In this document: one piece after another, positions 1 through 62,063 of the stretch
Layout: the number at the start of each line of letters is the position of its first letter
How positions within the stretch are numbered: position 1 is the first letter of the stretch
From: a virus
Length of the DNA stretch: 62,063 nucleotides
IMG/VR virus record: IMGVR_UViG_3300030116_004105
Coordinates: 1 to 62,063 of that record
Strand: one strand, 5' to 3'
The notes under the pieces: generated by a model
Told to the model about the DNA's origin: nothing
The model's database searches: none
The model's input: only the letters and a program-made list of their open reading frames with translations
Made by a program: the position numbers and the translations under genes

Positions 1-2355
1 CAAAATAAACAAACTATTTGCTTCGCTCCAGTTTTGATTGTATTCTCCGTCAGAACCATTTAAATTAGTCATGTTAGAAAAAATAACACCTCTATTAGAA
101 TTATTACCCCAAAAACCTCTACCAACCATTCTAATTCTGTCTCCAGCATTTAAATTTATAGGTATAGGATCCCCTTGTAAATCTTCTCCATCAACATCAG
201 GAAACATTTGTGTAACAGTTGATTGACTTCTTGCAGGCCCATCTTGACAACATCCAAGAGCTCCTGAAAATGGATCACCATTTTCATCAGCATGAGCATA
301 ATAAGTTACGTTATCCTTTATAACTTCTATTCTAATTTGTATAGGTTCACATTGATTACCACTACCATTATTTCTAAAATACCAAGATCTATATGATAAT
401 GACGTAATAGTCATAGTTGCTGGTATAACTATTTCATCCCCGTTAGGACAAAAAGTTGCAAAAGCTTCAGTATTATCTAAAACACTATGATTAGCTAAAT
501 CAAATGTACATGGAGCGCTCCAACCACTACCAGGTAATGCTGGACCATCTGGATTAAAACTAGCTCCTCTATATATTCTAAGAGTTCCAGAATAATCTAC
601 ACCAATAGCATCTGTACCCGCACTATTTGAAAGTTCAAAAAAACTAGGATGTTGAGGCTCATGCCCATTATCTTCATATTGTATTTGACTAATAGAAGAA
701 AATCTTTCATTACTATTAGAAGGAAAATGATGATGTCTAACTCTTCGATTAGCAAGATTGTTTATAGGTTCACCAGTATCAAAAGAAGTTTCATCCCAAA
801 CTTCAAAATTTTCATTTGCAGGATACAACTCATTAGCATTTTCCCAATAGTTCATACCTCTTTCTAAAGGATCCATTTCTGGTAAACTAGTATCCGTTAC
901 GTGGAATACTTTAGCATGAGGACTTAAGTTTGCTAAATTTGAATAAGGATTACTGCTAGATACACTAGATAATTTAGTAGTTTCTCCAGCATATGTATCT
1001 CTTCCAGGTATATGATAAGCATAAGACATACTACCATCGTGAAGTACAAATGCAATGTAAAAAGCATAAACTTCATCTCTCATATATCCTCTATACCTGT
1101 AATTTAATTTATCAGATCTATAAGATTTTTCATCATCTATTTCTTGAACTATTGAAGATGATCCTGTACTATCAACAGGTTTAGTACCAAATCCAGTTTC
1201 AAAATTATCTACAGAAGCAATAAAAGTATCAAACTGGTTTATTCTTTTTGTAACTGCTTGTACTTTTATATTGTTAGCATATTTTTGATACCCTATATCT
1301 TTATTACTTGTAGTATTACCTAAATATAATACGTCATCTAATTGTGTTATATTTTTAGCTGTATCATAACCTATAGTATCTACTATTACACTTTCTAAAG
1401 GAGCGGCTGATAAATTTTCAGTACCATTAAAAGTTACACCGTTATTAATAACAGTACCTATTTCAATATCATTTAGTTTATAAGCATCTGTAGCTGTACC
1501 TTGTTTTCTAATTACTACCGGTCTAATATATTTATAATCAACTGCGCCTGTATTAGAAACTGTCCATTTAATAGATTTTGACGTTTGAGTACCTGCTTTA
1601 GCTCCATCAATTTTAGTAGTAGGTCTAGTAGAGTCAAACTCTTCTATAATAGATACTGGATTTGATACTGATAAAAAATTTGTAGCAACAAGATCTTCAT
1701 CGACATAAGCTATTGCTAAATAATATACACCTGTTGTTAATCCTCCTCCTTCAGAAATTGCTGGATCTTCACTTACTTCTGGTAATGATATAGCTGGTAT
1801 AGGACCAGAGCTTGGAAATAAATTTAATAAATCTATATGATTTGCATGAGAGTCAGAAGGGTTTATACCATATAAATTAGTTTTAGGTTGCCCTGACTCT
1901 AAACTACGTTCTTGTCTAGTAACATTAAAAGCTCTCGGAGGATTTAAATCATCTGTAAAATAAACAATTAAATCGTTGTTAGAGTTTATTTTATAAGTAC
2001 CTTCTATTAAATATTGTGTATTAAAATTTAATTTAGGGTCAGATTCAGTTGTAACAGGTTGATAAAGAGCTCTATATGTATCTTTTTCCCATATACCTAT
2101 TTCATCACGCATTACAGGTTGTACGCTTTCTGTTTGTCTTAAAAATAATACTACTCTATTATCAGAAATTTCAATAGCACCAATAACTACAAAACCTGGT
2201 TCTAATTCACCTGCTTTAATTGTACCTTTTTCATTAGATATAGAACCTTTAATTCTGTTAACAACAGCGTTTAAAGCGTATCTCCAAGTTCCTTCTGGTT
2301 GATCAATTTGTCCAGTATCTTTGAATAATCCTTTTATAAATCTTTTATCTGCCAT
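1..2355 (-). CDS. Large virion (tail-associated) protein, C-terminal part outside window
   Basis: The reading frame is open for all 785 codons from ATG at 2355 to base 1, so the gene is cut by the window edge. It begins MADKRFIKGLFKDTGQID and continues DQPEGTWRYALNAVVN, an N-terminal pattern I recall from large tail proteins of crAss-like and marine Bacteroidetes podophages. The rest is beta-rich, with a segment reading RRVRHHHFPSNSN and a CC pair in GALGCCQDGPARS. The start codon overlaps the stop of the upstream 293-aa gene (TAATG), so the two are translationally coupled. The exact role (tail hub, spike or injected protein) cannot be told from the sequence. The gene itself is certain, the product class moderately so. 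Confidence 0.8.
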   Translation of the reverse strand, partial: MADKRFIKGLFKDTGQIDQPEGTWRYALNAVVNRIKGSISNEKGTIKAGELEPGFVVIGAIEISDNRVVLFLRQTESVQPVMRDEIGIWEKDTYRALYQPVTTESDPKLNFNTQYLIEGTYKINSNNDLIVYFTDDLNPPRAFNVTRQERSLESGQPKTNLYGINPSDSHANHIDLLNLFPSSGPIPAISLPEVSEDPAISEGGGLTTGVYYLAIAYVDEDLVATNFLSVSNPVSIIEEFDSTRPTTKIDGAKAGTQTSKSIKWTVSNTGAVDYKYIRPVVIRKQGTATDAYKLNDIEIGTVINNGVTFNGTENLSAAPLESVIVDTIGYDTAKNITQLDDVLYLGNTTSNKDIGYQKYANNIKVQAVTKRINQFDTFIASVDNFETGFGTKPVDSTGSSSIVQEIDDEKSYRSDKLNYRYRGYMRDEVYAFYIAFVLHDGSMSYAYHIPGRDTYAGETTKLSSVSSSNPYSNLANLSPHAKVFHVTDTSLPEMDPLERGMNYWENANELYPANENFEVWDETSFDTGEPINNLANRRVRHHHFPSNSNERFSSISQIQYEDNGHEPQHPSFFELSNSAGTDAIGVDYSGTLRIYRGASFNPDGPALPGSGWSAPCTFDLANHSVLDNTEAFATFCPNGDEIVIPATMTITSLSYRSWYFRNNGSGNQCEPIQIRIEVIKDNVTYYAHADENGDPFSGALGCCQDGPARSQSTVTQMFPDVDGEDLQGDPIPINLNAGDRIRMVGRGFWGNNSNRGVIFSNMTNLNGSDGEYNQNWSEANSLFIL

Positions 2356-3236
2356 TATCGTTCAAAGTTTCCTTTTGCGTTTAATTGTTCAAATGCTAAA
2401 TCATGTTTATCTAATGATGGTACTAATTGTACCCACTGATTCATAAATGATTCGTATCTATCTATATCTGGGTAATTTGCAGTGTTTCTAGCTTGTGTGC
2501 AATAATACTTCCATTGCTCTTCTGCAAAACTATAATCTACACCATTGTTTAATATTGTAGGATAAGACAATAATAATTTTTTATATATGTACCAAAACAT
2601 AGCTTCTTTAAAACTTATATCAGCTGGAACTAATGGGAAATTGTCACCGTCAGTTGGAAAAGCTTTATAACTTATACATATATTTCCAGATTCAAATGAT
2701 GTTTTTATATATCCATTATCAATAATATATGTTTCTTCATGCTTAGCATTTAAATTAACACAATTTTCACAATGTATACTTTCATGAAAAGTGCTAGCTC
2801 CATATTGCAATGGCATTAAGTTAGCTTCATTTTGAAAAAATACATTTTCTAATACTACAATTCTATTATTAATTTCTTGTAGAGTTACTACTGTATTATC
2901 ATAAGGTAAACCTTCTTCTTGTGCAGCTGTAATTGTTTCAGTTAATGTTTTAACTTTTTCAACTAATGTGTCTAGCTCCGCAGATACTGTAGGAGAAATA
3001 GCTGAATTAACTGCAACTTGATTTATATAATATAAATCTTTAGGTAATAAATGTCTATGATCTTTTATAGGAAGAACACCTGTTTTAGTAACAAGCTGAG
3101 CACTAGAACCAATATGTTCTAATGCTTCTCCTATCCATTCAACTGCATCATCAATCCAATTATCATTTTGAAGTCTTAAGTCTCTAAATACTTTTCGTAT
3201 TACAACTTTGGCAGACTCTGTTCTGTATATAGCCAT
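2355..3236 (-). CDS. Conserved podophage virion protein (293 aa), function unknown
   Basis: A soluble protein with an N-terminal segment rich in Trp and charged residues (NDNWIDDAVEWIGEALEHIG) and a central helical heptad-like stretch (about residues 85-135) likely to be a coiled coil. The later motif GYIKTSFESGNICISYKAFP, followed by SFKEAMFWYIYKKLL, resembles a virion protein found next to the gp4-like connector in crAss-like phages. Its stop overlaps the next start (TAATG). No signal peptide or membrane segment is visible. It is probably part of the neck or tail ring by context; the function is inferred. Confidence 0.8.
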   Translation of the reverse strand: MAIYRTESAKVVIRKVFRDLRLQNDNWIDDAVEWIGEALEHIGSSAQLVTKTGVLPIKDHRHLLPKDLYYINQVAVNSAISPTVSAELDTLVEKVKTLTETITAAQEEGLPYDNTVVTLQEINNRIVVLENVFFQNEANLMPLQYGASTFHESIHCENCVNLNAKHEETYIIDNGYIKTSFESGNICISYKAFPTDGDNFPLVPADISFKEAMFWYIYKKLLLSYPTILNNGVDYSFAEEQWKYYCTQARNTANYPDIDRYESFMNQWVQLVPSLDKHDLAFEQLNAKGNFER

Positions 3237-3242
3237 TGTATA

Positions 3243-3419
3243 TTATATTATATCATCTAAATTTACTACAGAAGGTTCATCAATAAAACCGCCATAACGA
3301 TTTATTTTTACACACTTGTCTTTACCGTTTACAGTTCCATCATATCTGTAACCTTCCCAACAAGCTTTACCGTCAGCTCCTTTTATTTTACCTTTTTTAT
3401 TTTTTGCTTTACTACTCAT
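3243..3419 (-). CDS. Small Lys-rich phage protein (58 aa)
   Basis: This 58-codon frame fills what would otherwise be a gap. It reads MSSKAKNKKGKIKGADGKAC and then a CWEGYRYDGT...DKCVKI motif. The pairing of a CW-GYR-x-GT core with a downstream Cys is a recurrent design among tiny basic marine-phage proteins. The ATG overlaps the TGA of the upstream gene (ATGA), which supports the start. The stop lies 6 bases before the next start. The function is unknown; the two Cys could form a disulphide or bind a metal. Confidence 0.7.
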   Translation of the reverse strand: MSSKAKNKKGKIKGADGKACWEGYRYDGTVNGKDKCVKINRYGGFIDEPSVVNLDDII

Positions 3420-3892
3420 CGCTTTTTAAATTTTAAATATGCTAACTCGTCTGTTTTTAATAAATTTATAAGTTTATCTTTATTTCCTTTAATACCTCTA
3501 GTAGCATCAAATCTATAAACTGATTTATTTTTTATTTTACATTTTCCTTTATTCCAATAAAATTTGCAATAAAAAGGATCTGTATGATAAACAAACCATT
3601 GTTCTCCTTTTCCTGTATCAGGGTTAAATACTTCTTTTCCTTCTGCTATTAATTCTTTTCTATATTTATTGCTTTCACCCCAATCTATTCTAGGATTACG
3701 CGGATCTCTATCGTGTCTGGTTATTGATATGGAAGATAGATTAAAGCCCATATTAAAATCTTTACCTTCCAAGATATAGTCCATAATTCCTATATTAAAC
3801 TCTGAACATATATCTCGAAATGTAAGATTATCTATTGAAGGATCAACTTCTTTAGAATAGGCTTTATATACATCTTTTAAAGTAAAAGACAT
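3416..3892 (-). CDS. Conserved phage protein (158 aa), function unknown
   Basis: Charged and soluble, with a central segment RIDWGESNKYRKELIAEGKE followed by EQWFVYHTDPFYCKFYWNKG and a basic C-terminus (SVYRFDATRGIKGNK). The IDW-x-x-S...ELI-x-x-GK pattern and a Trp/Tyr-rich strand pair recall a small protein conserved beside the neck genes of crAss-like phages. It is coupled by ATGA overlap to the following 58-aa gene and by a one-base overlap (TAATG) to the preceding Lys-rich gene. A virion or assembly role is likely from position only. Confidence 0.75.
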   Translation of the reverse strand: MSFTLKDVYKAYSKEVDPSIDNLTFRDICSEFNIGIMDYILEGKDFNMGFNLSSISITRHDRDPRNPRIDWGESNKYRKELIAEGKEVFNPDTGKGEQWFVYHTDPFYCKFYWNKGKCKIKNKSVYRFDATRGIKGNKDKLINLLKTDELAYLKFKKR

Positions 3893-4656
3893 TAGTACTT
3901 GTACCCTCCTCGTTTTCTGCGCTTTCTAAGAGCAGACTTCATGCTTTCTTTTCTATTTCCGTCTTTATCAAAATCTAAATAATCAGGTTTAACTCCACCA
4001 GATTTATATTTCATTTTCTTTAACCCACCAGAGCCCATTTTATTTCCTCCTCTAGGAATTTTATCAAACACACTCTTACTTGTAAGTCTTCTAGCTAGAT
4101 CTTGAGAAACACCACTGTTTCCAGTGTTTATTTTTTTAGGCTTACTAGAAGTAGTAGCTTTAGGTTTCTTTTTCTTTGCTAAATCCTCTTTTGTATTAGT
4201 AGAATACTTTTTACCTTTATACATAAATGTTTTACCAGGCCCTAACATTTTACGATTTTCTTTAAATGTTTCACCAAAAGATTTTTCTTTTGTTTGAATC
4301 TTTTTAGCACCAGGAGAATTAACTTTAGCTTTAGGCTTAGGTGCTTCTATTTTAGATCCAGGACTTTTTTTAGGTTTCATTTTTGACAAACCACTACTTG
4401 CATTAATTTTTGCAGTAGTACTTTTATTTCCTGCTGGAGTTGTAGAAGCTACTTTTTCTATTTGAGCTGCTTGAGCATCTGTTGTAGAAGTACCAGACTT
4501 CTTTTTATTTTTACCTGTAAGTTTATTTTTTACTTTTTTTACAAGTTTTTTAAGCCCACCTTTTTTATAGAGTTGACGTTCAGCCTCTAGGTGTAATGCA
4601 TCTAGATCATCATAAGATGGATCTAATAAAAAATCGTCAAAATTATTCTTTGCCAT
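3892..4656 (-). CDS. Lys-rich disordered protein (254 aa) with EF-hand-like C-terminus
   Basis: The protein is dominated by Lys, Ser, Thr, Pro and Gly and is likely disordered for most of its length. Near the C-terminus it reads KPDYLDFDKDGNRKESMK, where D-x-D-x-D-G spacing looks like a single calcium-binding (EF-hand or dockerin-type) loop, followed by a very basic tail (SALRKRRKRGGYKY). Similar tails occur on small proteins of marine phages. High net positive charge suggests binding to DNA or to the virion interior, which is inference. It lies 11 bases downstream of the connector gene. Confidence 0.75.
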   Translation of the reverse strand: MAKNNFDDFLLDPSYDDLDALHLEAERQLYKKGGLKKLVKKVKNKLTGKNKKKSGTSTTDAQAAQIEKVASTTPAGNKSTTAKINASSGLSKMKPKKSPGSKIEAPKPKAKVNSPGAKKIQTKEKSFGETFKENRKMLGPGKTFMYKGKKYSTNTKEDLAKKKKPKATTSSKPKKINTGNSGVSQDLARRLTSKSVFDKIPRGGNKMGSGGLKKMKYKSGGVKPDYLDFDKDGNRKESMKSALRKRRKRGGYKY

Positions 4657-4667
4657 TTTAATTTAAT

Positions 4668-5417
4668 TTATTGTTCGTTTTGTTGTTGTTGCCTAGGTCT
4701 TGATGCCCCACCGCTTTTCGATTGAGGATCTTGAGATCTATCATTTAAAGTATCGGAGAAAGTTCCAGACAACAAAGTCAACTCTCCGTTTGTTATTCCT
4801 TGATTAATTAAATTTACCATGTCTACAGGTATTGGATACGGATCTTTTGTAGGGTCATAACATTCAGTGTAATACTCTCCTGTTTCAGGATCTTGTTTTC
4901 CACATTGAGAAAATTTAGAAACTTCTTCAGGGTTTTCAAATACTCCCCTAATATTAATTGTATCTATACCATCAGAATTATGGATGTATAAATAATCTCC
5001 AATCATATAAGCTTTATATCTACCTTTAGTATAAGTATCATATGATAAAAATTGAAGTGTGTTTGGATTAATTAATGGTATAGTTTTAGTACCAGTAACA
5101 TCTCCAATATAAGTTAAAGCACTTTGAAAGTTAAGTCTTAAAGCTCTAGGAATAGGATTTACAGTTCTAAGGACTTTAGTTCCAACAGGTAGATTACAAC
5201 ATTTAGATCCATCTATAATCCGTAAATCTACGCATCCTAAATCTTGTTCTATATGATTTGAAATATACCCATTACGAGCAAAATCTCTCCTAATAAACAT
5301 TGCTCTGTAATGCCTAATGTTAAATTTAATTTGATCTAAAGATATATCTTCATCTTGATTAGACAAACCTCCTCTAATCAAATTTAATAAGTTATATGCT
5401 ATCTCATCTAATGTCAT
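4668..5417 (-). CDS. Head-tail connector / tail tubular protein (P22 gp4-like)
   Basis: The N-terminus MTLDEIAYNLLNLIRGG, with IKFNIRHYRAMFIRRDFARN and EQDLGCVDLRIID after it, matches the connector protein that crAss-like phages share with the P22 gp4 / T7 gp11 ring family as I remember it. In those phages the protein forms the ring under the portal. The C-terminal 30 residues are Gln/Ser-rich and disordered (SGGASRPRQQQQNEQ). It is adjacent to the holin with a shared base, so it is expressed together with the lysis genes. Length is in the usual range for the family. Confidence 0.7.
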   Translation of the reverse strand: MTLDEIAYNLLNLIRGGLSNQDEDISLDQIKFNIRHYRAMFIRRDFARNGYISNHIEQDLGCVDLRIIDGSKCCNLPVGTKVLRTVNPIPRALRLNFQSALTYIGDVTGTKTIPLINPNTLQFLSYDTYTKGRYKAYMIGDYLYIHNSDGIDTINIRGVFENPEEVSKFSQCGKQDPETGEYYTECYDPTKDPYPIPVDMVNLINQGITNGELTLLSGTFSDTLNDRSQDPQSKSGGASRPRQQQQNEQ

Positions 5418-5803
5418 TATTTTTTTCTAATTTTTTCTATAGATCTTCCTGCAAAGTAAGCTCCATAAACAGTTATCAATAAAGTTTGATATATTGGTAT
5501 ATAGGCTGGAGCTATTTCAAATCCTCCAGCATTTCCATCAAAAATTGAAATAATAACAAACATTGCTGTTAAAAATATACATATTAATGGACGTATATTT
5601 TTGCTAAGCCAATTATCAGATTTCATATCAGCTTCCCAACGCCTAGTAACTTGTTCCTGAGCATCTGCTTCAGCTTGCATAAGAACTTCTTTCATAGCTT
5701 GCTTAGCAGCTAATCTTTCTTCTTCAGTAGTAGTTAAATTATCTATTACTCCTCCTACCTTTTCTATTACGTTTCCGCCTAATATTTTTAATAGTTTACT
5801 CAT
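5417..5803 (-). CDS. Holin (3TM holin family)
   Basis: The 128-aa protein has an amphipathic, charged N-terminal half (about residues 20-65), then KSDNWLSKNIRPLICIFLTA opening two hydrophobic helices (about 70-88 and 98-118) and a basic tail (GRSIEKIRKK). The RWEADMKSDNWLSKNIRP junction is typical of the 3TM phage holin family. Such proteins permeabilise the inner membrane so that the lytic enzyme reaches peptidoglycan. It sits directly after the M15 peptidase in the same operon with a one-base overlap, a standard lysis cassette arrangement. Confidence 0.85.
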   Translation of the reverse strand: MSKLLKILGGNVIEKVGGVIDNLTTTEEERLAAKQAMKEVLMQAEADAQEQVTRRWEADMKSDNWLSKNIRPLICIFLTAMFVIISIFDGNAGGFEIAPAYIPIYQTLLITVYGAYFAGRSIEKIRKK

Positions 5804-6270
5804 TATAATATAATTATGTCTGGAGCATATCTATATCTAGTATCTCCATCCTTATCTTTATAAGCTTCTAATACTTCTTTTCTATTGTCTTTCTTTTTAA
5901 GAGATATATGTATCCATGCAAAATCAAACTCATTAATCATTTGATCAAATTCTAATCCTGATTGTAAAACCCAGTCATATATTTCTTTATTAGACATTTG
6001 GCCTTCTTTCCAAAATTGTAAATCCAAAGCTTCACCTTTACAGTGCTGCGACTTAGAGCTGCCACCAATAGCACGATTGAGTTCCGGGTTGCGATAACCA
6101 CTACTAATCCTGATAGGACCAAGATGGTCGCGCATAGGTTGTATAAGGTTTGTAATAATCCTTTGGATACCTTCCATATGTTTTTTCGTTGGCTCATTAC
6201 TTATGCCTAATCTTTTTGCTGTATTGCTTCGAGTAATCTCGGATAATACAAAATTTTTACTTAATCTCAT
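5803..6270 (-). CDS. Endolysin-like M15 peptidase (D-Ala-D-Ala carboxypeptidase/endopeptidase fold)
   Basis: This 155-aa single-domain enzyme has the M15 zinc site: SSGYRNPELNRAIGG, then SQHCKGEALDL (S-x-H-x-x-G-x-A-x-D, giving the His and Asp ligands) and a third ligand in FAWIHISL. M15 enzymes cut peptide cross-links of peptidoglycan; in a phage this is either the endolysin or a tail lytic enzyme. Adjacency to the holin favours the endolysin. There is no signal peptide, consistent with holin-dependent release. Confidence 0.88.
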   Translation of the reverse strand: MRLSKNFVLSEITRSNTAKRLGISNEPTKKHMEGIQRIITNLIQPMRDHLGPIRISSGYRNPELNRAIGGSSKSQHCKGEALDLQFWKEGQMSNKEIYDWVLQSGLEFDQMINEFDFAWIHISLKKKDNRKEVLEAYKDKDGDTRYRYAPDIIIL

Positions 6271-6288
6271 AATTTTTAATTAAAAATT

Positions 6289-6624
6289 TTAAAATGCTTC
6301 CATTACAATTTCATCTATAGAATTCTGTACTTCTTTTTTAGTAGCTTCCATAGTCATCATAATATTTGCTTGAAATCTTTTTACCTCTTCGTTATTATTA
6401 AATATTACAATAGTAGGTACAACTACTATTTTATATTCACTTGCCCATCTAGAGTCAGATGTTATATCCACTCTTTCTGTTTCACAGTCTGATAACTTTG
6501 GTAACCATTCTACCTGGTTAGCTGCATTAAAACTAGCATTAAACTCAACAGCAACCATTCCATCAGGAAAGTCTTGAGCCATAGCGCCAGTATAAATACA
6601 AAATAAAACAAATAGTTTTTTCAT
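6289..6624 (-). CDS. Secreted thioredoxin-fold protein lacking the CxxC motif
   Basis: A signal peptide is visible (MKKLFVLFCIYTGAMAQ, cleavage near AMAQ-D). The mature part has a thioredoxin-like plan: a strand (MVAVEFNASF), then WLPKLSDCETERVDITSDSR, and the cis-Pro strand VVPTIVIFNNNEEVKRFQ. The usual W-C-x-x-C active site is replaced by W-L-P-K-L-S-D-C, leaving a single Cys, so redox exchange by the normal mechanism is not expected. It is probably periplasmic. It lies between the lysis enzyme and a small membrane protein; the role is unknown. Confidence 0.75.
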   Translation of the reverse strand: MKKLFVLFCIYTGAMAQDFPDGMVAVEFNASFNAANQVEWLPKLSDCETERVDITSDSRWASEYKIVVVPTIVIFNNNEEVKRFQANIMMTMEATKKEVQNSIDEIVMEAF

Positions 6625-6630
6625 AAGATA

Positions 6631-6915
6631 TTATTTTAAGTCATCTATCTTTTCTTCAAGACGTAGCATATGTCCTTTAATTTCTTTTACATCATCTTGA
6701 GTTGTCATAATAGTTTGACGGATTAATTGATCTTTCATATCATACTCCATGCGGGTAATCTCAGGATCAGGAGGCAGAGGTAATTTTTTAGCCTCTGCTA
6801 TATCTGCTTGCAGTACAAACCATCCACTAATGGCTGCAGCCATTAATACTGCTATACCTGCTAAAGTTTTTAAACTTATATTAAAAGATGTTTCTTCGCT
6901 TAATTCTTTTGCCAT
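6631..6915 (-). CDS. Small membrane protein with coiled coil (94 aa)
   Basis: There is one transmembrane helix (about residues 15-36, TLAGIAVLMAAAISGWFVLQ) followed by a Pro-containing linker (KKLPLPPDPEI) and a charged heptad-like helix to the C-terminus (QDDVKEIKGHMLRLEEKIDD). This plan occurs in phage inner-membrane proteins near lysis genes, including i-spanins, but no lipoprotein partner is visible here. It is 6 bases downstream-spaced from the thioredoxin-fold gene and 2 bases from the beta-barrel gene, so it is co-transcribed with both. Confidence 0.75.
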   Translation of the reverse strand: MAKELSEETSFNISLKTLAGIAVLMAAAISGWFVLQADIAEAKKLPLPPDPEITRMEYDMKDQLIRQTIMTTQDDVKEIKGHMLRLEEKIDDLK

Positions 6916-6917
6916 TT

Positions 6918-8018
6918 TTAAAATATTACATAGTTAAGACCAACGCTAAAGTTGTGCCATTGTCTGTTCCAATACTTATTGTATCTACCTTCTATAAATA
7001 CACCTAAGCTTTTATTAAATCTATATCCATATATTAGTCCTGCTGAATAATCTAACCATTGTTTACCCTTGTAATTATAATAAGAGTATTCATTACCTGT
7101 GTCTACATGGTAAGGCATAAGATTACCCCAGCTGTGAAACCAGAAATCTTTTGTAAAATGATAATAATCAAATCCTAATACTGCAGAGTATTCTACTATA
7201 TTAGATATAGAATTTCTTTGATCTTCTACATAGTCATCTATTACTTGAGGTATAACAACCTCTTCCCACACTTCTTGACTAGTTGCTACTACCTCTCCAT
7301 TGGGTGCTGAATACTGTCCATCTAATGTTATAGTGTATCCCTCTTGAAGTGCCAAGTATGTATAATGTAAAGTCCCATTGTCCAGCACCCAGTCTGCTAA
7401 AGGGTCAAAACCGTATGGTTCTGCAAGCCTTTGAACAGCTCCTAAGTTAAAAGATAATTTACCTGTTTCTCCTATTTGCAATCTAAACCTTTCAGACGCT
7501 TCAAAATATTTTATATCTGCAAATCCGTCTTCTAAGTACTCTACTTTACTTACCCATTTGTCAGCAACGTATCTTACAAAATGATGTTGGTTTGTAAAGT
7601 TAACACCTAAACGGCGTACAAAATCAGCTTCGAATAAATACTCAAAGCCATCGACTCTACCAATTGTGGCTGCATCACTGTATGAATTTTCTGTACCATT
7701 ATAAAAGGTAAGAGCTCTATTTTCATATCCAAATCTTTTTATTTTTCTTATACCTATAGATAATGTGTAATCAAAAGGTGTTTGTACTGTTTGCTCTTCT
7801 AATGTTCCAGAAGTAATAGACCATATTTGATCATCACCTAATGATGTCCCACCATTGACAGCAGCATAAAACGTAGAATATTTAAATATTTTATGTAATC
7901 CTTGAGCATTACAAGAAGGAGCTGCTATAGTAAAAAATATTAAATAAAATAAAACTAGTACTATCCAAAATGATAAGTACGCAACGTCAGGTGTAAAAAA
8001 TTCTTTTAATCTTTTCAT
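6918..8018 (-). CDS. Outer-membrane beta-barrel-like protein (366 aa)
   Basis: The N-terminus has a short charged stretch, then a long hydrophobic segment (residues 14-35) ending CNAQ, which is a signal peptide or anchor. The mature part shows repeated amphipathic strands rich in Tyr, Phe, Trp and Gly, and the C-terminus reads NFSVGLNYVIF, ending in Phe as outer-membrane barrels inserted by BamA do. I infer an outer-membrane barrel rather than a virion protein. It overlaps the T9SS cargo gene by 4 bases (ATGA), so the two envelope proteins are made together. Possible roles are receptor masking or lysis of the outer membrane; neither is shown. Confidence 0.7.
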   Translation of the reverse strand: MKRLKEFFTPDVAYLSFWIVLVLFYLIFFTIAAPSCNAQGLHKIFKYSTFYAAVNGGTSLGDDQIWSITSGTLEEQTVQTPFDYTLSIGIRKIKRFGYENRALTFYNGTENSYSDAATIGRVDGFEYLFEADFVRRLGVNFTNQHHFVRYVADKWVSKVEYLEDGFADIKYFEASERFRLQIGETGKLSFNLGAVQRLAEPYGFDPLADWVLDNGTLHYTYLALQEGYTITLDGQYSAPNGEVVATSQEVWEEVVIPQVIDDYVEDQRNSISNIVEYSAVLGFDYYHFTKDFWFHSWGNLMPYHVDTGNEYSYYNYKGKQWLDYSAGLIYGYRFNKSLGVFIEGRYNKYWNRQWHNFSVGLNYVIF

Positions 8019-10489
8019 TTCTTTAATACTTTTCTTGTGCTAATGTTACCATTATATGTTACGCTAAAATTATATATACCTGCTGGTAATAAACTTACAT
8101 CTAATTGATTTAATCCTTTATGCGTTTGATTTTCTTTAACTCGTATTACAAGCTTACCTGATATATCATACACTTCTATACCTACAGGACCATTTGTTAA
8201 TATGTTTAACACATCTCCCATAGGGTTAGGATACATAACTACATTATGTCCTCTAAGTAAATCTCTTGTATCTAATGGACTATCCCAAGAACAACTCCAA
8301 TATATTTGTTCACATTTATCATCCCACTCATTATTACAACAATAAGGATCTATCATAATTACCCAAGCGTAACATGTATCATTTAACCAATACGGCACAC
8401 CAGGGCCACCAACACATCCTGCATCATATAAACAACTTCCATCATCTGTATTATATACTGCATCGTAGTTATGAGCTAAAGGATCCATACAACCTTCTAG
8501 CACATCTATACATCCACCATTGTCTGTATTAGCTAATGGATCGTAATTAAATGCTGTATCATCTGTACAACCATATACCACATCTATACAAGAAAAATCT
8601 TCTGTATTTGCATCCGGATTGTAATTAAAAGCATTAGGATCTGTACATCCTGGTGTTACTGGAATACAAGATCCATTATCGGTGTTAGCAACAGGGTCAT
8701 AATTAAATGCAATAGTATCAGTACAACCAAATATAAAAGGTATACAGTTATCGCTTGCCGTGTTTGCTTCTTCATTATAATTATACATTGTAGGATCCAT
8801 GCATCCTATTATAACGGGGATGCAACTACCGTCATTGACATTAGCGTCTACTTCAAAATTAAATGCTTCTGGATCAGTACACCCTGGAACGGGGTATATA
8901 CAATTATCATTATTTACGTTTGCTGTACTATCGTAGTTAAGAGCTAACTCATCAGTACAACCAAAATATAAACAAGACTCATCGGCAGTATTTGCTTCAG
9001 GGTTATAGTTCCATGCTGAATTATCCATACAACCAACTACTACAGCTACACAAGAACTATCGTCTACATTAGCAAGCGAGTTATAATTAAATGCGAAGGG
9101 TGAGGTACAACCTTCTACTATCTCAATACAAGAACCATCGTCTGTGTTTGCGTTAGAGTTGTAGTTTAAAGCTTGTTCATCCAAACACCCATATACTTTA
9201 GGTATACAATAGTCTCCACAGAATGGAAGCGCATCGTATATATGCCAGAATGGTGGTTTGTAAGCTTTAAGTGCTCCTTGTCCATTATTAGAAAATGGAA
9301 ACACACCACCTTGCAAAGTTACATCACCATTTGAGTTTATAAGTTTAAAAGAATTATGCATAGTCTGAAACGCAACTTCTGCAGGAGGAGTTTGCGGACT
9401 AGCTATTTCAAAGTAGTATACCTTGACAGGCTTATCTGTTTCTAGTGTTATACCAAACTCTTGTGAGTAAGGCCCAGGACCCATTGTGTATGTACCAAGT
9501 ATACTGTCTTCTTGTACAACACCTATATAACAATCACCCCAGCCGTCGCCACCGTCATCTTCTATGATAAGAGTGTAATTACATGTAGGCACTATTTCAT
9601 TTAATGTAGCTTGTGGATTAAAGTTAAATGCGTTAGGATTTATACATCCCAATGTGTGTAATGTCTCACAAGACCCATCATCAAAATTAGCTTGAGGATT
9701 AAATTCTATATATGTATTATTAGTACATCCTTCTATTATAGGTAAGTCACATTGTTGTAGCCATATAGGGCCTGAATATGCAGCATTACCAAACCCTGGA
9801 TCTTCTAATGCCCATAAGGTATCTAAACTACCACAAGGCTCTGCATCACCAAGCATAATAAAATCTCCATCTGTACCACCAAATAAAGATCCTTCTAAAC
9901 CATCACCGTATGTATCACTTAATATAAGCTCTACACCTGTTTCAGGCACGCACAAATCATATATAATAGTTTGATTTGCTTGCTCATAGGAATACTCGCC
10001 AGCTACTACATTGTCTACAGGTTGCCCTGTTGTTATATCTGTTAGTATCCATCCTGTTTCACCAGGATATTGATCTAGTGTAAGCTTAAGTATCATTTTA
10101 GCCTCACCATCAGAACAGCTTATACCAATGCAGCTGTCATTATCAACTTCAGCCCAAGGATTGAAATTAGGAGCTTCTGGATTAGTACATCCAAATACAG
10201 GATAATTGCATGAGCCGTCATTAAAATTAGCTTCAGGCACATAGTTTAACGCTAACATATCTGTACATCCTGGTACAGTATCTATAGGTAGTGGGCAGTC
10301 TTCTGCATCATACCCAAACTCCTCACAGTTAAAGTCTATTACGTTTCCGCCCCATGTGTAGGAACCGTCATCGCAAAACCCATCGCCTAGCCAAGAAATA
10401 GGTGCTTCTGTTCCAGAGCAGTCTAAGATAGTATCTTGAGCATTTACTGTTAGCGTTAATAATAATAAAATATTTATTAGTCTTAACAT
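8015..10489 (-). CDS. Secreted Cys-repeat protein with type IX secretion sorting domain (824 aa)
   Basis: A signal peptide is present (MLRLINILLLLTLTVNAQ). A Notch/LNR-like Cys cluster follows (WLGDGFCDDGSYTWGG ... NCEEFGYDAEDCP). Fourteen Cys-containing repeats of the form GC-T/M-D-P-x-A-x-N-Y/F-x-P-x-A-x-x-D-D-G-S-C come next, ten of them in tandem. A CC-x-x-EWDDKCEQIYWSC module precedes the C-terminus. The last 75 residues are a classic T9SS type A sorting domain: VVMYPNPMGDVLNI, then IEVYDISGKLV, LDVSLLPAGIYNFSV and a Lys-rich end (STRKVLKK). Such domains direct periplasmic proteins through the Bacteroidetes T9SS to the cell surface or medium. In a phage operon next to lysis and barrel genes this suggests a protein placed on the infected host's surface. 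Its target is unknown. Confidence 0.9.
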   Translation of the reverse strand: MLRLINILLLLTLTVNAQDTILDCSGTEAPISWLGDGFCDDGSYTWGGNVIDFNCEEFGYDAEDCPLPIDTVPGCTDMLALNYVPEANFNDGSCNYPVFGCTNPEAPNFNPWAEVDNDSCIGISCSDGEAKMILKLTLDQYPGETGWILTDITTGQPVDNVVAGEYSYEQANQTIIYDLCVPETGVELILSDTYGDGLEGSLFGGTDGDFIMLGDAEPCGSLDTLWALEDPGFGNAAYSGPIWLQQCDLPIIEGCTNNTYIEFNPQANFDDGSCETLHTLGCINPNAFNFNPQATLNEIVPTCNYTLIIEDDGGDGWGDCYIGVVQEDSILGTYTMGPGPYSQEFGITLETDKPVKVYYFEIASPQTPPAEVAFQTMHNSFKLINSNGDVTLQGGVFPFSNNGQGALKAYKPPFWHIYDALPFCGDYCIPKVYGCLDEQALNYNSNANTDDGSCIEIVEGCTSPFAFNYNSLANVDDSSCVAVVVGCMDNSAWNYNPEANTADESCLYFGCTDELALNYDSTANVNNDNCIYPVPGCTDPEAFNFEVDANVNDGSCIPVIIGCMDPTMYNYNEEANTASDNCIPFIFGCTDTIAFNYDPVANTDNGSCIPVTPGCTDPNAFNYNPDANTEDFSCIDVVYGCTDDTAFNYDPLANTDNGGCIDVLEGCMDPLAHNYDAVYNTDDGSCLYDAGCVGGPGVPYWLNDTCYAWVIMIDPYCCNNEWDDKCEQIYWSCSWDSPLDTRDLLRGHNVVMYPNPMGDVLNILTNGPVGIEVYDISGKLVIRVKENQTHKGLNQLDVSLLPAGIYNFSVTYNGNISTRKVLKK
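8432..9190 (-). repeat. Ten tandem ~25-residue Cys repeats in the T9SS cargo protein
   Basis: Ten consecutive units, from GCLDEQALNYNSNAN to NTDDGSCL, each begin GC and end with C about 20 residues later, with N-Y/F in the centre and an Asp-rich loop. The spacing is close to 25 codons. Asp-rich loops bounded by two Cys suggest calcium-stabilised disulphide modules. The units are divergent at DNA level, so the array is old or kept by selection at protein level. Further single copies occur in the 3070-aa and 1660-aa attachment proteins. Confidence 0.9.
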
Positions 10490-10851
10490 TACTTTTTCTT
10501 TTTTGTTTTGTTTCTAGATTTTCTTATAGCTTCTTTACCTCTTTTAAAAATAGATGCAACCTGTGTTTTGCCCATTACCTTAGCTCTTTGTTCTCCTACA
10601 GTTAGTATTTGAATTTTACGAGCGTATGGTTTACTAATACGTTTTACTTTTGCTACAGTAGCCCTAGCATCTGCAGGTGTAGCAAACTTAATTCTAACTG
10701 TATCTTTTGGGTTCTCATCTGTATACAATCTTCTTCCTGAACCTTTGGGTTTTTTACCAGTTCCCTTTTTAGGATCTCTACTTTTTCTTGGCACGTCTTG
10801 TTGTTTTAGTTTTTCTTTTTCTAATTGCAGAAGTTCTCCTGCCCATACCAA
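10489..10851 (-). CDS. Basic phage protein (120 aa)
   Basis: The core KGSGRRLYTDENPKDTVRIK, followed by FATPADARATVAKVKRI and a basic C-terminus (RKSRNKTKKKK), is a pattern found in small basic proteins of marine phages. Its only ATG (10851) gives a 74-base overlap with the upstream gene in another frame; the recognisable core begins after the overlap, so the first 25 residues are less certain. High Lys/Arg content suggests nucleic-acid binding. No function is known to me. Confidence 0.7.
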   Translation of the reverse strand: MVWAGELLQLEKEKLKQQDVPRKSRDPKKGTGKKPKGSGRRLYTDENPKDTVRIKFATPADARATVAKVKRISKPYARKIQILTVGEQRAKVMGKTQVASIFKRGKEAIRKSRNKTKKKK

Positions 10852-11059
10852 CGCGCTTCTTCTCAGCTACTACTGCAGCTTTACGTTTACCAAGGCCTTT
10901 CCATGTAACAGGAGTTTTAGAAGACACACGCTTAGAAGGCCGACACTTCTTTGTGTTTTTATTCTTACGAGAACCACATGGATTGCCTTTCTCATCTTTC
11001 CATTTCTCTTTGAACCATCTTTTTAAGTTGAGGCCCGCTTGTGTTTTTCTAACTGCCAT
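10778..11059 (-). CDS. Basic phage protein (93 aa), LKRWFKEKW motif
   Basis: The protein carries LNLKRWFKEKWKDEKGNPCG and KKCRPSKRVSSKTPVTWKG, the design of a small basic protein that recurs in marine phages (a W-F-K-E-x-W start, two Cys, then R-P-S-x-R). About 40 percent of residues are Lys or Arg. The final 24 codons overlap the next gene in a different frame; the C-terminus (TKTTRRAKKK) is as basic as the rest and looks genuine. Likely a nucleic-acid-binding accessory protein, by charge only. Confidence 0.7.
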   Translation of the reverse strand: MAVRKTQAGLNLKRWFKEKWKDEKGNPCGSRKNKNTKKCRPSKRVSSKTPVTWKGLGKRKAAVVAEKKRVGMGRRTSAIRKRKTKTTRRAKKK

Positions 11060-11061
11060 AT

Positions 11062-11379
11062 CTATTTCTTTTTACCTGCTTTACGTTTTCTACATTTAGC
11101 TATTGCGCCAGACGCGTATGCGCTAGGGAATACTCTATATCTAGCTTTCACTGAATGATAACAAGCATCCTTTACAGTCCCGCCTTTTTTATACTTCTTT
11201 ACAGCAGTAGTTTTAGCTTTAGATTTTGCTTTAGGTTTAGCTTTAGTTTTAGCCTTAGCCTTAGGTTTTGGTTTAGTATGACCATAGCCTTTAGCTTTCA
11301 AAGCTAAATGTTCTTTCATAGTTTTAGCTACAACTACTTTGCTGCCTTTATACATTTTATGTTTTTTAAAAGCTGCCAT
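11062..11379 (-). CDS. Basic phage protein (105 aa) with KARYRVFPSAYASGAIAKCR motif
   Basis: The middle is a Lys-Ala-Pro repeat (KPKPKAKAKTKAKPKAKSKA), probably disordered and histone-tail-like. The C-terminal motif DACYHSVKARYRVFPSAYAS is a hallmark of a small protein seen in many marine phages, where it ends in CRK as here. The two Cys flank this motif. It is one of a cluster of tiny cationic proteins and may help condense DNA; that is inference. Confidence 0.75.
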   Translation of the reverse strand: MAAFKKHKMYKGSKVVVAKTMKEHLALKAKGYGHTKPKPKAKAKTKAKPKAKSKAKTTAVKKYKKGGTVKDACYHSVKARYRVFPSAYASGAIAKCRKRKAGKKK

Positions 11380-11381
11380 AT

Positions 11382-11597
11382 CTATTTATCTTTAGCAAAT
11401 TTTTCAACGCCTGATATACCAAAGCAACCAAGGACTACCCATACAAATGAATTATATACATACTCATTTATAACTAAGTCTTGGCCTACCCAGCCAGTTA
11501 CGAGATCAGCTATCATAATTAGACACATAACTGCAAAGGCTATAAATCCTACGACAGCTTTCTCGTTCCAGGCGTTATCGTTTTTAAATATCTCCAT
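11382..11597 (-). CDS. Small two-helix membrane protein (71 aa), holin-like
   Basis: There are two hydrophobic helices (about residues 14-35 and 45-63) with a short loop and charged ends (KNDNAW at the start, EKFAKDK at the end). The second helix reads SFVWVVLGCFGISGVEKFA. Size and topology fit a second small holin or another inner-membrane protein. It is 2 bases downstream-spaced from the KARYRVFPSAYAS gene and shares a base with the Lys/Met-rich gene. No partner enzyme is adjacent. Confidence 0.7.
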   Translation of the reverse strand: MEIFKNDNAWNEKAVVGFIAFAVMCLIMIADLVTGWVGQDLVINEYVYNSFVWVVLGCFGISGVEKFAKDK

Positions 11598-11887
11598 TAT
11601 TTCTTTTTTCCGTATCCACCCATCATTTTCTTCATAGCCTTATCTTGCTCTTTAATAGCTTTCATAAGACCTCCCATTGCTTTCTGGATCATCATACCAC
11701 CTTTCTTAAGTTTTGCAGGATCAAATCCCATATTCTTAACAGCTTCTCTTCCTTTAGGAGATTTAGCTAATGCTTTTAATCCAGCTTTTGATTTACCACC
11801 TTTTTTCATCATAGCTGGTTTAGCTTTTTTACCACCGGCCATCATTTTCTTTTTACCGCCGTATGCCATTTTCTTCCCGTGTTTCAT
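11597..11887 (-). CDS. Lys/Gly/Met-rich small protein (96 aa)
   Basis: Composition is extreme: Lys, Gly and Met make up most of the chain (KKKMMAGGKKAKPAMMKKGG). One short ordered-looking segment reads SPKGREAVKNMGFDPAKLKK. Such proteins accompany structural genes in marine phages. The first 12 codons overlap the 48-aa gene upstream. The likely role is DNA binding or packaging by charge; no family is recognised. Confidence 0.7.
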   Translation of the reverse strand: MKHGKKMAYGGKKKMMAGGKKAKPAMMKKGGKSKAGLKALAKSPKGREAVKNMGFDPAKLKKGGMMIQKAMGGLMKAIKEQDKAMKKMMGGYGKKK

Positions 11888-11999
11888 TTTGTTTTACTTT
11901 TTTGCGATTGTACTTCTTTTTATTTTTATGAACTTTTGGAGATGTCTGTTCCCAGATCTCGTCGGGCGTCAAGTTAACCCATTTATAATTTTTACTCAT
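11853..11999 (-). CDS. Tiny basic protein (48 aa)
   Basis: This frame begins MSKNYKWVNLTPDEIWEQTS and ends with a basic tail (KKKYNRKKVKQNETREENG). Its ATG overlaps the TGA of the upstream 102-aa gene (ATGA), which supports translation by coupling. It fills the otherwise empty 11888-11995 interval and overlaps the next gene by 35 bases. The function is unknown. Confidence 0.55.
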   Translation of the reverse strand: MSKNYKWVNLTPDEIWEQTSPKVHKNKKKYNRKKVKQNETREENGIRR

Positions 12000-12304
12000 G
12001 ACTGATTAAATGTTACTAAATGTGATCCTCTAGATATACTATCAGCTGTTATAAGTCTAAGATTAAATTTTTTATTTACTACAGAGTTATCATTTGCTGT
12101 AAAAAAACAAAAAGGATAACCTCTCTTAGCGTTAAATGTACCTACTACTACACCACCAGAACCAGTAAACTGAATTCTAGCACTGCTAGGAGCAGCTGCA
12201 AAATTAGTATAGAAAGTACTAAACTCTCTACTATACATTTTTTTCCTTACTGCAGGTTTTCTAATCATTGATTTAGATCCTGCCATTCCGTTACCGTACC
12301 CCAT
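11996..12304 (-). CDS. Small virion-like protein (102 aa)
   Basis: A short Gly/Lys N-terminus is followed by a beta-rich domain (SSARIQFTGSGGVVVGTFNA ... FNLRLITADSISRG). This looks like a small decoration or fibre-cap domain. It lies 2 bases from the preceding 115-aa gene, which has a similar beta-rich design. No known family is recognised. Confidence 0.65.
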   Translation of the reverse strand: MGYGNGMAGSKSMIRKPAVRKKMYSREFSTFYTNFAAAPSSARIQFTGSGGVVVGTFNAKRGYPFCFFTANDNSVVNKKFNLRLITADSISRGSHLVTFNQS

Positions 12305-12306
12305 AA

Positions 12307-12654
12307 TTATGATAATACTACAGTTGGTCCGTGCCCTCTTTTATGTAAAAGTATGGCATTAGCAGATCCGCCACTACCAATTGTAACTGCTGTTATATTA
12401 CCATAAAAAACATCTCCGTTTGCTATAGTAATATCATCTGTTATTGCTACACCATCTACAGTCATAGCATTAATTACAACTCCTCCGGTACCTAAACCGT
12501 CAGCTTTTATTCCATAGAAAGACCCTGTAATCTCAGTAGTATAACCTTCTACAGCAATAGTTACGCCGTGACGAGCATAGTCTAGATCCATTTGTTCTTG
12601 GATCTTAGTTTCTAGTCGTGCTAGTTGTTTTGATAAATCTCTATTTCTATCCAT
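12307..12654 (-). CDS. Small coiled-coil plus beta-domain protein (115 aa)
   Basis: The N-terminal 25 residues are a charged helix (SKQLARLETKIQEQMDLDYA) suited to trimerisation, followed by a Gly/Thr/Val-rich beta domain (about 28-105). The plan resembles short fibre or head-decoration proteins. It is the first gene after the 3070-aa giant protein, 11 bases away. Role inferred from architecture only. Confidence 0.65.
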   Translation of the reverse strand: MDRNRDLSKQLARLETKIQEQMDLDYARHGVTIAVEGYTTEITGSFYGIKADGLGTGGVVINAMTVDGVAITDDITIANGDVFYGNITAVTIGSGGSANAILLHKRGHGPTVVLS

Positions 12655-12665
12655 TTTATTTTAGT

Positions 12666-15600
12666 TTAACATGATTCACAATATTCAGCATTACACATAT
12701 CTGTAAGCTTTTGAATATACATATCTATTTTAGTTTGGTTATTTTCTATAACCGCTTGTTTATATCCATCATAAAGAGCATATATCTTTAAAGCTCTTTC
12801 TGCTTCTTTTGTGTCACAATCTGTTAAAGACAGTGAGAATAAAGAATTTTTAACACACTGCTCAAATCCAGCATCAAAACAATTACCATCATCCATCGCT
12901 GCATGTGAATTGTAATTAGCTGCAGTAGGGTCCGTACAACCATAAACAACAGGTCTAATAGTTATTGTATCAAATGTATGTGAAGAGTTTTTATAAGTTT
13001 TATTTATAATCATTTCTCCATACTCAGATTTTAACTGATACTTATAATCAAATTTTGACGTATTCTTAAATCTTACACCAATTCTTGTTTCTTTACTTAT
13101 AGGAAAACTATTAATATAAGACTGACCCATGACATATTCTTCTGTATCAGAAGTTCTAAATAATGTTTTACCTGTATCTAAATTATAGATTTCAGCTATA
13201 AACAATTGATCAGAAGGTATTGTGGTTGATACTTCAAATGTAAATTGAATATCAGTAAATTCTTTAACATCTTTTTTAACATTTGTTATACAATAATCTG
13301 TTAATATTCTACCATTAACTGCACTCTCACATCCTAATTTACAAGAACTATTATATGATAAAAGCTGTGTTCCTGAAGTAATCTCAGGATTAACTATATT
13401 TGCTCCATAGCTTAGAATTGATATAGGTGAAGAGTTTTTATTTATTAATAAAACTATATTTTTCCACTCATCTTCTGATTTAAATCCTATAGGAACAAAA
13501 TATAAACAAGAGCTTTCTGGAAGAGGAGATGAAAAATATCCATTTTGTTGGAAAGTACCTGGATATAATCCAAAGTTTGCTTGAAGAACCTCTCCATAAG
13601 AATTATATAAAACCCATTTTAATTTAGTAGGATCAGAAGGGAAACCAATTAATTCTATATCATCAGTAAAAGATCCCTCAATATACGTACATGTTCCATT
13701 ATCAACTGTAGCAAGCGGATTATAATTACTAGCTAATTGATCTGTACAACCATAAACGGCACCTGTTATAAAATTTGTAAAGTCTATTGAAAACTCATAT
13801 GGATGCCCTGTAACAGGATTTAGTCTAGGTATAACTTCATACATATGATACACATCAGTAGAAAATGGTGGAACAGGATTATTTTGCGCATCTACCTCAT
13901 TAGGATTTGTTACCGGAGATATACTTGTATTAATACCTTTTTGAAGATTACCTATACCATCTATTGTATTATTAAATAATGGGTCTGGTATATACTCTGA
14001 ACCATCAGCTGCTTTTATAGATAATATCTTATCCTCATGCTGACTAAATATTTGTTGTATAGAGTAAGTATTTAAATTTAACCCTGCATGTAATCTAAAA
14101 TAATATCTAACTGAATATATGTTAGGATCACCTGGTTCAAAACTTGGAACATCTGCATATGAAGGATCATAAACAAGAGGTTCTCCAGCACCTAAAGCTT
14201 CTTGTCCTGGAGAGTCAGGTGTGTATCCATATATTATTTCTCCATTTTGAGCTGGGTTTGTTATTTGAAGTATAGGACTTCCAATAGCTCCTGGTGCTGA
14301 TACTATAACTTGACATTTAAAAGTATAAAAAGGTTGGTCATAGTAAAGATTTGCACCGTAAAACTCATTGTATTGTAAGAAACGATCTGGGTTTTGATTA
14401 ATGAATTGTAGATTTGCAAACTGAGTTCCAATAAAATAGTTACCTTCTACATAAGTACTAGGTCCTGTAGTGTCTATACCTATAGCATCTAACTCAGTAA
14501 GTAAAGAAGCGTATAAACAATTACCATCGTCTTCGGTTGCTTCTGAATCAAAGTTTACAGCAGTTGAGTCTGTACACCCAAAACAAGCATTATACTCAAG
14601 ACCTTCAGGCAACCAACAAACACCACAATCATCAAGCTCAGGTTGTTGGCCTGTAATATAACATAAACCATCACAACCTAATGATTGACCCTCACAGCAG
14701 TCTCCATTTGCTAAAGATCCTCCTACTCTTACTCCGCCTAAAGTACAATCATCACATTCATTTAAAGCATATTCATATTCCCATTCAGAACCATTCCATT
14801 CAGCACAATTACCTTCACAATCTGTTTGACTAGGGTGTCCTACTGGATTACCATCTGGATAAGTATAATCCGCAGGTCTACAACCACCAGTACCAAAAGC
14901 ACATGAGTCCCAAACATAACCTTGACAACATCTGTTGTTCTCGTTAGTCTGATTAAAAAATGAGACAAGAGGTTGCGGTGTGTCATCACATTCACATTTA
15001 TATAAAGTACTGTTTCCATCTATTACTTGATAGAATCCTTCTGCTGCACTTTCATAATCTATAAAAGTAGTTGGATAAGTTCCACATTCGCTACAATCGT
15101 TTGGTGTGAATGCAGCTACTATATTTTGCCACTGCTGAGCATTTAATTGTTGTGTTGGTTGTATACCATACGGAGAACCAGCCTCAGCACATGGATTACA
15201 AGAAGTTATAAAAGATTCTGAAGAAGAACCGCCGCCTCCCCAAGTTACAGTATATTCATTAGGTCCAGTTAAAAATACAGAAACAAAACCATCATCAGGA
15301 ACATCTCCTTCGCTTTCAAACATAGTTGCTATACAACTATTACATTGATCAACTAAACCAGCAGCAAGATCAGTTTCAAATATACCTGTTACACCCTCAC
15401 AACATGGAAGTTCAGCTTCTGATGGAGGAACACAGCTACCACATTCATTTAATACTCCACTTCCATAATAATCATTAGAGTATATGTTTCCTGGCGCAGT
15501 ACCTGGAGGTACAAAGGGTAGCAACGCAGCAATAGACTCATTGCTCCACACTTTCCATTTACATTCTCCATTACAATCATATTGTTGTCCTTCTGCAGCA

Positions 15601-18600
15601 TCCTCTGCAGTAATACCTGTAGTTTCACCTATTTGTAAAAGTATACCCTCATCAGTTGCACACTCGTCACATTGGTTATAATTAACTGCAGTTCCAAGAT
15701 CGCCTGATAGTATATATTCTGATTCAAGATCTTCAGGACTAATAACAATACCATTTCTTATATCGTAGTAAGCACCTACATTTGGTGCTAATGCATTAGG
15801 GTGAAACACAAGCATTTCCTGAGTTATTTCACAAATATATCTTCTAGGTATATCACAAGCAGGGATACCATTACCATCTACATCTTCATAGTAAAGAGTA
15901 GCTGCTGTATTACAGTCACAAAATACTTGATCAGCTATAAAAGAACCTCCACCAGCATCAAGCTCTCCGTCACAATTACAATTTGGTCCAAATAGCTCGC
16001 TAGCAAGCGCTCCATTACAGTTACAAATACTTGAGTTACTAAATTGTTCCGGCTCTACTACAACACCGTTCTCACAATAACATCCGTATTCTGCTCCAGT
16101 AGCAACAGTACCTTCACAATCACAATACTCTCCTTGTTCTTGTCCTTGACTATTAAAATATGGTACAGGATTGTTATCACAATCACAAGTAGGTTTTTTT
16201 AGAAATATAAAATCAGGATCATTAGGATTTGATGGGTCGTCTGCCCCACAACTACCACAATACATTGAACCATATAAAGAGCCGCTAAATACAGGATCCC
16301 CTCCAAGGTATTGATTACAAGTACATACAATACCTAAGTCTATCATTGTATCAGGATAATACGGATCAGGATACACGTCAGTAGGAGAATAAGTACAACC
16401 TGTCTGTACTGTCATTTGAGGATCTAAAGCAGGATTATAATTACATGCATCTGGGTCTGTACATCCATACTCTCCACACAAATCAGAATTAGAAGTCACC
16501 CACTGATAGTAAGTTTCTTCATCTCCTGAGGTATATCCACCACCATTTTGATCATAAAATGGAGCATCTTCTTCTAAACAATGCTGACAATATGTAGGAT
16601 CAAAGTCACTTACTGGTTCAAAATTAGATGGATTCTCCCCTACATGTATACACCAATCATTTATAATAGGCTCTCCAGTTTCAGGATCTACTGGTTGAAT
16701 AGGCTCTCCAGGATATGTATCTATATATGTCCATTGCCCATCACCATTTTCCTGAGTTGTAATAGGTATAAACACCCATGTACCAGATACAGTAATTAGG
16801 TTACAGCCAGCACCATCTTCTTCTATGCCTACAGGGCCTGCCCAAGGACCAGCTATTATTGTATCTGTTTCTGCCTCATATGTAACTGCTATTTCAACTA
16901 TATAAGTTGCTTGACAGCCGCAGTTTATATTATTAAAACAAGTAACATTAAATGCTGATAGAAAATTTGTATAATCATTACTTCTTGCCGTCGCTAAAAA
17001 AGATGAAACTAAATCTGATCTACCACCACCCTGACATGTAAATAATGCATTTTCAAACTCAGCATCTAAATACTCAACCACCTCAGCAAAGTTAGGTATA
17101 TTATAAGAACTTGCAGAACCCCAACCATAACCTAAATCTGGACATTCTGCATCAGTACAACCATCGGTATCAAGAGATGCTAAATTAGTTAAATCAATAT
17201 TAGAATTAGTATCAAGATCTTGAGAATAAACACAACTACCATCATTTACAGTAGCATTAACATTGTAATTAATTGCTGCTATATCCATGCATCCAAATTG
17301 GATTGCCCCTAAATTAGTAATTTCCTCAAAAACCTCATCGTAATCTTCCTCATCTATTTTAGTCCCTGATGTACTAGCTGGAGATATTGGGGTAATCCCT
17401 ACAGAACCATAAAAGTTAGCAAGAAACCCTCCAGGATCTCTTGTAACTCCTAGTACTTGATTTAATGTAACAACTCTTGCATTTTTATGTAACCTTGCAG
17501 CTAGAGTGTTTTCAGAAGCCGTAATAACTCCTGTCATTTGAATTATAGGCTCATCTTCAATTTGTTGAGGATGAGTAAGAGATACAAAAATATTATTATC
17601 AGGACTTCTATACAGACCTGTCATTGTAGAGTTAGCTCTATATACTAGATTTCCTTGGTAAGAATTTCCATCACTATCAAATGTAAATAAATCTGAATAT
17701 AATGAAAGAGCGCCTTGTGATGAGTATGACTCAGATTCTTGAACAGGCCCATCTAATCGGAATGCTGAAGGTTCTGAAATATTTGTTTTATCAATATCTA
17801 TTCTTATTAATCTTGAAGATGCATGTCCATCATTAAGAGTACCAAAACTATCTTGAGAAAATACATCTTCAGTTTGACGATGCTGCCCTATTAATACATA
17901 AAGTTTTTGATTATTAGGAGAAAACTCCATACCTCTTACTATAGCGTCCACCATAATAGAGCTAGGATCATTAGGACTTATACCTTCTTTTCGTAAAAAG
18001 TCATTAGTGGTTAATTTAATTGTAGAACCAATTTTATCTCCTAAAAGTAACGGGTTGCGATTGTCACTGTCTTTATTAAAATTAAATAAACTTATTGTTA
18101 TTTCATTAAAGGTCTCTTCATGAAGAACAGAAGTTGCTATAGCTATATATAGACCGTTTCTAGAAACACGCATAGTAGTAAATATTTTACCATTATGAAC
18201 ATTATTAGCGATAACATCTGATATAGTATGAACAAATTGTTTATCACTCTGGTCACTCGCAAGAAAGCCCTGTGCGCTAGCTGACGATAAACTTCTTTTA
18301 TTTATAGATAAGTAATTTATATAAATGTCTGTAATTCTGTATTCATGTATAACCGAACCAGAACTAGACGTAGTCGTACTAGTATAAAATCCCTGTGTTG
18401 AAATAATTTTAAATGTATTTTCAGTCTCATATATTTCTATCCCAGGAATTATTTTATAAAAAGTGTTAAGTGCAGATCCACTAACTGCCGCACTTCTAAG
18501 TAATTCATATCTAGGTGATACAGAATATTCAGGATTATTAATAGAACCTGCTACACTAACAATTTTGTATGAATATAAAGGTGGATAAGTTCCATTTGTA

Positions 18601-21600
18601 TCAACCATGGAATGGTCATTCTTATTATAAAAACCAACAAAATACTCCTGATTACTAAGAGGTAATATAAAACTTGAATTTTGCGTATCAAGAGACTTAT
18701 AATACGTAAGTACAGGTGAATTTGTTCCTTCAGGTACATCATAAGAAAGAGAACTATCTAGCTCATTATCGTTTTTACCATATAATTTTAACTTATTACC
18801 CCAAGTAGCATATGTATATAAAACTACATCATTTGATGCTCCATTTGCAGTTTGTGTTGCATTAGATAAAGGAAGAAGAGCTGGATCATGTATATTTGGA
18901 ATTACTGTTTGAGATATACTATCATATGTAACACCAGCACCTATTATTTTAGAATTATAAAAATTATTAAGTATCGGTGCTACAAAAGCGCCAGCTGATT
19001 CTACTGGTATAGAAGAATTAAAAGCATCAATAGAAGAATATATAAACCTTCTATCATCTTCTGTATTTTGTACATCTGTGCCTTGAGCTGAAAATTCTAA
19101 TCTTGCTACGTCTAAAATAGAGTCTCTATAAAAAGACGAAGGTAAATAATCTGTAGTAACTTCAAATACTTCAGGATTGTCTACAAAGGCAGTTACACTG
19201 TCGTATAGATCTGGAGAAGAAATTTTATGAAATTGCCCACTATCAGACCAGATATAAATTGCACCATCTGATTGCAATGTTATTCTTTCAAGGCTACCAG
19301 CAAATACATTATCGACAACTTTTACAGTAGAAGTAACTGCGCTTTGACCGGCTGCCTCAACGCATCCAGTATTATTACCACCTGGGTGTATATTATATAT
19401 TGCAATTTTTCTATCCGTACTATCCTGAGGATTTTGTATTATAGTATATAGGTGAGTATCACTAGCTGAAAACTCCATAGCTATAGGACTCCACCCTCCA
19501 TTAAAGTTAGCCATATCAGGATCTCCTCCTGGTATATGGACTTCCAAACCTCCTTCAGTTCCTGGAGGTATAATAGAAAAATTAGTGTTATTTATTTTTG
19601 TTAATAGTATACCATGATTAACTGCTATTGCTAAATGAAAATCTCCAATATGGTTAAGATTATCAACTGTTTCTGTTAAGCTTAAATTATATGATTCAAG
19701 AAAACCTTGAGTATAACCAGGAAACTGTGGAATATAAATATTAGTAGCTTGGGCAGATACATGATTAGGGTTAGCAAAATAAGAATTATAAAAAAGTTTA
19801 TTTCCTATAGTAACAGGTAGTTCTCTATATCTATCTATGCTTAAATATCTACTTGCACCGCCTGTAAATTTATTAGATCCAGCACTCCAAGTATTTACAA
19901 CCGTATTCTCAAATTTAGATAATTGAAAACTAAATCCTGTAGAAAAAGGTCTTAATACTAAAAGTTTTCCATTTTGAGATGAAAACTGAGGAGATATATC
20001 CATAGGAGTATTTCTGGCGGATAAAGTATTACTATTATTCTCATCAACGTGTAAAAGAGCAGTATCATTTACTTCATTTCCTAAGTTATTTGCAATCGTA
20101 TCTTGGTCCATATAACCAACAATATCAGGGGCTTGAGAATCTCCAAAAACAGTGGCTAATTTTGGGTCTAGTGAGTTAGGCTCAAAATCATTGTAATTAA
20201 TTATATGCGTTAGGTTGTCAGCTGACATAAGTCTAAATAATCTAGCTATAGGAGCAAAGGGGTCTAAATTAATAGCTACCAAACCTGTGTAAGTAGGTAA
20301 CATAAAGTTTTTAAAACTTTTTATATTGACATCGTAATCATACTCAGCATCATCTTGTTGCAATACACTAGGAGATTCTGTCAAGCTACCTATTATATAA
20401 TGATCTAGCCGTCTTTGCATCATAAAGTAAGTTATTCCTGGGACACTTCCAGCAGGATTATAACCATCTCTAGCTCCTGATACTACATCTGTATTAACTA
20501 CTACTTTTCCATCATTACTAACACTTAGATAATCGCCACTAGTTTTATCTTTATAAGCAAAATTATATTGATGCATTTGAGCTGACTTCACATTCCCATA
20601 CATTAAAGTATCACTGTCGCAGTAAGGTACAGGAGTACCTTCTGGTGTAAATTGTTGTAAAGTATCATCTAATTCTATTTTTCTTAATTCTCCTTGAGAA
20701 CCAAACCAATATAAAAGATGCTTATTATTTGTATTTTGTATATAATGAATTTTAAAATTAGAGGTATGCAAATAATCTTCTACAGGTGAACCTAATAATG
20801 AATAATTAAAATCATTTATAAGATTGCTTGTTAATCCACTAAGCCTTGCTCCATGATGATTAAAAATATCTATATCTCCAGAGTTATTTGCTATAACATA
20901 GTATCTTATAATTCCTGTACTATCTCCATATTCAGACGCACCTTTATCTGTTATAACTAAACTAGTAAGTTGAGAATTGTTATCAGAAAAAGATGGAGAC
21001 AAAGTTAAAGGCTCGCTAGAGCTATTACTAATGGATGTAAGGGTGTTGTCAACATCTCCAAACACACCGCCCTGTATTGCATAGTAACCTTCAGGTTGTA
21101 ATAACACATACTCAGGATAGGGCTCATTTATATATCTAGCTCCTATTCTTGGCATCATTAAAGTTACGTTAGCTCTCGGGTCCTCGTATACACAGCCCCC
21201 ACCTTCAATAGTTGCCTCTGGATTATAGTTTGTTGCATTAGGATCTGTACATCCTAAAATATAAGGTCTTCTTCCTGTAGTAATTCCATATACATTTACT
21301 ATACCTTTTTTAATTACTGGGTAATCAACTAGTATACTTTTATTTATACTACCATCAGATTCAACTGTTAATTTTGACACAGAAGGATAAAAGGTAGATA
21401 AGAATTTAGTATTCATAGGGCTTACCTTTTGAGTTCTAGGCACCCGAAGCAGCAAACCTATATTATATACTAAGTAGTTTAATAATAAATATTTACCACT
21501 AGGCATTCCAGTAAAAGCCCAGTTCAACCCAGACTTTAATTGTATAGCTGGAGAACCATAAGTAATCTGAACTCTGCTAGTTATATTAGAAACACTAATA

Positions 21601-21878
21601 GTTATGTCGGAAGTAGTATCTGATTTTACAAAACTTAAAGCTATATACTCCCCATATAAAGAGTTGAATAAAAGCTCCCATTGTTTAAATGCATTTTGAA
21701 CTTCAACATCAAATGCATGTTTTGTTATGTATGTATTTGGTAAAACTTTTACATCTTTAAGTGTTGGATGGTCTACCAATAAATTATCAAAATTTTGAAT
21801 AGAATAATTTAAAACAACTGGAGCAACTTCATTAGAAGTTTTACCCTTATTTATTGCGTCTCTTAAAGTAGTTAACAT
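12666..21878 (-). CDS. Giant Cys-rich attachment (tail-fibre-type) protein, 3070 aa
   Basis: Three broad zones are visible. Residues 1-200 have the plan of a matrixin-like zincin (AFKQWELLFNSLYG, SDITISVSN, then LVYNIGLLLRVPRTQKVSPM), but the expected HExGH is Y138-N-I-G-L142, so it would be inactive. Residues about 240-1500 are long, repetitive beta structure with many SPNNxxLYV/I-type turns. Residues about 1520-2300 hold dozens of Cys in short modules (CNCNGAL, CDCEGTV, NECGSC). GC-T/M-D-x-x-A-x-N-Y repeats occur near residue 208 and at about five later sites, the last near the C-terminus, which ends CNAEYCESC. No signal peptide is seen. Size, position after the capsid genes and surface-protein-like modules suggest a host-attachment fibre; this is inference. 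Confidence 0.8.
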   Translation of the reverse strand: MLTTLRDAINKGKTSNEVAPVVLNYSIQNFDNLLVDHPTLKDVKVLPNTYITKHAFDVEVQNAFKQWELLFNSLYGEYIALSFVKSDTTSDITISVSNITSRVQITYGSPAIQLKSGLNWAFTGMPSGKYLLLNYLVYNIGLLLRVPRTQKVSPMNTKFLSTFYPSVSKLTVESDGSINKSILVDYPVIKKGIVNVYGITTGRRPYILGCTDPNATNYNPEATIEGGGCVYEDPRANVTLMMPRIGARYINEPYPEYVLLQPEGYYAIQGGVFGDVDNTLTSISNSSSEPLTLSPSFSDNNSQLTSLVITDKGASEYGDSTGIIRYYVIANNSGDIDIFNHHGARLSGLTSNLINDFNYSLLGSPVEDYLHTSNFKIHYIQNTNNKHLLYWFGSQGELRKIELDDTLQQFTPEGTPVPYCDSDTLMYGNVKSAQMHQYNFAYKDKTSGDYLSVSNDGKVVVNTDVVSGARDGYNPAGSVPGITYFMMQRRLDHYIIGSLTESPSVLQQDDAEYDYDVNIKSFKNFMLPTYTGLVAINLDPFAPIARLFRLMSADNLTHIINYNDFEPNSLDPKLATVFGDSQAPDIVGYMDQDTIANNLGNEVNDTALLHVDENNSNTLSARNTPMDISPQFSSQNGKLLVLRPFSTGFSFQLSKFENTVVNTWSAGSNKFTGGASRYLSIDRYRELPVTIGNKLFYNSYFANPNHVSAQATNIYIPQFPGYTQGFLESYNLSLTETVDNLNHIGDFHLAIAVNHGILLTKINNTNFSIIPPGTEGGLEVHIPGGDPDMANFNGGWSPIAMEFSASDTHLYTIIQNPQDSTDRKIAIYNIHPGGNNTGCVEAAGQSAVTSTVKVVDNVFAGSLERITLQSDGAIYIWSDSGQFHKISSPDLYDSVTAFVDNPEVFEVTTDYLPSSFYRDSILDVARLEFSAQGTDVQNTEDDRRFIYSSIDAFNSSIPVESAGAFVAPILNNFYNSKIIGAGVTYDSISQTVIPNIHDPALLPLSNATQTANGASNDVVLYTYATWGNKLKLYGKNDNELDSSLSYDVPEGTNSPVLTYYKSLDTQNSSFILPLSNQEYFVGFYNKNDHSMVDTNGTYPPLYSYKIVSVAGSINNPEYSVSPRYELLRSAAVSGSALNTFYKIIPGIEIYETENTFKIISTQGFYTSTTTSSSGSVIHEYRITDIYINYLSINKRSLSSASAQGFLASDQSDKQFVHTISDVIANNVHNGKIFTTMRVSRNGLYIAIATSVLHEETFNEITISLFNFNKDSDNRNPLLLGDKIGSTIKLTTNDFLRKEGISPNDPSSIMVDAIVRGMEFSPNNQKLYVLIGQHRQTEDVFSQDSFGTLNDGHASSRLIRIDIDKTNISEPSAFRLDGPVQESESYSSQGALSLYSDLFTFDSDGNSYQGNLVYRANSTMTGLYRSPDNNIFVSLTHPQQIEDEPIIQMTGVITASENTLAARLHKNARVVTLNQVLGVTRDPGGFLANFYGSVGITPISPASTSGTKIDEEDYDEVFEEITNLGAIQFGCMDIAAINYNVNATVNDGSCVYSQDLDTNSNIDLTNLASLDTDGCTDAECPDLGYGWGSASSYNIPNFAEVVEYLDAEFENALFTCQGGGRSDLVSSFLATARSNDYTNFLSAFNVTCFNNINCGCQATYIVEIAVTYEAETDTIIAGPWAGPVGIEEDGAGCNLITVSGTWVFIPITTQENGDGQWTYIDTYPGEPIQPVDPETGEPIINDWCIHVGENPSNFEPVSDFDPTYCQHCLEEDAPFYDQNGGGYTSGDEETYYQWVTSNSDLCGEYGCTDPDACNYNPALDPQMTVQTGCTYSPTDVYPDPYYPDTMIDLGIVCTCNQYLGGDPVFSGSLYGSMYCGSCGADDPSNPNDPDFIFLKKPTCDCDNNPVPYFNSQGQEQGEYCDCEGTVATGAEYGCYCENGVVVEPEQFSNSSICNCNGALASELFGPNCNCDGELDAGGGSFIADQVFCDCNTAATLYYEDVDGNGIPACDIPRRYICEITQEMLVFHPNALAPNVGAYYDIRNGIVISPEDLESEYILSGDLGTAVNYNQCDECATDEGILLQIGETTGITAEDAAEGQQYDCNGECKWKVWSNESIAALLPFVPPGTAPGNIYSNDYYGSGVLNECGSCVPPSEAELPCCEGVTGIFETDLAAGLVDQCNSCIATMFESEGDVPDDGFVSVFLTGPNEYTVTWGGGGSSSESFITSCNPCAEAGSPYGIQPTQQLNAQQWQNIVAAFTPNDCSECGTYPTTFIDYESAAEGFYQVIDGNSTLYKCECDDTPQPLVSFFNQTNENNRCCQGYVWDSCAFGTGGCRPADYTYPDGNPVGHPSQTDCEGNCAEWNGSEWEYEYALNECDDCTLGGVRVGGSLANGDCCEGQSLGCDGLCYITGQQPELDDCGVCWLPEGLEYNACFGCTDSTAVNFDSEATEDDGNCLYASLLTELDAIGIDTTGPSTYVEGNYFIGTQFANLQFINQNPDRFLQYNEFYGANLYYDQPFYTFKCQVIVSAPGAIGSPILQITNPAQNGEIIYGYTPDSPGQEALGAGEPLVYDPSYADVPSFEPGDPNIYSVRYYFRLHAGLNLNTYSIQQIFSQHEDKILSIKAADGSEYIPDPLFNNTIDGIGNLQKGINTSISPVTNPNEVDAQNNPVPPFSTDVYHMYEVIPRLNPVTGHPYEFSIDFTNFITGAVYGCTDQLASNYNPLATVDNGTCTYIEGSFTDDIELIGFPSDPTKLKWVLYNSYGEVLQANFGLYPGTFQQNGYFSSPLPESSCLYFVPIGFKSEDEWKNIVLLINKNSSPISILSYGANIVNPEITSGTQLLSYNSSCKLGCESAVNGRILTDYCITNVKKDVKEFTDIQFTFEVSTTIPSDQLFIAEIYNLDTGKTLFRTSDTEEYVMGQSYINSFPISKETRIGVRFKNTSKFDYKYQLKSEYGEMIINKTYKNSSHTFDTITIRPVVYGCTDPTAANYNSHAAMDDGNCFDAGFEQCVKNSLFSLSLTDCDTKEAERALKIYALYDGYKQAVIENNQTKIDMYIQKLTDMCNAEYCESC

Positions 21879-21884
21879 GTATTA

Positions 21885-23468
21885 TTATTTTAAAGGTATT
21901 ACTTGCAATGCATACACACTAACGTCAGTGGCAGCAGTTGCATTATTTACATCTACACTTATTGTAATTTTTTGATCCCAGTCTAGTGATAAAGTATTAT
22001 TAGCTCCAGCTGATACAGCATCTAAATCTGCACCAACAATAACAAATCCAAAAGCTATTGACTTTGGAGTGTCAGAGTGTAAAACTGTAGCCTCGTGATG
22101 TATGAATTCTGCATTAGGAGCTGTTGTTGTAGTTAAAGTAGTCGGTAAAACTTGAGTCCCATTTATACCAATAGCAACAGTTTTTGTATTACCATTTGCT
22201 GCTGCAAGAGAATGTGCTACAATTTTAAAACCTGAACCAATTGGATATTCTCTTAAATCTACATCTATAGACATTACTGTTTCATATGCACCTGTAGTAG
22301 TTGCTCTTTCACCAGCATTAATATCACTAGTAACAAAAGTTTTTACTCCTTGGGAAGTTTCTGCTCCTGAAGAAACATTACTCTCTAAATACCATTTATC
22401 TTGTCCATCATTATATAACTTTACAGAAGCATTATTTGCATTTATTAAATATGTTCTAGATCCTTGTATAGTATTACCACCAGAGGTAACTAATGTTATA
22501 TTATTTCTTACTGAGTTACCGTATTCATCTTTAATTAAATACTTTAATATTTTAGGATTTGAAAGTCTACCTATGGAAGGCAAAGTTAGTGTAACTGTAT
22601 TTCTTCTACAATCTACACCGACAATACCTTTATCTTGTTCTGTTAAAGTATAGTTAGGAATAGATACAATAGTTCTATTATACTCACTACCAAGCTCTAA
22701 AGCTCTTTTATATTTTTGAGGTGTTAGGGCAGAGTCTTCGGCATCTAAACTTGTTAAATCTTCTTCAGTTGCCACTCTTAATATACCTGCTTTTTCTTCT
22801 GTTGAAAATACTACATTAGTATTTACTATTGCAAACTGATGTCCTACAGCGCCATGCGTACCTCCTTGAGAATCTTCTATACACAATAACAAATCTCCTA
22901 CTTGAACCTCTGGGCCATCTGTAGCAAACATAGCAATATCTTCTTCAATTATAAAAGAATCCCCCGCAGATGCTCTAGGATAACCATTAGTTCCTTTTTC
23001 TCTTTTAATTGTTTTTAAAGTAGCTTTTAGTTCATCGTCTACAAACTTTTTTGTAATAATATCATTTTCTTTAAATGACTGTGGAGCAGTTCTATAAGAT
23101 AAATTATTTGCTAAAGGAACTGTACCATCATTTTTAATAACATTATTTGTAATATTATCTACGTAAGATTTTGTTGCTAAGTGATTCGCAGCTTGAGGTG
23201 TTGAAGCAGATACTGGACCATTAAATGATGCCGAGTCTTTATTTATAGTTTTTTTACTAACCTGTCTTTGCACAGATCTAACTTCAGATGATACAGTTTT
23301 TATTGCATCCTCTACATGCCTCAATAAGTCTAATTTACTTATTTGTTTTTTAACTCCTCCTTGAAGAATTTCTATGATGTCACTATTAGAACTTATAGAT
23401 GTTCTGCCAGAGTTTGTATTTGAGTTTCTATTTCTACGTCTACCTGTAGAACCATATCCGTTTGCCAT
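21885..23468 (-). CDS. Tail fibre / appendage protein (527 aa)
   Basis: A Ser/Asn/Arg-rich start precedes a long helical segment (LDLLRHVEDAIKTVSSEVRS) and two fibre-like repeats containing ANHLATKSYVDN and ENDIITKKFVDD, a motif common in trimeric phage fibres. A beta-rich domain follows, and the C-terminal 140 residues look like a jelly-roll binding domain (SIDVDLREYPIGSGFKI ... ISVDVNNATAATDVSVYAL). It sits between the giant protein and the 215-aa gene, within the attachment block. Confidence 0.72.
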   Translation of the reverse strand: MANGYGSTGRRRNRNSNTNSGRTSISSNSDIIEILQGGVKKQISKLDLLRHVEDAIKTVSSEVRSVQRQVSKKTINKDSASFNGPVSASTPQAANHLATKSYVDNITNNVIKNDGTVPLANNLSYRTAPQSFKENDIITKKFVDDELKATLKTIKREKGTNGYPRASAGDSFIIEEDIAMFATDGPEVQVGDLLLCIEDSQGGTHGAVGHQFAIVNTNVVFSTEEKAGILRVATEEDLTSLDAEDSALTPQKYKRALELGSEYNRTIVSIPNYTLTEQDKGIVGVDCRRNTVTLTLPSIGRLSNPKILKYLIKDEYGNSVRNNITLVTSGGNTIQGSRTYLINANNASVKLYNDGQDKWYLESNVSSGAETSQGVKTFVTSDINAGERATTTGAYETVMSIDVDLREYPIGSGFKIVAHSLAAANGNTKTVAIGINGTQVLPTTLTTTTAPNAEFIHHEATVLHSDTPKSIAFGFVIVGADLDAVSAGANNTLSLDWDQKITISVDVNNATAATDVSVYALQVIPLK

Positions 23469-23483
23469 AATTAAATATTTTTA

Positions 23484-24131
23484 TCAGTAAGAGATTTTTA
23501 ATTCGATTGCCATGTCTTCTAAAATTTTATTAAATAATTCCCTGTCCTCTACAGAAAGATAGTCTACTGTAGTTTCAGCAGAAACACCACCTTTAACTAT
23601 AAGATTACGTTGCTTTAAATCCTCAAAGTTTTTAGGATAAGGAGAAAATACTAAAATACTGTCATTATACATTCCTGTAGGAGGAAACGAAATAGTTACC
23701 GTTTGAGATCTACGAATATAACTAAAGCTAAAATCTCTATTACTGTATGTAGAAGGATCATTTAATAGATTTTCAAAGTTAGTAGTATCAACATTATTAT
23801 CAAGTTCTGATAGATTATATAATGTAAAAGCTGCAATAGTCGTAAACTCTCCTTCAATATTATCAACTCCTATCGTAAGTTTTTGCGGTCCTCTTTCTAG
23901 TGCGGGCACTGGAAAAGACATAGGCTTAGGAGAAGTTGCTATTATACTTGACGGTACAGTAATTTTAGAAGACATAAATGAAATCCAAGCTGACATTAAA
24001 TTAAATTTTTGCAGTTGACTTGGATTTGTGTTTCCAGTAGATAATCTGTCTGCTATCAAAGCGCCGTATTTATCTAACGCTTCATTAGCTTTCATGTATC
24101 TATTGTGTAAATATTCTGTTGATATGGCCAT
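23484..24131 (-). CDS. Virion-associated protein (215 aa), function unknown
   Basis: An N-terminal helix (EYLHNRYMKANEALDKYGAL) is followed by a beta-rich middle (SMSFPVPAL-type strands, FSFSYIRRSQTVTISFPPTG) and a short helical end (NKILEDMAIELKISY). No family is recognised. It is flanked closely by the 1660-aa and 527-aa attachment proteins (7 and 15 bases), so it probably belongs to the same appendage. Confidence 0.65.
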   Translation of the reverse strand: MAISTEYLHNRYMKANEALDKYGALIADRLSTGNTNPSQLQKFNLMSAWISFMSSKITVPSSIIATSPKPMSFPVPALERGPQKLTIGVDNIEGEFTTIAAFTLYNLSELDNNVDTTNFENLLNDPSTYSNRDFSFSYIRRSQTVTISFPPTGMYNDSILVFSPYPKNFEDLKQRNLIVKGGVSAETTVDYLSVEDRELFNKILEDMAIELKISY

Positions 24132-24138
24132 AGTATAA

Positions 24139-27100
24139 TTAATTGTCGGTAAATATAGTTAAATTAGTAATTTTATTTATAACTTTGCGCATTTTTTTAG
24201 CTCTTTCTTCTTGAGCGTTACTAGGCAGCGCTAGTCCTGGTATAAAGTTTTTACTATAAAATAGTTCATATAATTGAACTCCTGTATCTATATCAAATGC
24301 ATAATACTTTCTTTCCTCAATCCCATAAAGAGATATAACTATAAAATATCCTGTATAAGCATTTCCTGAACCATCAAATAATAATACAGAAACATTCATA
24401 AAATATGGAACAGAAACTCTGCTATATCGATACTGTTTAGGATTTAAATATTTTCTTACTGTCTCTATAGAATCTGAATAATAGTTTCTTTGATCTTGTG
24501 AGAGTGATAATGAAGTTCCATCTACTATTTCTCCCAAAGTGCTTGTGCCAACTATATACTTACCCTGACTAGTTTCCACACTATCACAGCTTCCTTCTGA
24601 ACTTGCAATGAACTCATCATACATTGAAAAGAAAGTAGCATCTGTTATATAACCACCTGTAAATGCTTCTTGATTATTACAGTTTTGAGGAGTTACATAG
24701 TCAACAGGAGCTGAGACACATCCTTGTAGTTTATTAGTTACTGTAGTATTAGCATAGCTAAGTAAATAGCAACCTCCACTACCATCAGGTAAAATTGGGT
24801 TTTCTATACAATTATATCTTCTTTGCCTTTTAAATACTGGTAGTTGATTATAACCATCTACAACCTCTAAACCACATACTTCTCTTAAAGCTTGTAAAAG
24901 CGCATCATTAAACATATCATCATCTGTCTCTATTAGGTGACCGTCGGGAGATGCACTAGGAAAATCATCTCCATTTTCTGTTTGAATATTATAAATATGA
25001 TTACTATTAGTAGTTAATAAAAAAACTTTACCTTCAGCTGGGTCAAACGAGGATGTATTTAAGACTGTCTCCCCATAAGGAAAATCTACAAAGTCTGATA
25101 AAGAAGTATCTTGCACAAGTTCTCTTTCTTCAGCAGGTATAAACCCATTTATTTCTCCTGTAGCTGTATTTCTGTAATAACTTATAGGTTCATTATTGTT
25201 ACAAAACTCAAGACCTTTATTATCTGGTATTCGTGAGTCTATACATACTAATTTAACAATTGGTTTAACAGATGTTACAGTATATTGGCACAGTGAGTTG
25301 TTGTTTGGATCTAATTCATCTAATCCAACTAATTCTGATTGTCCTTCAATAATAGATTCTAATCCTCCATAATTAACAGCTTGATTAAAAAGCGTAGCAT
25401 TAAACCCAGCAGAAAAATCTCCTGAAGCAGCAGGATCAGTACATAAAAGAGTAAAACAAGATCCATCATCAGTATTTATATTAGGGTTATGAGTTCCTAG
25501 TCCATAACCAGAAAGAAATACTTCCTGGGTAGCCCCTTGATACATATAATTAATAGCCCATTCTTGAGTACAACCATAGATATGATCAATACATGTACCA
25601 TCATCATAATTTGCGTCAGGATTGTAATTAAATTTATCTGGGTCCGTACAGCCACCCACCCAAGTATCAAGATTAGTTCCTTTTACTACCAGAGCAAAAT
25701 AATCAAGAAACTGCGCAATACTATTAGGTGTTAAAGGGACAGGATTTTCTTTATATGCCTGCTCATCAGCCCAAACCTGTCTATACATAACAGGTACATC
25801 TGAATCTGAATTAAAGTATACATTTGCAGCTCTTACAAAATCATGGTCCATAAATCTATGTTCCATGTTTGCACCCACTCCCTCATACACAGAAAGCTCA
25901 TTCATATATAAAGGATTATACTCTCCATATAAATCTTTATAATATTCCTGTTTTGGGTTAGGATCAAATAAATGAGTGCTATCAGCAGCAGTTCCAGAAT
26001 GTGCTATATATCCAGCAGTTTCAGAAAAATGTTTAGCTAGTGGATTGTAATACGGATTACGTGGTTCTGTTGAACCTACAGCATATCTACTTTTTATATT
26101 TTCTCCTCCAGGATAAGTTCCCATGTATAAAGTATAATTATCTTCATTTAAACCAGACGCACAAAGTCTAAGCCTTCTTTTATGATTTAAAAGGCTTACA
26201 TCTTTGCTTACAGGAGGAAGTATATATAAATCTTCTGGCATATAAAATTGCTCATTTCTTATCTTCAGTATGTAATCTCTATTTTCATCACCGATTGAAT
26301 TGTTTCCGTAATTAGTATAGTCTTGTAGAATAGTTTTACGTTCAATCTGATATGAATTGGGTAGAGTAGTCATCCAATTAAATCCACAATACCCTATAAC
26401 ATAAGGAAGATTTAAAAATGTTCCATCATTATATTCATGCATTTTTAATATAGCACCACTGTTATTTAAATTCTCATGATTATGAGTATTAAACAACCAC
26501 ATAGCTGCTGCTCTATCTGCAGTCTTATCTACAGTGGTCATTTCTCCATCTCCTTGAATATAAGAACCATACTGATAACCTGTTGTACTTATTCTGGTTC
26601 CGTATGTTCCATAACTATTAATAATAGTAGTATTATCAGTAGTAGTAACAGAACTTCCATCTAGACCACTATCTCTTTTACAATAATTTTTACTGTATAT
26701 TTGATGCAAAGCCCAAGGATTTGCATTTGGACCTAAAACTTTATATTCTAAAAGTAACTCAGACCCATCATAATATGTCTGAGATTCATATAAGCAAGGA
26801 CAATAAGTTTCTCTTGTTAAATCTGTAACAGGAGTATTATTAGGGTATGCAGGGAAATCGGGATTATAAGCATTAAAATTATGTATAAAAAAAGGATCTA
26901 CAGAATTGGTTTGCTCACCTTGTGAATTAAGCACACAAAAAGGTCTGCGAGTAGTTACATCCGGGCCTATTCTATTTCCATCTATATCTGTTGGATTAAC
27001 AACAATCTCTGTTATGATAGAATTATCTGCAAGTAAATCCACTCGTAATACTTCTTGGTCTCTAGCTTCCGGGTCAGCCTCTGAAGTAACTATAAGATTA

Positions 27101-29121
27101 ATGTATCTATTATCTATAATTGCAGCATAAGCTGTAGGTAGATTATTTAGTACTGCATCATTTGTTCTTTGTTGTGCTTCTTGGGTACTCATAAAAAACT
27201 CACCATCATTAGGCGATCCAACAATACCAGTTATACCCTCTGGAGTTGTATACTCTGTGTTATAAGTTGGGGCATTTTTAATAATATAAGAACCTCCCCA
27301 AAAAGAATTTAATCCAAGTATTAAGCTTTGAAGTGTGCTTAGATACTCAGTAGCTTTAATACCAGCTGGTTTAGTACCAGAATCAGGGTCTAAGTATGTA
27401 ACCTCACCCCCATTTGGTATTTGTGTATTTATATTTATATACGCTCTAGTTGAATTTTCAACACTACCTCCAGGTATAAATGTTACTTTTCTAGTAAAGT
27501 CTTGAGTATAATAAGGAACAAGTTTATTTATAACAAACTCTACATACTCTTTTTCGTCAGAGTTCCATAAACCTCCTTCTACTTCTTCTGAATAGTTTCC
27601 TTCTATATACTGAGGTGTGCTATCAAGTTTATTTTGTAAATTAAGTTTTCTTTGATTATAGTGATCGATATTTGATTGATATGTAGCTGGATTATAGCCT
27701 CCCACTTGATCAATAATCTCATCTATATTTGCAACATCGGCACTGGCTTTTTCTACATCTCTAAGAGCTAAATCATAAGTGTCATTGTATATAGAATAGG
27801 TAAAAGGTGGCTTTAAATCTTCATTAACATGTCTGCCTAGATAACTAGATAGTTCATTTTTATTTACATACCCTGCAACTAAACTACCTCTACCAACAAA
27901 AGACTCTGCTGCAAGTGTTCCATCTTCACCTACATTAGGTGATGCGAATATGTCATATCTTGCTAGTGTCAAGTCAAAATAAGCATGTCCTGCACCTACA
28001 GTATGAAAAAACTCATGATAAAATGTATCAGCTGTTATAGCACCAATATTAGTATTTATTATAGCTCCGGCATAAGGAGTTGAAGTTGCTGATAAATTAT
28101 TTATACTGTTAAATTGAGACTGATTAATTACATAAGAAAAGTTTTTTAATATTGATTTACCCGTGGACTCATAGTGACCATGAGCAAAAATAAATGTATC
28201 ACCTTCTAATTCAGGATAATTTACTGCGTCAGTTGCACTACCAATAGTAATTCTACCTATATTTCCTGAGAACGAATTTCCATTTACAATTCTTTGTATT
28301 TGTTGTAATTTATTATAAAACTCTAAATTAAAAATATTTAAATCCCAATCAATACGTCCAGGATAATCTTGGTGAAAAGTAAAATATTCTTCATAGAAAT
28401 ATGTTGGAATTGACTGCCCTAACTTTTCAAACGCATCTAGCACGTTAACATATAAGTAGTCTTCACTAAATAAGCCTGCTAATAAATACTCTGATTTAAT
28501 TATTGTTGGAAAAAAGAATTGAATATTTACTTTAGATTCTTGTAAAGATTTAAAAGGAACATATTCCTCTATATATTGCCCACTAGTTGGGCTATTTCGA
28601 TCTGTATCTAAAATTTGTTCTCCTGTATAATATCCAAAAGTTCTTAAGTCTGCAGTTCTAACATCATATATTAAATCAACATCATTAATAGAATTAGGAG
28701 TATTATTAGGAACCACTATTCCTGTTATATCTCGTATGTCTTCACTTGGTAAATCAGTGTTATTACTAAAAAGTTTATTTAATTTACCTACAGCGTATAC
28801 TACATTATCATAAATTTGTTGTGATTGTACGCTAATACCAGATAAAGTAACTGATGAAGGAATATTTGAGTGATATTTACGAACAACTATTACAGGCACA
28901 TAAACAGTTTCACAGGAGCCATCTGCGCAATCAACTCCTCCAGAACTACTAGAGCGAGAACTTAGTATTGCATCTACAACACTACCTAATCTAAAATATA
29001 AATCTTCTTCAGAGTTACCATGGTCCAAAACACAAGTATGCTTTGAATCAGTTGATTCATATATTTTAGAATAGTTATTTAATCTATCCACTCCTACTGA
29101 TATATAGGGTCTTTTAGCCAT
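24139..29121 (-). CDS. Large virion protein with intact zincin metallopeptidase site (1660 aa)
   Basis: Residues about 70-380 resemble an M43-type or other metzincin domain: YVPVIVVRKYHSN, then IQFFFPTIIKSE, and the zinc motif H369-E370-F-F-H373-T-V-G376-A-G-H379, a full HExxHxxGxxH. Further on are beta-rich regions, and near residue 1155 a pair of Cys repeats (GCTDPDKFNYNPDANYDDG, then GCTQEWAINY) like those of the T9SS cargo. There is no signal peptide. By position the protein belongs to the attachment apparatus; an active virion peptidase could cut host surface proteins or mature neighbouring fibres. The neighbouring 527-aa gene holds a related but dead copy. Confidence 0.8.
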   Translation of the reverse strand: MAKRPYISVGVDRLNNYSKIYESTDSKHTCVLDHGNSEEDLYFRLGSVVDAILSSRSSSSGGVDCADGSCETVYVPVIVVRKYHSNIPSSVTLSGISVQSQQIYDNVVYAVGKLNKLFSNNTDLPSEDIRDITGIVVPNNTPNSINDVDLIYDVRTADLRTFGYYTGEQILDTDRNSPTSGQYIEEYVPFKSLQESKVNIQFFFPTIIKSEYLLAGLFSEDYLYVNVLDAFEKLGQSIPTYFYEEYFTFHQDYPGRIDWDLNIFNLEFYNKLQQIQRIVNGNSFSGNIGRITIGSATDAVNYPELEGDTFIFAHGHYESTGKSILKNFSYVINQSQFNSINNLSATSTPYAGAIINTNIGAITADTFYHEFFHTVGAGHAYFDLTLARYDIFASPNVGEDGTLAAESFVGRGSLVAGYVNKNELSSYLGRHVNEDLKPPFTYSIYNDTYDLALRDVEKASADVANIDEIIDQVGGYNPATYQSNIDHYNQRKLNLQNKLDSTPQYIEGNYSEEVEGGLWNSDEKEYVEFVINKLVPYYTQDFTRKVTFIPGGSVENSTRAYININTQIPNGGEVTYLDPDSGTKPAGIKATEYLSTLQSLILGLNSFWGGSYIIKNAPTYNTEYTTPEGITGIVGSPNDGEFFMSTQEAQQRTNDAVLNNLPTAYAAIIDNRYINLIVTSEADPEARDQEVLRVDLLADNSIITEIVVNPTDIDGNRIGPDVTTRRPFCVLNSQGEQTNSVDPFFIHNFNAYNPDFPAYPNNTPVTDLTRETYCPCLYESQTYYDGSELLLEYKVLGPNANPWALHQIYSKNYCKRDSGLDGSSVTTTDNTTIINSYGTYGTRISTTGYQYGSYIQGDGEMTTVDKTADRAAAMWLFNTHNHENLNNSGAILKMHEYNDGTFLNLPYVIGYCGFNWMTTLPNSYQIERKTILQDYTNYGNNSIGDENRDYILKIRNEQFYMPEDLYILPPVSKDVSLLNHKRRLRLCASGLNEDNYTLYMGTYPGGENIKSRYAVGSTEPRNPYYNPLAKHFSETAGYIAHSGTAADSTHLFDPNPKQEYYKDLYGEYNPLYMNELSVYEGVGANMEHRFMDHDFVRAANVYFNSDSDVPVMYRQVWADEQAYKENPVPLTPNSIAQFLDYFALVVKGTNLDTWVGGCTDPDKFNYNPDANYDDGTCIDHIYGCTQEWAINYMYQGATQEVFLSGYGLGTHNPNINTDDGSCFTLLCTDPAASGDFSAGFNATLFNQAVNYGGLESIIEGQSELVGLDELDPNNNSLCQYTVTSVKPIVKLVCIDSRIPDNKGLEFCNNNEPISYYRNTATGEINGFIPAEERELVQDTSLSDFVDFPYGETVLNTSSFDPAEGKVFLLTTNSNHIYNIQTENGDDFPSASPDGHLIETDDDMFNDALLQALREVCGLEVVDGYNQLPVFKRQRRYNCIENPILPDGSGGCYLLSYANTTVTNKLQGCVSAPVDYVTPQNCNNQEAFTGGYITDATFFSMYDEFIASSEGSCDSVETSQGKYIVGTSTLGEIVDGTSLSLSQDQRNYYSDSIETVRKYLNPKQYRYSRVSVPYFMNVSVLLFDGSGNAYTGYFIVISLYGIEERKYYAFDIDTGVQLYELFYSKNFIPGLALPSNAQEERAKKMRKVINKITNLTIFTDN

Positions 29122-30704
29122 TATATAAAGTTATCAGTTATGTTATTAATTTTAGATACTGTGTCTGACATATTAATAGCTCTAGTAGAGGTATTAAAGT
29201 TAGAATCGTAGATATAAAGAGATCCAGTTATATCTTGATCTCGTCTAGTTTTATCATCACAAAGTAATGCTGGATCTGTTATAGGGTCGTCGACATCAAA
29301 AAAATTGTCATCTATAGATGTACATTTACTAGGTAAACCATGATTTAAAATATGATTTAAAACTCCGCCATATATATTACCTTTATCATCTAAGTAATTT
29401 AATCCAATATTTGCATGCATTCTTAATGCTTGATTAGGAGTAAATCCATACCTCATATTTAAAACGTCTGAATATATGGTATCAGACATAACATTGTTTG
29501 TTCTAGTTGCCTTGAAATTATCGTCATTATATACTGTTGTATCTATACAATACTCTGCATCTAGTAATCCACCTTCAATAATTGTATTATAATAAATAGT
29601 AGGTGAAGAGTCTGGACTGCAATCTGCACAAAAATCCTTTTTTGTAAAGTCATAGTAAACACAGTTATTATTACAAGAGTCAGTATAGTAACTATCATCA
29701 ATATTATCTAATCCCGCTTGAAGAATATTACCTATCCCTATAGAGGTTTCAAATTGATTAAAAGTATTAAGATTTGCTAATCCAAATGCATGCCCTAAAC
29801 CTTTTAATAGTGGTTTAGCTGGATGTATTCTAGCTCCATAATAAGCAATGGCAGGATTAACAGCCCCAATACCCTCCTCAATTTCTATTGTAGATCTTCT
29901 AACTTCCGTATGAACCTTATCTTTCCCTCTATATGCATAACCTAGCCCAGAATCTCCTAAAGCCCAAAAAGGAAGTGTTATAGAGAACTCTTCCTCATCA
30001 CCATTGTCAAATATAAAAGGGTTATTAGAAACACAAGATATATGTCCTCCATATAAATTTTCAGAAAATGTGTTTATTAAAAAAACATTTATAGCTGATT
30101 TACCTGCTCTTTGATCTTTTGATTTATATATTTGATTATAGGCTATATCGTGAATAGTATTTAAAGGCACACCAATAACATCTTGTTTATCTATTACAGA
30201 TTTCTTACCAGAGTCCCTAGTATACCAAGACATTGAATTATTAACTTTTGCTCCAAACTCTGCATAAGAAACAGTTCTTACTTCTCCGTTAGGTAATTGA
30301 ATACGAGAAACAATATTAGATCCATTTACAATATTTACACCCGCAAGAGGGCTATTGTTAATTACTGCAGGACAAAATTTAATGTTTGCAGTCTTAAATA
30401 CTTCATTTATTCTTTGTAATAATATATTTACCTTAAATTGAAATTTTCCAGAATCTTCTCTCCCACGTATTAAAGAAGGGTCATCTACAATAAAATGAAA
30501 TACAATTGGAAAAGTTTTAATTGAGGTATTTACAGTAGACGGTCTACCACCTAAGAATCTAGATATATCTGATGAAATAGCATTTTCATAAATACTTAAA
30601 TCTATATTATTTTTAGATTCTGCAGCTTGAGATAATAAATCATACCAGTTATCTATGGCATATTTATATGTACTATTTTGGAATAAAAAGTCTGCTACTG
30701 CCAT
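29121..30704 (-). CDS. M43 (cytophagalysin)-like protein with degenerate active site (527 aa)
   Basis: The layout follows M43 peptidases: an N-terminal FPIVFHFIVDDPSL strand; VNILLQRINEVFKTANIKFC, as in the 'lN.dF..tN..i.F' segment; a zinc-site helix; and a Met-turn region NNVMSD followed by FTPNQALRMHANIGLN. The expected HExGHxxGxxH is K301-G-L-G-H305-A-F-G308-L-A-N311, so the catalytic Glu and two of three His are lost. It also has Cys pairs (CNNNCVYYD, CADCSPDS). I infer a pseudopeptidase reused as a structural or binding domain. It overlaps the 1660-aa gene by one base (TAATG). Confidence 0.8.
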   Translation of the reverse strand: MAVADFLFQNSTYKYAIDNWYDLLSQAAESKNNIDLSIYENAISSDISRFLGGRPSTVNTSIKTFPIVFHFIVDDPSLIRGREDSGKFQFKVNILLQRINEVFKTANIKFCPAVINNSPLAGVNIVNGSNIVSRIQLPNGEVRTVSYAEFGAKVNNSMSWYTRDSGKKSVIDKQDVIGVPLNTIHDIAYNQIYKSKDQRAGKSAINVFLINTFSENLYGGHISCVSNNPFIFDNGDEEEFSITLPFWALGDSGLGYAYRGKDKVHTEVRRSTIEIEEGIGAVNPAIAYYGARIHPAKPLLKGLGHAFGLANLNTFNQFETSIGIGNILQAGLDNIDDSYYTDSCNNNCVYYDFTKKDFCADCSPDSSPTIYYNTIIEGGLLDAEYCIDTTVYNDDNFKATRTNNVMSDTIYSDVLNMRYGFTPNQALRMHANIGLNYLDDKGNIYGGVLNHILNHGLPSKCTSIDDNFFDVDDPITDPALLCDDKTRRDQDITGSLYIYDSNFNTSTRAINMSDTVSKINNITDNFI

Positions 30705-30708
30705 TTAA

Positions 30709-31278
30709 TTATATGGTTTTTAAAATCTCTAATAAACTTTTAGCTAATAAAGCTTCTTTAATGTCTGAGTCATCACAATCCTCACACCCAAGATTAACCA
30801 CACTCATCATTTTCTCTACAGCTTTCTGAGAGTTGCATATACTTTTAAATTCAACTTTAAACTCTTGACTATAGTTTTGTTGAATATCATTAAAGTTAAT
30901 TACTACTTCATATAATGTATCCTCTACAACTTCTTGCATGGCATTATATGCTTCTGGTAATTCTGGAAGATTGGCTACTTCCGTAGAAATATCATATGAT
31001 GGTATTGAAACCTTAAAACCTCGATACGAATCTTCAGCTGGATAATATACAATATTACCAAAATTAGGAACAGCTATAGGTACAACATATTGCTCTCCGT
31101 CTATTACTACATAGACAACAATGTGAGCTTGTATATTGTAAGTATCTCTGTTACCGTTTATATTAAATCCTCCCCAACCACCTGGATTGGAATCTGAATA
31201 ACCTCCAGTTACATCTTCTATAACTAAGTTTTTACAATCTTCTGAGGTTCTTATATCTAGTTTTAAGTCTAAAGGCAT
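30709..31278 (-). CDS. Conserved Bacteroidetes phage protein (189 aa), first gene of attachment block
   Basis: The N-terminus LDIRTSEDCKNLVIEDVTGG, with SNPGGWGGFNINGN after it, matches a small protein I recall near tail genes in Bacteroidetes phages (an E-x-C-K ... D-x-T-G-x-Y ... N-P-G-G-x-G pattern). Near the C-terminus, NLGCEDCDDSDIKEALLAK holds a C-x-x-C. The gene starts just after the strong terminator at 31288-31323, with no promoter of its own visible, so it would depend on read-through or a weak promoter. Confidence 0.7.
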   Translation of the reverse strand: MPLDLKLDIRTSEDCKNLVIEDVTGGYSDSNPGGWGGFNINGNRDTYNIQAHIVVYVVIDGEQYVVPIAVPNFGNIVYYPAEDSYRGFKVSIPSYDISTEVANLPELPEAYNAMQEVVEDTLYEVVINFNDIQQNYSQEFKVEFKSICNSQKAVEKMMSVVNLGCEDCDDSDIKEALLAKSLLEILKTI

Positions 31279-31287
31279 AGGTAAAAA

Positions 31288-31323
31288 TTAAAAAAGGGCA
31301 GACAGAAAAGCTGCCTGCCCTTT
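31288..31323 (-). terminator. Rho-independent terminator after the capsid gene group
   Basis: On the minus strand a stem AAAGGGCAG/CTGCCCTTT (31315-31323 with 31293-31301), which can be extended inward past one mismatch by CAG/CTG, is followed by a T-run of six and then further T-rich DNA. It lies 22 bases after the stop of the 430-aa gene and 9 bases before the start of the 189-aa gene. It would reduce transcription from the abundant capsid genes into the large attachment genes. Confidence 0.9.
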
Positions 31324-31345
31324 AATTATTAATATAAAATATTTA

Positions 31346-32638
31346 TTAACTAGCTGCTAAAATATCTGTAATTCCATCAATGTTAACAACAAGATCATTT
31401 AAGTGATCTTGTAAACTGTCAGCATCTCCAGGAAGAGCTAGTACAACAGTGCCTTTGATTGGTCCTCCTGCTGCAATTGCATTACTATCATTTCCAGGTA
31501 ATACATAATCAAAACTAATAAGATCATATGGTTGAGCTACATCAGCTTTTAATTCAGCATAAGATTCAACAGAAGGGAAACCATTACCAGTCCAAGTACC
31601 AGATCCTGGAGAGTTCTTAGAAAGACCAAACCATTCTAAATCTGAAATTGCTTCTCCAGCAGTATTAGATTTTGCTGCTTCAGTACTTGTATCAGAAACA
31701 GTATCACCAAACCCGTCTAATTGGAAATCAAATACAACTTTGTGGTAAGGGTATAAACCTGCTTTATAATATGCATCTAAACCTGTTAATTTAATACCAC
31801 AATTAGAAGCATTCATAACTGCAGCTGTAAGAGATTTAGAATCTGCTCCAGAAGCACCAGCTTCTTGAGAAGGTATATCTAAAGTAATGTTAGAACCACT
31901 AACCGCTTTAATTCTGTATACAGGAACACTTGCACCAGAAGTTTGACGAAGATACATACCTGCACTTAATTCGTGATCAGCTGCAGATGCAACTACTTGA
32001 TCAGAACCACGAGTCCAAGTTAAAGTTGTAGAGTTAGCAGTATCTACTTCAGTAGTAGCTGCTGAAAAGCGTTGAACTGCTACTTTAGCTCTGTTAGGAC
32101 CCACTGTAGAACCATCAGCAAAATCCATAGCTCCTATTTTTTGAACAATACCATTTGCAATTTCAATTTGACTTGCATTTCCATCAGATACGTACTCAAA
32201 AAAGTATTGATCTTTTTGTTCAGAATACAACTCGCTATCATTAATAAAGTTTAATCGTAAAGTATAACGATTAGAGTTTATTACATCAATTGAGTTTCCA
32301 GTATTAACATCAGTATACCCAATGTTAGAAATTTGTTCTGCTTCTGCAATAGCACCTGCACCGTTTGAAGCATCACCATGCTCGACAACTGCACCTTTTC
32401 TAATATCATCAAATTTGATAAAAGGAGAAGCTTTTAAAGAACCATCAGTATTAAGTTGTACAACTCTAAATACATCACCTGTAGTTAAAGCTGTAGTGTT
32501 TGCTAGTAAACCAGATTCTAGTTCAATTGCAAACTCACTAGTGTCTGTAGATGCAGCAGTTAAATCTGCTATTGTCTTAGAAGCACCGTGAAAGAATTTT
32601 CCGATAAATATATCGAAATTATGTCCGTAAATTGCCAT
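31346..32638 (-). CDS. Abundant-type virion protein (430 aa), function unknown
   Basis: A Thr/Ser/Ala-rich, beta-dominated protein beginning MAIYGHNFDIFIGKFFHG, with RYTLRLNFINDSELYSEQKD and a C-terminal LVVNIDGITDILAAS. There are no Cys-rich modules and no signal peptide. It is the last gene before the strong terminator in the capsid group, so it is likely a major virion component such as a head fibre or tail protein. I do not recognise a family. Confidence 0.7.
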   Translation of the reverse strand: MAIYGHNFDIFIGKFFHGASKTIADLTAASTDTSEFAIELESGLLANTTALTTGDVFRVVQLNTDGSLKASPFIKFDDIRKGAVVEHGDASNGAGAIAEAEQISNIGYTDVNTGNSIDVINSNRYTLRLNFINDSELYSEQKDQYFFEYVSDGNASQIEIANGIVQKIGAMDFADGSTVGPNRAKVAVQRFSAATTEVDTANSTTLTWTRGSDQVVASAADHELSAGMYLRQTSGASVPVYRIKAVSGSNITLDIPSQEAGASGADSKSLTAAVMNASNCGIKLTGLDAYYKAGLYPYHKVVFDFQLDGFGDTVSDTSTEAAKSNTAGEAISDLEWFGLSKNSPGSGTWTGNGFPSVESYAELKADVAQPYDLISFDYVLPGNDSNAIAAGGPIKGTVVLALPGDADSLQDHLNDLVVNIDGITDILAAS

Positions 32639-32664
32639 TTGTTTTCTATTTTAAAAATTAACTA

Positions 32665-33201
32665 TTAATTGTCTAATGTAATATCCGCTACATTAGTGCA
32701 GAATGCTTTCACAAACCATGAAGTACCATCAGATACTAGAGATACTCTATCTCCTTTCATAGCTGAAGTTGCGAAAGTAATCTTTGTATTTGCAGCCACA
32801 CCAGTGTCACCATCAGTACCTGCATTTTCTTTCTCAGAAGTAAAGACATGACCAAAGAAATCTTCCGAAGCAGCAGCTTGAACAATAGTACAAGCAGTTG
32901 TTGCATTATTTGCTGTTAGGATAATTTCAAAGTTAAGTCCTTCTTCGCAAGAAGGTAAAGTAATATCAACTCCTGTAGGTCCCATAAGAATTATTTTACC
33001 AGAGTCACTTGATAGTAAAGTAGCGTCTGCAGTAACTGTTTTAGTTGCTACAACACCCATTCTACTAGCAGCAGTCTGACTAACATAATCCCCAACAAGA
33101 TCATTAAAATCTTGTGCTCGAACTGGAGTGTTACCAACTAGTCCTCCTTTATTAAAAGAAGGAGCTACATTAGCATTTGTTATTTTTGCTGTTCTTGCCA
33201 T
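32665..33201 (-). CDS. Head-decoration or fibre-like protein (178 aa)
   Basis: After a short basic start the protein has VRAQDFNDLVGDYVSQTAAS, then a beta-sandwich-like domain (SGKIILMGPTGVDITLPSCE ... VSLVSDGTSWFVKAFC). The 'TLP...G..f.i......tI.......' pattern followed by 'W.v' resembles phage decoration and fibre domains. It lies between the 242-aa and 430-aa virion genes with short gaps. Confidence 0.68.
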   Translation of the reverse strand: MARTAKITNANVAPSFNKGGLVGNTPVRAQDFNDLVGDYVSQTAASRMGVVATKTVTADATLLSSDSGKIILMGPTGVDITLPSCEEGLNFEIILTANNATTACTIVQAAASEDFFGHVFTSEKENAGTDGDTGVAANTKITFATSAMKGDRVSLVSDGTSWFVKAFCTNVADITLDN

Positions 33202-33202
33202 T

Positions 33203-33931
33203 TTATTCTATTTCATTAAGTTCTATTTTACTTGATTGGTATCGTGGACTCTCTATTCCTTCTAGAGCTTCTACGACAGCCATCCTTACAATCTCTCTGT
33301 GTGTATGATTAGGTAAGATACAATCTTGTCCAGATGATATACTTAAAGGTTCTCTAATATAGTGTAAAATGTATTGACTTATAGCAGTATCTTCTGAATG
33401 AATTAATATTACTTGTTTATTGTAATCTTCATCAGAACTATCTAGTCTATACACACTATTTTTTTCAGGCTTATTAAAAGGGTCATCCATAATTTTTGTA
33501 TAACGATCATGCGTTATAGGTTTTACAGAAACTCTTATTAGGTTAGCATCATCCTGATTTTCTTGTGAAGAAGAACTAGGAATAACTAAAGCCTCTTCCA
33601 TTATAGAATGCCTATATCCTCCACTAAATGTCCCAGAAGACGGTAGAGTAAAAGTAGCACTGTTAGGAATAACTCCTGTAGCTAAACCTTCTATATCTGG
33701 ATTGTTAATTCTAATACGACTTATTAATGTTCGTAGATCATCTCTACGTTTCTGATCTTCTTCAAAAGAAGTTCGTCTTACATTATTACCAAATGCCCGT
33801 TTGTTTACAAATTTATCTTGGGATATATTCAAAAGCTTGTCTATTTCTTCTGAAAGAAATAAAGGGTTAGCAGATGAATCTACCTTATCCATTAAAAATT
33901 TAAACTCACTATGCATTTGATCTCTAGTCAT
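33203..33931 (-). CDS. Conserved structural protein (242 aa), neck-type
   Basis: It begins MTRDQMHSEFKFLMDKVDSS and continues LFLSEEIDKLLNISQDKFVN, a helical N-terminal pattern found in small neck or completion proteins of Bacteroidetes phages. The C-terminal half is beta-rich and ends in a helix (HREIVRMAVVEALEGIESP). It is separated by one base from the 291-aa gene and lies two genes downstream of the capsid protein, a usual place for connector proteins. Confidence 0.68.
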   Translation of the reverse strand: MTRDQMHSEFKFLMDKVDSSANPLFLSEEIDKLLNISQDKFVNKRAFGNNVRRTSFEEDQKRRDDLRTLISRIRINNPDIEGLATGVIPNSATFTLPSSGTFSGGYRHSIMEEALVIPSSSSQENQDDANLIRVSVKPITHDRYTKIMDDPFNKPEKNSVYRLDSSDEDYNKQVILIHSEDTAISQYILHYIREPLSISSGQDCILPNHTHREIVRMAVVEALEGIESPRYQSSKIELNEIE

Positions 33932-33932
33932 A

Positions 33933-34808
33933 CTACTTTGCTATAGACATTTTACCTTTTAAATCTAAATACACTTCCTGATTATCAGGATTTTGTAAAT
34001 ATTCAATAGTCTGCTCAAGTGTGTAACCTACAACATCTCCACCTGGAAGTTGATATTTAGTACCATTTTTTACAAGAACTCTTGCTGCTAAACAATCGTC
34101 AATAAAAGCTCTCATTTTAAATGTTGGGTCTTCTACAGTATTAATAAAATCTTGAGGATCTTCAGTTACAATTTTATCAAGCTGTGCTTCAACAAAATCA
34201 ATAGATGATTCATCACCTGCTCTTTTACCCATAACTTTAAGAACGTCTCTCATTTCTGTAGTAGACATGTTACTAAATATTTTGTAAGCTCTACGCTTAA
34301 GTTTAGACTTTTGGTTTTCTACTTTTGCTTCTTGCTCATCAGATGTCATTACATACTCTGCAAATGGTGTATCAAAACGTTCCATCTCAGAGTTTGCAAC
34401 TCTTTGGTGAGCTTTTAAAACTAAGTATTTAACCTCATCTTCTGGATTAGCTAAATCTAAAACAACTCCTTCTTTAGGTACATCTACTTTAAAATTTGCC
34501 CAATAATCTCTATTGTACTTAGATAGTGTACCTGGAGCCATATGCATTTTAGTTTCAAGACGAACTTCGTCTTCCTCAGTCATTCCAGTATTAAGTACTC
34601 CTGTACCTTTTGCTGCCTGAACAGTTAAACGCTCAAAGCATTTAGAATAACGGAGGCTCCCGTCGTGATCGTCGGGAAGCCATCCGTGTTTCTTTATAGG
34701 TTTAAGAGTAACTTTATCTCTTCTAACACTTTCTCTCTTCACTGGAGCAGTCTTTACTACCTCAGATACTTCTGGAGTAGTTTCTGTTTTTGCTACTTTT
34801 TTTGCCAT
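33933..34808 (-). CDS. Capsid-adjacent protein (291 aa), function unknown
   Basis: A Lys/Thr/Glu-rich disordered start (about residues 1-40) is followed by a mostly helical charged protein (KSKLKRRAYKIFSNMSTTEM, EQTIEYLQNPDNQEVYLDLK). No recognised motif or membrane segment. It follows the major capsid gene by 28 bases and precedes the neck-type gene, so a role in the virion or its assembly is likely but unproven. Confidence 0.68.
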   Translation of the reverse strand: MAKKVAKTETTPEVSEVVKTAPVKRESVRRDKVTLKPIKKHGWLPDDHDGSLRYSKCFERLTVQAAKGTGVLNTGMTEEDEVRLETKMHMAPGTLSKYNRDYWANFKVDVPKEGVVLDLANPEDEVKYLVLKAHQRVANSEMERFDTPFAEYVMTSDEQEAKVENQKSKLKRRAYKIFSNMSTTEMRDVLKVMGKRAGDESSIDFVEAQLDKIVTEDPQDFINTVEDPTFKMRAFIDDCLAARVLVKNGTKYQLPGGDVVGYTLEQTIEYLQNPDNQEVYLDLKGKMSIAK

Positions 34809-34836
34809 CTTCTTTCGTGTTTATTGTTTAATTATC

Positions 34837-36288
34837 TTATACTTCTGACGAGTAAATCAATTCCGCACAAGACATTGGGTTTTGAATTAAAACACCTTGT
34901 TGCGCTTGAGCAAATAATTGATAACCATCCACAGGAGATGAAGAACCTGATGAGAACGATGTGTTTGGTCCTAACGGTGAAGTTGAACCAGCAACGTGCC
35001 ACATTAATTCTTTACGTCCTTTAGGATATACTCGACGAATATTCTTCTCACCACCTGAAGTACCCATGTTTAGGATAGTGTAACGGTAAGACTCAGTGTA
35101 TCCACCTTTTGGATGTGGCACACGGTTACGAATCTCATCATCATACATTGGTAAGTGAACTAGAGTAAACTTGATACCTTGTGGTCCCATGTATTCTCTG
35201 TACTGACCTTGGAATGATAAGTTTTGTCCCGCACCACCGATACGCTTAGAGTCTAATGGTTGGAATCTTGCAGCGTGGTTTTCAAGAGCTCTGTGGAATT
35301 GTACCATACCTCTTTCACCTGTAAACGCTACAAAGTGACGCTGATCTTCTGGAAGTAAGTTAATTGATAAGTTCAATAATACATCTTCTAGATAGTCAAT
35401 TGTAAAGTCTGTATAATGGAATTTGTAAGACGGAGAAATTTGCTCACGTAAACCTGCACCTTCAACGATAGCAGATCCAGAAGCACCCATCATATCATAA
35501 GTACCATTAACTTGTTTATTAGACTTAGAGAACCAAAGCATACGCTCTTTTTCTTTCATCCACTGACACATAAACTCATACTCAGCGTATTGAGTCCAGA
35601 TCTTAGTAGTCGCATTTGACTTAGGATCCATCATCTCAATAACTAGAGGACGTTGGTGCATGTTACCAGGAATAGTGTAAGTCTTAGATAAGAAAGACAT
35701 TGCATTACGCATTTTGAATGGAGAACTGTAATGAGTTTCACCGTAAGTTCTATTCAAAGTTCTTTCTTGTGGAGAGTACTCTTTACTTGCACGTGATCCC
35801 GCAGAAATTAAACTTGGAGGAATAAAGTCTGCAGCATTTGAAGTCATTAAAGCACAAGGGTATACATAAATAGACCCTTCCATATAAGGTTCTTGCATTA
35901 CACGAACAGCTGTTTCACCATCATCTAATACTAACTTATCAGACATAGCAAAGTATTTTTCTGCCATTCTAAGATTTACAATAGCCCCATATTGACCAGG
36001 CTTAGCAGAAAGTCCGCCTCCACTATAACCTTGAATAACTATAGCTTTCTCATCGTCACCTTTTAGGTACCACTCGAAATCGTTATCTGTGTCAAGCTCT
36101 TGCTCTCCACCACCTACAGATAGGAAGTAATCCATACCTGCGTATTGATTCATACCGAATACTCTACTAATGATATTAGATACCAAAGTAGGCTCGGCAG
36201 CAAATACGCTTCCTAGGTGGTTCTCTGTCGTAAGGCCAGACCAGCTCTTAGGAGCGTACAATTGTAATGAACTAATTGTGTTTGCCAT
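34837..36288 (-). CDS. Major capsid protein (crAss-like)
   Basis: The 483-aa chain carries segments I recall from crAss-like major capsid proteins: MCQWMKEKERMLWFSKSNKQ, GTYDMMGASGSAIVEGAGLR, FVAFTGERGMVQFHRALENH and GQYREYMGPQGIKFTLVHLP. Its length is normal for a HK97-fold capsid protein of this group. The acidic scaffold-like gene lies immediately upstream in transcription, as in other tailed phages. The group promoter at about 37.53 kb and the terminator at 31.3 kb bound the capsid transcription unit. Confidence 0.85.
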   Translation of the reverse strand: MANTISSLQLYAPKSWSGLTTENHLGSVFAAEPTLVSNIISRVFGMNQYAGMDYFLSVGGGEQELDTDNDFEWYLKGDDEKAIVIQGYSGGGLSAKPGQYGAIVNLRMAEKYFAMSDKLVLDDGETAVRVMQEPYMEGSIYVYPCALMTSNAADFIPPSLISAGSRASKEYSPQERTLNRTYGETHYSSPFKMRNAMSFLSKTYTIPGNMHQRPLVIEMMDPKSNATTKIWTQYAEYEFMCQWMKEKERMLWFSKSNKQVNGTYDMMGASGSAIVEGAGLREQISPSYKFHYTDFTIDYLEDVLLNLSINLLPEDQRHFVAFTGERGMVQFHRALENHAARFQPLDSKRIGGAGQNLSFQGQYREYMGPQGIKFTLVHLPMYDDEIRNRVPHPKGGYTESYRYTILNMGTSGGEKNIRRVYPKGRKELMWHVAGSTSPLGPNTSFSSGSSSPVDGYQLFAQAQQGVLIQNPMSCAELIYSSEV

Positions 36289-36333
36289 TTTAATTTAAAT
36301 TTAATTATTACTTGTTGTTTATATAAATAGCTC

Positions 36334-37494
36334 CTATCGTAGAGATTTTCTCATAGTGTCAAAATTAACAGCTTTTGAGGTACCTCTACTTGGTCTGGAA
36401 CCAGTTTTTTTCGTACTCTTTATAACGTCTGCCAACTTCCGTGTTGATTTAGTTGTTGACTGACGTTCAAACGCTGAAAAATCCCACTTTAGGACTGTAG
36501 CTAAATATGCTATTTTTAAATCAAACTCAGGATCTTTTTCACGTAATCTCATAATTTCGTTCTTACCCTGTCTGTCTAATTTAGTTATACCCTTATATAA
36601 ATTGTCTTTATCTTTTGGTGACAATTTAAATCCAGGTAAAATTTCTTCTTTTTTACCGATGTGATCTTTTAAATCTACTAACCATTTTTCATGAGCTTCA
36701 ATTCTTTGTTGTTGCTCAAGTTTTTTGTTTTGCACAAACTGTTCTTTCTCTTGCTTTTGCATTTCAACTAAAGATGATAATGCTTCCTCCGCTTCTTCAT
36801 GGAGTACTCCTGCATCTTCGTAACGTTGAATCTTTTTATTTGCACGTTCTTCAGACCAACCTGTTTTTATTAAAAGATCTCTCACTACATTCTTTTGTAA
36901 TGAATCGCTTTTTTGCAAGGCCTCCACTGATATAGCTTCATACGCTTGCTCTTTATTTTGCATATTTATTAAATCTCCTAGAGGGACACCTGCCTCATAG
37001 TTATCTAATAAATATTTAATTTCTGACGGGATAGTATCCTTATACTCATTTACTTTATATTCAATGGTTTCAGAAATCTTGCTTAATAACCACTCATCGT
37101 TTTCTTCAAACTCTTCGTCTTTGAAATCAATTAGGCCTTTATCTCTCTGCATTTCTGCAAAGATTCTAAAAGCATTTTCCGTTTCTTCTTCAGTTTCGCT
37201 AGCTTCAGTTGTTTCTGAAACCGGCTCTTCTTTATCTTCTGTTTTAGTTTCTGAAGCGGGTTCATCTTTGATTTCTTCTTTTACTTCTTCCGAAGGTTCT
37301 ACTTCTTCTACTTTAACCTCTTCTTTTTTCTCTTCAGGTATTTCATCAACTTCCTGAATTTTTAGTTGAGGTTCAAAGATAGATGGTGATTCATCTTTTT
37401 CTTTGTCTTTTTTGGCATCCTCATCAGGATTTACAGTGATGTTTTGCAACACACTTAAATCCAATCCTTCTAATGCATCTTCTCCAATTGCCAT
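36334..37494 (-). CDS. Acidic scaffold-like protein (386 aa)
   Basis: The first 130 residues are extremely acidic and repetitive (KKEEVKVEEVEPSEEVKEEI), then comes a largely helical region (EEAEEALSSLVEMQKQEKEQ) and a basic C-terminal tail (STKKTGSRPSRGTSKAVNFD). An acidic, coiled-coil protein with a basic tail directly before the major capsid gene is the usual design of a scaffolding protein, whose C-terminus binds the capsid subunits. No protease motif is seen. A Bacteroidetes-type promoter lies just upstream. Confidence 0.75.
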   Translation of the reverse strand: MAIGEDALEGLDLSVLQNITVNPDEDAKKDKEKDESPSIFEPQLKIQEVDEIPEEKKEEVKVEEVEPSEEVKEEIKDEPASETKTEDKEEPVSETTEASETEEETENAFRIFAEMQRDKGLIDFKDEEFEENDEWLLSKISETIEYKVNEYKDTIPSEIKYLLDNYEAGVPLGDLINMQNKEQAYEAISVEALQKSDSLQKNVVRDLLIKTGWSEERANKKIQRYEDAGVLHEEAEEALSSLVEMQKQEKEQFVQNKKLEQQQRIEAHEKWLVDLKDHIGKKEEILPGFKLSPKDKDNLYKGITKLDRQGKNEIMRLREKDPEFDLKIAYLATVLKWDFSAFERQSTTKSTRKLADVIKSTKKTGSRPSRGTSKAVNFDTMRKSLR

Positions 37495-37516
37495 ATTAAT
37501 AATTTTTATTAGTGAA

Positions 37517-37546
37517 CAAAAATATAAACTTTACGTTTATTATCAA
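37517..37546 (-). promoter_or_regulatory. Bacteroidetes-type promoter before scaffold and capsid genes
   Basis: On the minus strand CTTG is followed by 19 bases and TATTTTTG, matching the TTTG-N19-TAnnTTTG form read by the Bacteroidetes primary sigma factor. The -7 box is at 37517-37524 and the -33 TTG at 37544-37546. It stands 23 bases before the scaffold start. The surrounding TTTATATTTTTGTTCA is nearly the same as in the promoter at 40707. Confidence 0.8.
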
Positions 37547-37599
37547 GACCTCTAAATAATTAAAGGTTTTATTTTATAGCTAAAATATAATGTTCTAGA

Positions 37600-39843
37600 T
37601 TATATTTCGTTTGATTTTTTAGATTCATTATTCATTTTAGCTATTTCCAGTTTCGTACGGTTATCCTCAGTATTGCGAGCATCCTCTCTATTTTCTTTTT
37701 CTTGCTCGAACTTAAGCTTTGCCATTTCCATTTCTTGCTGGGCTTGTTGTTGTTCTCTTGCTTGTTGCAGTTGCATTTCTTGCATTTGCATGCTTCTTTG
37801 CTCAGCTTCTTTTTCAGATTGTTCAATTTTATTTCTAATATCTGACAATGAACTTGAGTTATAAATACTAATAACATCTGATATAGACATCTTATCATTC
37901 TGTAATGAGGCTTGAGTTAAAGATTTTAGAGCTTCTAAAGCCTGTAGATCTTGGGTGGAATTAGATACAAATACTCCATACTCAGAGTATCCAAACTTAT
38001 CTCCTATTAAATTAAAAGTCATTGTAGCTAAATTATCAGTTACATATTGGAACTTTTTTGTTTTTCCTTTGTATACATCTTTTGCTACATCTAGTAATGT
38101 TTGTAATACTCTAACTTTAGTGTGGTTGTGTATCTCATACCATTTTTCTGTAATGTGAGAAGATTGTTGTACAGCTCTTTCTGTTGTACCTACAAGCTCT
38201 GAAGATGTTATACTTCCAAGTCTTTGTCTAGTTACCCCGGATAAAGACTGCACTTTACTTTCTACAAACTCTAATAATTGTATATGTTGTTGTATATAAT
38301 TACCAGTTTCCATATCCAACACTTTATTTTGTGTAGATATATTACCTGCTAATTTACCAGTGGACTGTCCTTTCTTTCCTTCATTAAAAGAATCTACAAA
38401 ACCAAACTTCATTGATTGTGCATAGTACATCCACTTTTCTACTTCCCATCCATCAGGAACTAGTGACAAATCTATAAGAGCGATCTTACCCTGGTTAGCA
38501 GATATTGCTAACTCTAATCTGTACCATAACGTGATATACAAATATACCCATGGAACTAATCTATCCATGAGTGAAACTGACTGTGAGTTATTAGCATTAT
38601 AAACTGTACCCACATATCCAGATTTACAAACAGATAAATTATCCATTCGTCTAAACTGTTGTCTTTTTGGTCTAATGTTTACATAAGTGCTTTCACCAAT
38701 CTTGGTTCCCTCCCAGTATTCATTAACCCACATGTATTCTATTTCCTCTCCAGCTTCTTGATCTAATTTATAGCTTTCATTAACTATAGTTTCTTGTCTT
38801 AAACCTAGCTCATCAATATAAGTTAGCTTACCTATTTTACGCATGGATTTCCAAGTTATTTTTGTAACTCGGATATTACCATCTTGATCGTAGTAGTTAA
38901 ATAGATTACTGTCTGAACCTGCATCAGGATCTAAATCTTGTATGTATAGTTTTTCAGGTGTAGGATAGTTTAGTATACTTTGACTATCCATGCTACCTCT
39001 CATGCCTTGTTCTTTTTCTAACTTATCTATTTGTGCAGGAGTAAGATCTTCGTAATAATTATCTATGATAGTATTAAGGGACATAAATGTATCCTCAACT
39101 ATTACTTCTGCGTCATCTACATAATCAGAGTTATGTGGTAATAAACAATAAAACTCTAGAGGATTTACTCTACGAGCACTAGGTTCTTGTGCTACTTGTT
39201 CTATATTATATATTTCTTCACCAGCTATCAAAGCGTCTTCCCATCCAGTTCTAAACATTGTCTTTAAGTCTAGATCTCTTTCTAGGAAACTAAGAAGTTT
39301 GTGAGCTACCGACTCATTCATATCTTGAAAGTCGTAGCTAAAGTATTTTTCTAATCGTTTTAGATTCTCAGGTATACTATTTGAAAGCTGTTCTGGACTA
39401 GCTTGTGGATTTTGTTGGGACGCTTGATCTCTATATTGATTTATGAGACCGGCAAACATATCCACCACAGCATTCTGCATCTCCTCTTCTTTACTAGTAA
39501 TTGCGTCTTCATTTACAGAACGAACTACGTAGCTAAATTTACGCTTGGCTTCTTCACCAAATAGTAAATTAAATATTGGAGATACAATATCATAGTATTG
39601 TAAAGTTGCAGGAAGTTCTGCAACTCCGCCCAGGCCTAGGGGATCTGTAACATATTCTAGATCCTTTTTATCAAACTGACCATTATAAAGATCGTAGTTC
39701 CGCTTTTTCTTAAAGCGAGAACTACGTCTTGTATGATCATATATACCTATTAAACCTAAAGCAGATTCTATGCATTCTTCTCCCCACTTTTGAGTCTTTT
39801 TCCTTCGACTCAGTTTTTGTCTGGGAAAATCTATACGAGGCAT
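37600..39843 (-). CDS. Portal protein (crAss-like)
   Basis: The 747-aa protein has DIVSPIFNLLFGEEAKRKFS near residue 85, SGVTRQRLGSITSSELVGTT and AVQQSSHITEKWYEIHNHTK in the second half, and a long Gln/Glu-rich helix at the C-terminus (EKEAEQRSMQMQEMQLQQAR). These segments match crAss-like portal proteins as I remember them. The portal forms the dodecameric DNA channel and docks the terminase. It lies 9 bases after a pair of paralogous small genes and shares their promoter at 40.7 kb. Confidence 0.85.
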   Translation of the reverse strand: MPRIDFPRQKLSRRKKTQKWGEECIESALGLIGIYDHTRRSSRFKKKRNYDLYNGQFDKKDLEYVTDPLGLGGVAELPATLQYYDIVSPIFNLLFGEEAKRKFSYVVRSVNEDAITSKEEEMQNAVVDMFAGLINQYRDQASQQNPQASPEQLSNSIPENLKRLEKYFSYDFQDMNESVAHKLLSFLERDLDLKTMFRTGWEDALIAGEEIYNIEQVAQEPSARRVNPLEFYCLLPHNSDYVDDAEVIVEDTFMSLNTIIDNYYEDLTPAQIDKLEKEQGMRGSMDSQSILNYPTPEKLYIQDLDPDAGSDSNLFNYYDQDGNIRVTKITWKSMRKIGKLTYIDELGLRQETIVNESYKLDQEAGEEIEYMWVNEYWEGTKIGESTYVNIRPKRQQFRRMDNLSVCKSGYVGTVYNANNSQSVSLMDRLVPWVYLYITLWYRLELAISANQGKIALIDLSLVPDGWEVEKWMYYAQSMKFGFVDSFNEGKKGQSTGKLAGNISTQNKVLDMETGNYIQQHIQLLEFVESKVQSLSGVTRQRLGSITSSELVGTTERAVQQSSHITEKWYEIHNHTKVRVLQTLLDVAKDVYKGKTKKFQYVTDNLATMTFNLIGDKFGYSEYGVFVSNSTQDLQALEALKSLTQASLQNDKMSISDVISIYNSSSLSDIRNKIEQSEKEAEQRSMQMQEMQLQQAREQQQAQQEMEMAKLKFEQEKENREDARNTEDNRTKLEIAKMNNESKKSNEI

Positions 39844-39852
39844 AAATTATGT

Positions 39853-40242
39853 TTAGTCTACTTCTAGTAGTAAAAACTCTACTGTAGGAGTGTTAGCTGA
39901 TGATTTAACTTGAATCTTAGTATTATCTGCTGTTGGGTAAAAGAAAAACTCACCCGGAGATAATCTTGCAAAAACTTGATCTCCATCATCTGCAAAGATT
40001 AAGTCGTCAGTTGAATCAATATTTTTAGCATATACATATGCTTTTTTACCTCCTTGAGTAGATCCTGATAAAGCTTCTACATTAATATCTGCGAAACTAG
40101 TACTAGTTATCATTGTTGTTAAACCTTGTCGGTTATCACCATCTATTGTTAAAGCATCTGATACAGTTTTAGATAAATTAATAGAATTAAATAAATCTGT
40201 ACTGGTAATGCTAAATGTTACGTTTAGTGTTGCACTTGCCAT
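39853..40242 (-). CDS. Small beta-rich virion protein (129 aa), paralogue of next upstream gene
   Basis: It shares its plan with the 136-aa gene upstream: M-A-x-x-x-N-V-T-x-S-I/L-S-S/T-x-D-L-F at the start, KKAYVYAKNIDST-type middle and LSPGEFFFYPTADN near the end, closing with VEFLLLEVD. The pair probably arose by tandem duplication. Both look like compact jelly-roll or beta-sandwich decoration proteins. No signal peptide. Confidence 0.7.
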   Translation of the reverse strand: MASATLNVTFSITSTDLFNSINLSKTVSDALTIDGDNRQGLTTMITSTSFADINVEALSGSTQGGKKAYVYAKNIDSTDDLIFADDGDQVFARLSPGEFFFYPTADNTKIQVKSSANTPTVEFLLLEVD

Positions 40243-40260
40243 ATCTATATTATTTTAAAA

Positions 40261-40671
40261 TTATGCTGCTTTTTCCATTAGTACATATTCAACTACAGGG
40301 TTACCTGCAGCTGCTTCAATATCTATATCCTGCATATCCGAGATAGGCATAAACATAAACTCGCCAGGTCCTAAAACTGCAAACCAGTCACCTGCTCCTG
40401 AGTCTGTACCGTGAGTTGCGCATAATCCAATTTTAACATATTCACCAGACGTGCTACTTAAATTGTGTAAAAATACGTATGCTCTATCGTCTGTACCATC
40501 TAAAGCTTTTAATGATATATTATCTTCTGTTCCTGAACCAGTAGTCACCAAGCGGCCTACTAGCATTTGATCCCCTGCAGGAGAAAGTGAGTCTGTCTCT
40601 GTAAAGCTTACTGTCTGCTTTGCAAACAAGTCTGAGCTAGAAAGACTCAATGTTACATTTACTGTTGCCAT
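40261..40671 (-). CDS. Small beta-rich virion protein (136 aa), paralogue of next downstream gene
   Basis: It starts MATVNVTLSLSSSDLFAKQT, has DDRAYVFLHNLSSTSGEYVK in the middle and LGPGEFMFMPISDMQDIDIE, then VEYVLMEKAA. These blocks align with those of the 129-aa neighbour. It is the first gene after the promoter at 40.7 kb, which fits strong expression as expected for a decoration protein. Function inferred. Confidence 0.7.
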   Translation of the reverse strand: MATVNVTLSLSSSDLFAKQTVSFTETDSLSPAGDQMLVGRLVTTGSGTEDNISLKALDGTDDRAYVFLHNLSSTSGEYVKIGLCATHGTDSGAGDWFAVLGPGEFMFMPISDMQDIDIEAAAGNPVVEYVLMEKAA

Positions 40672-40706
40672 ATTAATATTTTTTAAAATTCGCGAATTAC
40701 AATGGA

Positions 40707-40737
40707 CAAAAATATAAATTTTAACAATTGTTCCAAA
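40707..40737 (-). promoter_or_regulatory. Bacteroidetes-type promoter before decoration and portal genes
   Basis: On the minus strand TTTG (40734-40737), a 19-base spacer and TATTTTTG (40707-40714) match the TTTG-N19-TAnnTTTG consensus exactly. It lies in a 108-base gap between terL and the 136-aa gene. A 12-bp perfect palindrome AATTCGCGAATT follows on the transcribed side, at about +10 to +25, and could be an operator or leader element. Confidence 0.85.
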
Positions 40738-40779
40738 TAATAATCTACGAAATTAGATTTTTAATTATAGACTTTATAG

Positions 40780-42891
40780 CTAAAACTTTTTTGTACCTCT
40801 TGAAAAAAGTTTCTTATTCCAGAAACCTTGATCATATATAGTAGATACTTTCTTTTCTTTTTCTACTTTAATTTTTTTCACCTCTTCTAGATGATACATA
40901 ACCATCATCATAGCCATGACCCTATCAAAGTTGCCATAATTATTGTAAGCAATAAGTTCTTTTAGTAAACCTACACTACGTATTCTATGTAAATTTAATA
41001 GGCCATCTGTTTCATAAGGCTCCAACAACCACATTTTTATAAGTTCCTCACCGTAAGATTTTAACTGTTTAGACATATGCATACCTTTTTGTCTAGAAAC
41101 TTTACTGTGTTGCACAACATCTTTAATAATCTCAGGCTGATCAGATAAAAGATATGTTTCATGTTTATGTTCTAAATACTGAAACAGTCCTTTTCTTTCA
41201 TTCTCATACAAACACTTTGCATTATAAAACTTAAGTAGACGCCTAACATTTTCATAATACTGATTTGCAGTATCTGGTCTGCCTGTATATTCTGCTACTA
41301 TTCTGTTTGTAAGTTTATTTAGTATCAGTGTAGATCCTAACGAAGAGGTGGTAGATTCATCATGATCATAAGGGTCAGTACCTGCAAGATACATGCCATA
41401 AGGAATATCTCCATCTCTGTCTTCATAAGGCATTTCATATATTAACACACACCCTGCTATATCATCAGTTCCTCTTACAGGAAACTCATATATGGGTTTT
41501 AGCTTTGGATCTGGTTTCCATTTTATTTTTTTAGAGGCAGAATCTATATAAAGTTTTCCTACATAATCATGGTTGCGTTCTCTATTAGAAGACTCTAACT
41601 CTGCTAATCTATTTAGTAAATCTGCCACTGGAAACAGGTTACCTGTACGTGTAAGAAATACTTCTGATGGTACAAGCGGTCTGTTTTGTAGTTCTGCATC
41701 AAGAGCACTCCTTGCATTCTTACCTTTTTTTAGTTTTTCTCTAAACTTATCTAGATAATCTTTTGCTGGTTGTTCTTGCGTATTTCCATTTTTATCTTTA
41801 AATTGGTTTAAACCTCTATATGCAGGTACAAAATAAGAGATCTTTCCTTTATTTTCCCACTCGTCATTGAACGAGATCATGTCATAGACATCAGGGTTAT
41901 AAAACATATCGCGGGCGTCAACGGTACCCCCGCCTTCCATATCACCCCCCGTGCCTAAATACATGCAGCTTCCAAACTTGTATGCCCCGTTTTTCATACA
42001 CTCCACGGAAGCTTCATGTGAGGCTTTTAAGTTATTAAACATACCAATCTCTTCCATTACCATTACAGCAGGACGAGTACCATTGGCAGCAAATGGATTA
42101 TCTTTAAATGTTCTATGTTTTATTTTGGATTTTGTACCTAGAAGTTTCCAGGTACCTCCCAACTTTTTCTTGTACTCGGCAACTATTTCTTTACCAGAGT
42201 ACCAACTACCCCCATATTGTTTAGAAAAAGGGGAGGGGTAAAATTTATCTCCAATTTCTATGCCACCTGGTAAATTATCTAAACCAAATTGCGTTTTCTT
42301 TAATATATCTCCAGAATATTTAGCATCTCCTGCGCCAACAACTATTTCTGTAGATGGAGTGTTATTTATAGAATCTGGATCATAAGACTTCATACCATCA
42401 AATACAAACTCATGCCCTGCAACTCCACCAGCTACAGAATATGACTTACCAAATCCACGGCTACCCATCATCATAAAGTTCTTAGCTTCATTATCAAACA
42501 ATGGTTTACCTAAATGTTTTTTGTGTATCTTTCTTAAATATTCTCTAGCTGGTATATAATTATCTTGGCCTATGTAATCTCTATTACAAGTGTAGGTATC
42601 ATCTTCAAAACCAGAGAATCCTCTAGCCTCAACCCAGTTGTAAAAAAATTCCCATTCAAGATCTCGTAGAAAAGGTTTGCCAGGTGTTTTGCTTTTAGAG
42701 TGCGCAGTCTTATTTAAAAGTATAGTCCAGTAATTTATGTAAAAATATAAATTACCAGGCATCCATTTACCTCCAGCCCAACATCCTTCAATACATTTTC
42801 TTTTTTCTTCTCTCCAGAATAAAAGATACTCTTCACTTGCAGGGTGTAGTTTTGGTATTTCAGTGAGTATAAAAGCTTTATTAGAAATCAT
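40780..42891 (-). CDS. terL: Terminase large subunit
   Basis: The 703-aa protein has a Walker A motif GSRGFGKS (residues 143-150) after NEAKNFMMM, a Walker B-like PAVMVMEEIGMF near residue 270, and a coupling region LGTGGDMEGGGTVDARDMFY. The C-terminal RNase H-like nuclease domain starts at LAGTDPYDHDES (about residue 510), with further acidic residues in CLYENERKG. It packages DNA into the capsid through the portal. Length is typical, and the D-P-Y-D nuclease motif is like that of crAss-like terminases. Confidence 0.92.
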   Translation of the reverse strand: MISNKAFILTEIPKLHPASEEYLLFWREEKRKCIEGCWAGGKWMPGNLYFYINYWTILLNKTAHSKSKTPGKPFLRDLEWEFFYNWVEARGFSGFEDDTYTCNRDYIGQDNYIPAREYLRKIHKKHLGKPLFDNEAKNFMMMGSRGFGKSYSVAGGVAGHEFVFDGMKSYDPDSINNTPSTEIVVGAGDAKYSGDILKKTQFGLDNLPGGIEIGDKFYPSPFSKQYGGSWYSGKEIVAEYKKKLGGTWKLLGTKSKIKHRTFKDNPFAANGTRPAVMVMEEIGMFNNLKASHEASVECMKNGAYKFGSCMYLGTGGDMEGGGTVDARDMFYNPDVYDMISFNDEWENKGKISYFVPAYRGLNQFKDKNGNTQEQPAKDYLDKFREKLKKGKNARSALDAELQNRPLVPSEVFLTRTGNLFPVADLLNRLAELESSNRERNHDYVGKLYIDSASKKIKWKPDPKLKPIYEFPVRGTDDIAGCVLIYEMPYEDRDGDIPYGMYLAGTDPYDHDESTTSSLGSTLILNKLTNRIVAEYTGRPDTANQYYENVRRLLKFYNAKCLYENERKGLFQYLEHKHETYLLSDQPEIIKDVVQHSKVSRQKGMHMSKQLKSYGEELIKMWLLEPYETDGLLNLHRIRSVGLLKELIAYNNYGNFDRVMAMMMVMYHLEEVKKIKVEKEKKVSTIYDQGFWNKKLFSRGTKKF

Positions 42892-43409
42892 ATTAATCCC
42901 TTCTCGGAGGCTGATTCTTCAGCTCCACCTTTTGTAGCACCTTCGTTATTTTCTTTATCCACGAGTTTAAGAAGACGTTCATAATCCTCAAACAATTTAA
43001 CATTTGTTTTAAGTAGTCCTTCAATAGTATCTGCATTATCTTCATAAGTAAGTGTATCTAAATATAAAGTTTTCTCATCCATCTTTTTATTCCATACCAT
43101 TAGTTGTCTTTTAGCAGGGCTTATTAAAGACCTTTCATAAAAAACTATGGCATCCTTATATATATCCCAGTTAAATTTTTCATCTTTTAGATAGTCTTTA
43201 GCAATCATTGACTGTCTATTATTATAGGATATATTTGAAAATTTAGAATCAGGGTCCACTAAAAGAGCAATAGCCCACATTACCTGTGAGCTTTTGCTTT
43301 TAGATTTGCTTTTATCTTGTTTATAGATAACAGCAAACGGAAGGGGGATTTTTAGTTGAGGATTAATTTTCCAAAAATTCGCATCGGTGTCAAATCCATT
43401 AAGTATCAT
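42888..43409 (-). CDS. Terminase-adjacent protein (173 aa), candidate small terminase subunit
   Basis: It begins MILNGFDTDANFWKINPQLK and has SSQVMWAIALLVDPDSKFSN then NRQSMIAKDYLKDEKFNWDI, a pattern conserved in Bacteroidetes podophages next to terL. The C-terminus is acidic and Gly/Ala-rich. It overlaps terL by 4 bases (ATGA) and GroES-like gene by 4. No helix-turn-helix can be pointed to with certainty; the TerS proposal rests on position only. Confidence 0.7.
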   Translation of the reverse strand: MILNGFDTDANFWKINPQLKIPLPFAVIYKQDKSKSKSKSSQVMWAIALLVDPDSKFSNISYNNRQSMIAKDYLKDEKFNWDIYKDAIVFYERSLISPAKRQLMVWNKKMDEKTLYLDTLTYEDNADTIEGLLKTNVKLFEDYERLLKLVDKENNEGATKGGAEESASEKGLI

Positions 43410-43681
43410 TTTACAATACCTAAAACATCAAACATGTTCATTTGGAAATACTCTACATCTTCTACCTTAACCATAAACCCTTGGCCTTTTGGTATAACAA
43501 TATCTCCAACTTTAACCGATTTAACTTCTTTACTGACTGCTACAACCTTAGCATGCCCATCTCTTTTGTCTCTTTCTTCTTTTAACATAGACTCGGATTT
43601 AATAATCCCGCCATCTGTTTCTCTCGCCACTTCTGGCATTTCAACAACTATATGTTGTCCTAAAGGTTCGTACTTAATCAT
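43406..43681 (-). CDS. GroES-like co-chaperonin (91 aa)
   Basis: It starts MIKYEPLGQHIVVEMPEVAR and has ETDGGIIKSE for the mobile loop region, GHAKVVAVSKEV, VKVGDIVIPKGQG and a C-terminal strand. The order 'pLgdrVlVe ... GgIi.P ... g.VvavG ... vkvGD.Vl' is that of GroES/Cpn10, slightly shorter than the usual 95 residues. T4 gp31 shows that phages use such proteins with host GroEL to fold their capsid protein. It is transcribed just ahead of the structural genes. Confidence 0.88.
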   Translation of the reverse strand: MIKYEPLGQHIVVEMPEVARETDGGIIKSESMLKEERDKRDGHAKVVAVSKEVKSVKVGDIVIPKGQGFMVKVEDVEYFQMNMFDVLGIVK

Positions 43682-43684
43682 AAT

Positions 43685-43924
43685 TTACCATTTTTTAAGT
43701 GGGCAGTGTGATTGCATTGATCTTGTTTTTGCAACCAATGGACACCCACATTTTTTACATCTACTCTTAACATTGTATTCACAAGTTGCACATATTGCAG
43801 CTCTTGCTTTTGCAATTTTTTCTATGTGTTCATTTGGGAATACAACGTTTTTCCAACCGTTATATATCTCAGACAGTTTTGAAGCAACTGTGCTGGCGTT
43901 ATCTTTCTTTGGTTCGTTTTCCAT
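43685..43924 (-). CDS. Zinc-ribbon protein (79 aa)
   Basis: The C-terminal half reads ICATCEYNVKSRCKKCGCPL and ends SMQSHCPLKKW, with C-x-x-C, C-x-x-C-x-C and a final H-C-P that would bind one or two zinc ions. This module is frequent in Bacteroidetes phages beside terminase genes. The N-terminal half is helical and charged. It overlaps the HU/IHF-like gene by 26 bases. DNA or protein binding is likely; no specific role is known. Confidence 0.75.
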   Translation of the reverse strand: MENEPKKDNASTVASKLSEIYNGWKNVVFPNEHIEKIAKARAAICATCEYNVKSRCKKCGCPLVAKTRSMQSHCPLKKW

Positions 43925-44108
43925 TTTTATAATAACTAAATCTATTCTTTTTTACTGTAAAAATGCCTAAGTGTTTTAATCTAATTGATTTAAAATTACC
44001 AGACTCTATTGCATCTTTTAATAACCCAAATTGAGCTTTAATAATTAACTCTGTTCTAAACTCACTAATATTATACTTCTTAGCTAACTTCTTTACTATT
44101 TTGTCCAT
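43899..44108 (-). CDS. HU/IHF-like DNA-binding protein (69 aa)
   Basis: The sequence has the HU/IHF layout in short form: an N-terminal helical part (LAKKYNISEFRTELIIKAQF), then GNFKSIRLKHLGIFTVKKNR, matching the 'G.f.siri..lG.F.vk' core of the family. The long DNA-embracing arm is reduced. crAss-like phages encode similar single-gene IHF-like proteins near their structural genes. It could bend DNA for packaging or transcription. Confidence 0.8.
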   Translation of the reverse strand: MDKIVKKLAKKYNISEFRTELIIKAQFGLLKDAIESGNFKSIRLKHLGIFTVKKNRFSYYKNGKRTKER

Positions 44109-44443
44109 GTTAACTTGTAAGTTACCTCTATACCATCTTTTTTAATAGCACTTAAGATATTTGGGTTTATCTTTTTTTCTACAATCATTTGCTTTTTTCT
44201 AAGCATAGTAATATGATTATTAAAAGATGCTTCAGACATTCCAATTTGTTTTCTAACAAGTTTTCTAACTGGAGTGGAAAATAATTTTTTATTCACCTCT
44301 TTGTTATCTCTGTTAGACTGCCATATAGATAAAAAACTAGATAGCACTTCTATTTCTTTATCCTTTAGTTTTAATATAGGATTAAGAACTTGAAGATATG
44401 CCTTCATAGATTTTGGTATGTCACTATTAATTGGAATTATCAT
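44096..44443 (-). CDS. Winged-helix-like protein (115 aa), putative regulator
   Basis: A helical protein with LKLKDKEIEVLSSFLSIWQS, then FSTPVRKLVRKQIGMSEASFN and NHITMLRKKQMIVEKK, which is the order of a replication-initiator or MarR-type winged helix (a recognition-like helix MSEASFNNHITMLRK followed by a wing). It ends GIEVTYKLTWTK. DNA binding is inferred. It overlaps the IHF-like gene by 13 bases. It could regulate the left arm. Confidence 0.65.
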   Translation of the reverse strand: MIIPINSDIPKSMKAYLQVLNPILKLKDKEIEVLSSFLSIWQSNRDNKEVNKKLFSTPVRKLVRKQIGMSEASFNNHITMLRKKQMIVEKKINPNILSAIKKDGIEVTYKLTWTK

Positions 44444-44461
44444 GCTCCAAATATAATAAAA

Positions 44462-45235
44462 TTAATTATAATCCAACATGTTTATAATTTCTTTACTATA
44501 GTCTGCACATTTAATAAGTTTATACTTAGCATTATTTTCATTAAACCAAACTATAAAACAATCTTCTATTTTAAGTTTAGTTTCGTACTCTATTATATAT
44601 TTATATAAGGAAAGTTGTAATGAGTATGTAGAAAATTCACACTCGTCTAGGTGGGAAACAGGGCCAAGCATCTTTTTTTGGTACCTGCTTTTGTAATTCA
44701 TTTTTTTGTTTGTCTTCCAGTCAAATATAACAAGCCCTTCAAGAGGAGTTGAATAGTAGAGCTGGTCAACCATACCGCATATCCCAAGATCGCGAGAACC
44801 AACGCACAACTCAGAGCGAATAGGTATAAGGCTTTCTTTTGATTCTTCATAAAATTCTATAAAGTAGGATTCAATCTTATCGTATGCCTTTTGATCTAGA
44901 TCAAAGTCATACATTGTATTGGTGAGTATCTTATTATTTATGTAGTTTTCTGCAAAAGCGTGGAATTTACTACCCTTATTACATGCACGTAAACTAATTG
45001 AATCCCACTTATCAAGAATATCTTGCAGTTTTACATTTTCTTTTTCTGCAGAACGGGCTGCCCAAAAGTCTCTCTCAAAAGTTTCTTTAAATTGCCCAAT
45101 GAAGGTGGTCACAGATGTAGCTTGTTTACCCCCCACAGTATACGTGTGCCCCCTTTCTGTGAACACTACTTCATTAAACTTATTTAATTCCTTAAAAATA
45201 TCAATCTTCACACCCTTCTCCATCTTCATACACAC
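44462..45235 (-). CDS. PD-(D/E)XK nuclease-family protein (257 aa)
   Basis: Key blocks are KGSKFHAFAENYI (the helix before the core), RSELCVGSRDLGICGMVDQL, giving the catalytic Asp, and LVIFDWKTNKKM with the D-x-K pair, followed by STYSLQLSLYKYIIE, the Q-x-x-x-Y helix. This is the RecB/exonuclease family plan. The start used here is ATG 45235; ATGs at 45229 or 45223 are also possible. A second member of the fold lies in the right arm at 57917-58891. Confidence 0.8.
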   Translation of the reverse strand: MCMKMEKGVKIDIFKELNKFNEVVFTERGHTYTVGGKQATSVTTFIGQFKETFERDFWAARSAEKENVKLQDILDKWDSISLRACNKGSKFHAFAENYINNKILTNTMYDFDLDQKAYDKIESYFIEFYEESKESLIPIRSELCVGSRDLGICGMVDQLYYSTPLEGLVIFDWKTNKKMNYKSRYQKKMLGPVSHLDECEFSTYSLQLSLYKYIIEYETKLKIEDCFIVWFNENNAKYKLIKCADYSKEIINMLDYN

Positions 45236-45308
45236 ATTCTTCTTCAGCAGTAGAATCTGTTATCCAAGATTCCCATATTATCTTTGCTTGTTCTTTTGGA
45301 TCTGTCAT
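45201..45308 (-). CDS. Tiny acidic protein (35 aa), first frame of the left arm
   Basis: The frame reads MTDPKEQAKIIWESWITDST and ends with an acidic tail (AEEECVYEDGEGCED). It is the first frame on the minus strand after the divergent region and overlaps the nuclease gene by 35 bases. Its composition is coherent, but the small size leaves doubt. An acidic mini-protein at the start of an arm could be a host-interaction peptide; no evidence beyond position. Confidence 0.45.
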   Translation of the reverse strand: MTDPKEQAKIIWESWITDSTAEEECVYEDGEGCED

Positions 45309-45675
45309 ATCTCACACTTAATTGTTAAAAGAAAAGTGGCCAAAAGAAAACCAAACTGAAATGCCACTAACTTTTCAATCGGGAGAGTCATTGATGGTTC
45401 AACTCTCAAACATCAAACGAAGATACTTGTCTGTTCCAACAATCGTCTCTGATTGAAGTGCTAGTTCGGTAACTCAGTTTGCAAACGTAAAAAAAATTTT
45501 TTTATAAAAAAAATATTTTCTGAGAAAATGAGTGTGTGGACCTCCTAACCTGCTACCCCTACCAAGTTTTGGTTGGATCAAACACCCCCGGGTGTTCGAC
45601 TCCACCCAATCGTGAAAGGCAGTAACGGTTGCTAGCTGTTGCTGCTATATTTATTAACCCTAAATAATATAAACT
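45309..45675. promoter_or_regulatory. Divergent intergenic region, hairpin-rich, 367 bases
   Basis: No gene is seen. The region separates the two arms and should hold promoters for both. Stem-loops visible on the plus strand: AGTGGC/GCCACT (45335-45340 with 45363-45368), GAGAGT/ACTCTC (45383-45388 with 45402-45407), CAATC/GATTG (45440-45444 with 45451-45455), and AACACC/GGTGTT (45581-45586 with 45591-45596) inside GGTTGG/CCAATC (45571-45576 with 45606-45611). A minus-strand -7-like TACGTTTG is at 45482-45489 without a clear -33 box. For the plus strand, TTG-N18-TCAGTTTG (45453-45481) is a poor match overlapping it. An A/T tract of about 40 bases follows. Confidence 0.6.
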
Positions 45676-46308
45676 ATGGGAAAATTAGCAAAAGGAGCTA
45701 CGACTCCACAGTCAATTAGTGAGCTATCTGCAAAGGTAGGACAAACTGTTGTAAATGATGCGGAGGCGTCAGCTCAAAGAAAACAGTATCCAAAGTCTAA
45801 GCTTGGTGTTCAAGAAGAGTTATCTGAATTCTTCAGAGTAATGAAGATAGTGCAGTCTGCAAAGAATCCAGACTACATTATACTAACCGTAGCTGAGGCA
45901 GATAGGCTTAAGTATGACAAGCTTGGTGTCAACACTCCAGTTAAAACGGATCGGTTGAGAAACCACTGGTTTGGTACTACTTACCTTGGTGATGGTATGA
46001 CAGTTAAAGACGTTGATCCTTCAACTATGGTGTCTTTGTATGACCTTGTTCACGGTAAGTATGACAAAGATGGTAATGAAATCATTCCATCTTACCTAAG
46101 TCAAGATCATGATAATGTTGTGGATATACCACAAGATTACTATCTGTACAATGCTCAGGTTAAACGTTCTACTACAACTGAACAACCGACTGAGAAACAC
46201 AAGTTGGTAGACATTGTTGATGACAACGGTAAAGTTGTTGAAGCAAATGTGTACAGAGTTACAGAACTTGTAGGCTTGGATGGCACTCCAATAGAATCAG
46301 TGGAGTAA
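45676..46308 (+). CDS. First right-arm protein (210 aa), function unknown
   Basis: A soluble, mixed alpha/beta protein beginning MGKLAKGATTPQSISELSAK, with a charged middle (GVQEELSEFFRVMKIVQSAK) and EADRLKYDKLGVNTPVKTDR. The last part (HKLVDIVDDNGKVVEANVYR) is strand-like. There is no membrane segment and no recognised family. It has its own long structured leader and an excellent terminator 12 bases after its stop, so it is a single-gene unit, probably strongly expressed early. A nucleic-acid or host-takeover role is possible but unproven. Confidence 0.7.
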   Translation: MGKLAKGATTPQSISELSAKVGQTVVNDAEASAQRKQYPKSKLGVQEELSEFFRVMKIVQSAKNPDYIILTVAEADRLKYDKLGVNTPVKTDRLRNHWFGTTYLGDGMTVKDVDPSTMVSLYDLVHGKYDKDGNEIIPSYLSQDHDNVVDIPQDYYLYNAQVKRSTTTEQPTEKHKLVDIVDDNGKVVEANVYRVTELVGLDGTPIESVE

Positions 46309-46320
46309 GCTAGCTAATTA

Positions 46321-46349
46321 AGGGATGTACTATGTACATCTCTTTTTTT
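46321..46349 (+). terminator. Rho-independent terminator after the 210-aa gene
   Basis: The stem AGGGATGTAC / GTACATCTCT (46321-46330 with 46334-46343, one G-T pair) with loop TAT is followed by six T. It ends the first right-arm transcript. Confidence 0.92.
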
Positions 46350-46352
46350 AAT

Positions 46353-46426
46353 CTCGCCTTTGACTCCTACTAATCTTTGGAGTGGACGGTGCTTGACAGC
46401 ATATGCTCGCCTTAAACTCCTACTAA
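46353..46426 (+). repeat. Direct repeat, 21 bases, two copies
   Basis: CTCGCCTTTGACTCCTACTA plus A at 46353-46373 recurs as CTCGCCTTAAACTCCTACTA plus A at 46406-46426, with two differences (19 of 21 identical). The copies start 53 bases apart, about five helical turns. Repeats of this type in non-coding DNA can be protein-binding sites such as origin iterons or operators. Confidence 0.85.
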
Positions 46427-46541
46427 AGTATGGTAAGCGTACAAATAGTGACACTCTACGTGACATTGTGGTTACCAACTATCAAACCCAGTAAATCATA
46501 ACAAATCAAATTGTAATCAAACTTATCTGATTATAATATAT

Positions 46542-46657
46542 AGCTAAATTACAATAAGTACAACTTAATGAAAGCCGTGCAATGATGCTCTGTTAAAGAA
46601 CTATATCGGTGAATGTTGTACTTATTTTTCAATAACATTACAGCAAGCTATTTAGCT
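46542..46657 (+). repeat. Nested inverted repeats, long stem-loop
   Basis: A perfect 12-bp inverted repeat AATAAGTACAAC / GTTGTACTTATT (46553-46564 with 46615-46626) encloses 50 bases and is followed by TTT. Outside it AGCTAAAT (46542-46549) pairs with ATTTAGCT (46650-46657). This could be a small RNA with terminator-like 3' end or a cruciform at an origin. Confidence 0.8.
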
Positions 46658-46826
46658 CTTAAGTACAAGGAAGACAAATATAATGCAAAACTTAACATCT
46701 AGAGATGATTCCATAACTAATTGGGTGCGCACTAGGTTTTGTTGGTTTGTGGATACTGTAATGTTTTACAATACAAAATGGGTTGTCCATATCTACACTA
46801 TGGTGGTGTAGGTATTTGAGATTATT

Positions 46827-46864
46827 AAACATGTGGTGAGTTAACCAGCTCATGATACATGTTT
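46827..46864 (+). other. Compound hairpin
   Basis: AAACATGT (46827-46834) pairs with ACATGTTT (46857-46864); inside, TGAG (46837-46840) pairs with CTCA (46849-46852). Chance is less likely because other such structures lie on both sides, but no known RNA family is recognised. Confidence 0.5.
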
Positions 46865-46967
46865 TATAATTGCCTGCAGATAAAATCCCCATTGATACAC
46901 TCATTAACTAATGACAATGAATAAAAAGGCCCAAATGGATGGGACAGTTAGTGGTGTAGGCAAAAAA

Positions 46968-47012
46968 GTTTACTTGTGTCGTAAAGAGTCATGACTTTAC
47001 AATCAAGTAAAC
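46968..47012 (+). other. Two-tier hairpin upstream of the tRNA-like element
   Basis: GTTTACTTG (46968-46976) pairs perfectly with CAAGTAAAC (47004-47012), and inside it GTAAAG (46981-46986) pairs with CTTTAC (46995-47000), leaving the loop AGTCATGA. The two stems are separated by 4- and 3-base internal strands. It starts 57 bases before the tRNA-like element, so both may be parts of one transcript. Confidence 0.75.
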
Positions 47013-47024
47013 TGGGATAGTTAT

Positions 47025-47088
47025 AAAGCATATGGTACAAGCACACTTATGTAATGGTGCTTGGCAGGTTCGATTCCTGCATGCTTTA
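47025..47088 (+). tRNA. tRNA-like element without space for a D-arm (64 nt)
   Basis: AAAGCAT (47025-47031) and ATGCTTT (47081-47087) form a perfect 7-bp acceptor-like stem followed by a discriminator A. A canonical T-arm lies directly before the 3' acceptor strand: GCAGG-TTCGATT-CCTGC (47064-47080). Between the 5' acceptor strand and the T-arm there are only 32 bases. They form a 7-bp stem CAAGCAC/GTGCTTG with a 12-base loop, rather than a D-arm plus a 7-base anticodon loop. No anticodon can be assigned. It may be a decayed tRNA or a tRNA mimic. Confidence 0.5.
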
Positions 47089-47142
47089 CTATGCATAATG
47101 CATAACTCTGAAATCAATTTATTAATTTAAAACAACAGTAAA

Positions 47143-47664
47143 ATGTTAGAAAACAAAACAACAACAGAAGTAAGAGTAGACCAAATTCTTTCAACAGACA
47201 ATGCAGATGTATTTACATTGGTTTTGAGACAAGAAATTAAGAAACCTGAAACATCAGGCGACTTAGGATTCTTTATGCCAGGTATTATAGGCTCAAATCT
47301 TGAGAAGCGTGTTGCATTCCGTAATGTTGATGCTACATTCATTGAGATGTACAATATTTACGAGTCTGAAAATGACAACATCTGTTTCTTTGCAGACCAA
47401 ATTGCTACTGTTACAGATAAGGCAGTAAACTGTAAGATAGTCATCCAAGAAACGCATAACCAAAGAACTTGGGATGGTGGTGAGCAAAAGCCTAAAATAA
47501 ATCCTAAGACAGGTGATGTGTTGACAAAAGACGGTAAACTAATTTATCGTAATACTTGGGTTACATTTGACATGAGTGAAGAAGATACTTATATCGCTCA
47601 CGACAAGGCAACAGTTTCGGCTCCAGCAGCTCAACCTGTAGCAACTGAGGATATACCATTTTAA
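47143..47664 (+). CDS. Putative ssDNA-associated protein with SSB-type C-terminal tip (173 aa)
   Basis: The last residues are ATEDIPF after an Ala/Pro-rich linker (APAAQPVATEDIPF), the same layout as the C-terminus of bacterial SSB, where D-I-P-F recruits replication proteins. The body (residues 1-150) is beta-rich (VDQILSTDNADVFTLVLRQE, KAVNCKIVIQETHNQRTWDG, GKLIYRNTWVTFDMSEEDTY) and compatible with an OB-like fold, but I cannot assign it to the SSB family by sequence. A strong terminator follows 20 bases after the stop. Confidence 0.7.
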   Translation: MLENKTTTEVRVDQILSTDNADVFTLVLRQEIKKPETSGDLGFFMPGIIGSNLEKRVAFRNVDATFIEMYNIYESENDNICFFADQIATVTDKAVNCKIVIQETHNQRTWDGGEQKPKINPKTGDVLTKDGKLIYRNTWVTFDMSEEDTYIAHDKATVSAPAAQPVATEDIPF

Positions 47665-47684
47665 TCCTCCCCTTAATTAGCTAT

Positions 47685-47716
47685 GAATAGGCAGTATATC
47701 ACTGCCTATTCTTTTT
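47685..47716 (+). terminator. Rho-independent terminator after the 173-aa gene
   Basis: GAATAGGCAG (47685-47694) pairs perfectly with CTGCCTATTC (47702-47711), loop of seven, followed by TTTTT. It separates this gene from the polymerase operon. Confidence 0.92.
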
Positions 47717-47724
47717 ATTAACTT

Positions 47725-47985
47725 ATGATTCTTAGTAAAATGACAACTTTAAACTTAATTTTAGTTCTTGTAGCTGTTGGTTTATCAGCTTATAATACTC
47801 TATCAATGTTAGCAATGAATGATAGAATAAACAGTAATGAATATGGCATCAAAGAGTGTGCTTCACGCACAACAAGAAATGCCACTGGTATTAATACTAT
47901 AGAGGTTGCAGTGCGACACATAGAAAATGCTGTAAGAAAGAAGAAAGCAGGCAGACCAAAGAAGAAAACAGATGGAAAGCAATAA
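47725..47985 (+). CDS. Membrane-anchored AT-hook protein (86 aa)
   Basis: An N-terminal transmembrane helix (MTTLNLILVLVAVGLSAYNT) precedes a soluble helical stretch and a basic C-terminus RKKKAGRPKKKTDGKQ. This carries the G-R-P core flanked by Lys that defines an AT-hook for minor-groove binding of AT-rich DNA. The second ATG (47740) gives a cleaner start at the hydrophobic helix. The combination suggests tethering of the AT-rich phage genome to the membrane; inferred. It overlaps the next gene by 14 bases. Confidence 0.7.
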   Translation: MILSKMTTLNLILVLVAVGLSAYNTLSMLAMNDRINSNEYGIKECASRTTRNATGINTIEVAVRHIENAVRKKKAGRPKKKTDGKQ

Positions 47986-48265
47986 AGAGTTTATAACTCG
48001 TATGGTATTACTTATCAATGAGTTACCAGAAGATAAGAAGCGTGATTATTTCACGCTTCTTTCTTTTCTTGGCTTTCAACTAAGTATGAGAGATAACTTG
48101 TTTATTACAGAATTATTTGATAAACTTGATCTCCATTTACTAAATAAAATCGATTGGTATGGTAGAGCAAAACTCAAACAAGAAATTAGACAAGCGCTTA
48201 GAGATTTCTGTAAAGCAAGTCAAAATTCTTTCACGTTTCATGACAATCACAAAGAAATTGTCTAA
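47972..48265 (+). CDS. Small helical protein (97 aa), function unknown
   Basis: Predominantly helical and charged: MESNKEFITRMVLLINELPE, LLSFLGFQLSMRDNLFITEL and RAKLKQEIRQALRDFCKASQ. There is no membrane span. It lies between the AT-hook protein and DNA polymerase in a tightly overlapping gene string, so a role in replication is possible. No family is recognised. Confidence 0.65.
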   Translation: MESNKEFITRMVLLINELPEDKKRDYFTLLSFLGFQLSMRDNLFITELFDKLDLHLLNKIDWYGRAKLKQEIRQALRDFCKASQNSFTFHDNHKEIV

Positions 48266-48350
48266 TAAATACTGGACAGTAAGACAGATAGATAAGATAT
48301 TAAGAATACTAAATCAAGATCTCAATGATAAAATTCGTAGGAAATCCTAG
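48240..48350 (+). CDS. Tiny basic protein (36 aa) overlapping both neighbours
   Basis: The frame reads MTITKKLSNKYWTVRQIDKI, then LRILNQDLNDKIRRKS. It covers the 59-base gap before DNA polymerase and overlaps each neighbour by 26 bases. The composition is coherent and helical, but size and overlaps leave real doubt. Confidence 0.4.
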   Translation: MTITKKLSNKYWTVRQIDKILRILNQDLNDKIRRKS

Positions 48351-50202
48351 ACTACTACCTTGCTGTAAAGATGCAACTATATATGATGTAGTAGACTATT
48401 GTAAAACTAAAGAAGTTCTTGCAATAGATACTGAGACAACAGGTTTAAATCATGTGGAGGATAAAATGATTATGCTTCAGATTGGTGATAACTACACTCA
48501 ATTTATTATTGATGTTAGATGCATAGATATATCTCCTCTTAAAAGTATTCTTGAAGATAAAAGCATAGTTAAAATACTACACAATGTTAAGTTTGACTAT
48601 AAGTTTATTCTTAATTATAACATAAGACTTAATAATGTGTGGGATACTATGCTAATGTCACAGGTTATACATTGTGGTAAGGATTTATCTCATAGTCTAG
48701 ATAGTGTACTTAGTAGAACACTACAAATAGATATGGATAAGACTACAAGATCTAGTTTTATAAACAGAGGTAGCGATGAATTTACTGAGTCTGAGATAAT
48801 GTACGGTGCTAAAGATATTGAATATCTTATACAATTGTATGACAATCAACAAGATACATGTTTTAGACTAGATCTTACAAAGACAGCAGAACTTGAGAAC
48901 AAAGCTTCGCTAGCTTATGCAGACATCGAGTACAATGGTATTGGTTTGGATAAAGATAACTGGCTTAAGCTTGCAAAGAAAGCAGCTTACAAGGTTAAAA
49001 GTATGTGTGATGTACTTGATACATACATAGAATCTAATCCAAAACTTAATAAGTTTGTAGATGACTATATACAAGGTGATTTATTTATGGATGTCTCACA
49101 GTTAAGAAAAGTGAATGTAAAATGGTCATCACCAAAACAAGTGTTGGATGTATTTAATACATATGGATTGAAGATAAAAGATGTAAATGCTAAAAATTTA
49201 CACGTGCATAGTAAGAATGATTTTGTCAAAACATATATTAAGTACAAAGAACAAGCCAAACTGGCTACTAGTTATGGTGATAAGTTCCTTGAGAATGTAG
49301 ATAGTGACGGTAGAATCCGTACAAACTTCAAGCAAATACTAAATACAGGTAGGGTTGCATCAGGTAAACCTAATATGCAACAGATACCTGCACACAATGA
49401 CTATCGTAACTGCTTTGTAAGTGGTTATGATGATTGGGTATTTGTATCAGGCGACTACAGCTCACAGGAGCTATGTATTATAGCCACAGGGAGTAAAGAT
49501 CCCGTGTGGATTAAGGCGTTGGAAGATGGAGAAGATCTTCATAGCGTGTGTGCAGATTTAGTTTATGGTAGAGAGTGGTATGAAGCTGCTGAAGAGGACT
49601 GTGCTTATTTTGTAGGCGATGCCAAACAAAAATGCAATTGTCCTAAACATAAAAAGCTGCGCACAAATGTAAAGAGTATAAACTTTGGTTTAGCCTATGG
49701 TATGGGCCCACACAAACTAGCTGATACATTGCTTATTAGTATGAATCAAGCAGAGAAATTGATACAGAAATACTTTACAGCATTTCCTGCAATCAAAAAT
49801 TTTCTAGACTCTCTTGGTAATTATGGTAAGCAACATGGACATATTAAAACATATGCACCATATCGTCGTATCAGATGGTTTGATAAATGGGACGGTGATG
49901 ATACAGATGAGATTGTAATGGGTAAGATAGAGCGTGCTAGCAAAAACACACCTATACAAGGTAGTGGTGCCGACATGTGTAAGTCTGCACTTGTTATGGT
50001 TCGTGATCATATACATTACAACAACTTACCTGTTAAACTAGTGATGACAGTCCATGATCAGATTGATACTATTGTACACAAAAGCTACGCAGACACGTGG
50101 AAGTACACATTGCAAGACATCATGGAGACATCAACTCTAGATATTATACCATCAGGACTATTAAAAGCAGAAACAGAAATATCAACAGTATGGAAGAAGT
50201 AA
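48325..50202 (+). CDS. polA: DNA polymerase, family A, with 3'-5' exonuclease domain
   Basis: The 625-aa protein has a DnaQ-like exonuclease domain at the N-terminus: ExoI AIDTETTGLN (residues 33-42), ExoII HNVKFDYKFI, ExoIII YGAKDIEYLIQLYD. The family A polymerase domain follows: GRVASGKPNMQQIPAHNDYR, motif A SGDYSSQELCIIA (about 375-387), motif B RTNVKSINFGLAYGMG (about 445-460) and motif C MTVHDQID (about 573-580). It has no 5'-3' exonuclease domain. The motif B aromatic (K-S-I-N-F) corresponds to E. coli Phe762, the form usual in virulent phages. Motif A has Cys where Arg is usual (E-L-C instead of E-L-R). The helicase gene begins 13 bases before the stop. Confidence 0.93.
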   Translation: MIKFVGNPRLLPCCKDATIYDVVDYCKTKEVLAIDTETTGLNHVEDKMIMLQIGDNYTQFIIDVRCIDISPLKSILEDKSIVKILHNVKFDYKFILNYNIRLNNVWDTMLMSQVIHCGKDLSHSLDSVLSRTLQIDMDKTTRSSFINRGSDEFTESEIMYGAKDIEYLIQLYDNQQDTCFRLDLTKTAELENKASLAYADIEYNGIGLDKDNWLKLAKKAAYKVKSMCDVLDTYIESNPKLNKFVDDYIQGDLFMDVSQLRKVNVKWSSPKQVLDVFNTYGLKIKDVNAKNLHVHSKNDFVKTYIKYKEQAKLATSYGDKFLENVDSDGRIRTNFKQILNTGRVASGKPNMQQIPAHNDYRNCFVSGYDDWVFVSGDYSSQELCIIATGSKDPVWIKALEDGEDLHSVCADLVYGREWYEAAEEDCAYFVGDAKQKCNCPKHKKLRTNVKSINFGLAYGMGPHKLADTLLISMNQAEKLIQKYFTAFPAIKNFLDSLGNYGKQHGHIKTYAPYRRIRWFDKWDGDDTDEIVMGKIERASKNTPIQGSGADMCKSALVMVRDHIHYNNLPVKLVMTVHDQIDTIVHKSYADTWKYTLQDIMETSTLDIIPSGLLKAETEISTVWKK

Positions 50203-51368
50203 GTAACAGGACCGAAAGACAGCTAGAAATTGTTCAGAAGTTTGCGGACAATAAAGGTAGAGGTACACTGCTAGCTGCTACAGGTTTCGGTAAAACATTT
50301 ACAGCTATAATGGTTATACTTAGGATGCTTAAATCTAGGCCTAAGTGTAAGATTATAGTTGTAGTGCCTACAATTAATCTTAAGAATCAATGGGCTAAAG
50401 AGCTCAAGAGATACAAGGCCCACAAGAATTGTGAAGTTCTTGTTATCAATACTGCATACAAGACAGAAGCTACGTGCGATCTTCTTATATGCGATGAGAT
50501 ACATGCTTACGGTGCAGAGCAGTTCATTAAAGTATTTGATAAGATCAAGTATGAATATATTTTTGGTCTTACAGCTACTATTGAGCGCTCAGATGGTATG
50601 CATGAAATACTACTTGAGTATGCACCTGTGATTGATGAAGTGCCTATCGATGAGTGTCACGCAAATGGCTGGGTTAGTGATTACCTTGTGTACAATCTAT
50701 CCGTGCCTATGTATGATGACGAGCAAGAAGCATATGATAAAGCCAATAAGAAGTTTAGATATGCTGCAGGTAGGCTAGGCTTTGGTGGCTCTAGTTCTTT
50801 CAACAATGCTAAGTCATTGCTGAGAGATAAGAGTGCTGCACCAGAGCAGAGACAAGTTGCTGCTATCTATTACAACTCTATGCGTGAGCGTGGTGATATA
50901 TGCAAGAACTCTCAAGCTAAGATACCTGTTATCAAACAGTTGCTTGAGAAGTTTGAAGATCGTAAGGCTCTACTATTCAGTGCATCTACTAAGTTTGCTG
51001 ATGATGTGCAAGAAGAGCTTGGTGATGTGTGTCTTAGTTTTCACAGTAAGCGTACCAAGAAAGAGCAGACAGAGATACTCAAGAAGTTCAAAGACGGTCG
51101 TACAAAGCAGCGTGTAATCAGCAGTGTCAAAGCTCTGAATGCAGGCTTCGATGTACCTGATTGTTCTCTTGGTATTGTGGCTGCAGGTAATTCTAAGAAA
51201 CTAGATAACATACAGCGTACAGGCCGTATTATTCGGTATGTACCAGGTAAGACAGCAATTATTATTAATCTCTATGCACCTAACACGCAGGAAGTATCTT
51301 GGCTTAACAAACGTCAAGAAGGGCAGACTGTAACATGGGTGGATAGTATAGATGAGATTACAGTGTAA
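50190..51368 (+). CDS. SF2 DNA/RNA helicase (392 aa)
   Basis: The start at ATG 50190 (MEEVSNRTERQLEIVQKFAD) overlaps the polymerase stop by 13 bases; an ATG at 50097 in the same frame lies inside the polymerase gene and would add an unrelated tail. Motifs in order: I AATGFGKTF (about residue 29), Ia VVVPTINLKNQW, II CDEIHAYG (about 100), III GLTATIERSDG, and the second domain with LFSASTKFADDVQEE, V LNAGFDVPD and VI QRTGRIIRY (about 341). It resembles UvsW/RadD-type helicases that act in recombination or fork repair. Confidence 0.9.
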   Translation: MEEVSNRTERQLEIVQKFADNKGRGTLLAATGFGKTFTAIMVILRMLKSRPKCKIIVVVPTINLKNQWAKELKRYKAHKNCEVLVINTAYKTEATCDLLICDEIHAYGAEQFIKVFDKIKYEYIFGLTATIERSDGMHEILLEYAPVIDEVPIDECHANGWVSDYLVYNLSVPMYDDEQEAYDKANKKFRYAAGRLGFGGSSSFNNAKSLLRDKSAAPEQRQVAAIYYNSMRERGDICKNSQAKIPVIKQLLEKFEDRKALLFSASTKFADDVQEELGDVCLSFHSKRTKKEQTEILKKFKDGRTKQRVISSVKALNAGFDVPDCSLGIVAAGNSKKLDNIQRTGRIIRYVPGKTAIIINLYAPNTQEVSWLNKRQEGQTVTWVDSIDEITV

Positions 51369-51454
51369 ATTAGGCATGAGTGATTAACGGTTAAACTCTA
51401 ATCATCCCAGATACCGAGCGCGAGACTGCGATACCAAACCTGGGAGCCTATTTT
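51367..51454 (+). ncRNA. Predicted three-way-junction RNA between helicase and small genes
   Basis: The outer stem AAATTAGGC/GCCTATTTT (51367-51375 with 51446-51454, one mismatch) encloses arm 1 GTGATTA/TAATCAT (51380-51386 with 51399-51405, one G-T pair) and arm 2 CCCAG/CTGGG (51406-51410 with 51440-51444). An alternative pairing GAGT/ACTC with TTAA/TTAA can form inside arm 1. The outer stem includes the helicase stop codon. It matches no riboswitch or ribozyme I recognise. Confidence 0.55.
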
Positions 51455-51490
51455 CTACGTGAGCAAGCTACGTGAACGCTGCTTCATTTT

Positions 51491-51552
51491 TAATTAGGGG
51501 GGATAAGATCTTTAATGCGTTCGTCTGCAGTTATGCTTTGAACCCCTAATTA
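51491..51552 (+). other. Long stem-loop ahead of the tiny membrane gene
   Basis: TAATTAGGGG (51491-51500) pairs perfectly over 10 bp with CCCCTAATTA (51543-51552), enclosing 42 bases. Between it and the three-way junction an 8-base direct repeat CTACGTGA occurs at 51455-51462 and 51468-51475. The stem is not followed by a T-run, so it is not a normal terminator. It ends 19 bases before the next ATG and may control its translation. Confidence 0.6.
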
Positions 51553-51571
51553 TTAATTAAAAATTTATAAT

Positions 51572-51664
51572 ATGTATTTAGAAATATTTTTAGGTGTTAT
51601 ATGCGCTATAGCATTCTATATAACTTGGCAAATTGTTAAACATAATAAAACTTTAAAGAAATAA
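51572..51664 (+). CDS. Tiny single-helix membrane protein (30 aa)
   Basis: The frame reads MYLEIFLGVICAIAFYITWQ, then IVKHNKTLKK: one transmembrane helix and a basic tail, positive end probably inside. Its stop overlaps the next ATG (TAATG), as in other coupled genes here. Function unknown. Confidence 0.55.
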   Translation: MYLEIFLGVICAIAFYITWQIVKHNKTLKK

Positions 51665-51834
51665 TGACACAGGAAGAATTAGAAATTATTGCTACTTTAC
51701 AAGCACAAATGCAAAGAATGCAAAATCTTATGGGACAGCTTATAGATAAAGTAACATCACTTGAAGCAGCTAATAATGTACAAAATTTTGTAAATGAAGT
51801 AAATTCAAATACTACAACTAATGACACTAAATGA
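51664..51834 (+). CDS. Small coiled-coil protein (56 aa)
   Basis: It begins MTQEELEIIATLQAQMQRMQ and continues NLMGQLIDKVTSLEAANNVQ, a clean heptad pattern, and ends in an Asn/Thr-rich tail. The start is coupled to the tiny membrane gene; the end overlaps the next gene by 14 bases. Probably an oligomeric small protein; no family. Confidence 0.55.
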   Translation: MTQEELEIIATLQAQMQRMQNLMGQLIDKVTSLEAANNVQNFVNEVNSNTTTNDTK

Positions 51835-52030
51835 AGATCAAATAACGGCACTTGTCCATATTATTTTATATTTGCATGAAGAAGAACGTGCAGATCAAGA
51901 AGAATGTGGGTGTGAAGATCACATGTTTTTCAATGTAGATAAGTTAAAAGATGCCTTACAGGATAACGGTATAGACATGGATAACGAACTTAAGATGTTT
52001 AACGAAGTCACCTACGATGATGAAACATGA
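51821..52030 (+). CDS. Small acidic protein (69 aa)
   Basis: A strongly acidic helical protein: MTLNEDQITALVHIILYLHE, then EERADQEECGCEDHMFFNVD and KLKDALQDNGIDMDNELKMF. C-G-C with a nearby H could bind metal. It overlaps the next gene by 4 bases (ATGA). Function unknown. Confidence 0.65.
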   Translation: MTLNEDQITALVHIILYLHEEERADQEECGCEDHMFFNVDKLKDALQDNGIDMDNELKMFNEVTYDDET

Positions 52031-52275
52031 AAAGAGAATACTTAGATTATAAACCTCTTATAAAACAAGAGAAGAAAGTAAAAGAAAATAAAAGTAATGT
52101 TTGTCCCTTTACAGGATTAAAACACCCTGAAGGAACTAAATTTGTTGAAGAAGACATATTTAAACTTATGTTTGGGTTTGATTACCCTAAATCATACATA
52201 AAAAATCATTACGTAGAAACAATTAGATACCCTAAAAACGACGGAAGCAATGGCAAAAACAGTAGATTTCGCTGA
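52027..52275 (+). CDS. Small basic protein (82 aa)
   Basis: A Lys/Glu-rich start (KREYLDYKPLIKQEKKVKEN) precedes SNVCPFTGLKHPEGTKFVEE and a Phe/Tyr-rich segment. It overlaps the DUF932-like gene by 26 bases. No recognised family; possibly a nucleic-acid-associated protein. Confidence 0.6.
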   Translation: MKREYLDYKPLIKQEKKVKENKSNVCPFTGLKHPEGTKFVEEDIFKLMFGFDYPKSYIKNHYVETIRYPKNDGSNGKNSRFR

Positions 52276-52993
52276 GTTGGGCTTGATAAAAGTCCCTGAG
52301 AAAACAGAGACTTACATACCAGTAAGTCACCAAGAATTATACACAAGAATTAAAGAAGCAGGTACAAAGCATTACAATACCTCACCTTTTGAAGAGAAAC
52401 TAGAAGTAAATCATAGAGGCCAACAAATGTTTGGTAGTATGACATTTCATGATGGCTCTCAGTTATCAGGTAGCGGTATGAATAGGAGTATTGGCTTTCG
52501 TAATTCTTACGACAAGACATTACCTATAGGTGTATGCGGCGGAGCATCAGTAGTTGTATGCTCTAACCTTATGTTTACAGGTGATATTATTAAAATGCGT
52601 AAACACACACAGAATGTAGAAGAAGATTTAGATATTCTTATACAAAAGTTATTTGATGACGTAGATCGTCGTTACTATGATTCTGTTGCAGCTAAAGGTG
52701 TTATGGAAGAAATAGAATTTAGCGATAGAGACACAGCTAATTATTTAGGACAATTATTTGTAAATGAAGGTGTTTTAAATGGTGCACAGTTAAACAAAGC
52801 AACTAAAGAATGGTTTGAATCTCCTGTATTTAAAGAGCGTACAGCATGGTCTGCATATAATGCATGCACTGAAGCACTCAAAGCTGCACACCCTATGAAC
52901 GCTTTGGAAAAATACACTAAATTACATACATTTACCAAAGAGTTTATATTAGATCCTTATGTTGAAATGACTAATGAGGATTTACCGTTTTAA
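52250..52993 (+). CDS. DUF932-like protein with SSB-type C-terminal tip (247 aa)
   Basis: The central part SGSGMNRSIGFRNSYDKTLP and GVCGGASVVVCSNLMFTGD is the signature of the DUF932 family of phage and plasmid proteins (R-N-S-Y-D ... G ... V-C-S-N). The C-terminal half is helical (DLDILIQKLFDDVDRRYYDS). It ends MTNEDLPF, an acidic tip like that of Bacteroidetes SSB. DUF932 proteins lie near replication or recombination genes, function unsettled. The tip suggests binding to the same partners as SSB. Confidence 0.75.
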   Translation: MAKTVDFAELGLIKVPEKTETYIPVSHQELYTRIKEAGTKHYNTSPFEEKLEVNHRGQQMFGSMTFHDGSQLSGSGMNRSIGFRNSYDKTLPIGVCGGASVVVCSNLMFTGDIIKMRKHTQNVEEDLDILIQKLFDDVDRRYYDSVAAKGVMEEIEFSDRDTANYLGQLFVNEGVLNGAQLNKATKEWFESPVFKERTAWSAYNACTEALKAAHPMNALEKYTKLHTFTKEFILDPYVEMTNEDLPF

Positions 52994-53002
52994 TATTAAT
53001 GT

Positions 53003-53230
53003 ATGAAGAAGAGTCCTTATGCAGGCAAAGAAGTTAATCTTGCAGAAATTAGACATTTATATAATGTCTTAAAATTTTATTATGAGGACTTAAATGATCT
53101 TAGTATGGATGCTATTACAGATATAATACGTATGGAATTTGGTTGCAAAGTGACCAAAAATGATGTATATTTATATCTATTTACTGCACAATATTGGGAC
53201 AATGAAGGTAATTTATTGTGTCATGAATAA
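53003..53230 (+). CDS. Small helical protein (75 aa)
   Basis: It reads MKKSPYAGKEVNLAEIRHLY with a later ITDIIRMEFGCKVTKNDVYL, suggestive of a helix-turn-helix (two short helices with a Gly-containing turn). It overlaps the next gene by 8 bases. DNA binding is only a suggestion. Confidence 0.6.
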   Translation: MKKSPYAGKEVNLAEIRHLYNVLKFYYEDLNDLSMDAITDIIRMEFGCKVTKNDVYLYLFTAQYWDNEGNLLCHE

Positions 53231-53423
53231 TTGTATTGAGTGCAGTAATGAATTAAGATGTTTATCAGATGATGCGCTGATGAATTTAAATGAAGAGGAA
53301 CTAGATAAATATTTAAACTGCGATGAAAGTGTCTTTAAACTTAACCAAGTTGAAAGGCAACAAACTTACACCCAGCGAGTTCGTTTACATGCTCTTGAAA
53401 AGCGAGAGCAAGAAACAGCTTGA
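53223..53423 (+). CDS. Small Cys-containing protein (66 aa)
   Basis: The start ATG 53223 gives MNNCIECSNELRCLSDDALM, with C-x-x-C and a third Cys, followed by a charged helix (NQVERQQTYTQRVRLHALEK). An upstream ATG at 53160 would lie inside the previous gene. The last 101 bases overlap the 179-aa gene in another frame, which is unusual; both frames have coherent composition. Confidence 0.5.
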   Translation: MNNCIECSNELRCLSDDALMNLNEEELDKYLNCDESVFKLNQVERQQTYTQRVRLHALEKREQETA

Positions 53424-53862
53424 CAAGTACCTAGAAATCTTACCTATAGACGAAGAAAAACTACAGAAGCGTGGCTTTATTAAAATAATGCCCGACGACT
53501 CTCTTACGCTCCGTCAAAAGGCACTAGATTTATTTACAGTACGAGGTTGTGAGGATTGTTGGAATCAATTTGTTATTGCCTATCCTATGAAGGATCAAGG
53601 CAGACCTCTACACAATGATATGAAACGTAATAAACTTAAGTACATAGCATTGATAGAAAAAAATCCAGACTTACATGATACTATAATAAAGGCTATTACA
53701 GCTGAACTAGAAGATAGAAAACGTGCAAGCTGGTCTGGTGAGTTCCGCCCAAGATGGAAGATGATGTCATCATATTTAAACCAAGAAGCTTGGACTATGT
53801 ATGATGGTATTGAGCCAGAAGAATCCACTGATGAACAAATGTATGGAGGAGATTTAATATGA
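53323..53862 (+). CDS. Replication-module protein (179 aa), function unknown
   Basis: It begins MKVSLNLTKLKGNKLTPSEF and has VYMLLKSESKKQLDKYLEIL, then RGCEDCWNQFVIAYPMKDQG and a Trp-rich end (RPRWKMMSSYLNQEAWTMYD). The helical, charged pattern with a winged-helix-like first part (LTPSEFVYMLLK) recalls phage replisome accessory proteins, and it precedes the DnaB-like helicase with a 4-base overlap. A helicase-loader role is possible, from position only. Confidence 0.7.
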   Translation: MKVSLNLTKLKGNKLTPSEFVYMLLKSESKKQLDKYLEILPIDEEKLQKRGFIKIMPDDSLTLRQKALDLFTVRGCEDCWNQFVIAYPMKDQGRPLHNDMKRNKLKYIALIEKNPDLHDTIIKAITAELEDRKRASWSGEFRPRWKMMSSYLNQEAWTMYDGIEPEESTDEQMYGGDLI

Positions 53863-54824
53863 GTGATGATGTAAAAGCATTACCTTGGCGTCACATCTCT
53901 CAATCATCTAATGCTGCACTACGGTATATAGATGGTAGAAGAAAAGGTGATATTAAATCTCTAACTACACCCTGGAAAAAGTTTAATACTATATCCATGG
54001 GAGGTATCGAGTGGCAGACTATCACAACTATTGCTGGTATGTCTGGTAGTGGTAAAACTGCAGTTCTTGGTCAGTTAGAAACCGGGTTAAAAGATTTAAA
54101 CCCTGACGAAGATTTTGCAATACTGTCATTTAACTTTGAGATGTTATCCTCAAGGCTTGTAGCCCGCAAGCTTAGTAATAAGATGAAAATTACTACACAG
54201 CAGTTGTATAGTGCGTCTGAGACATTTAGTCTTAATGACAATTACTATATGAATGCAGTAAAGGAAGCTCGTAAGTTGAATGAATATGATATATACTATG
54301 TCGATGTGCCTGGTAGTGTCAAATCTTTAGAAGCTACAGTACTAAAGTTTTCTAAAGAGATGGCTAAACCGGTGGTTGTCATGTTAGATCATACTTTACT
54401 TGTAAAGAAGGCAGGTGGTGCGCAAGATAGAGATCTTCTCTATGATTTGATGGCTATGTTTAATGGTTTGAAGAAACAAATTAAGGTATCTTTTATCTTA
54501 ATATCTCAGATGAACCGTAACATAGAAGCATCAGAACGCATACAGAACCCTGATTTACATTACCCTAAAAAGCAGGATATATTTGGTGCAGATGCATGTT
54601 ATATGTACTCAGATATTGTAGTGGTTACACACAGACCCGAGATGCTTGGAATTAGGGCGTACGGCCCAAAGAGGTGGCCCACAGATAATGCTATATTCTG
54701 GCACTATCTAAAGGTGCGTGAGGGTGAGCCTTGCATAGCCTTGATGGAAAACAATCTGGCTCATAATCAGATTGTAGATGCAAAACCTATTTATTCAACT
54801 AAAAACAAAAAAGAAAATGAGTGA
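53859..54824 (+). CDS. DnaB-like replicative helicase, RecA-fold domain only (321 aa)
   Basis: The ATPase core is visible: Walker A TIAGMSGSGKTAVL (about residues 55-68), then FAILSFNFEMLSSRLVARKL like the 'lfsLEM....l..R' motif of DnaB, a Walker B-like PVVVMLDHTLLVKK (about 170-183), the FILISQMNR sensor strand and a C-terminal HYLKVREGEPCIA arginine region. The DnaB N-terminal domain is missing, as in several phage replicative helicases. With the polymerase and primase it makes up the fork machinery. Confidence 0.85.
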   Translation: MSDDVKALPWRHISQSSNAALRYIDGRRKGDIKSLTTPWKKFNTISMGGIEWQTITTIAGMSGSGKTAVLGQLETGLKDLNPDEDFAILSFNFEMLSSRLVARKLSNKMKITTQQLYSASETFSLNDNYYMNAVKEARKLNEYDIYYVDVPGSVKSLEATVLKFSKEMAKPVVVMLDHTLLVKKAGGAQDRDLLYDLMAMFNGLKKQIKVSFILISQMNRNIEASERIQNPDLHYPKKQDIFGADACYMYSDIVVVTHRPEMLGIRAYGPKRWPTDNAIFWHYLKVREGEPCIALMENNLAHNQIVDAKPIYSTKNKKENE

Positions 54825-54987
54825 TGAACCAATTGTGTGGGGTTGGGAAGAACCCACATACCAACGTAGTAAAGATCATAGAGAGTATCTTATAAAAAAG
54901 TATAATAAAGATAAACCTGAAGATCAACATGTGCATACTATTGAAGAATTAAATAATGCAATAAAAAAAGAAAGAGAGAATAAGTAA
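54817..54987 (+). CDS. Small charged protein (56 aa)
   Basis: The start ATG 54817 (MSDEPIVWGWEEPTYQRSKD) overlaps the helicase stop by 8 bases; the in-frame ATG at 54778 lies deeper inside the helicase. The rest is a charged helix ending KKERENK. It shares its final base with the next start (TAATG). Possibly a helicase or ATPase partner; no family. Confidence 0.6.
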   Translation: MSDEPIVWGWEEPTYQRSKDHREYLIKKYNKDKPEDQHVHTIEELNNAIKKERENK

Positions 54988-55664
54988 TGGCACAAGAAGT
55001 ATTAATAGTTGGAGCAAGTGGGACAGGGAAATCCACTTCAATAGAAAACCTAAACCCTGAGTCTACATTCATTGTAAACGTGGCACGTAAAGCACTGCCA
55101 TTCAAAGGATGGAAGACTAAGTATCCTACATTCAACAAAGAAAATCCTGACGGTAGATTCTATTCTAGTGATGTACCACAAGAGATTCTTAAATGTTTGA
55201 ATTACATTAATGACAACCGTCCTGAGATAAAGACAATTGTTGTTGATGATTATCAATACACTATGGCAAACGAGTATATGCGTAGAGCTAACGAAACTGG
55301 TTTCAAGAAGTTTACTGAGATTGCTCAGAACGCTTGGTCTATAATCAATGCAGTTAAGTCTATGCGTGACGATTTGCTTGTAGTATTTATGATGCACTCA
55401 GAAGTTACATTCGATGCTCACGGTAATAAAGTTACCAAGGCTAAGACTATCGGTAAGATGATGGATAACGTTGTAACACTTGAGGGTATGTTTACTATTG
55501 TATTGTATACAGATGTCACGAAGAGTGAAACAGGTATGGAGTATGCATTCATTACACAAAATGATGGTACTAATACTGGTAAATCTCCAAAGGATATGTT
55601 TGGATCTGTTAAAATACCAAACGATTTAGCAATGGTAGCAAAGGCTATCGAAGATTATCAATAA
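54987..55664 (+). CDS. Sak4-like single-strand annealing / RecA-fold ATPase (225 aa)
   Basis: The Walker A motif GASGTGKST occurs at residues 8-16. It is followed by NVARKALPFKGWKTKY, a Walker B strand IKTIVVDDYQYTMANEYM and FMMHSEVTFDAHGNKVTKAK for the later motifs. This is the short AAA_24/Sak4 ATPase plan found in phages. Sak4 proteins act as recombinases that need a cognate SSB, and an SSB-like gene follows 28 bases later, which supports the assignment. Confidence 0.8.
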   Translation: MAQEVLIVGASGTGKSTSIENLNPESTFIVNVARKALPFKGWKTKYPTFNKENPDGRFYSSDVPQEILKCLNYINDNRPEIKTIVVDDYQYTMANEYMRRANETGFKKFTEIAQNAWSIINAVKSMRDDLLVVFMMHSEVTFDAHGNKVTKAKTIGKMMDNVVTLEGMFTIVLYTDVTKSETGMEYAFITQNDGTNTGKSPKDMFGSVKIPNDLAMVAKAIEDYQ

Positions 55665-55692
55665 GTAATAATTAATTTAAAAAGAGAGACAA

Positions 55693-56253
55693 ATGTACGG
55701 AAGTAATGTCGAAAGTAACAGTACTGGTGGAGTATCACCAGAGGTAGGTATCGTAGAAAATTGCGAACTAGTAAGTGTAACAATGAACACAGATAAAGGT
55801 GGTAGACTTGACTTTGAGTTCAAGCAGCCAAATGGTGCAACAGTTAAGCATGCAGAGTTCCCTGCTAATCCAGACTATGGTGATGTAGAGAAACAAGCTA
55901 CAGATGTATCACGTCGTGTAAAGCATATTGCTACTAAGTTTATGCCTGAATCAGAGTTTGTGATTACAGATGTAAGTAGCTTTGAAGAGTATGGCCACAA
56001 GGTTACAAGCTTGTTCGGTCAAAAATTCTTGGGTAGAAAATTCAGAATGCTATTTATCTACAAAGGTAAGTATGTATCTCTACCTAAGTATCCTAACTTT
56101 ATTGAAGGTATGGAGACAACTGCAGATAAGACTAACATCTATATCTCAGACTACAACAAGAAGAAGCTTGTTAAGCCTGAACCAGATGCAAGTCCAGTGA
56201 CTGCTGCAGCTATGGCTACTACAACAACTAATGGATCTGACATGCCATTCTGA
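55693..56253 (+). CDS. SSB-like protein (186 aa) with DMPF tip
   Basis: A beta-rich N-terminal two thirds (ENCELVSVTMNTDKGGRLDF, EFVITDVSSFEEYGHKVTSL, KFRMLFIYKGKYVSLPKYPN) is followed by a low-complexity linker (VTAAAMATTTTNGSDMPF) ending D-M-P-F. A folded domain plus disordered linker plus D-x-P-F is the architecture of single-stranded DNA-binding proteins. Its place directly after the Sak4-like ATPase fits a recombinase/SSB pair. The next ATG overlaps the stop (TGATG). Confidence 0.78.
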   Translation: MYGSNVESNSTGGVSPEVGIVENCELVSVTMNTDKGGRLDFEFKQPNGATVKHAEFPANPDYGDVEKQATDVSRRVKHIATKFMPESEFVITDVSSFEEYGHKVTSLFGQKFLGRKFRMLFIYKGKYVSLPKYPNFIEGMETTADKTNIYISDYNKKKLVKPEPDASPVTAAAMATTTTNGSDMPF

Positions 56254-57326
56254 TGTATGGTAGCAGAGTAGTAGAACTTAGTGATGAGGAGATTCTAGGC
56301 AGAATTAACTGCCTAGACATCTACTCATACTACATAGGTAAAGATTTTAAATATGGGAGGGCTATGTGCTCTCCTTTACGTAAAGATAAATCTCCTTCTT
56401 TTACTATCTTCAAACATAATAGTGGTAAGTATTTTTTCAAAGACTTTAGTACTGGTGAGACAGGTGACTGTTTTACTTTTCTTACTAAACTCTTTGGGTT
56501 GAAACGGTTTGATACATACAAACTTGTAGATAATGACTTTCAGCTTGGAATATCTACTACTAGTTTTTCTACCCCTACAAGACAGTATGTTGGTGAGCGG
56601 GTAAAAGAGTTACAAGATATAGAACCATCTACTACTACTATACAAATTAAATCTCGTTCCTGGAATGCGCAGGAAGATAAAAATTTCTGGTCTAAATATG
56701 GAATATGTTGTAACATCCTTAATAAATTTCACGTCCGACCCGCAGAACACGTGTGGGTTAATGATCGTCTTATTGTTAGCGCTAATCGTTACAATCCGAT
56801 ATACGCTTATGATTTTGGGCAAGGACGAATGAAAATATATCAGCCTAATAGCAAATATAAATGGCTTAGTAATACTAGTGCATCAGACTTACAAGGTCTG
56901 AGTCAACTGCCTGATGGCGGAAACACACTAGTAATTACTAAATCATTGAAAGATGTTATGTGTTTGAGTATATGGGATATACCTGCGGTGGCGCCATCGT
57001 CAGAGAGTTGTGTCATTCCTGCAGATGTTGTTAAGAATTTATATGACAGATTTGCACGAATATATATATTGTATGACTTTGATCGCACTGGAATATCTTT
57101 TGCTAATAAGCATAGGAAGTTGTATGGATTTATACCGTTATTTTTTACTAATGGAAAATTTAATACCTTTGACTACAAAGCAAAAGATCTGTCAGACTTT
57201 ATTGCCAACAATGGCCTTAGAGCAGCTGCAGAGTTAATCGAGTACACATGCCAAGAGGGATATTCATACCAGGAAACGTACCGTCAAGCAAGAACGGTAG
57301 AAGATGGACGGGAAGATACTTTATAG
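56253..57326 (+). CDS. DnaG-like primase with altered Toprim motif (357 aa)
   Basis: The N-terminal zinc-binding-like region has RAMCSPLRKDKSPSFTIFKH and KDFSTGETGDCFTFLTKLFG, equivalent to the DnaG 'CPFH.EkTPSF ... GD...F' pattern, though only two Cys are retained. A Toprim domain follows: NTLVITKSLKDVMCLSIWDI, where the usual catalytic Glu is Lys, and the D-x-D motif in IYILYDFDRTGISFANKH. It makes RNA primers for lagging-strand synthesis. The last 79 bases overlap the RusA gene in another frame. Confidence 0.83.
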   Translation: MYGSRVVELSDEEILGRINCLDIYSYYIGKDFKYGRAMCSPLRKDKSPSFTIFKHNSGKYFFKDFSTGETGDCFTFLTKLFGLKRFDTYKLVDNDFQLGISTTSFSTPTRQYVGERVKELQDIEPSTTTIQIKSRSWNAQEDKNFWSKYGICCNILNKFHVRPAEHVWVNDRLIVSANRYNPIYAYDFGQGRMKIYQPNSKYKWLSNTSASDLQGLSQLPDGGNTLVITKSLKDVMCLSIWDIPAVAPSSESCVIPADVVKNLYDRFARIYILYDFDRTGISFANKHRKLYGFIPLFFTNGKFNTFDYKAKDLSDFIANNGLRAAAELIEYTCQEGYSYQETYRQARTVEDGREDTL

Positions 57327-57634
57327 TTTCCAAACAAACCCAAAGATACTACAAGAATAGTAAGAAGTATTGGATAGAGCATAAGAAAGAATTCAAAAAA
57401 TTATTAAAAGGAAAAGATTCACAAAACAAAGCGCCGTATCGAATCACGTTTAAGTTTATTAGAAAGAGTAGACATAAGTTTGACTACATCAATCCAGCAC
57501 AAACTGTACAAGATCAGATGGTAAAATTCGGGTGGATAACTGATGATAATGCAGAAGAAATCATTCCTATATTCTTAGAGTTTGAATACGATAAAGATAA
57601 TCCAGGAGTTTATATTAATGTTTTAAAATCATAA
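57248..57634 (+). CDS. RusA-family Holliday junction resolvase (128 aa)
   Basis: The N-terminal GNVPSSKNGRRWTGRYFIVS and the catalytic region KFDYINPAQTVQDQMVKFGW, followed by ITDDNAEEIIPIFLEFE, match RusA: 'D..N..K...D.L...g.i.DD..i', with the Asp residues D-Y-I-N and D-D as metal ligands. Length is normal. It cuts branched DNA before packaging or during recombination. Its start lies inside the primase gene, but the conserved start motif requires it. Confidence 0.9.
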   Translation: MPRGIFIPGNVPSSKNGRRWTGRYFIVSKQTQRYYKNSKKYWIEHKKEFKKLLKGKDSQNKAPYRITFKFIRKSRHKFDYINPAQTVQDQMVKFGWITDDNAEEIIPIFLEFEYDKDNPGVYINVLKS

Positions 57635-57636
57635 TT

Positions 57637-57945
57637 ATGACAATTAAATACACAGAGGAATTTAAGACAAAGTGCTTTAATTATCTTAGGCACTTTATGG
57701 ACATTAGATTGCTAACATCTGCTATGGATAATGGCAGAGATGAAGTGGTTCGTTATTATATTGAGAAGGCACTAGATGATCCAGATTTATATGTGGACCA
57801 TATGGTAGATGATGCTGAAAGAAAGATAGCGAATGCTAAAATACATGCTCATGCTCAACGGCAGGAGCTATATAACGAGTATATGGAATTATTAACTAAA
57901 ACACTAGACACAGAAAATGTCCGATCAAAATTATTACGCAAATGA
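57637..57945 (+). CDS. Small helical protein (102 aa), function unknown
   Basis: It is fully helical: FKTKCFNYLRHFMDIRLLTS, NGRDEVVRYYIEKALDDPDL, AERKIANAKIHAHAQRQELY. It lies between the resolvase and exonuclease genes, overlapping the latter by 29 bases. No family is recognised; a role with the neighbouring nucleases is possible. Confidence 0.65.
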   Translation: MTIKYTEEFKTKCFNYLRHFMDIRLLTSAMDNGRDEVVRYYIEKALDDPDLYVDHMVDDAERKIANAKIHAHAQRQELYNEYMELLTKTLDTENVRSKLLRK

Positions 57946-58891
57946 AGCTATATCAAATAGCGATTTAGGAGAATTAAAAATATCTCCACGAAGGTTTGTA
58001 ATGCGTAAGCGACAAGAAATACAAACTAAAAGTGCTGCAATGGAGTTAGGAACTCTTATTCATAAATTTACATTAGAACCAGATACATTTATTGTAGCTG
58101 ATGTAGAGCCAGTCGGTGGTAAGATGGGTGAGTATATTAAAGCCTATCATGAATTAGAGAAAGTTGGTACGCCTGAAGATAAAATAGCTAGTATGGCCTA
58201 TCAAATGTCCGGGTATAAACCCTCTCACTCTAAACCAGAGACTATACTAAAGAGTTTTCAAAAGAAAGAAGAGAATGTAGCTTACTATAATTTCTTAAAA
58301 GATTCTCAAGATAAGATTGCTCTTAGTAAAAGAGATAAGCAGATTATAGAAGGCTGTCTTATGTCTCTACGTGCTCATGTTGTAGCAAATAAATTATTAT
58401 TTACAGATTCAGATCTGCAAACATACAATGAGAAAGAAGTTTATTTCAAACATCATAATGTAGATTGCAAGTCTAAACTAGATAGAATTATTGTAGATGA
58501 TAAGAATAAAACTGTAACTATAGTAGATCTTAAAACAACAAGCTCTCAAGTTTACGGTGAATGTAAACCTCTTAATACTAATACTGGTATACTCTTTAGA
58601 GATTGGCACACTACAGGCTTTATGTATTCTTGTTTACAGTATGCATACTATAGACAACTAGCTTTTTATATTAAAGCTGCTCAAGCAGAGTATCCAGATT
58701 ACAAAATAGAATCTTTTATTATTGCTGTAGATACAAAAGGTTCTTATGATGTAGCTGTATACAAACTACCTGAAGAGTGGTTGAAAGAAGGAGATAATGA
58801 AATACAATGTTTATTATCTGAGTACAAACACTACAAAGAGAGTAATAATTTTAATGTCAAACAAGGGTTTGAAGAGGCTGTAGAATATTAA
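57917..58891 (+). CDS. PD-(D/E)XK exonuclease (RecE/exo VIII-like, 324 aa)
   Basis: Core motifs of the fold are in order: SAAMELGTLIHKFTLEPDTF (the helix with G-x-x-x-H), KEVYFKHHNVDCKSKLDRII, giving the catalytic Asp, TVTIVDLKTTSS (D-x-K), and YAYYRQLAFYIKAAQAEYPD (the Q/Y helix). It resembles the phage DUF3799 exonucleases that resect DNA ends for annealing. With the Sak4-like and SSB-like proteins it would make up a recombination module. Confidence 0.87.
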   Translation: MSDQNYYANEAISNSDLGELKISPRRFVMRKRQEIQTKSAAMELGTLIHKFTLEPDTFIVADVEPVGGKMGEYIKAYHELEKVGTPEDKIASMAYQMSGYKPSHSKPETILKSFQKKEENVAYYNFLKDSQDKIALSKRDKQIIEGCLMSLRAHVVANKLLFTDSDLQTYNEKEVYFKHHNVDCKSKLDRIIVDDKNKTVTIVDLKTTSSQVYGECKPLNTNTGILFRDWHTTGFMYSCLQYAYYRQLAFYIKAAQAEYPDYKIESFIIAVDTKGSYDVAVYKLPEEWLKEGDNEIQCLLSEYKHYKESNNFNVKQGFEEAVEY

Positions 58892-58900
58892 TTTATAAAT

Positions 58901-59446
58901 ATGATGTTGAATAAATCGTACACATATGTATTACCGATGCTTTCCACAGAGATTGCATTGGTAAAAGAAGGATTAGTGAACACTTTTATTGGTGATCAAG
59001 AATATCCTCTGTATGATAATCACATCTTCTTACTTTATAAATTTAATGGTTCTAAAGAATTTTTGGAATACGAGGATTTTCTAAAGAATACACATTTATT
59101 TGTGTGTTCTTATGATCCTGACAGTACACATGTTATGTATGTGTTCGATGTTCCTGCCTTTTATCAGACGGACTATGATCTGTTTAAGAAAGGTAAGTAT
59201 TCTGAGATGAATAGAGATTACAAAGTTGTAATTTTTGCATTTCATAATATTATGGACCACGAGCACCGTGTTGCACAAGTTCTATTTAAACATCCTGATT
59301 TACGTGAAGAGTGGGAAGAGAGAACAGGCGAGAGTATCCCTGAGAATGCAGAGGTATCTTCAGTACCAGATTTAAATAAAGAAGTTTATAATGAATCTAT
59401 GAAAGTTATTAATCCTTTAAAACCCGAAGAAAAACCATTTGATTAA
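58901..59446 (+). CDS. Unknown protein before the rIIA-like gene (181 aa)
   Basis: A mixed alpha/beta protein with SKEFLEYEDFLKNTHLFVCS and DPDSTHVMYVFDVPAFYQTD, then FAFHNIMDHEHRVAQVLFKH. The C-terminal 40 residues are acidic and Pro-rich and end PEEKPFD, close to but not an SSB-type tip. Its stop abuts the rIIA-like start. No family is recognised. Confidence 0.7.
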   Translation: MMLNKSYTYVLPMLSTEIALVKEGLVNTFIGDQEYPLYDNHIFLLYKFNGSKEFLEYEDFLKNTHLFVCSYDPDSTHVMYVFDVPAFYQTDYDLFKKGKYSEMNRDYKVVIFAFHNIMDHEHRVAQVLFKHPDLREEWEERTGESIPENAEVSSVPDLNKEVYNESMKVINPLKPEEKPFD

Positions 59447-61852
59447 ATGAAACTACAACAACAGAGGAACGTCGATGAAGTTATCGGCGTTCAAAAACAA
59501 CACAAGTTCAAAATCACGGACGGATCACAGGCTATCATTATGGATAGCCTTATTAATTTATACTCGGATCCTATTGGTTCGATTGTCCGTGAGATCACTT
59601 CTAATTGTATTGATGCAAATCGTGAGCGAGATCTTAAACTAGATAAGAAGATTCCTATGGAGTCTGAAGATGATACTAGTTTCTGGTCTAATAGGCAAAC
59701 GGTTTGTATCGAATACATTACGAAGAACACCATCCTTGGAGTGGATGAGTGTATGATGTTCCACGATTATGGTTGTGGTCTATCACAGAAGCGTGTGCAA
59801 GATGTATTTACTACATTTGGCGCATCTACTAAGAGAGATAACAACTATGAGATCGGTGGATTTGGCCTAGGTGCAAAATCACCTTTGGCTTATGCAGATA
59901 CCTTCTATGTATCTAGTAGACACAATGGTACCGAGACATATTATATGATCTATCGTAATAACGATAATGTTCCGCATATGGATCAGGTATATCAGGCAGC
60001 TACAGATCAGCAGAATGGTACTACTATTATTGTTCCTATTAAGCAAAGATATGATGCTTCTGACTTTAGCTCTGCTATTAGTAACCAGCTTGCATACTTT
60101 GATAATATTGTATTAAAGAATGTTGAAGAGGGTATAACTACAGTTCGTAACTATTATCATGGTAAGAATGTAATAGAAGAAACAGATTCTTATGTCATCA
60201 CTAATGATGGTGCAGATCCGTGCCTTCTTGTAGGTAGAGTTAGGTATCCTATTAACTGGGATTTACTAAAAGGTGTAGACAAGTATGATTTTAATGCTAG
60301 TGTAGCTTTTAAATTCAAAATTGGTGTGCTTGATCTTGTACCTTCTCGCGAAGAGATACGATATACACCTAAGACTATTGAACTTATTCAGAATGCTTTT
60401 AATAGTGTAAAGAAACAGTTTAAGGATGATTTGACAGCTAAGTACAATGATCTTACAGACTATATTGAATATATACTCGCTATATCTAATATAGGTAGTA
60501 ATAATTATAGATACTCAGCTCTTGAAAGCAGTGATCCGTCAGCTGTAAAAGCTAGTATGGCACAACTAACAGCTTTTGATGTGTCTTATAAACCTAATAT
60601 ACAACTTAGTCCTAGTAATAACTATAATGGTAATTACGGTTTTCATCAAATCTTTGATGGTATATCTGTATATCATTGTAAGAAAACTAGTAACTCTGCT
60701 GCTATAGGTGGTGAGACTATATACAACAAAGAGTTGTTTACCTGGTCTGAATTGTTTACAGCAATGAAGCAAGTAGAGCATATGTATTATGTACAGGGTA
60801 ACTTTAATAAACTTAAGAGTTATTCTATTATGAATGTTAGAGAAGAGCAATCTTTTGTAGCATTTAAAGTAGATAATACTAAAATAGGTGCTAAACTTGA
60901 TTCTAAATCTTATAATCTTACTGACTCTCGTAAGCCTTGGGAGAAGACAGCTACATTTAACACTGTATCTAATCTTCTTCTTAAATCTAAGCTTATGATG
61001 TCTTATGAGGATGTAGAAGATGCAGAGCTTGATGAGTCTTTTGGTGATGTGGTTGATAACAAGACCCGTCGTAAGATAAACAAGATGGTGTTTGCTCGTG
61101 ATGCTTATATTAAATGTACTGGTTATGAGGTAGGTATTAAACACTCTAATAACGAGTATAAGATTTCTGATCTTCAGGAAAAGCTGCAAGCAGAAGATCC
61201 TGTTCTAAAAGCTGTTGTCTATGCTGAGACTAAAGATATATGTGAACTTGATAAGGTTGCTAAGATACTTAGCAGCACCAAGGATTATATCTATAATCAG
61301 TATGGAGGCTATAATTATTACTTTGGAAAACAATATAAGGTTCTAAAAGTGTCTAAAGATGTAGCAAAAGAGTTTAAAGATTTAGAAGGATTTATAACAG
61401 CACATGAGTTTATGAAAAGCCCAAAACATCTGCAGAGATTTATTACTGCACAGCAAATCGGTAAGTATATAGAAAGTTTTAAATTCTTACGTAACTATGA
61501 TGAGTATAATAAGCCATTGTATGGTTTATATTGTTCTCTTAATAAGTATCATAATAGCAATACCAATAGTTGTTGGCGTTGTGATGATGATATGAAGCCT
61601 ATAGTTAAAGAGATTATGAAACTAGATATACCAGACGAGGTTAGGTATAATATGAAGATGATAAATAAGCTAGAAGAAGTGATAGAATACTCACAAGGTT
61701 TAGACCTTTTGAACCATGTAGACTTTACTTCTAAAGCTAGGAAATCTATAGAAGATTTCTTATCTTTAAAGGACAAAATGCCTGACAATCAACAAATTAA
61801 ATTAAAATTAACAGCTAAAAATCAAAATGAAAATGAACTACTTAGTAGCTAA
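59447..61852 (+). CDS. rIIA-like GHKL ATPase (801 aa)
   Basis: The GHKL nucleotide-binding motifs are clear: N-box SIVREITSNCIDANRE (residues 45-60), G1 box FHDYGCGLSQ (about 104-113) and G2 box GGFGLGAKSPLAYAD (about 136-150), followed by NGTTIIVPIK. This is the layout of the phage T4 rIIA membrane-associated protein and its relatives. The rII proteins affect lysis control and exclusion by other phages; how they work is not settled. An rIIB-like gene follows in overlap, the same order as in T4. Confidence 0.85.
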   Translation: MKLQQQRNVDEVIGVQKQHKFKITDGSQAIIMDSLINLYSDPIGSIVREITSNCIDANRERDLKLDKKIPMESEDDTSFWSNRQTVCIEYITKNTILGVDECMMFHDYGCGLSQKRVQDVFTTFGASTKRDNNYEIGGFGLGAKSPLAYADTFYVSSRHNGTETYYMIYRNNDNVPHMDQVYQAATDQQNGTTIIVPIKQRYDASDFSSAISNQLAYFDNIVLKNVEEGITTVRNYYHGKNVIEETDSYVITNDGADPCLLVGRVRYPINWDLLKGVDKYDFNASVAFKFKIGVLDLVPSREEIRYTPKTIELIQNAFNSVKKQFKDDLTAKYNDLTDYIEYILAISNIGSNNYRYSALESSDPSAVKASMAQLTAFDVSYKPNIQLSPSNNYNGNYGFHQIFDGISVYHCKKTSNSAAIGGETIYNKELFTWSELFTAMKQVEHMYYVQGNFNKLKSYSIMNVREEQSFVAFKVDNTKIGAKLDSKSYNLTDSRKPWEKTATFNTVSNLLLKSKLMMSYEDVEDAELDESFGDVVDNKTRRKINKMVFARDAYIKCTGYEVGIKHSNNEYKISDLQEKLQAEDPVLKAVVYAETKDICELDKVAKILSSTKDYIYNQYGGYNYYFGKQYKVLKVSKDVAKEFKDLEGFITAHEFMKSPKHLQRFITAQQIGKYIESFKFLRNYDEYNKPLYGLYCSLNKYHNSNTNSCWRCDDDMKPIVKEIMKLDIPDEVRYNMKMINKLEEVIEYSQGLDLLNHVDFTSKARKSIEDFLSLKDKMPDNQQIKLKLTAKNQNENELLSS

Positions 61853-62063
61853 AGTAACACCGAGTGATGTTACAGTAATTATTGATGGAAAGCATAAGAG
61901 AATCCGAAAGGATTCTCCTGATGCTGAACTGGTTATTGCTCTCGTAAAGCAATACAATTCTAGTAATGTTCTTGAAGAGAGACAAGATATTGTTACAAAG
62001 ATAGAAGAACTTTGCAATCCTGCAAAGAAAATTGAATTTAATTCTGATGGTAGATTTGAATTT
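61827..62063 (+). CDS. rIIB-like protein, N-terminal part (cut by window end)
   Basis: The frame begins MKMNYLVAKVTPSDVTVIID and GKHKRIRKDSPDAELVIALV, a plan like the N-terminal domain of phage rIIB ('v.idGk...i.k..p.f..l..al'). It overlaps the rIIA-like gene by 26 bases; ATG 61833 is an alternative. The end lies outside the window. Its position after rIIA supports the assignment. Confidence 0.65.
   Translation, partial: MKMNYLVAKVTPSDVTVIIDGKHKRIRKDSPDAELVIALVKQYNSSNVLEERQDIVTKIEELCNPAKKIEFNSDGRFEF

Follow-up and report, generated by a model that had tools for sequence, protein, structure and literature searches.

A four-gene envelope cassette of marine phages includes a predicted type IX secretion substrate and may remodel the host surface late in infection

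The 824-aa protein of a crAss-like phage that carries a C-terminal sorting domain of the type IX secretion system (T9SS) belongs to a cassette of four co-directional envelope genes, which recurs almost invariably complete in marine viral contigs of several kinds. The other members are an outer-membrane beta-barrel protein (OMP), a small protein with a single transmembrane helix (TM94) and a secreted protein of thioredoxin fold. The window, that is, the whole stretch of DNA analysed, comprises 62,063 nucleotides (positions 1 to 62,063 of the IMG/VR record IMGVR_UViG_3300030116_004105); its relevant features are collected in Table 1. The best explanation of the data as a whole, in which our confidence falls a little short of even, is that the cassette is a four-part envelope system whose T9SS-exported surface protein would remodel the surface of the host late in infection. 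The original prediction concerned the T9SS protein; the four-gene cassette, its linkage to lysis genes, its occurrence in unrelated phages and the matching of the tail to the host were absent from it.

Table 1. Features of the cassette and its surroundings, in window coordinates
Feature	Position	Strand	Basis or remark
Three-TM holin	5417..5803	-	PF11351, 32.7 bits (cutoff 24.8)
M15 peptidase endolysin	5803..6270	-	PF08291, E 9e-18
Cassette secreted thioredoxin-fold protein, 111 aa	6289..6624	-	CxxC absent in 47/48 rows
Cassette TM94, 94 aa; one N-terminal TM helix and a charged 59-aa C-terminal segment	6631..6915	-	Hydropathy
Cassette OMP, 366 aa	6918..8018	-	AlphaFold2 barrel, pLDDT 75 (moderate confidence)
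T9SS substrate gene (cassette surface protein), 824 aa	8015..10489	-	ATG start; 72 viral relatives
T9SS type A C-terminal sorting domain	8018..8236	-	TIGR04183, PF18962
Run of ~26-aa repeats, GCTDPxAxNYNPxANxDDGSC	8390..9190	-	Also common in host surface proteins
Virus-specific N-terminal half, residues 18-430; Cys-rich start and two beta-sandwich-like domains	9200..10438	-	AlphaFold2
N-terminal signal sequence, residues 1-17	10439..10489	-	Hydropathy; cleavage site inferred
3070-aa late-module protein	12666..21878	-	Five copies of the 26-aa repeat of the T9SS protein

The T9SS protein and the phage that encodes it

The original prediction had described the open reading frame as having a signal peptide and a canonical T9SS type A C-terminal domain, and both descriptions are borne out. 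The signal sequence is MLRLINILLLLTLTVNA, followed by Q; like all signal sequences in this work, it was called by hydropathy and not by SignalP, and in the corresponding census a signal-type N-terminus was found in 118/118 complete viral homologues as against 6% of 727 control ORFs. At the other end, the proposed profile search gave a match to TIGR04183 well above the cutoff of 23 (residues 752-824, E 4.5e-12, 45.8 bits), PF18962 matched as well (E 2.6e-12, 47.3 bits, cutoff 27), the motifs that had been quoted are present, and the domain reaches the last residue, 824. By its sequence, the protein is classed among the T9SS type A substrates. The suggested link to gliding adhesins fared worse, as the type B model TIGR04131 is not matched by the T9SS protein and is matched weakly by 2 of its 72 homologues. 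SprB-type gliding adhesins carry type B tails, and an adhesin of this type was rejected for lack of a TIGR04131 match.

Between the two ends, the protein has about ten 26-aa two-cysteine repeats, the majority of them in the second half. The N-terminal half was modelled by AlphaFold2 as beta-sandwich-like with moderate confidence (pLDDT 76), and the model has no confident relative in the PDB; a search with residues 98-502 against 198 Flavobacteriales genomes returned one phage-like contig as the sole match. The possibility that the body is an enzyme was rejected, since there were no family matches and the Foldseek matches were weak. Just upstream of the gene (10489-11887) follows a series of small ORFs that are rich in Lys, Gly and Ala and very basic; some of them overlap, and the one at 11597-11887 is 99% identical in the contig L009.

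The claim that the gene is phage-encoded holds: genes for the crAss muzzle (PF25731) and ring-1 (PF24228) proteins are found on the same strand at a distance of 5-8 kb. The closest terminase is that of Cellulophaga phage phi14:2 (Crassvirales, 38%), and the source contig is classified by its genes as a crAss-like phage (Crassvirales). The source record is linear and 95,981 bases long, and a second copy of the cassette, 86% identical to window positions 5416-8747, was observed at record positions 92720-95981. As this copy adjoins divergent ring-1 and head genes (28-31% at the amino acid level), the record probably combines two related crAss-like phages in a chimera or an overlap; on the same grounds, its reading as a single clean circular genome was rejected. 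The contig L009 is 89% identical at the nucleotide level to the far end of the record and 79% to the near end, and the late-gene arrangement of the window recurs in other contigs, for example, in L022.

The 26-aa repeats are widespread in Flavobacteriales proteins, several of which end in T9SS-like tails, and it is from these shared repeats that the host is considered to be probably a marine Flavobacteriales bacterium. A 1660-aa protein of the late module (24139-29121) likewise contains the two-cysteine repeat that the T9SS protein shares with the host proteins.

Conservation and replacement of the sorting tail

A search of viral proteins for the domain, likewise proposed in the original prediction, showed that TIGR04183 is matched by the C-termini of 63 of the 72 homologues and by nothing in the nearest isolates (phi14:2, Panino, elemoF, ctfjg026 and PTm1). 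A profile built from the viral C-termini retrieves solved T9SS C-terminal domains, namely, 8glk_D, 8glj_D, RgpB (5hfs/7pq4) and mirolase (8qb1). Among homologues of the T9SS gene, the median dN/dS is about 0.18 for the domain, as against 0.12 for the body. Since the domain is conserved and under purifying selection, it is not a chance match. When 38 virus records were searched in their entirety, nearly all of those above the cutoff contained a single TIGR04183 match; one record had a second, weak match in the same open frame.

The nine homologues that escape TIGR04183 have in common a shorter tail, KKLxxVTDILGRPxxxxKNKLLLFIYSDGSVERK, and a model of this tail found matches in 69 of the 198 Flavobacteriales genomes, with up to 36 matches scored per genome. 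In the host regions examined, 22 such matches fall at protein C-termini; the proteins are diverse, and a signal sequence is present in nearly all of them. SprA is encoded by 15 of the 17 Flavobacteriales genomes having the short tail. Furthermore, the loci L027, L124 and L147 have bodies that are 53-70% identical and type A tails that are clearly different. Replacement of the tail by a type that hosts use is as expected under selection for export. We judge from these comparisons that the phage sorting tail is functional and that it is matched to the tail type of the host lineage. In every pair that includes the window copy, the tail shows less synonymous divergence than the body, which suggests recombination at the tail end.

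A four-gene cassette in several phage backbones

The OMP, a query that carries no T9SS information, found 105 relatives in viral contigs, and the T9SS protein found 72 loci. All four genes are present on one strand in 71 of 72 distinct marine viral contigs (the set having at least 4 kb on either side of the OMP gene), many of which are mutually related and not independent, and most of which are fragments. The genes always point in the same direction, and they occur in three orders that can be converted into one another by circular permutation. One backbone is crAss-like; a second has a phrog_6681 terminase and a phrog_6547 portal and is related to Elemovirus and to Maribacter phage Panino; contigs of a third kind, from larger phages, carry UvsX-like, DnaB and ribonucleotide-reductase genes. 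The OMPs of the crAss-like and Elemovirus-like contigs are mostly 78-85% identical as against about 24% for the terminases, which argues that the cassette has moved horizontally as a unit between phages. In other backbones (L067, L129, L150 and others), genes resembling staphylococcal nuclease (PF00565) stand beside the cassette, amounting to 4 of 106 flanking ORFs.

Outside these contigs, the cassette is elusive. Searches of INPHARED isolate phages by tblastn with the T9SS protein, three OMP queries and TM94 gave nothing credible; the OMP and TM94 profiles matched nothing in phi14:2, Panino, elemoF, ctfjg026, PTm1 and a 634-kb phage, the TM94 profile (the one to which this control applies) having been detected in all seven control records; and PHROGs contained nothing comparable. 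In the 634-kb uncultured phage, known from metagenomic data (LR745206; L177-L179), T9SS type A tails above the cutoff occur on two ORFs, a further instance of T9SS cargo in a phage. Among GTDB genomes, four contigs had matches, and the two that were examined resemble phage contigs caught in metagenome-assembled genomes (MAGs). One cassette contig, L151, most likely a misbinned phage contig, was assigned to a MAG that carries the name of an archaeon, Candidatus Nitrosopelagicus.

The partners have few recognisable relatives. Neither the OMP nor TM94 belongs to a family in any library run, and PADLOC matched none of the four cassette proteins. In Foldseek searches, the OMP model retrieved generic porins and one unnamed viral protein only; its strong structural relative in BFVD is A0A516LKJ4 (342 aa, 22% identity, E 5e-24), for which PTm1 was guessed as the source, a guess that was not confirmed. 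Identity of the OMP with PorV, PorP or SprF found no support, as there was no relevant Pfam match in a scan of 65 members and no NCBIfam match of the window OMP; against chains of the T9SS, the best TM-score of about 0.29 reflects a weak, generic barrel similarity. TM94, which has its single helix at residues ~17-35, has a predicted layout like that of an i-spanin and no relative in the PDB. By eye, no lipobox was seen in the N-termini of the thioredoxin-fold protein and the OMP.

On the minus strand of the window, the order is T9SS protein, OMP, TM94, thioredoxin-fold protein, M15 endolysin, three-TM holin, and then head and ring genes. In 56 of the 72 contigs, recognised lysis genes (M15, amidase or holin type) are found no more than 5 kb from the cassette, and in 34 the distance is at most 11 bp; the proximity expected by chance in a genome of 60-100 kb is roughly 12-20%, a figure that was estimated and not computed from a control. 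These genes vary with the backbone: M15 with a PF11351 holin, amidase with a PF05105 holin, DUF5675, or a transglycosylase-like lysin; that the DUF5675 and transglycosylase-like genes encode lysins is our own reading.

What the cassette may do

The proposed arrangement would place TM94 in the inner membrane, the thioredoxin-fold protein, devoid of CxxC, in the periplasm and the barrel in the outer membrane, with the T9SS protein on the cell exterior. Upon Sec export, the C-terminal tail would direct the T9SS protein through the host SprA translocon, and its export via the host T9SS is, in our view, very probable. The position of the cassette on the map, in a late operon with the endolysin and the holin, indicates that it would be made late. 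Host-like repeats, shown beside the phage barrel, would then cover or alter receptors in the last part of the infection; rival phages would be kept out, and progeny would not be re-adsorbed to the dying cell. That a late change of the host surface has these two effects is plausible and still rather doubtful. Such remodelling is consistent with the combination of a sorting domain, a signal sequence and purifying selection, with the completeness of the cassette and its horizontal spread as a unit, with the swap to a host-type tail in lineages that have SprA, with the nearby lysis genes, and with repeats common to host surface proteins and to the 3070-aa phage protein. Moreover, T9SS-exported gliding adhesins may be phage receptors (PMC13288928). 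Gliding and T9SS mutations confer phage resistance in Flavobacteriia (PMC9233685, PMC13288928), as the original prediction had stated for Flavobacterium. Against it, exclusion proteins are often early whereas the cassette locus looks late, a repeat protein of 800-1300 aa together with three partners seems more than receptor masking would call for, and a role in lysis can be read from the map equally well.

In that latter case, which is the main rival, the cassette would serve Bacteroidota phages as a trans-envelope release system. TM94 would act like an i-spanin with a C-terminal helix that extends through the periplasmic side; its link to the outer membrane would be provided by the thioredoxin-fold protein together with the barrel; and, after endolysin action, the T9SS protein would pull on or destabilise the outer leaflet. 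The cassette abuts differing lysis genes in different backbones, and the i-spanin-like layout of TM94 is what this reading fits best; we consider it unlikely, given that no lipoprotein partner of the o-spanin type was recognised, that 16 of the 72 contigs have no recognised lysis gene nearby, that crAss phages are said to possess spanins already (reviewed in PMC10136315), and that a large adhesin-like surface protein, unneeded for known spanin action, is left unexplained. The repeats and the beta-sandwich domains without enzyme matches look adhesive, so that the protein might also be a secreted adhesin, a public good released with the lysate that would bind, for example, debris, particles or nearby host cells to the progeny; the constant inner-membrane and periplasmic partners would then lack an explanation, and this reading is improbable. 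Less credible still is jamming of the T9SS, whereby the exported protein, held by the barrel, would occupy or re-route the translocon and host adhesins that serve as phage receptors would no longer be displayed. A dedicated barrel does always accompany the substrate, and the phage tail type tracks the host tail types, but the barrel has no sequence relation to PorV, PorP or SprF and little structural likeness to T9SS chains. Finally, host genomes have the same repeats and tails, as they would if the gene were contamination or an incidental host gene acquired once; this reading, to which we assign almost no credence, is refuted by the presence of the gene in more than 70 viral contigs of several backbones, the virus-specific N-terminal half and the purifying selection. 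Late surface remodelling and lysis meet in a formulation that we offer tentatively: an undescribed, horizontally spread trans-envelope module of four proteins, the outermost delivered by the host T9SS with a host-matched tail, may act together with holin and endolysin either by breaking the outer membrane or by closing the dying cell to other phages.

Relation to known systems and to hosts

The cassette resembles Rz/Rz1 spanins in being a trans-envelope set beside endolysin and holin, with TM94 as the i-spanin-like part, and differs from them in having a barrel and a T9SS surface protein where an o-spanin lipoprotein would be expected. Superinfection-exclusion proteins of the T5 Llp type alter outer-membrane receptors in infected cells, which is the outcome proposed here; unlike the cassette, they are small lipoproteins and not T9SS cargo in a four-gene set. 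With the type A substrates of Bacteroidota (TIGR04183/PF18962), the T9SS protein shares the Sec signal, the sorting domain at the extreme C-terminus and the host-type repeats; unlike them, it is carried by phages, and its N-terminal half has no cellular counterpart in the 198 Flavobacteriales genomes, the phage-like contig aside.

Phage-borne T9SS substrates had been thought little described, and indeed the sole earlier report found in the literature is that on Cryophage (Bellas 2020, PMC7468147), whose authors propose superinfection exclusion for three cargo genes with T9SS C-terminal domains. As far as the available part of that report goes, the two cases have phage-encoded proteins with type A tails in common; the Cryophage cargo (an endoglucanase, a GH39 protein and a PA14 protein) is described as variable genes, whereas the cassette protein is a conserved repeat protein without enzyme matches that has three fixed partners and often stands beside lysis genes.

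Bacteroidota phages are among the commonest in the gut and the sea, and their surface and lysis biology is poorly understood. If the proposal is true, the T9SS-routed cassette would mean that viruses use a secretion machine found essentially only in Bacteroidota, and it offers a concrete set of genes for studying how the surface of infected cells changes, while the tail type gives host prediction a sequence handle. In addition, the nine tail swaps draw attention to a sorting tail that small-genome marine Flavobacteriales carry on dozens of secreted proteins per genome and that TIGR04183 misses in the phage copies; it is possibly a T9SS tail class that has not been modelled. This short tail, TDILGRExxxxKNxLLFYIYDDGTVEKK, was seen at the phage loci L131, L133, L135, L136, L140, L141, L143, L144 and L070 and at the host loci L166-L171.

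Follow-up and report, generated by a model that had tools for sequence, protein, structure and literature searches.

Three proteins encoded in the replication module of a crAss-like phage end in Pro-Phe preceded by a hydrophobic and an acidic residue, the type of tip carried by bacterial single-stranded DNA-binding protein (SSB-Ct). On one of them, a 186-aa protein that is very probably the SSB of the phage, the tip is conserved in all close relatives; on the other two, a DUF932 protein and a 173-aa protein of no assigned family, it is confined to small clades. The reading we favour, with a probability of roughly 60%, is that the tip of the phage SSB docks the neighbouring Sak4 annealing protein and host partners, and that the other two tips are recent grafts.

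The window (the whole stretch of DNA analysed, 62,063 bp) is the first part of a 95,981-bp virus record. PHROGs matches for head and packaging genes were found in the record for TerL (phrog_6681), portal (phrog_6547) and MCP (phrog_11589), and the isolate closest by TerL was Cellulophaga phage phi14:2, assigned to Crassvirales by taxonomy (38% identity). Judged by its sequence, which has that order's capsid and packaging genes, the phage is therefore crAss-like and belongs to Crassvirales. A megablast search of the replication region against a phage collection found no near relative, and tblastn with the three tipped proteins against named phages gave a single weak match, for the DUF932 protein only. 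The module lies on the plus strand and encodes, in order, the 173-aa protein (47143..47664), a family A DNA polymerase (PolA, 48325..50202, PF00476), an SF2 helicase, the 247-aa DUF932 protein (52250..52993), a DnaB-like helicase (53859..54824, phrog_19 and PF03796), a Sak4-like ssDNA annealing protein (54987..55664, phrog_2872, E 1e-71), the 186-aa protein (55693..56253) and a DnaG-family primase (56253..57326, phrog_12622, E 3e-45), which is a conserved neighbour directly 3′ of the SSB candidate.

The endings described in the initial annotation were all present: VATEDIPF on the 173-aa protein, MTNEDLPF on the 247-aa protein and NGSDMPF on the 186-aa protein. Greedy ORF selection over the whole record gave 82 ORFs (30,488 residues, a few of the ORFs doubtful). 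Among their products the motif [DE][ILMV]PF is found three times and no more, always forming the C-terminal four residues, and internal copies were not found. Composition alone predicts 0.0039 C-terminal occurrences against the three observed (Poisson P(≥3) approximately 1e-8), under a null that takes no account of any special composition of C termini. A second control consisted of 45 further phage loci with 850 distinct ORFs; 15 of these had the strict tip, and all 15 were SSB-family members. The relaxed form [DENGSTA][ILMVA]PF was found 24 times, on 23 members of the SSB family and on one primase (KNIPF, phage DAC15). Strict tips on proteins other than SSB therefore number 2 among 81 ORFs in this phage and 0 among approximately 827 in the control loci (Fisher p = 0.008). 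The composition expectation and the 850-ORF control together rule out a chance origin of all three tips. The control also indicates that the tip is usual on SSB and rare on other proteins, two such proteins in one phage being unusual. All three tips occur together in four genomes, the window among them. The openly licensed literature yielded no phage non-SSB protein with SSB-Ct mimicry, although this does not prove that none has been described.

That the three proteins are unrelated, as first proposed, agreed with their sequences where these were compared: hhalign of the 186-aa and 173-aa proteins gave a probability of 0.2, which lends no support to homology of the 173-aa protein with the SSB candidate. 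Searches of solved structures with the three family profiles returned nothing usable. Of the three proteins, all described initially as replication proteins, the 186-aa protein is the only one with real evidence of such a role, as an SSB.

A scan of viral contigs identified relatives of the 186-aa protein at 66 loci, and the set of close relatives comprised 64 full-length sequences (63 loci and the window). All 64 end in MPF, preceded by E in 44 and D in 20. These sequences carry 32 distinct 25-aa tails, and the codons of the tip, S-D-M-P-F at 56236..56250 (+) in the window, vary synonymously among relatives at Pro (CCA 28, CCG 36) and Phe (TTC 54, TTT 10). In the alignment the final two columns are 100% identical, against a mean of 18% for the tail. 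A tip far more conserved than the linker preceding it is thus seen across the close relatives of the SSB candidate; among the other two proteins it is seen for DUF932 within one clade and not in the 173-aa family. Two distant orthologues (L067 and L150) end in DDLPF. Among gut-type loci 23 of 24 end in PF, the remaining one having an early stop, and in the four named gut Suoliviridae the gene in the same slot ends in LPF in every case (NPYGLPF, DPNGLPF, TSQDLPF and QNDDLPF). The gene order Sak4-SSB-primase is common to gut crAss-like phages, with two further genes before the primase in cr125_1, and the marine and gut profiles of the SSB candidate matched each other with a probability of 99% (E 3e-18). 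Against generality, the genes that occupy this slot in the Steigviridae phi14:2, cr128_1 and DAC15, all of which have Sak4, are tipless and end in DWSNLS, DSPWF and WPWAK, respectively; they are at most putative orthologues.

No family in Pfam, PHROGs or NCBIfam calls the 186-aa protein an SSB. It did not match the bacterial SSB profile PF00436, and the Pfam SSB profile matches nothing in the whole record. A query with a gut member retrieved 33 records, of which four were unannotated and the other 29 all label the gene 'hypothetical protein'. An SSB in crAss-like phages has been suggested before, since a 'putative ssb' has been named in print in p-crAssphage (PMC6962324); its likeness to the present protein, compared by name alone, consists of that name and of its occurrence in a crAss-like phage. 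A term search did not find the word SSB in the main text of a large survey of crAss-like phages (PMC7886860).

The AF2 model of the 186-aa protein (mean pLDDT 79) has a probable OB-like core and a tail (residues 167-184) that falls mostly below 50 and is predicted to be disordered. The top three rows of a Foldseek search with this model were all PrgE, the best E value being only 0.03. VIA-align gave Z scores of 7.2-8.0 to PrgE and to the C-terminal domain of RadD over 103-110 residues, with the next rows at 4.2 or below, although a Z of 8 may reflect a common arrangement. PrgE, from plasmid pCF10, is an ssDNA-binding OB-fold protein whose own best DALI match is RadD (PMC11137577), so the two matches are mutually consistent. 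PrgE and the RadD domain are the nearest folds to the model, yet their sequence identity to the protein is 5-15%, and a term search of the main text on PrgE (PMC11137577) found none of the words tip, acidic or C-terminal tail. Bacterial SSB (PF00436; PMC10164576) resembles the 186-aa protein in its disordered linker and D-x-PF-type tip; the phage protein differs in its OB-like core, with no match to the profile. The structural matches are good but not decisive support for identity as an SSB. Taken together with the position of the gene between Sak4 and primase and with the disordered tail, the PrgE-like model suggests that the 186-aa protein is very probably the phage SSB. It would then consist of an OB-like core that binds ssDNA, a flexible linker and a docking tip equivalent to SSB-Ct, and its main task as an SSB would probably be to keep partner proteins on phage ssDNA.

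The best precedent for a partner comes from phage HK620. The Sak4 gene in the window ends 28 bp upstream of the start of the SSB candidate, and its product is 41% identical to HK620 Sak4 over 224 residues. In HK620 the SSB gene (hkaK) adjoins that of Sak4 (hkaL), and the last six residues of the SSB, NDYPPF, are required if Sak4 is to bind ssDNA coated with SSB and if annealing is to be stimulated (PMC5928155). In staphylococcal phages, too, Sak or Sak4 and the neighbouring SSB are described as functioning as matched pairs. When six other phages with a related Sak4 were inspected, HK620 included, the next gene was SSB-sized in each; four of the six products end in PF, and the remaining two in LNF and PFD. 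The two systems are thus alike in having an SSB gene directly 3′ of Sak4, an acidic tip ending in F and homologous Sak4 proteins, and differ in that the tip is borne by two further proteins in the window phage. Comparison of the 186-aa profile with HK620-type SSB profiles gave an hhalign probability of 16% (E 0.0016), which is a hint, and there was no match to phrog_743. From the HK620 precedent, the homology of the Sak4 proteins, the adjacency of the genes and the PF endings of the slot genes, we take Sak4, encoded just 5′ of the SSB candidate, as the likely first partner of the tip. Further likely partners would be host SSB-interacting proteins that have a pocket for DDLPF.

Alternatively, the tip might act in cis, covering the DNA-binding face of its own protein until released upon ssDNA, a mode of action proposed for phage SSBs with acidic tails, T7 gp2.5 among them. 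We consider this improbable here. The tail of the 186-aa protein is not strongly acidic, with one Asp and no Glu in its last 20 residues, and masking in cis would leave the DUF932 tip unexplained. The tail of E. coli SSB does bind weakly to its DNA site, and HK620 SSB binds Sak4 only while it is on ssDNA (PMC5928155), both of which would fit such masking.

Docking on Sak4 and host partners differs from the initial proposal, read here as all three tips acting mainly to outcompete host SSB for its partners (PriA, RecO, RecG and other proteins) and to divert these to phage DNA. The host fields of named crAss-like relatives give Bacteroidota, Cellulophaga and Bacteroides among them. For a probable host class we sampled SSBs from the class of a Flavobacteriales-titled genome, the class name being inferred. 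Thirty-four SSB ORFs were collected: 198 genomes drawn from the class supplied 30, and three starting genomes the other four. The sample was taken from best-scoring loci and may favour typical SSBs. DLPF was the ending of 33 of these 34, so that the supposed match to the SSB tips of the probable host class was borne out; the single other ORF ends in ...DPLPFEDEKIVN. The phage tips are therefore very near those of potential host SSBs, and SSB-Ct is a common docking element for many partners in E. coli, both of which speak for rerouting. The phage precedent that has been tested, HK620, nevertheless targets the phage's own Sak4 (PMC5928155). Furthermore, the DUF932 and 173-aa tips each occur in a small clade only, so that rerouting of this kind would not be something these phages need in general. 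We regard rerouting as the chief function of the tips as unlikely.

The distribution of the other two tips was traced in their own families. The DUF932 protein matches PF06067 with 29.1 bits (cut-off 23) and has a clade-specific tail ending in NEDLPF. This tail is not low-complexity, which corrects the initial annotation on that point. Including the window there were 44 distinct phage relatives, of which 39 were closed at the C terminus; LPF is the ending of 17 and LLF of one, and the other 21 have different tails. A tree of 39 chosen rows, built from the body of the protein only, placed the tips in one 17-row clade (SH-aLRT 99), where 16 of the 17 rows carry it and the exception ends in LLF. 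On this tree the tip arose once, in one clade. The 27 closed relatives taken from contigs of bacterial genomes, of which one (L175) is itself phage-like, all lack it, so that the cellular relatives sampled are tipless in contrast to the window protein. In the tipped clade all 18 sequences compared retain L and F, through synonymous change, and 17 of them retain P, whereas positions -4 to -6 are variable and some tips, such as HQSLPF, have lost their acidic residues. This pattern suggests selection on the tip; the entire protein is conserved, however, and conservation of the tip therefore falls short of proof.

The 173-aa protein gave no convincing match to a family in PHROGs (best E 0.078), Pfam or NCBIfam. 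Its AF2 model is beta-rich, with a mean pLDDT of 72, and has a tail (residues 157-173) below 50, predicted to be disordered and ending in TEDIPF. Matches of the model to OB folds were weak (Foldseek E at least 0.29; VIA Z at most 4.8, to mixed barrels). The tip is present in the window and in three other contigs, the only ones to carry it among 33 loci examined in the wider family. Endings of other relatives include DDLNS, DDLSA, DDLTV and DGLMG, and a relative 81% identical to the window protein ends in TVIPH. In a tree of the protein body the tip occurs only within a five-row clade, with one loss. The I-P-F codons are the same in all four tipped sequences, with zero synonymous change, and recent common descent alone can therefore explain the shared tip. 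The initial annotation had named homologues without the tip as evidence against its proposal; such homologues thus prevail for the 173-aa protein, are part of the DUF932 family and are absent from the 64 close relatives of the SSB candidate. An ancestral three-tip state across all relatives is ruled out, since the trees limit the tips of DUF932 and of the 173-aa protein to small clades.

Such narrow spread is what would be expected if only the SSB tip were functional and the other two were chance or neutral endings. A tip has also been lost in one relative (L072), and the DUF932 tip is changed to LLF in another (L038), and the endings DDLNS and DDLSA among relatives of the 173-aa protein are only two residues away from it. 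Set against this are the C-terminal position of both tips with zero internal copies in 30,488 residues, the absence of the strict tip from the approximately 827 non-SSB control ORFs, and the retention of L and F in the DUF932 clade through synonymous change while the preceding positions vary. We therefore hold neutral endings to be a possible but rather doubtful account. Under the grafting we favour, the tip would have been gained later by the DUF932 tail in one marine sub-lineage and by the 173-aa protein in a still smaller group. The grafted tips would most likely let both proteins use the same pockets as the SSB tip, in Sak4 or in host proteins, and would thereby bring them to the replication fork or let them share the partners of SSB.

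The SSB tip is ordinary in kind, though its gene is mostly unannotated; the interest lies in the clade-limited tips on two proteins that are not SSBs. It is also conceivable, though unlikely, that this lineage spreads the host-type docking tip among unrelated proteins of its replication module. The SSB, the DUF932 protein and the 173-aa protein, which may be OB-like, would then be a multivalent set that together keeps Sak4 and the repair and replication proteins of the host on phage DNA and starves host SSB of partners. If that were true, the tip would be a module that passes between proteins and has been gained more than once, and genome sequences could reveal the form in which it matches the host. 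The analysis proposes a name and a likely partner for a 'hypothetical' gene in a very abundant order of phages. A second, testable idea is that phages may transfer the docking tip of SSB to further proteins of replication, and that trees would show where it was gained and lost.

The primase of Bacteroides phage DAC15 (L115, 13986-15005) closes with KNIPF, and was the sole non-SSB protein with a relaxed tip ([DENGSTA][ILMVA]PF at the C terminus) among 850 distinct ORFs. The gene just after Sak4 in DAC15, at the position of the SSB gene, encodes no tip. In a single SSB of the inferred host class (L204) the tip is internal, and is followed by EDEKIVN.

A protein of 98-107 amino acids is encoded between DnaB and Sak4 in many relatives (for example at 8804-9127 of the comparison locus L006), and in more than 20 of them it ends in EINLF or DLNLF. 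The equivalent place in the window, 54778-54987, holds a 69-aa ORF that lacks either ending. The ending resembles a clamp-binding motif, or else a further tip of the F-terminal kind.

A 3.3-kb stretch is present in two copies with 85.7% DNA identity, at 5416-8747 of the window and at 92719-95981 of the record, the latter reaching the record end. Either some six neighbouring genes were duplicated together and have since diverged, or the assembly was broken at a repeat. Two further ORFs were noted, one of 3,070 aa at 12666-21878, and one of 4,898 aa on the minus strand past the window end (record 64194-78890).

Just 5′ of the 173-aa gene, a tRNA-like fold lies on the plus strand at 47024-47088 (−23.1 kcal/mol, z −2.1). 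It gave a sub-threshold match to tRNA-Sec, with no clear D arm, and ARAGORN reported no tRNA; the T-arm sequence of the fold was found again in 14 comparison loci. The 834-bp stretch preceding the replication module (46309-47142) contains no plausible plus-strand genes, and carries a perfect 12-bp inverted repeat at 46553-46626 together with a 28-nt direct repeat. It is possible that this stretch is an origin or regulatory region.
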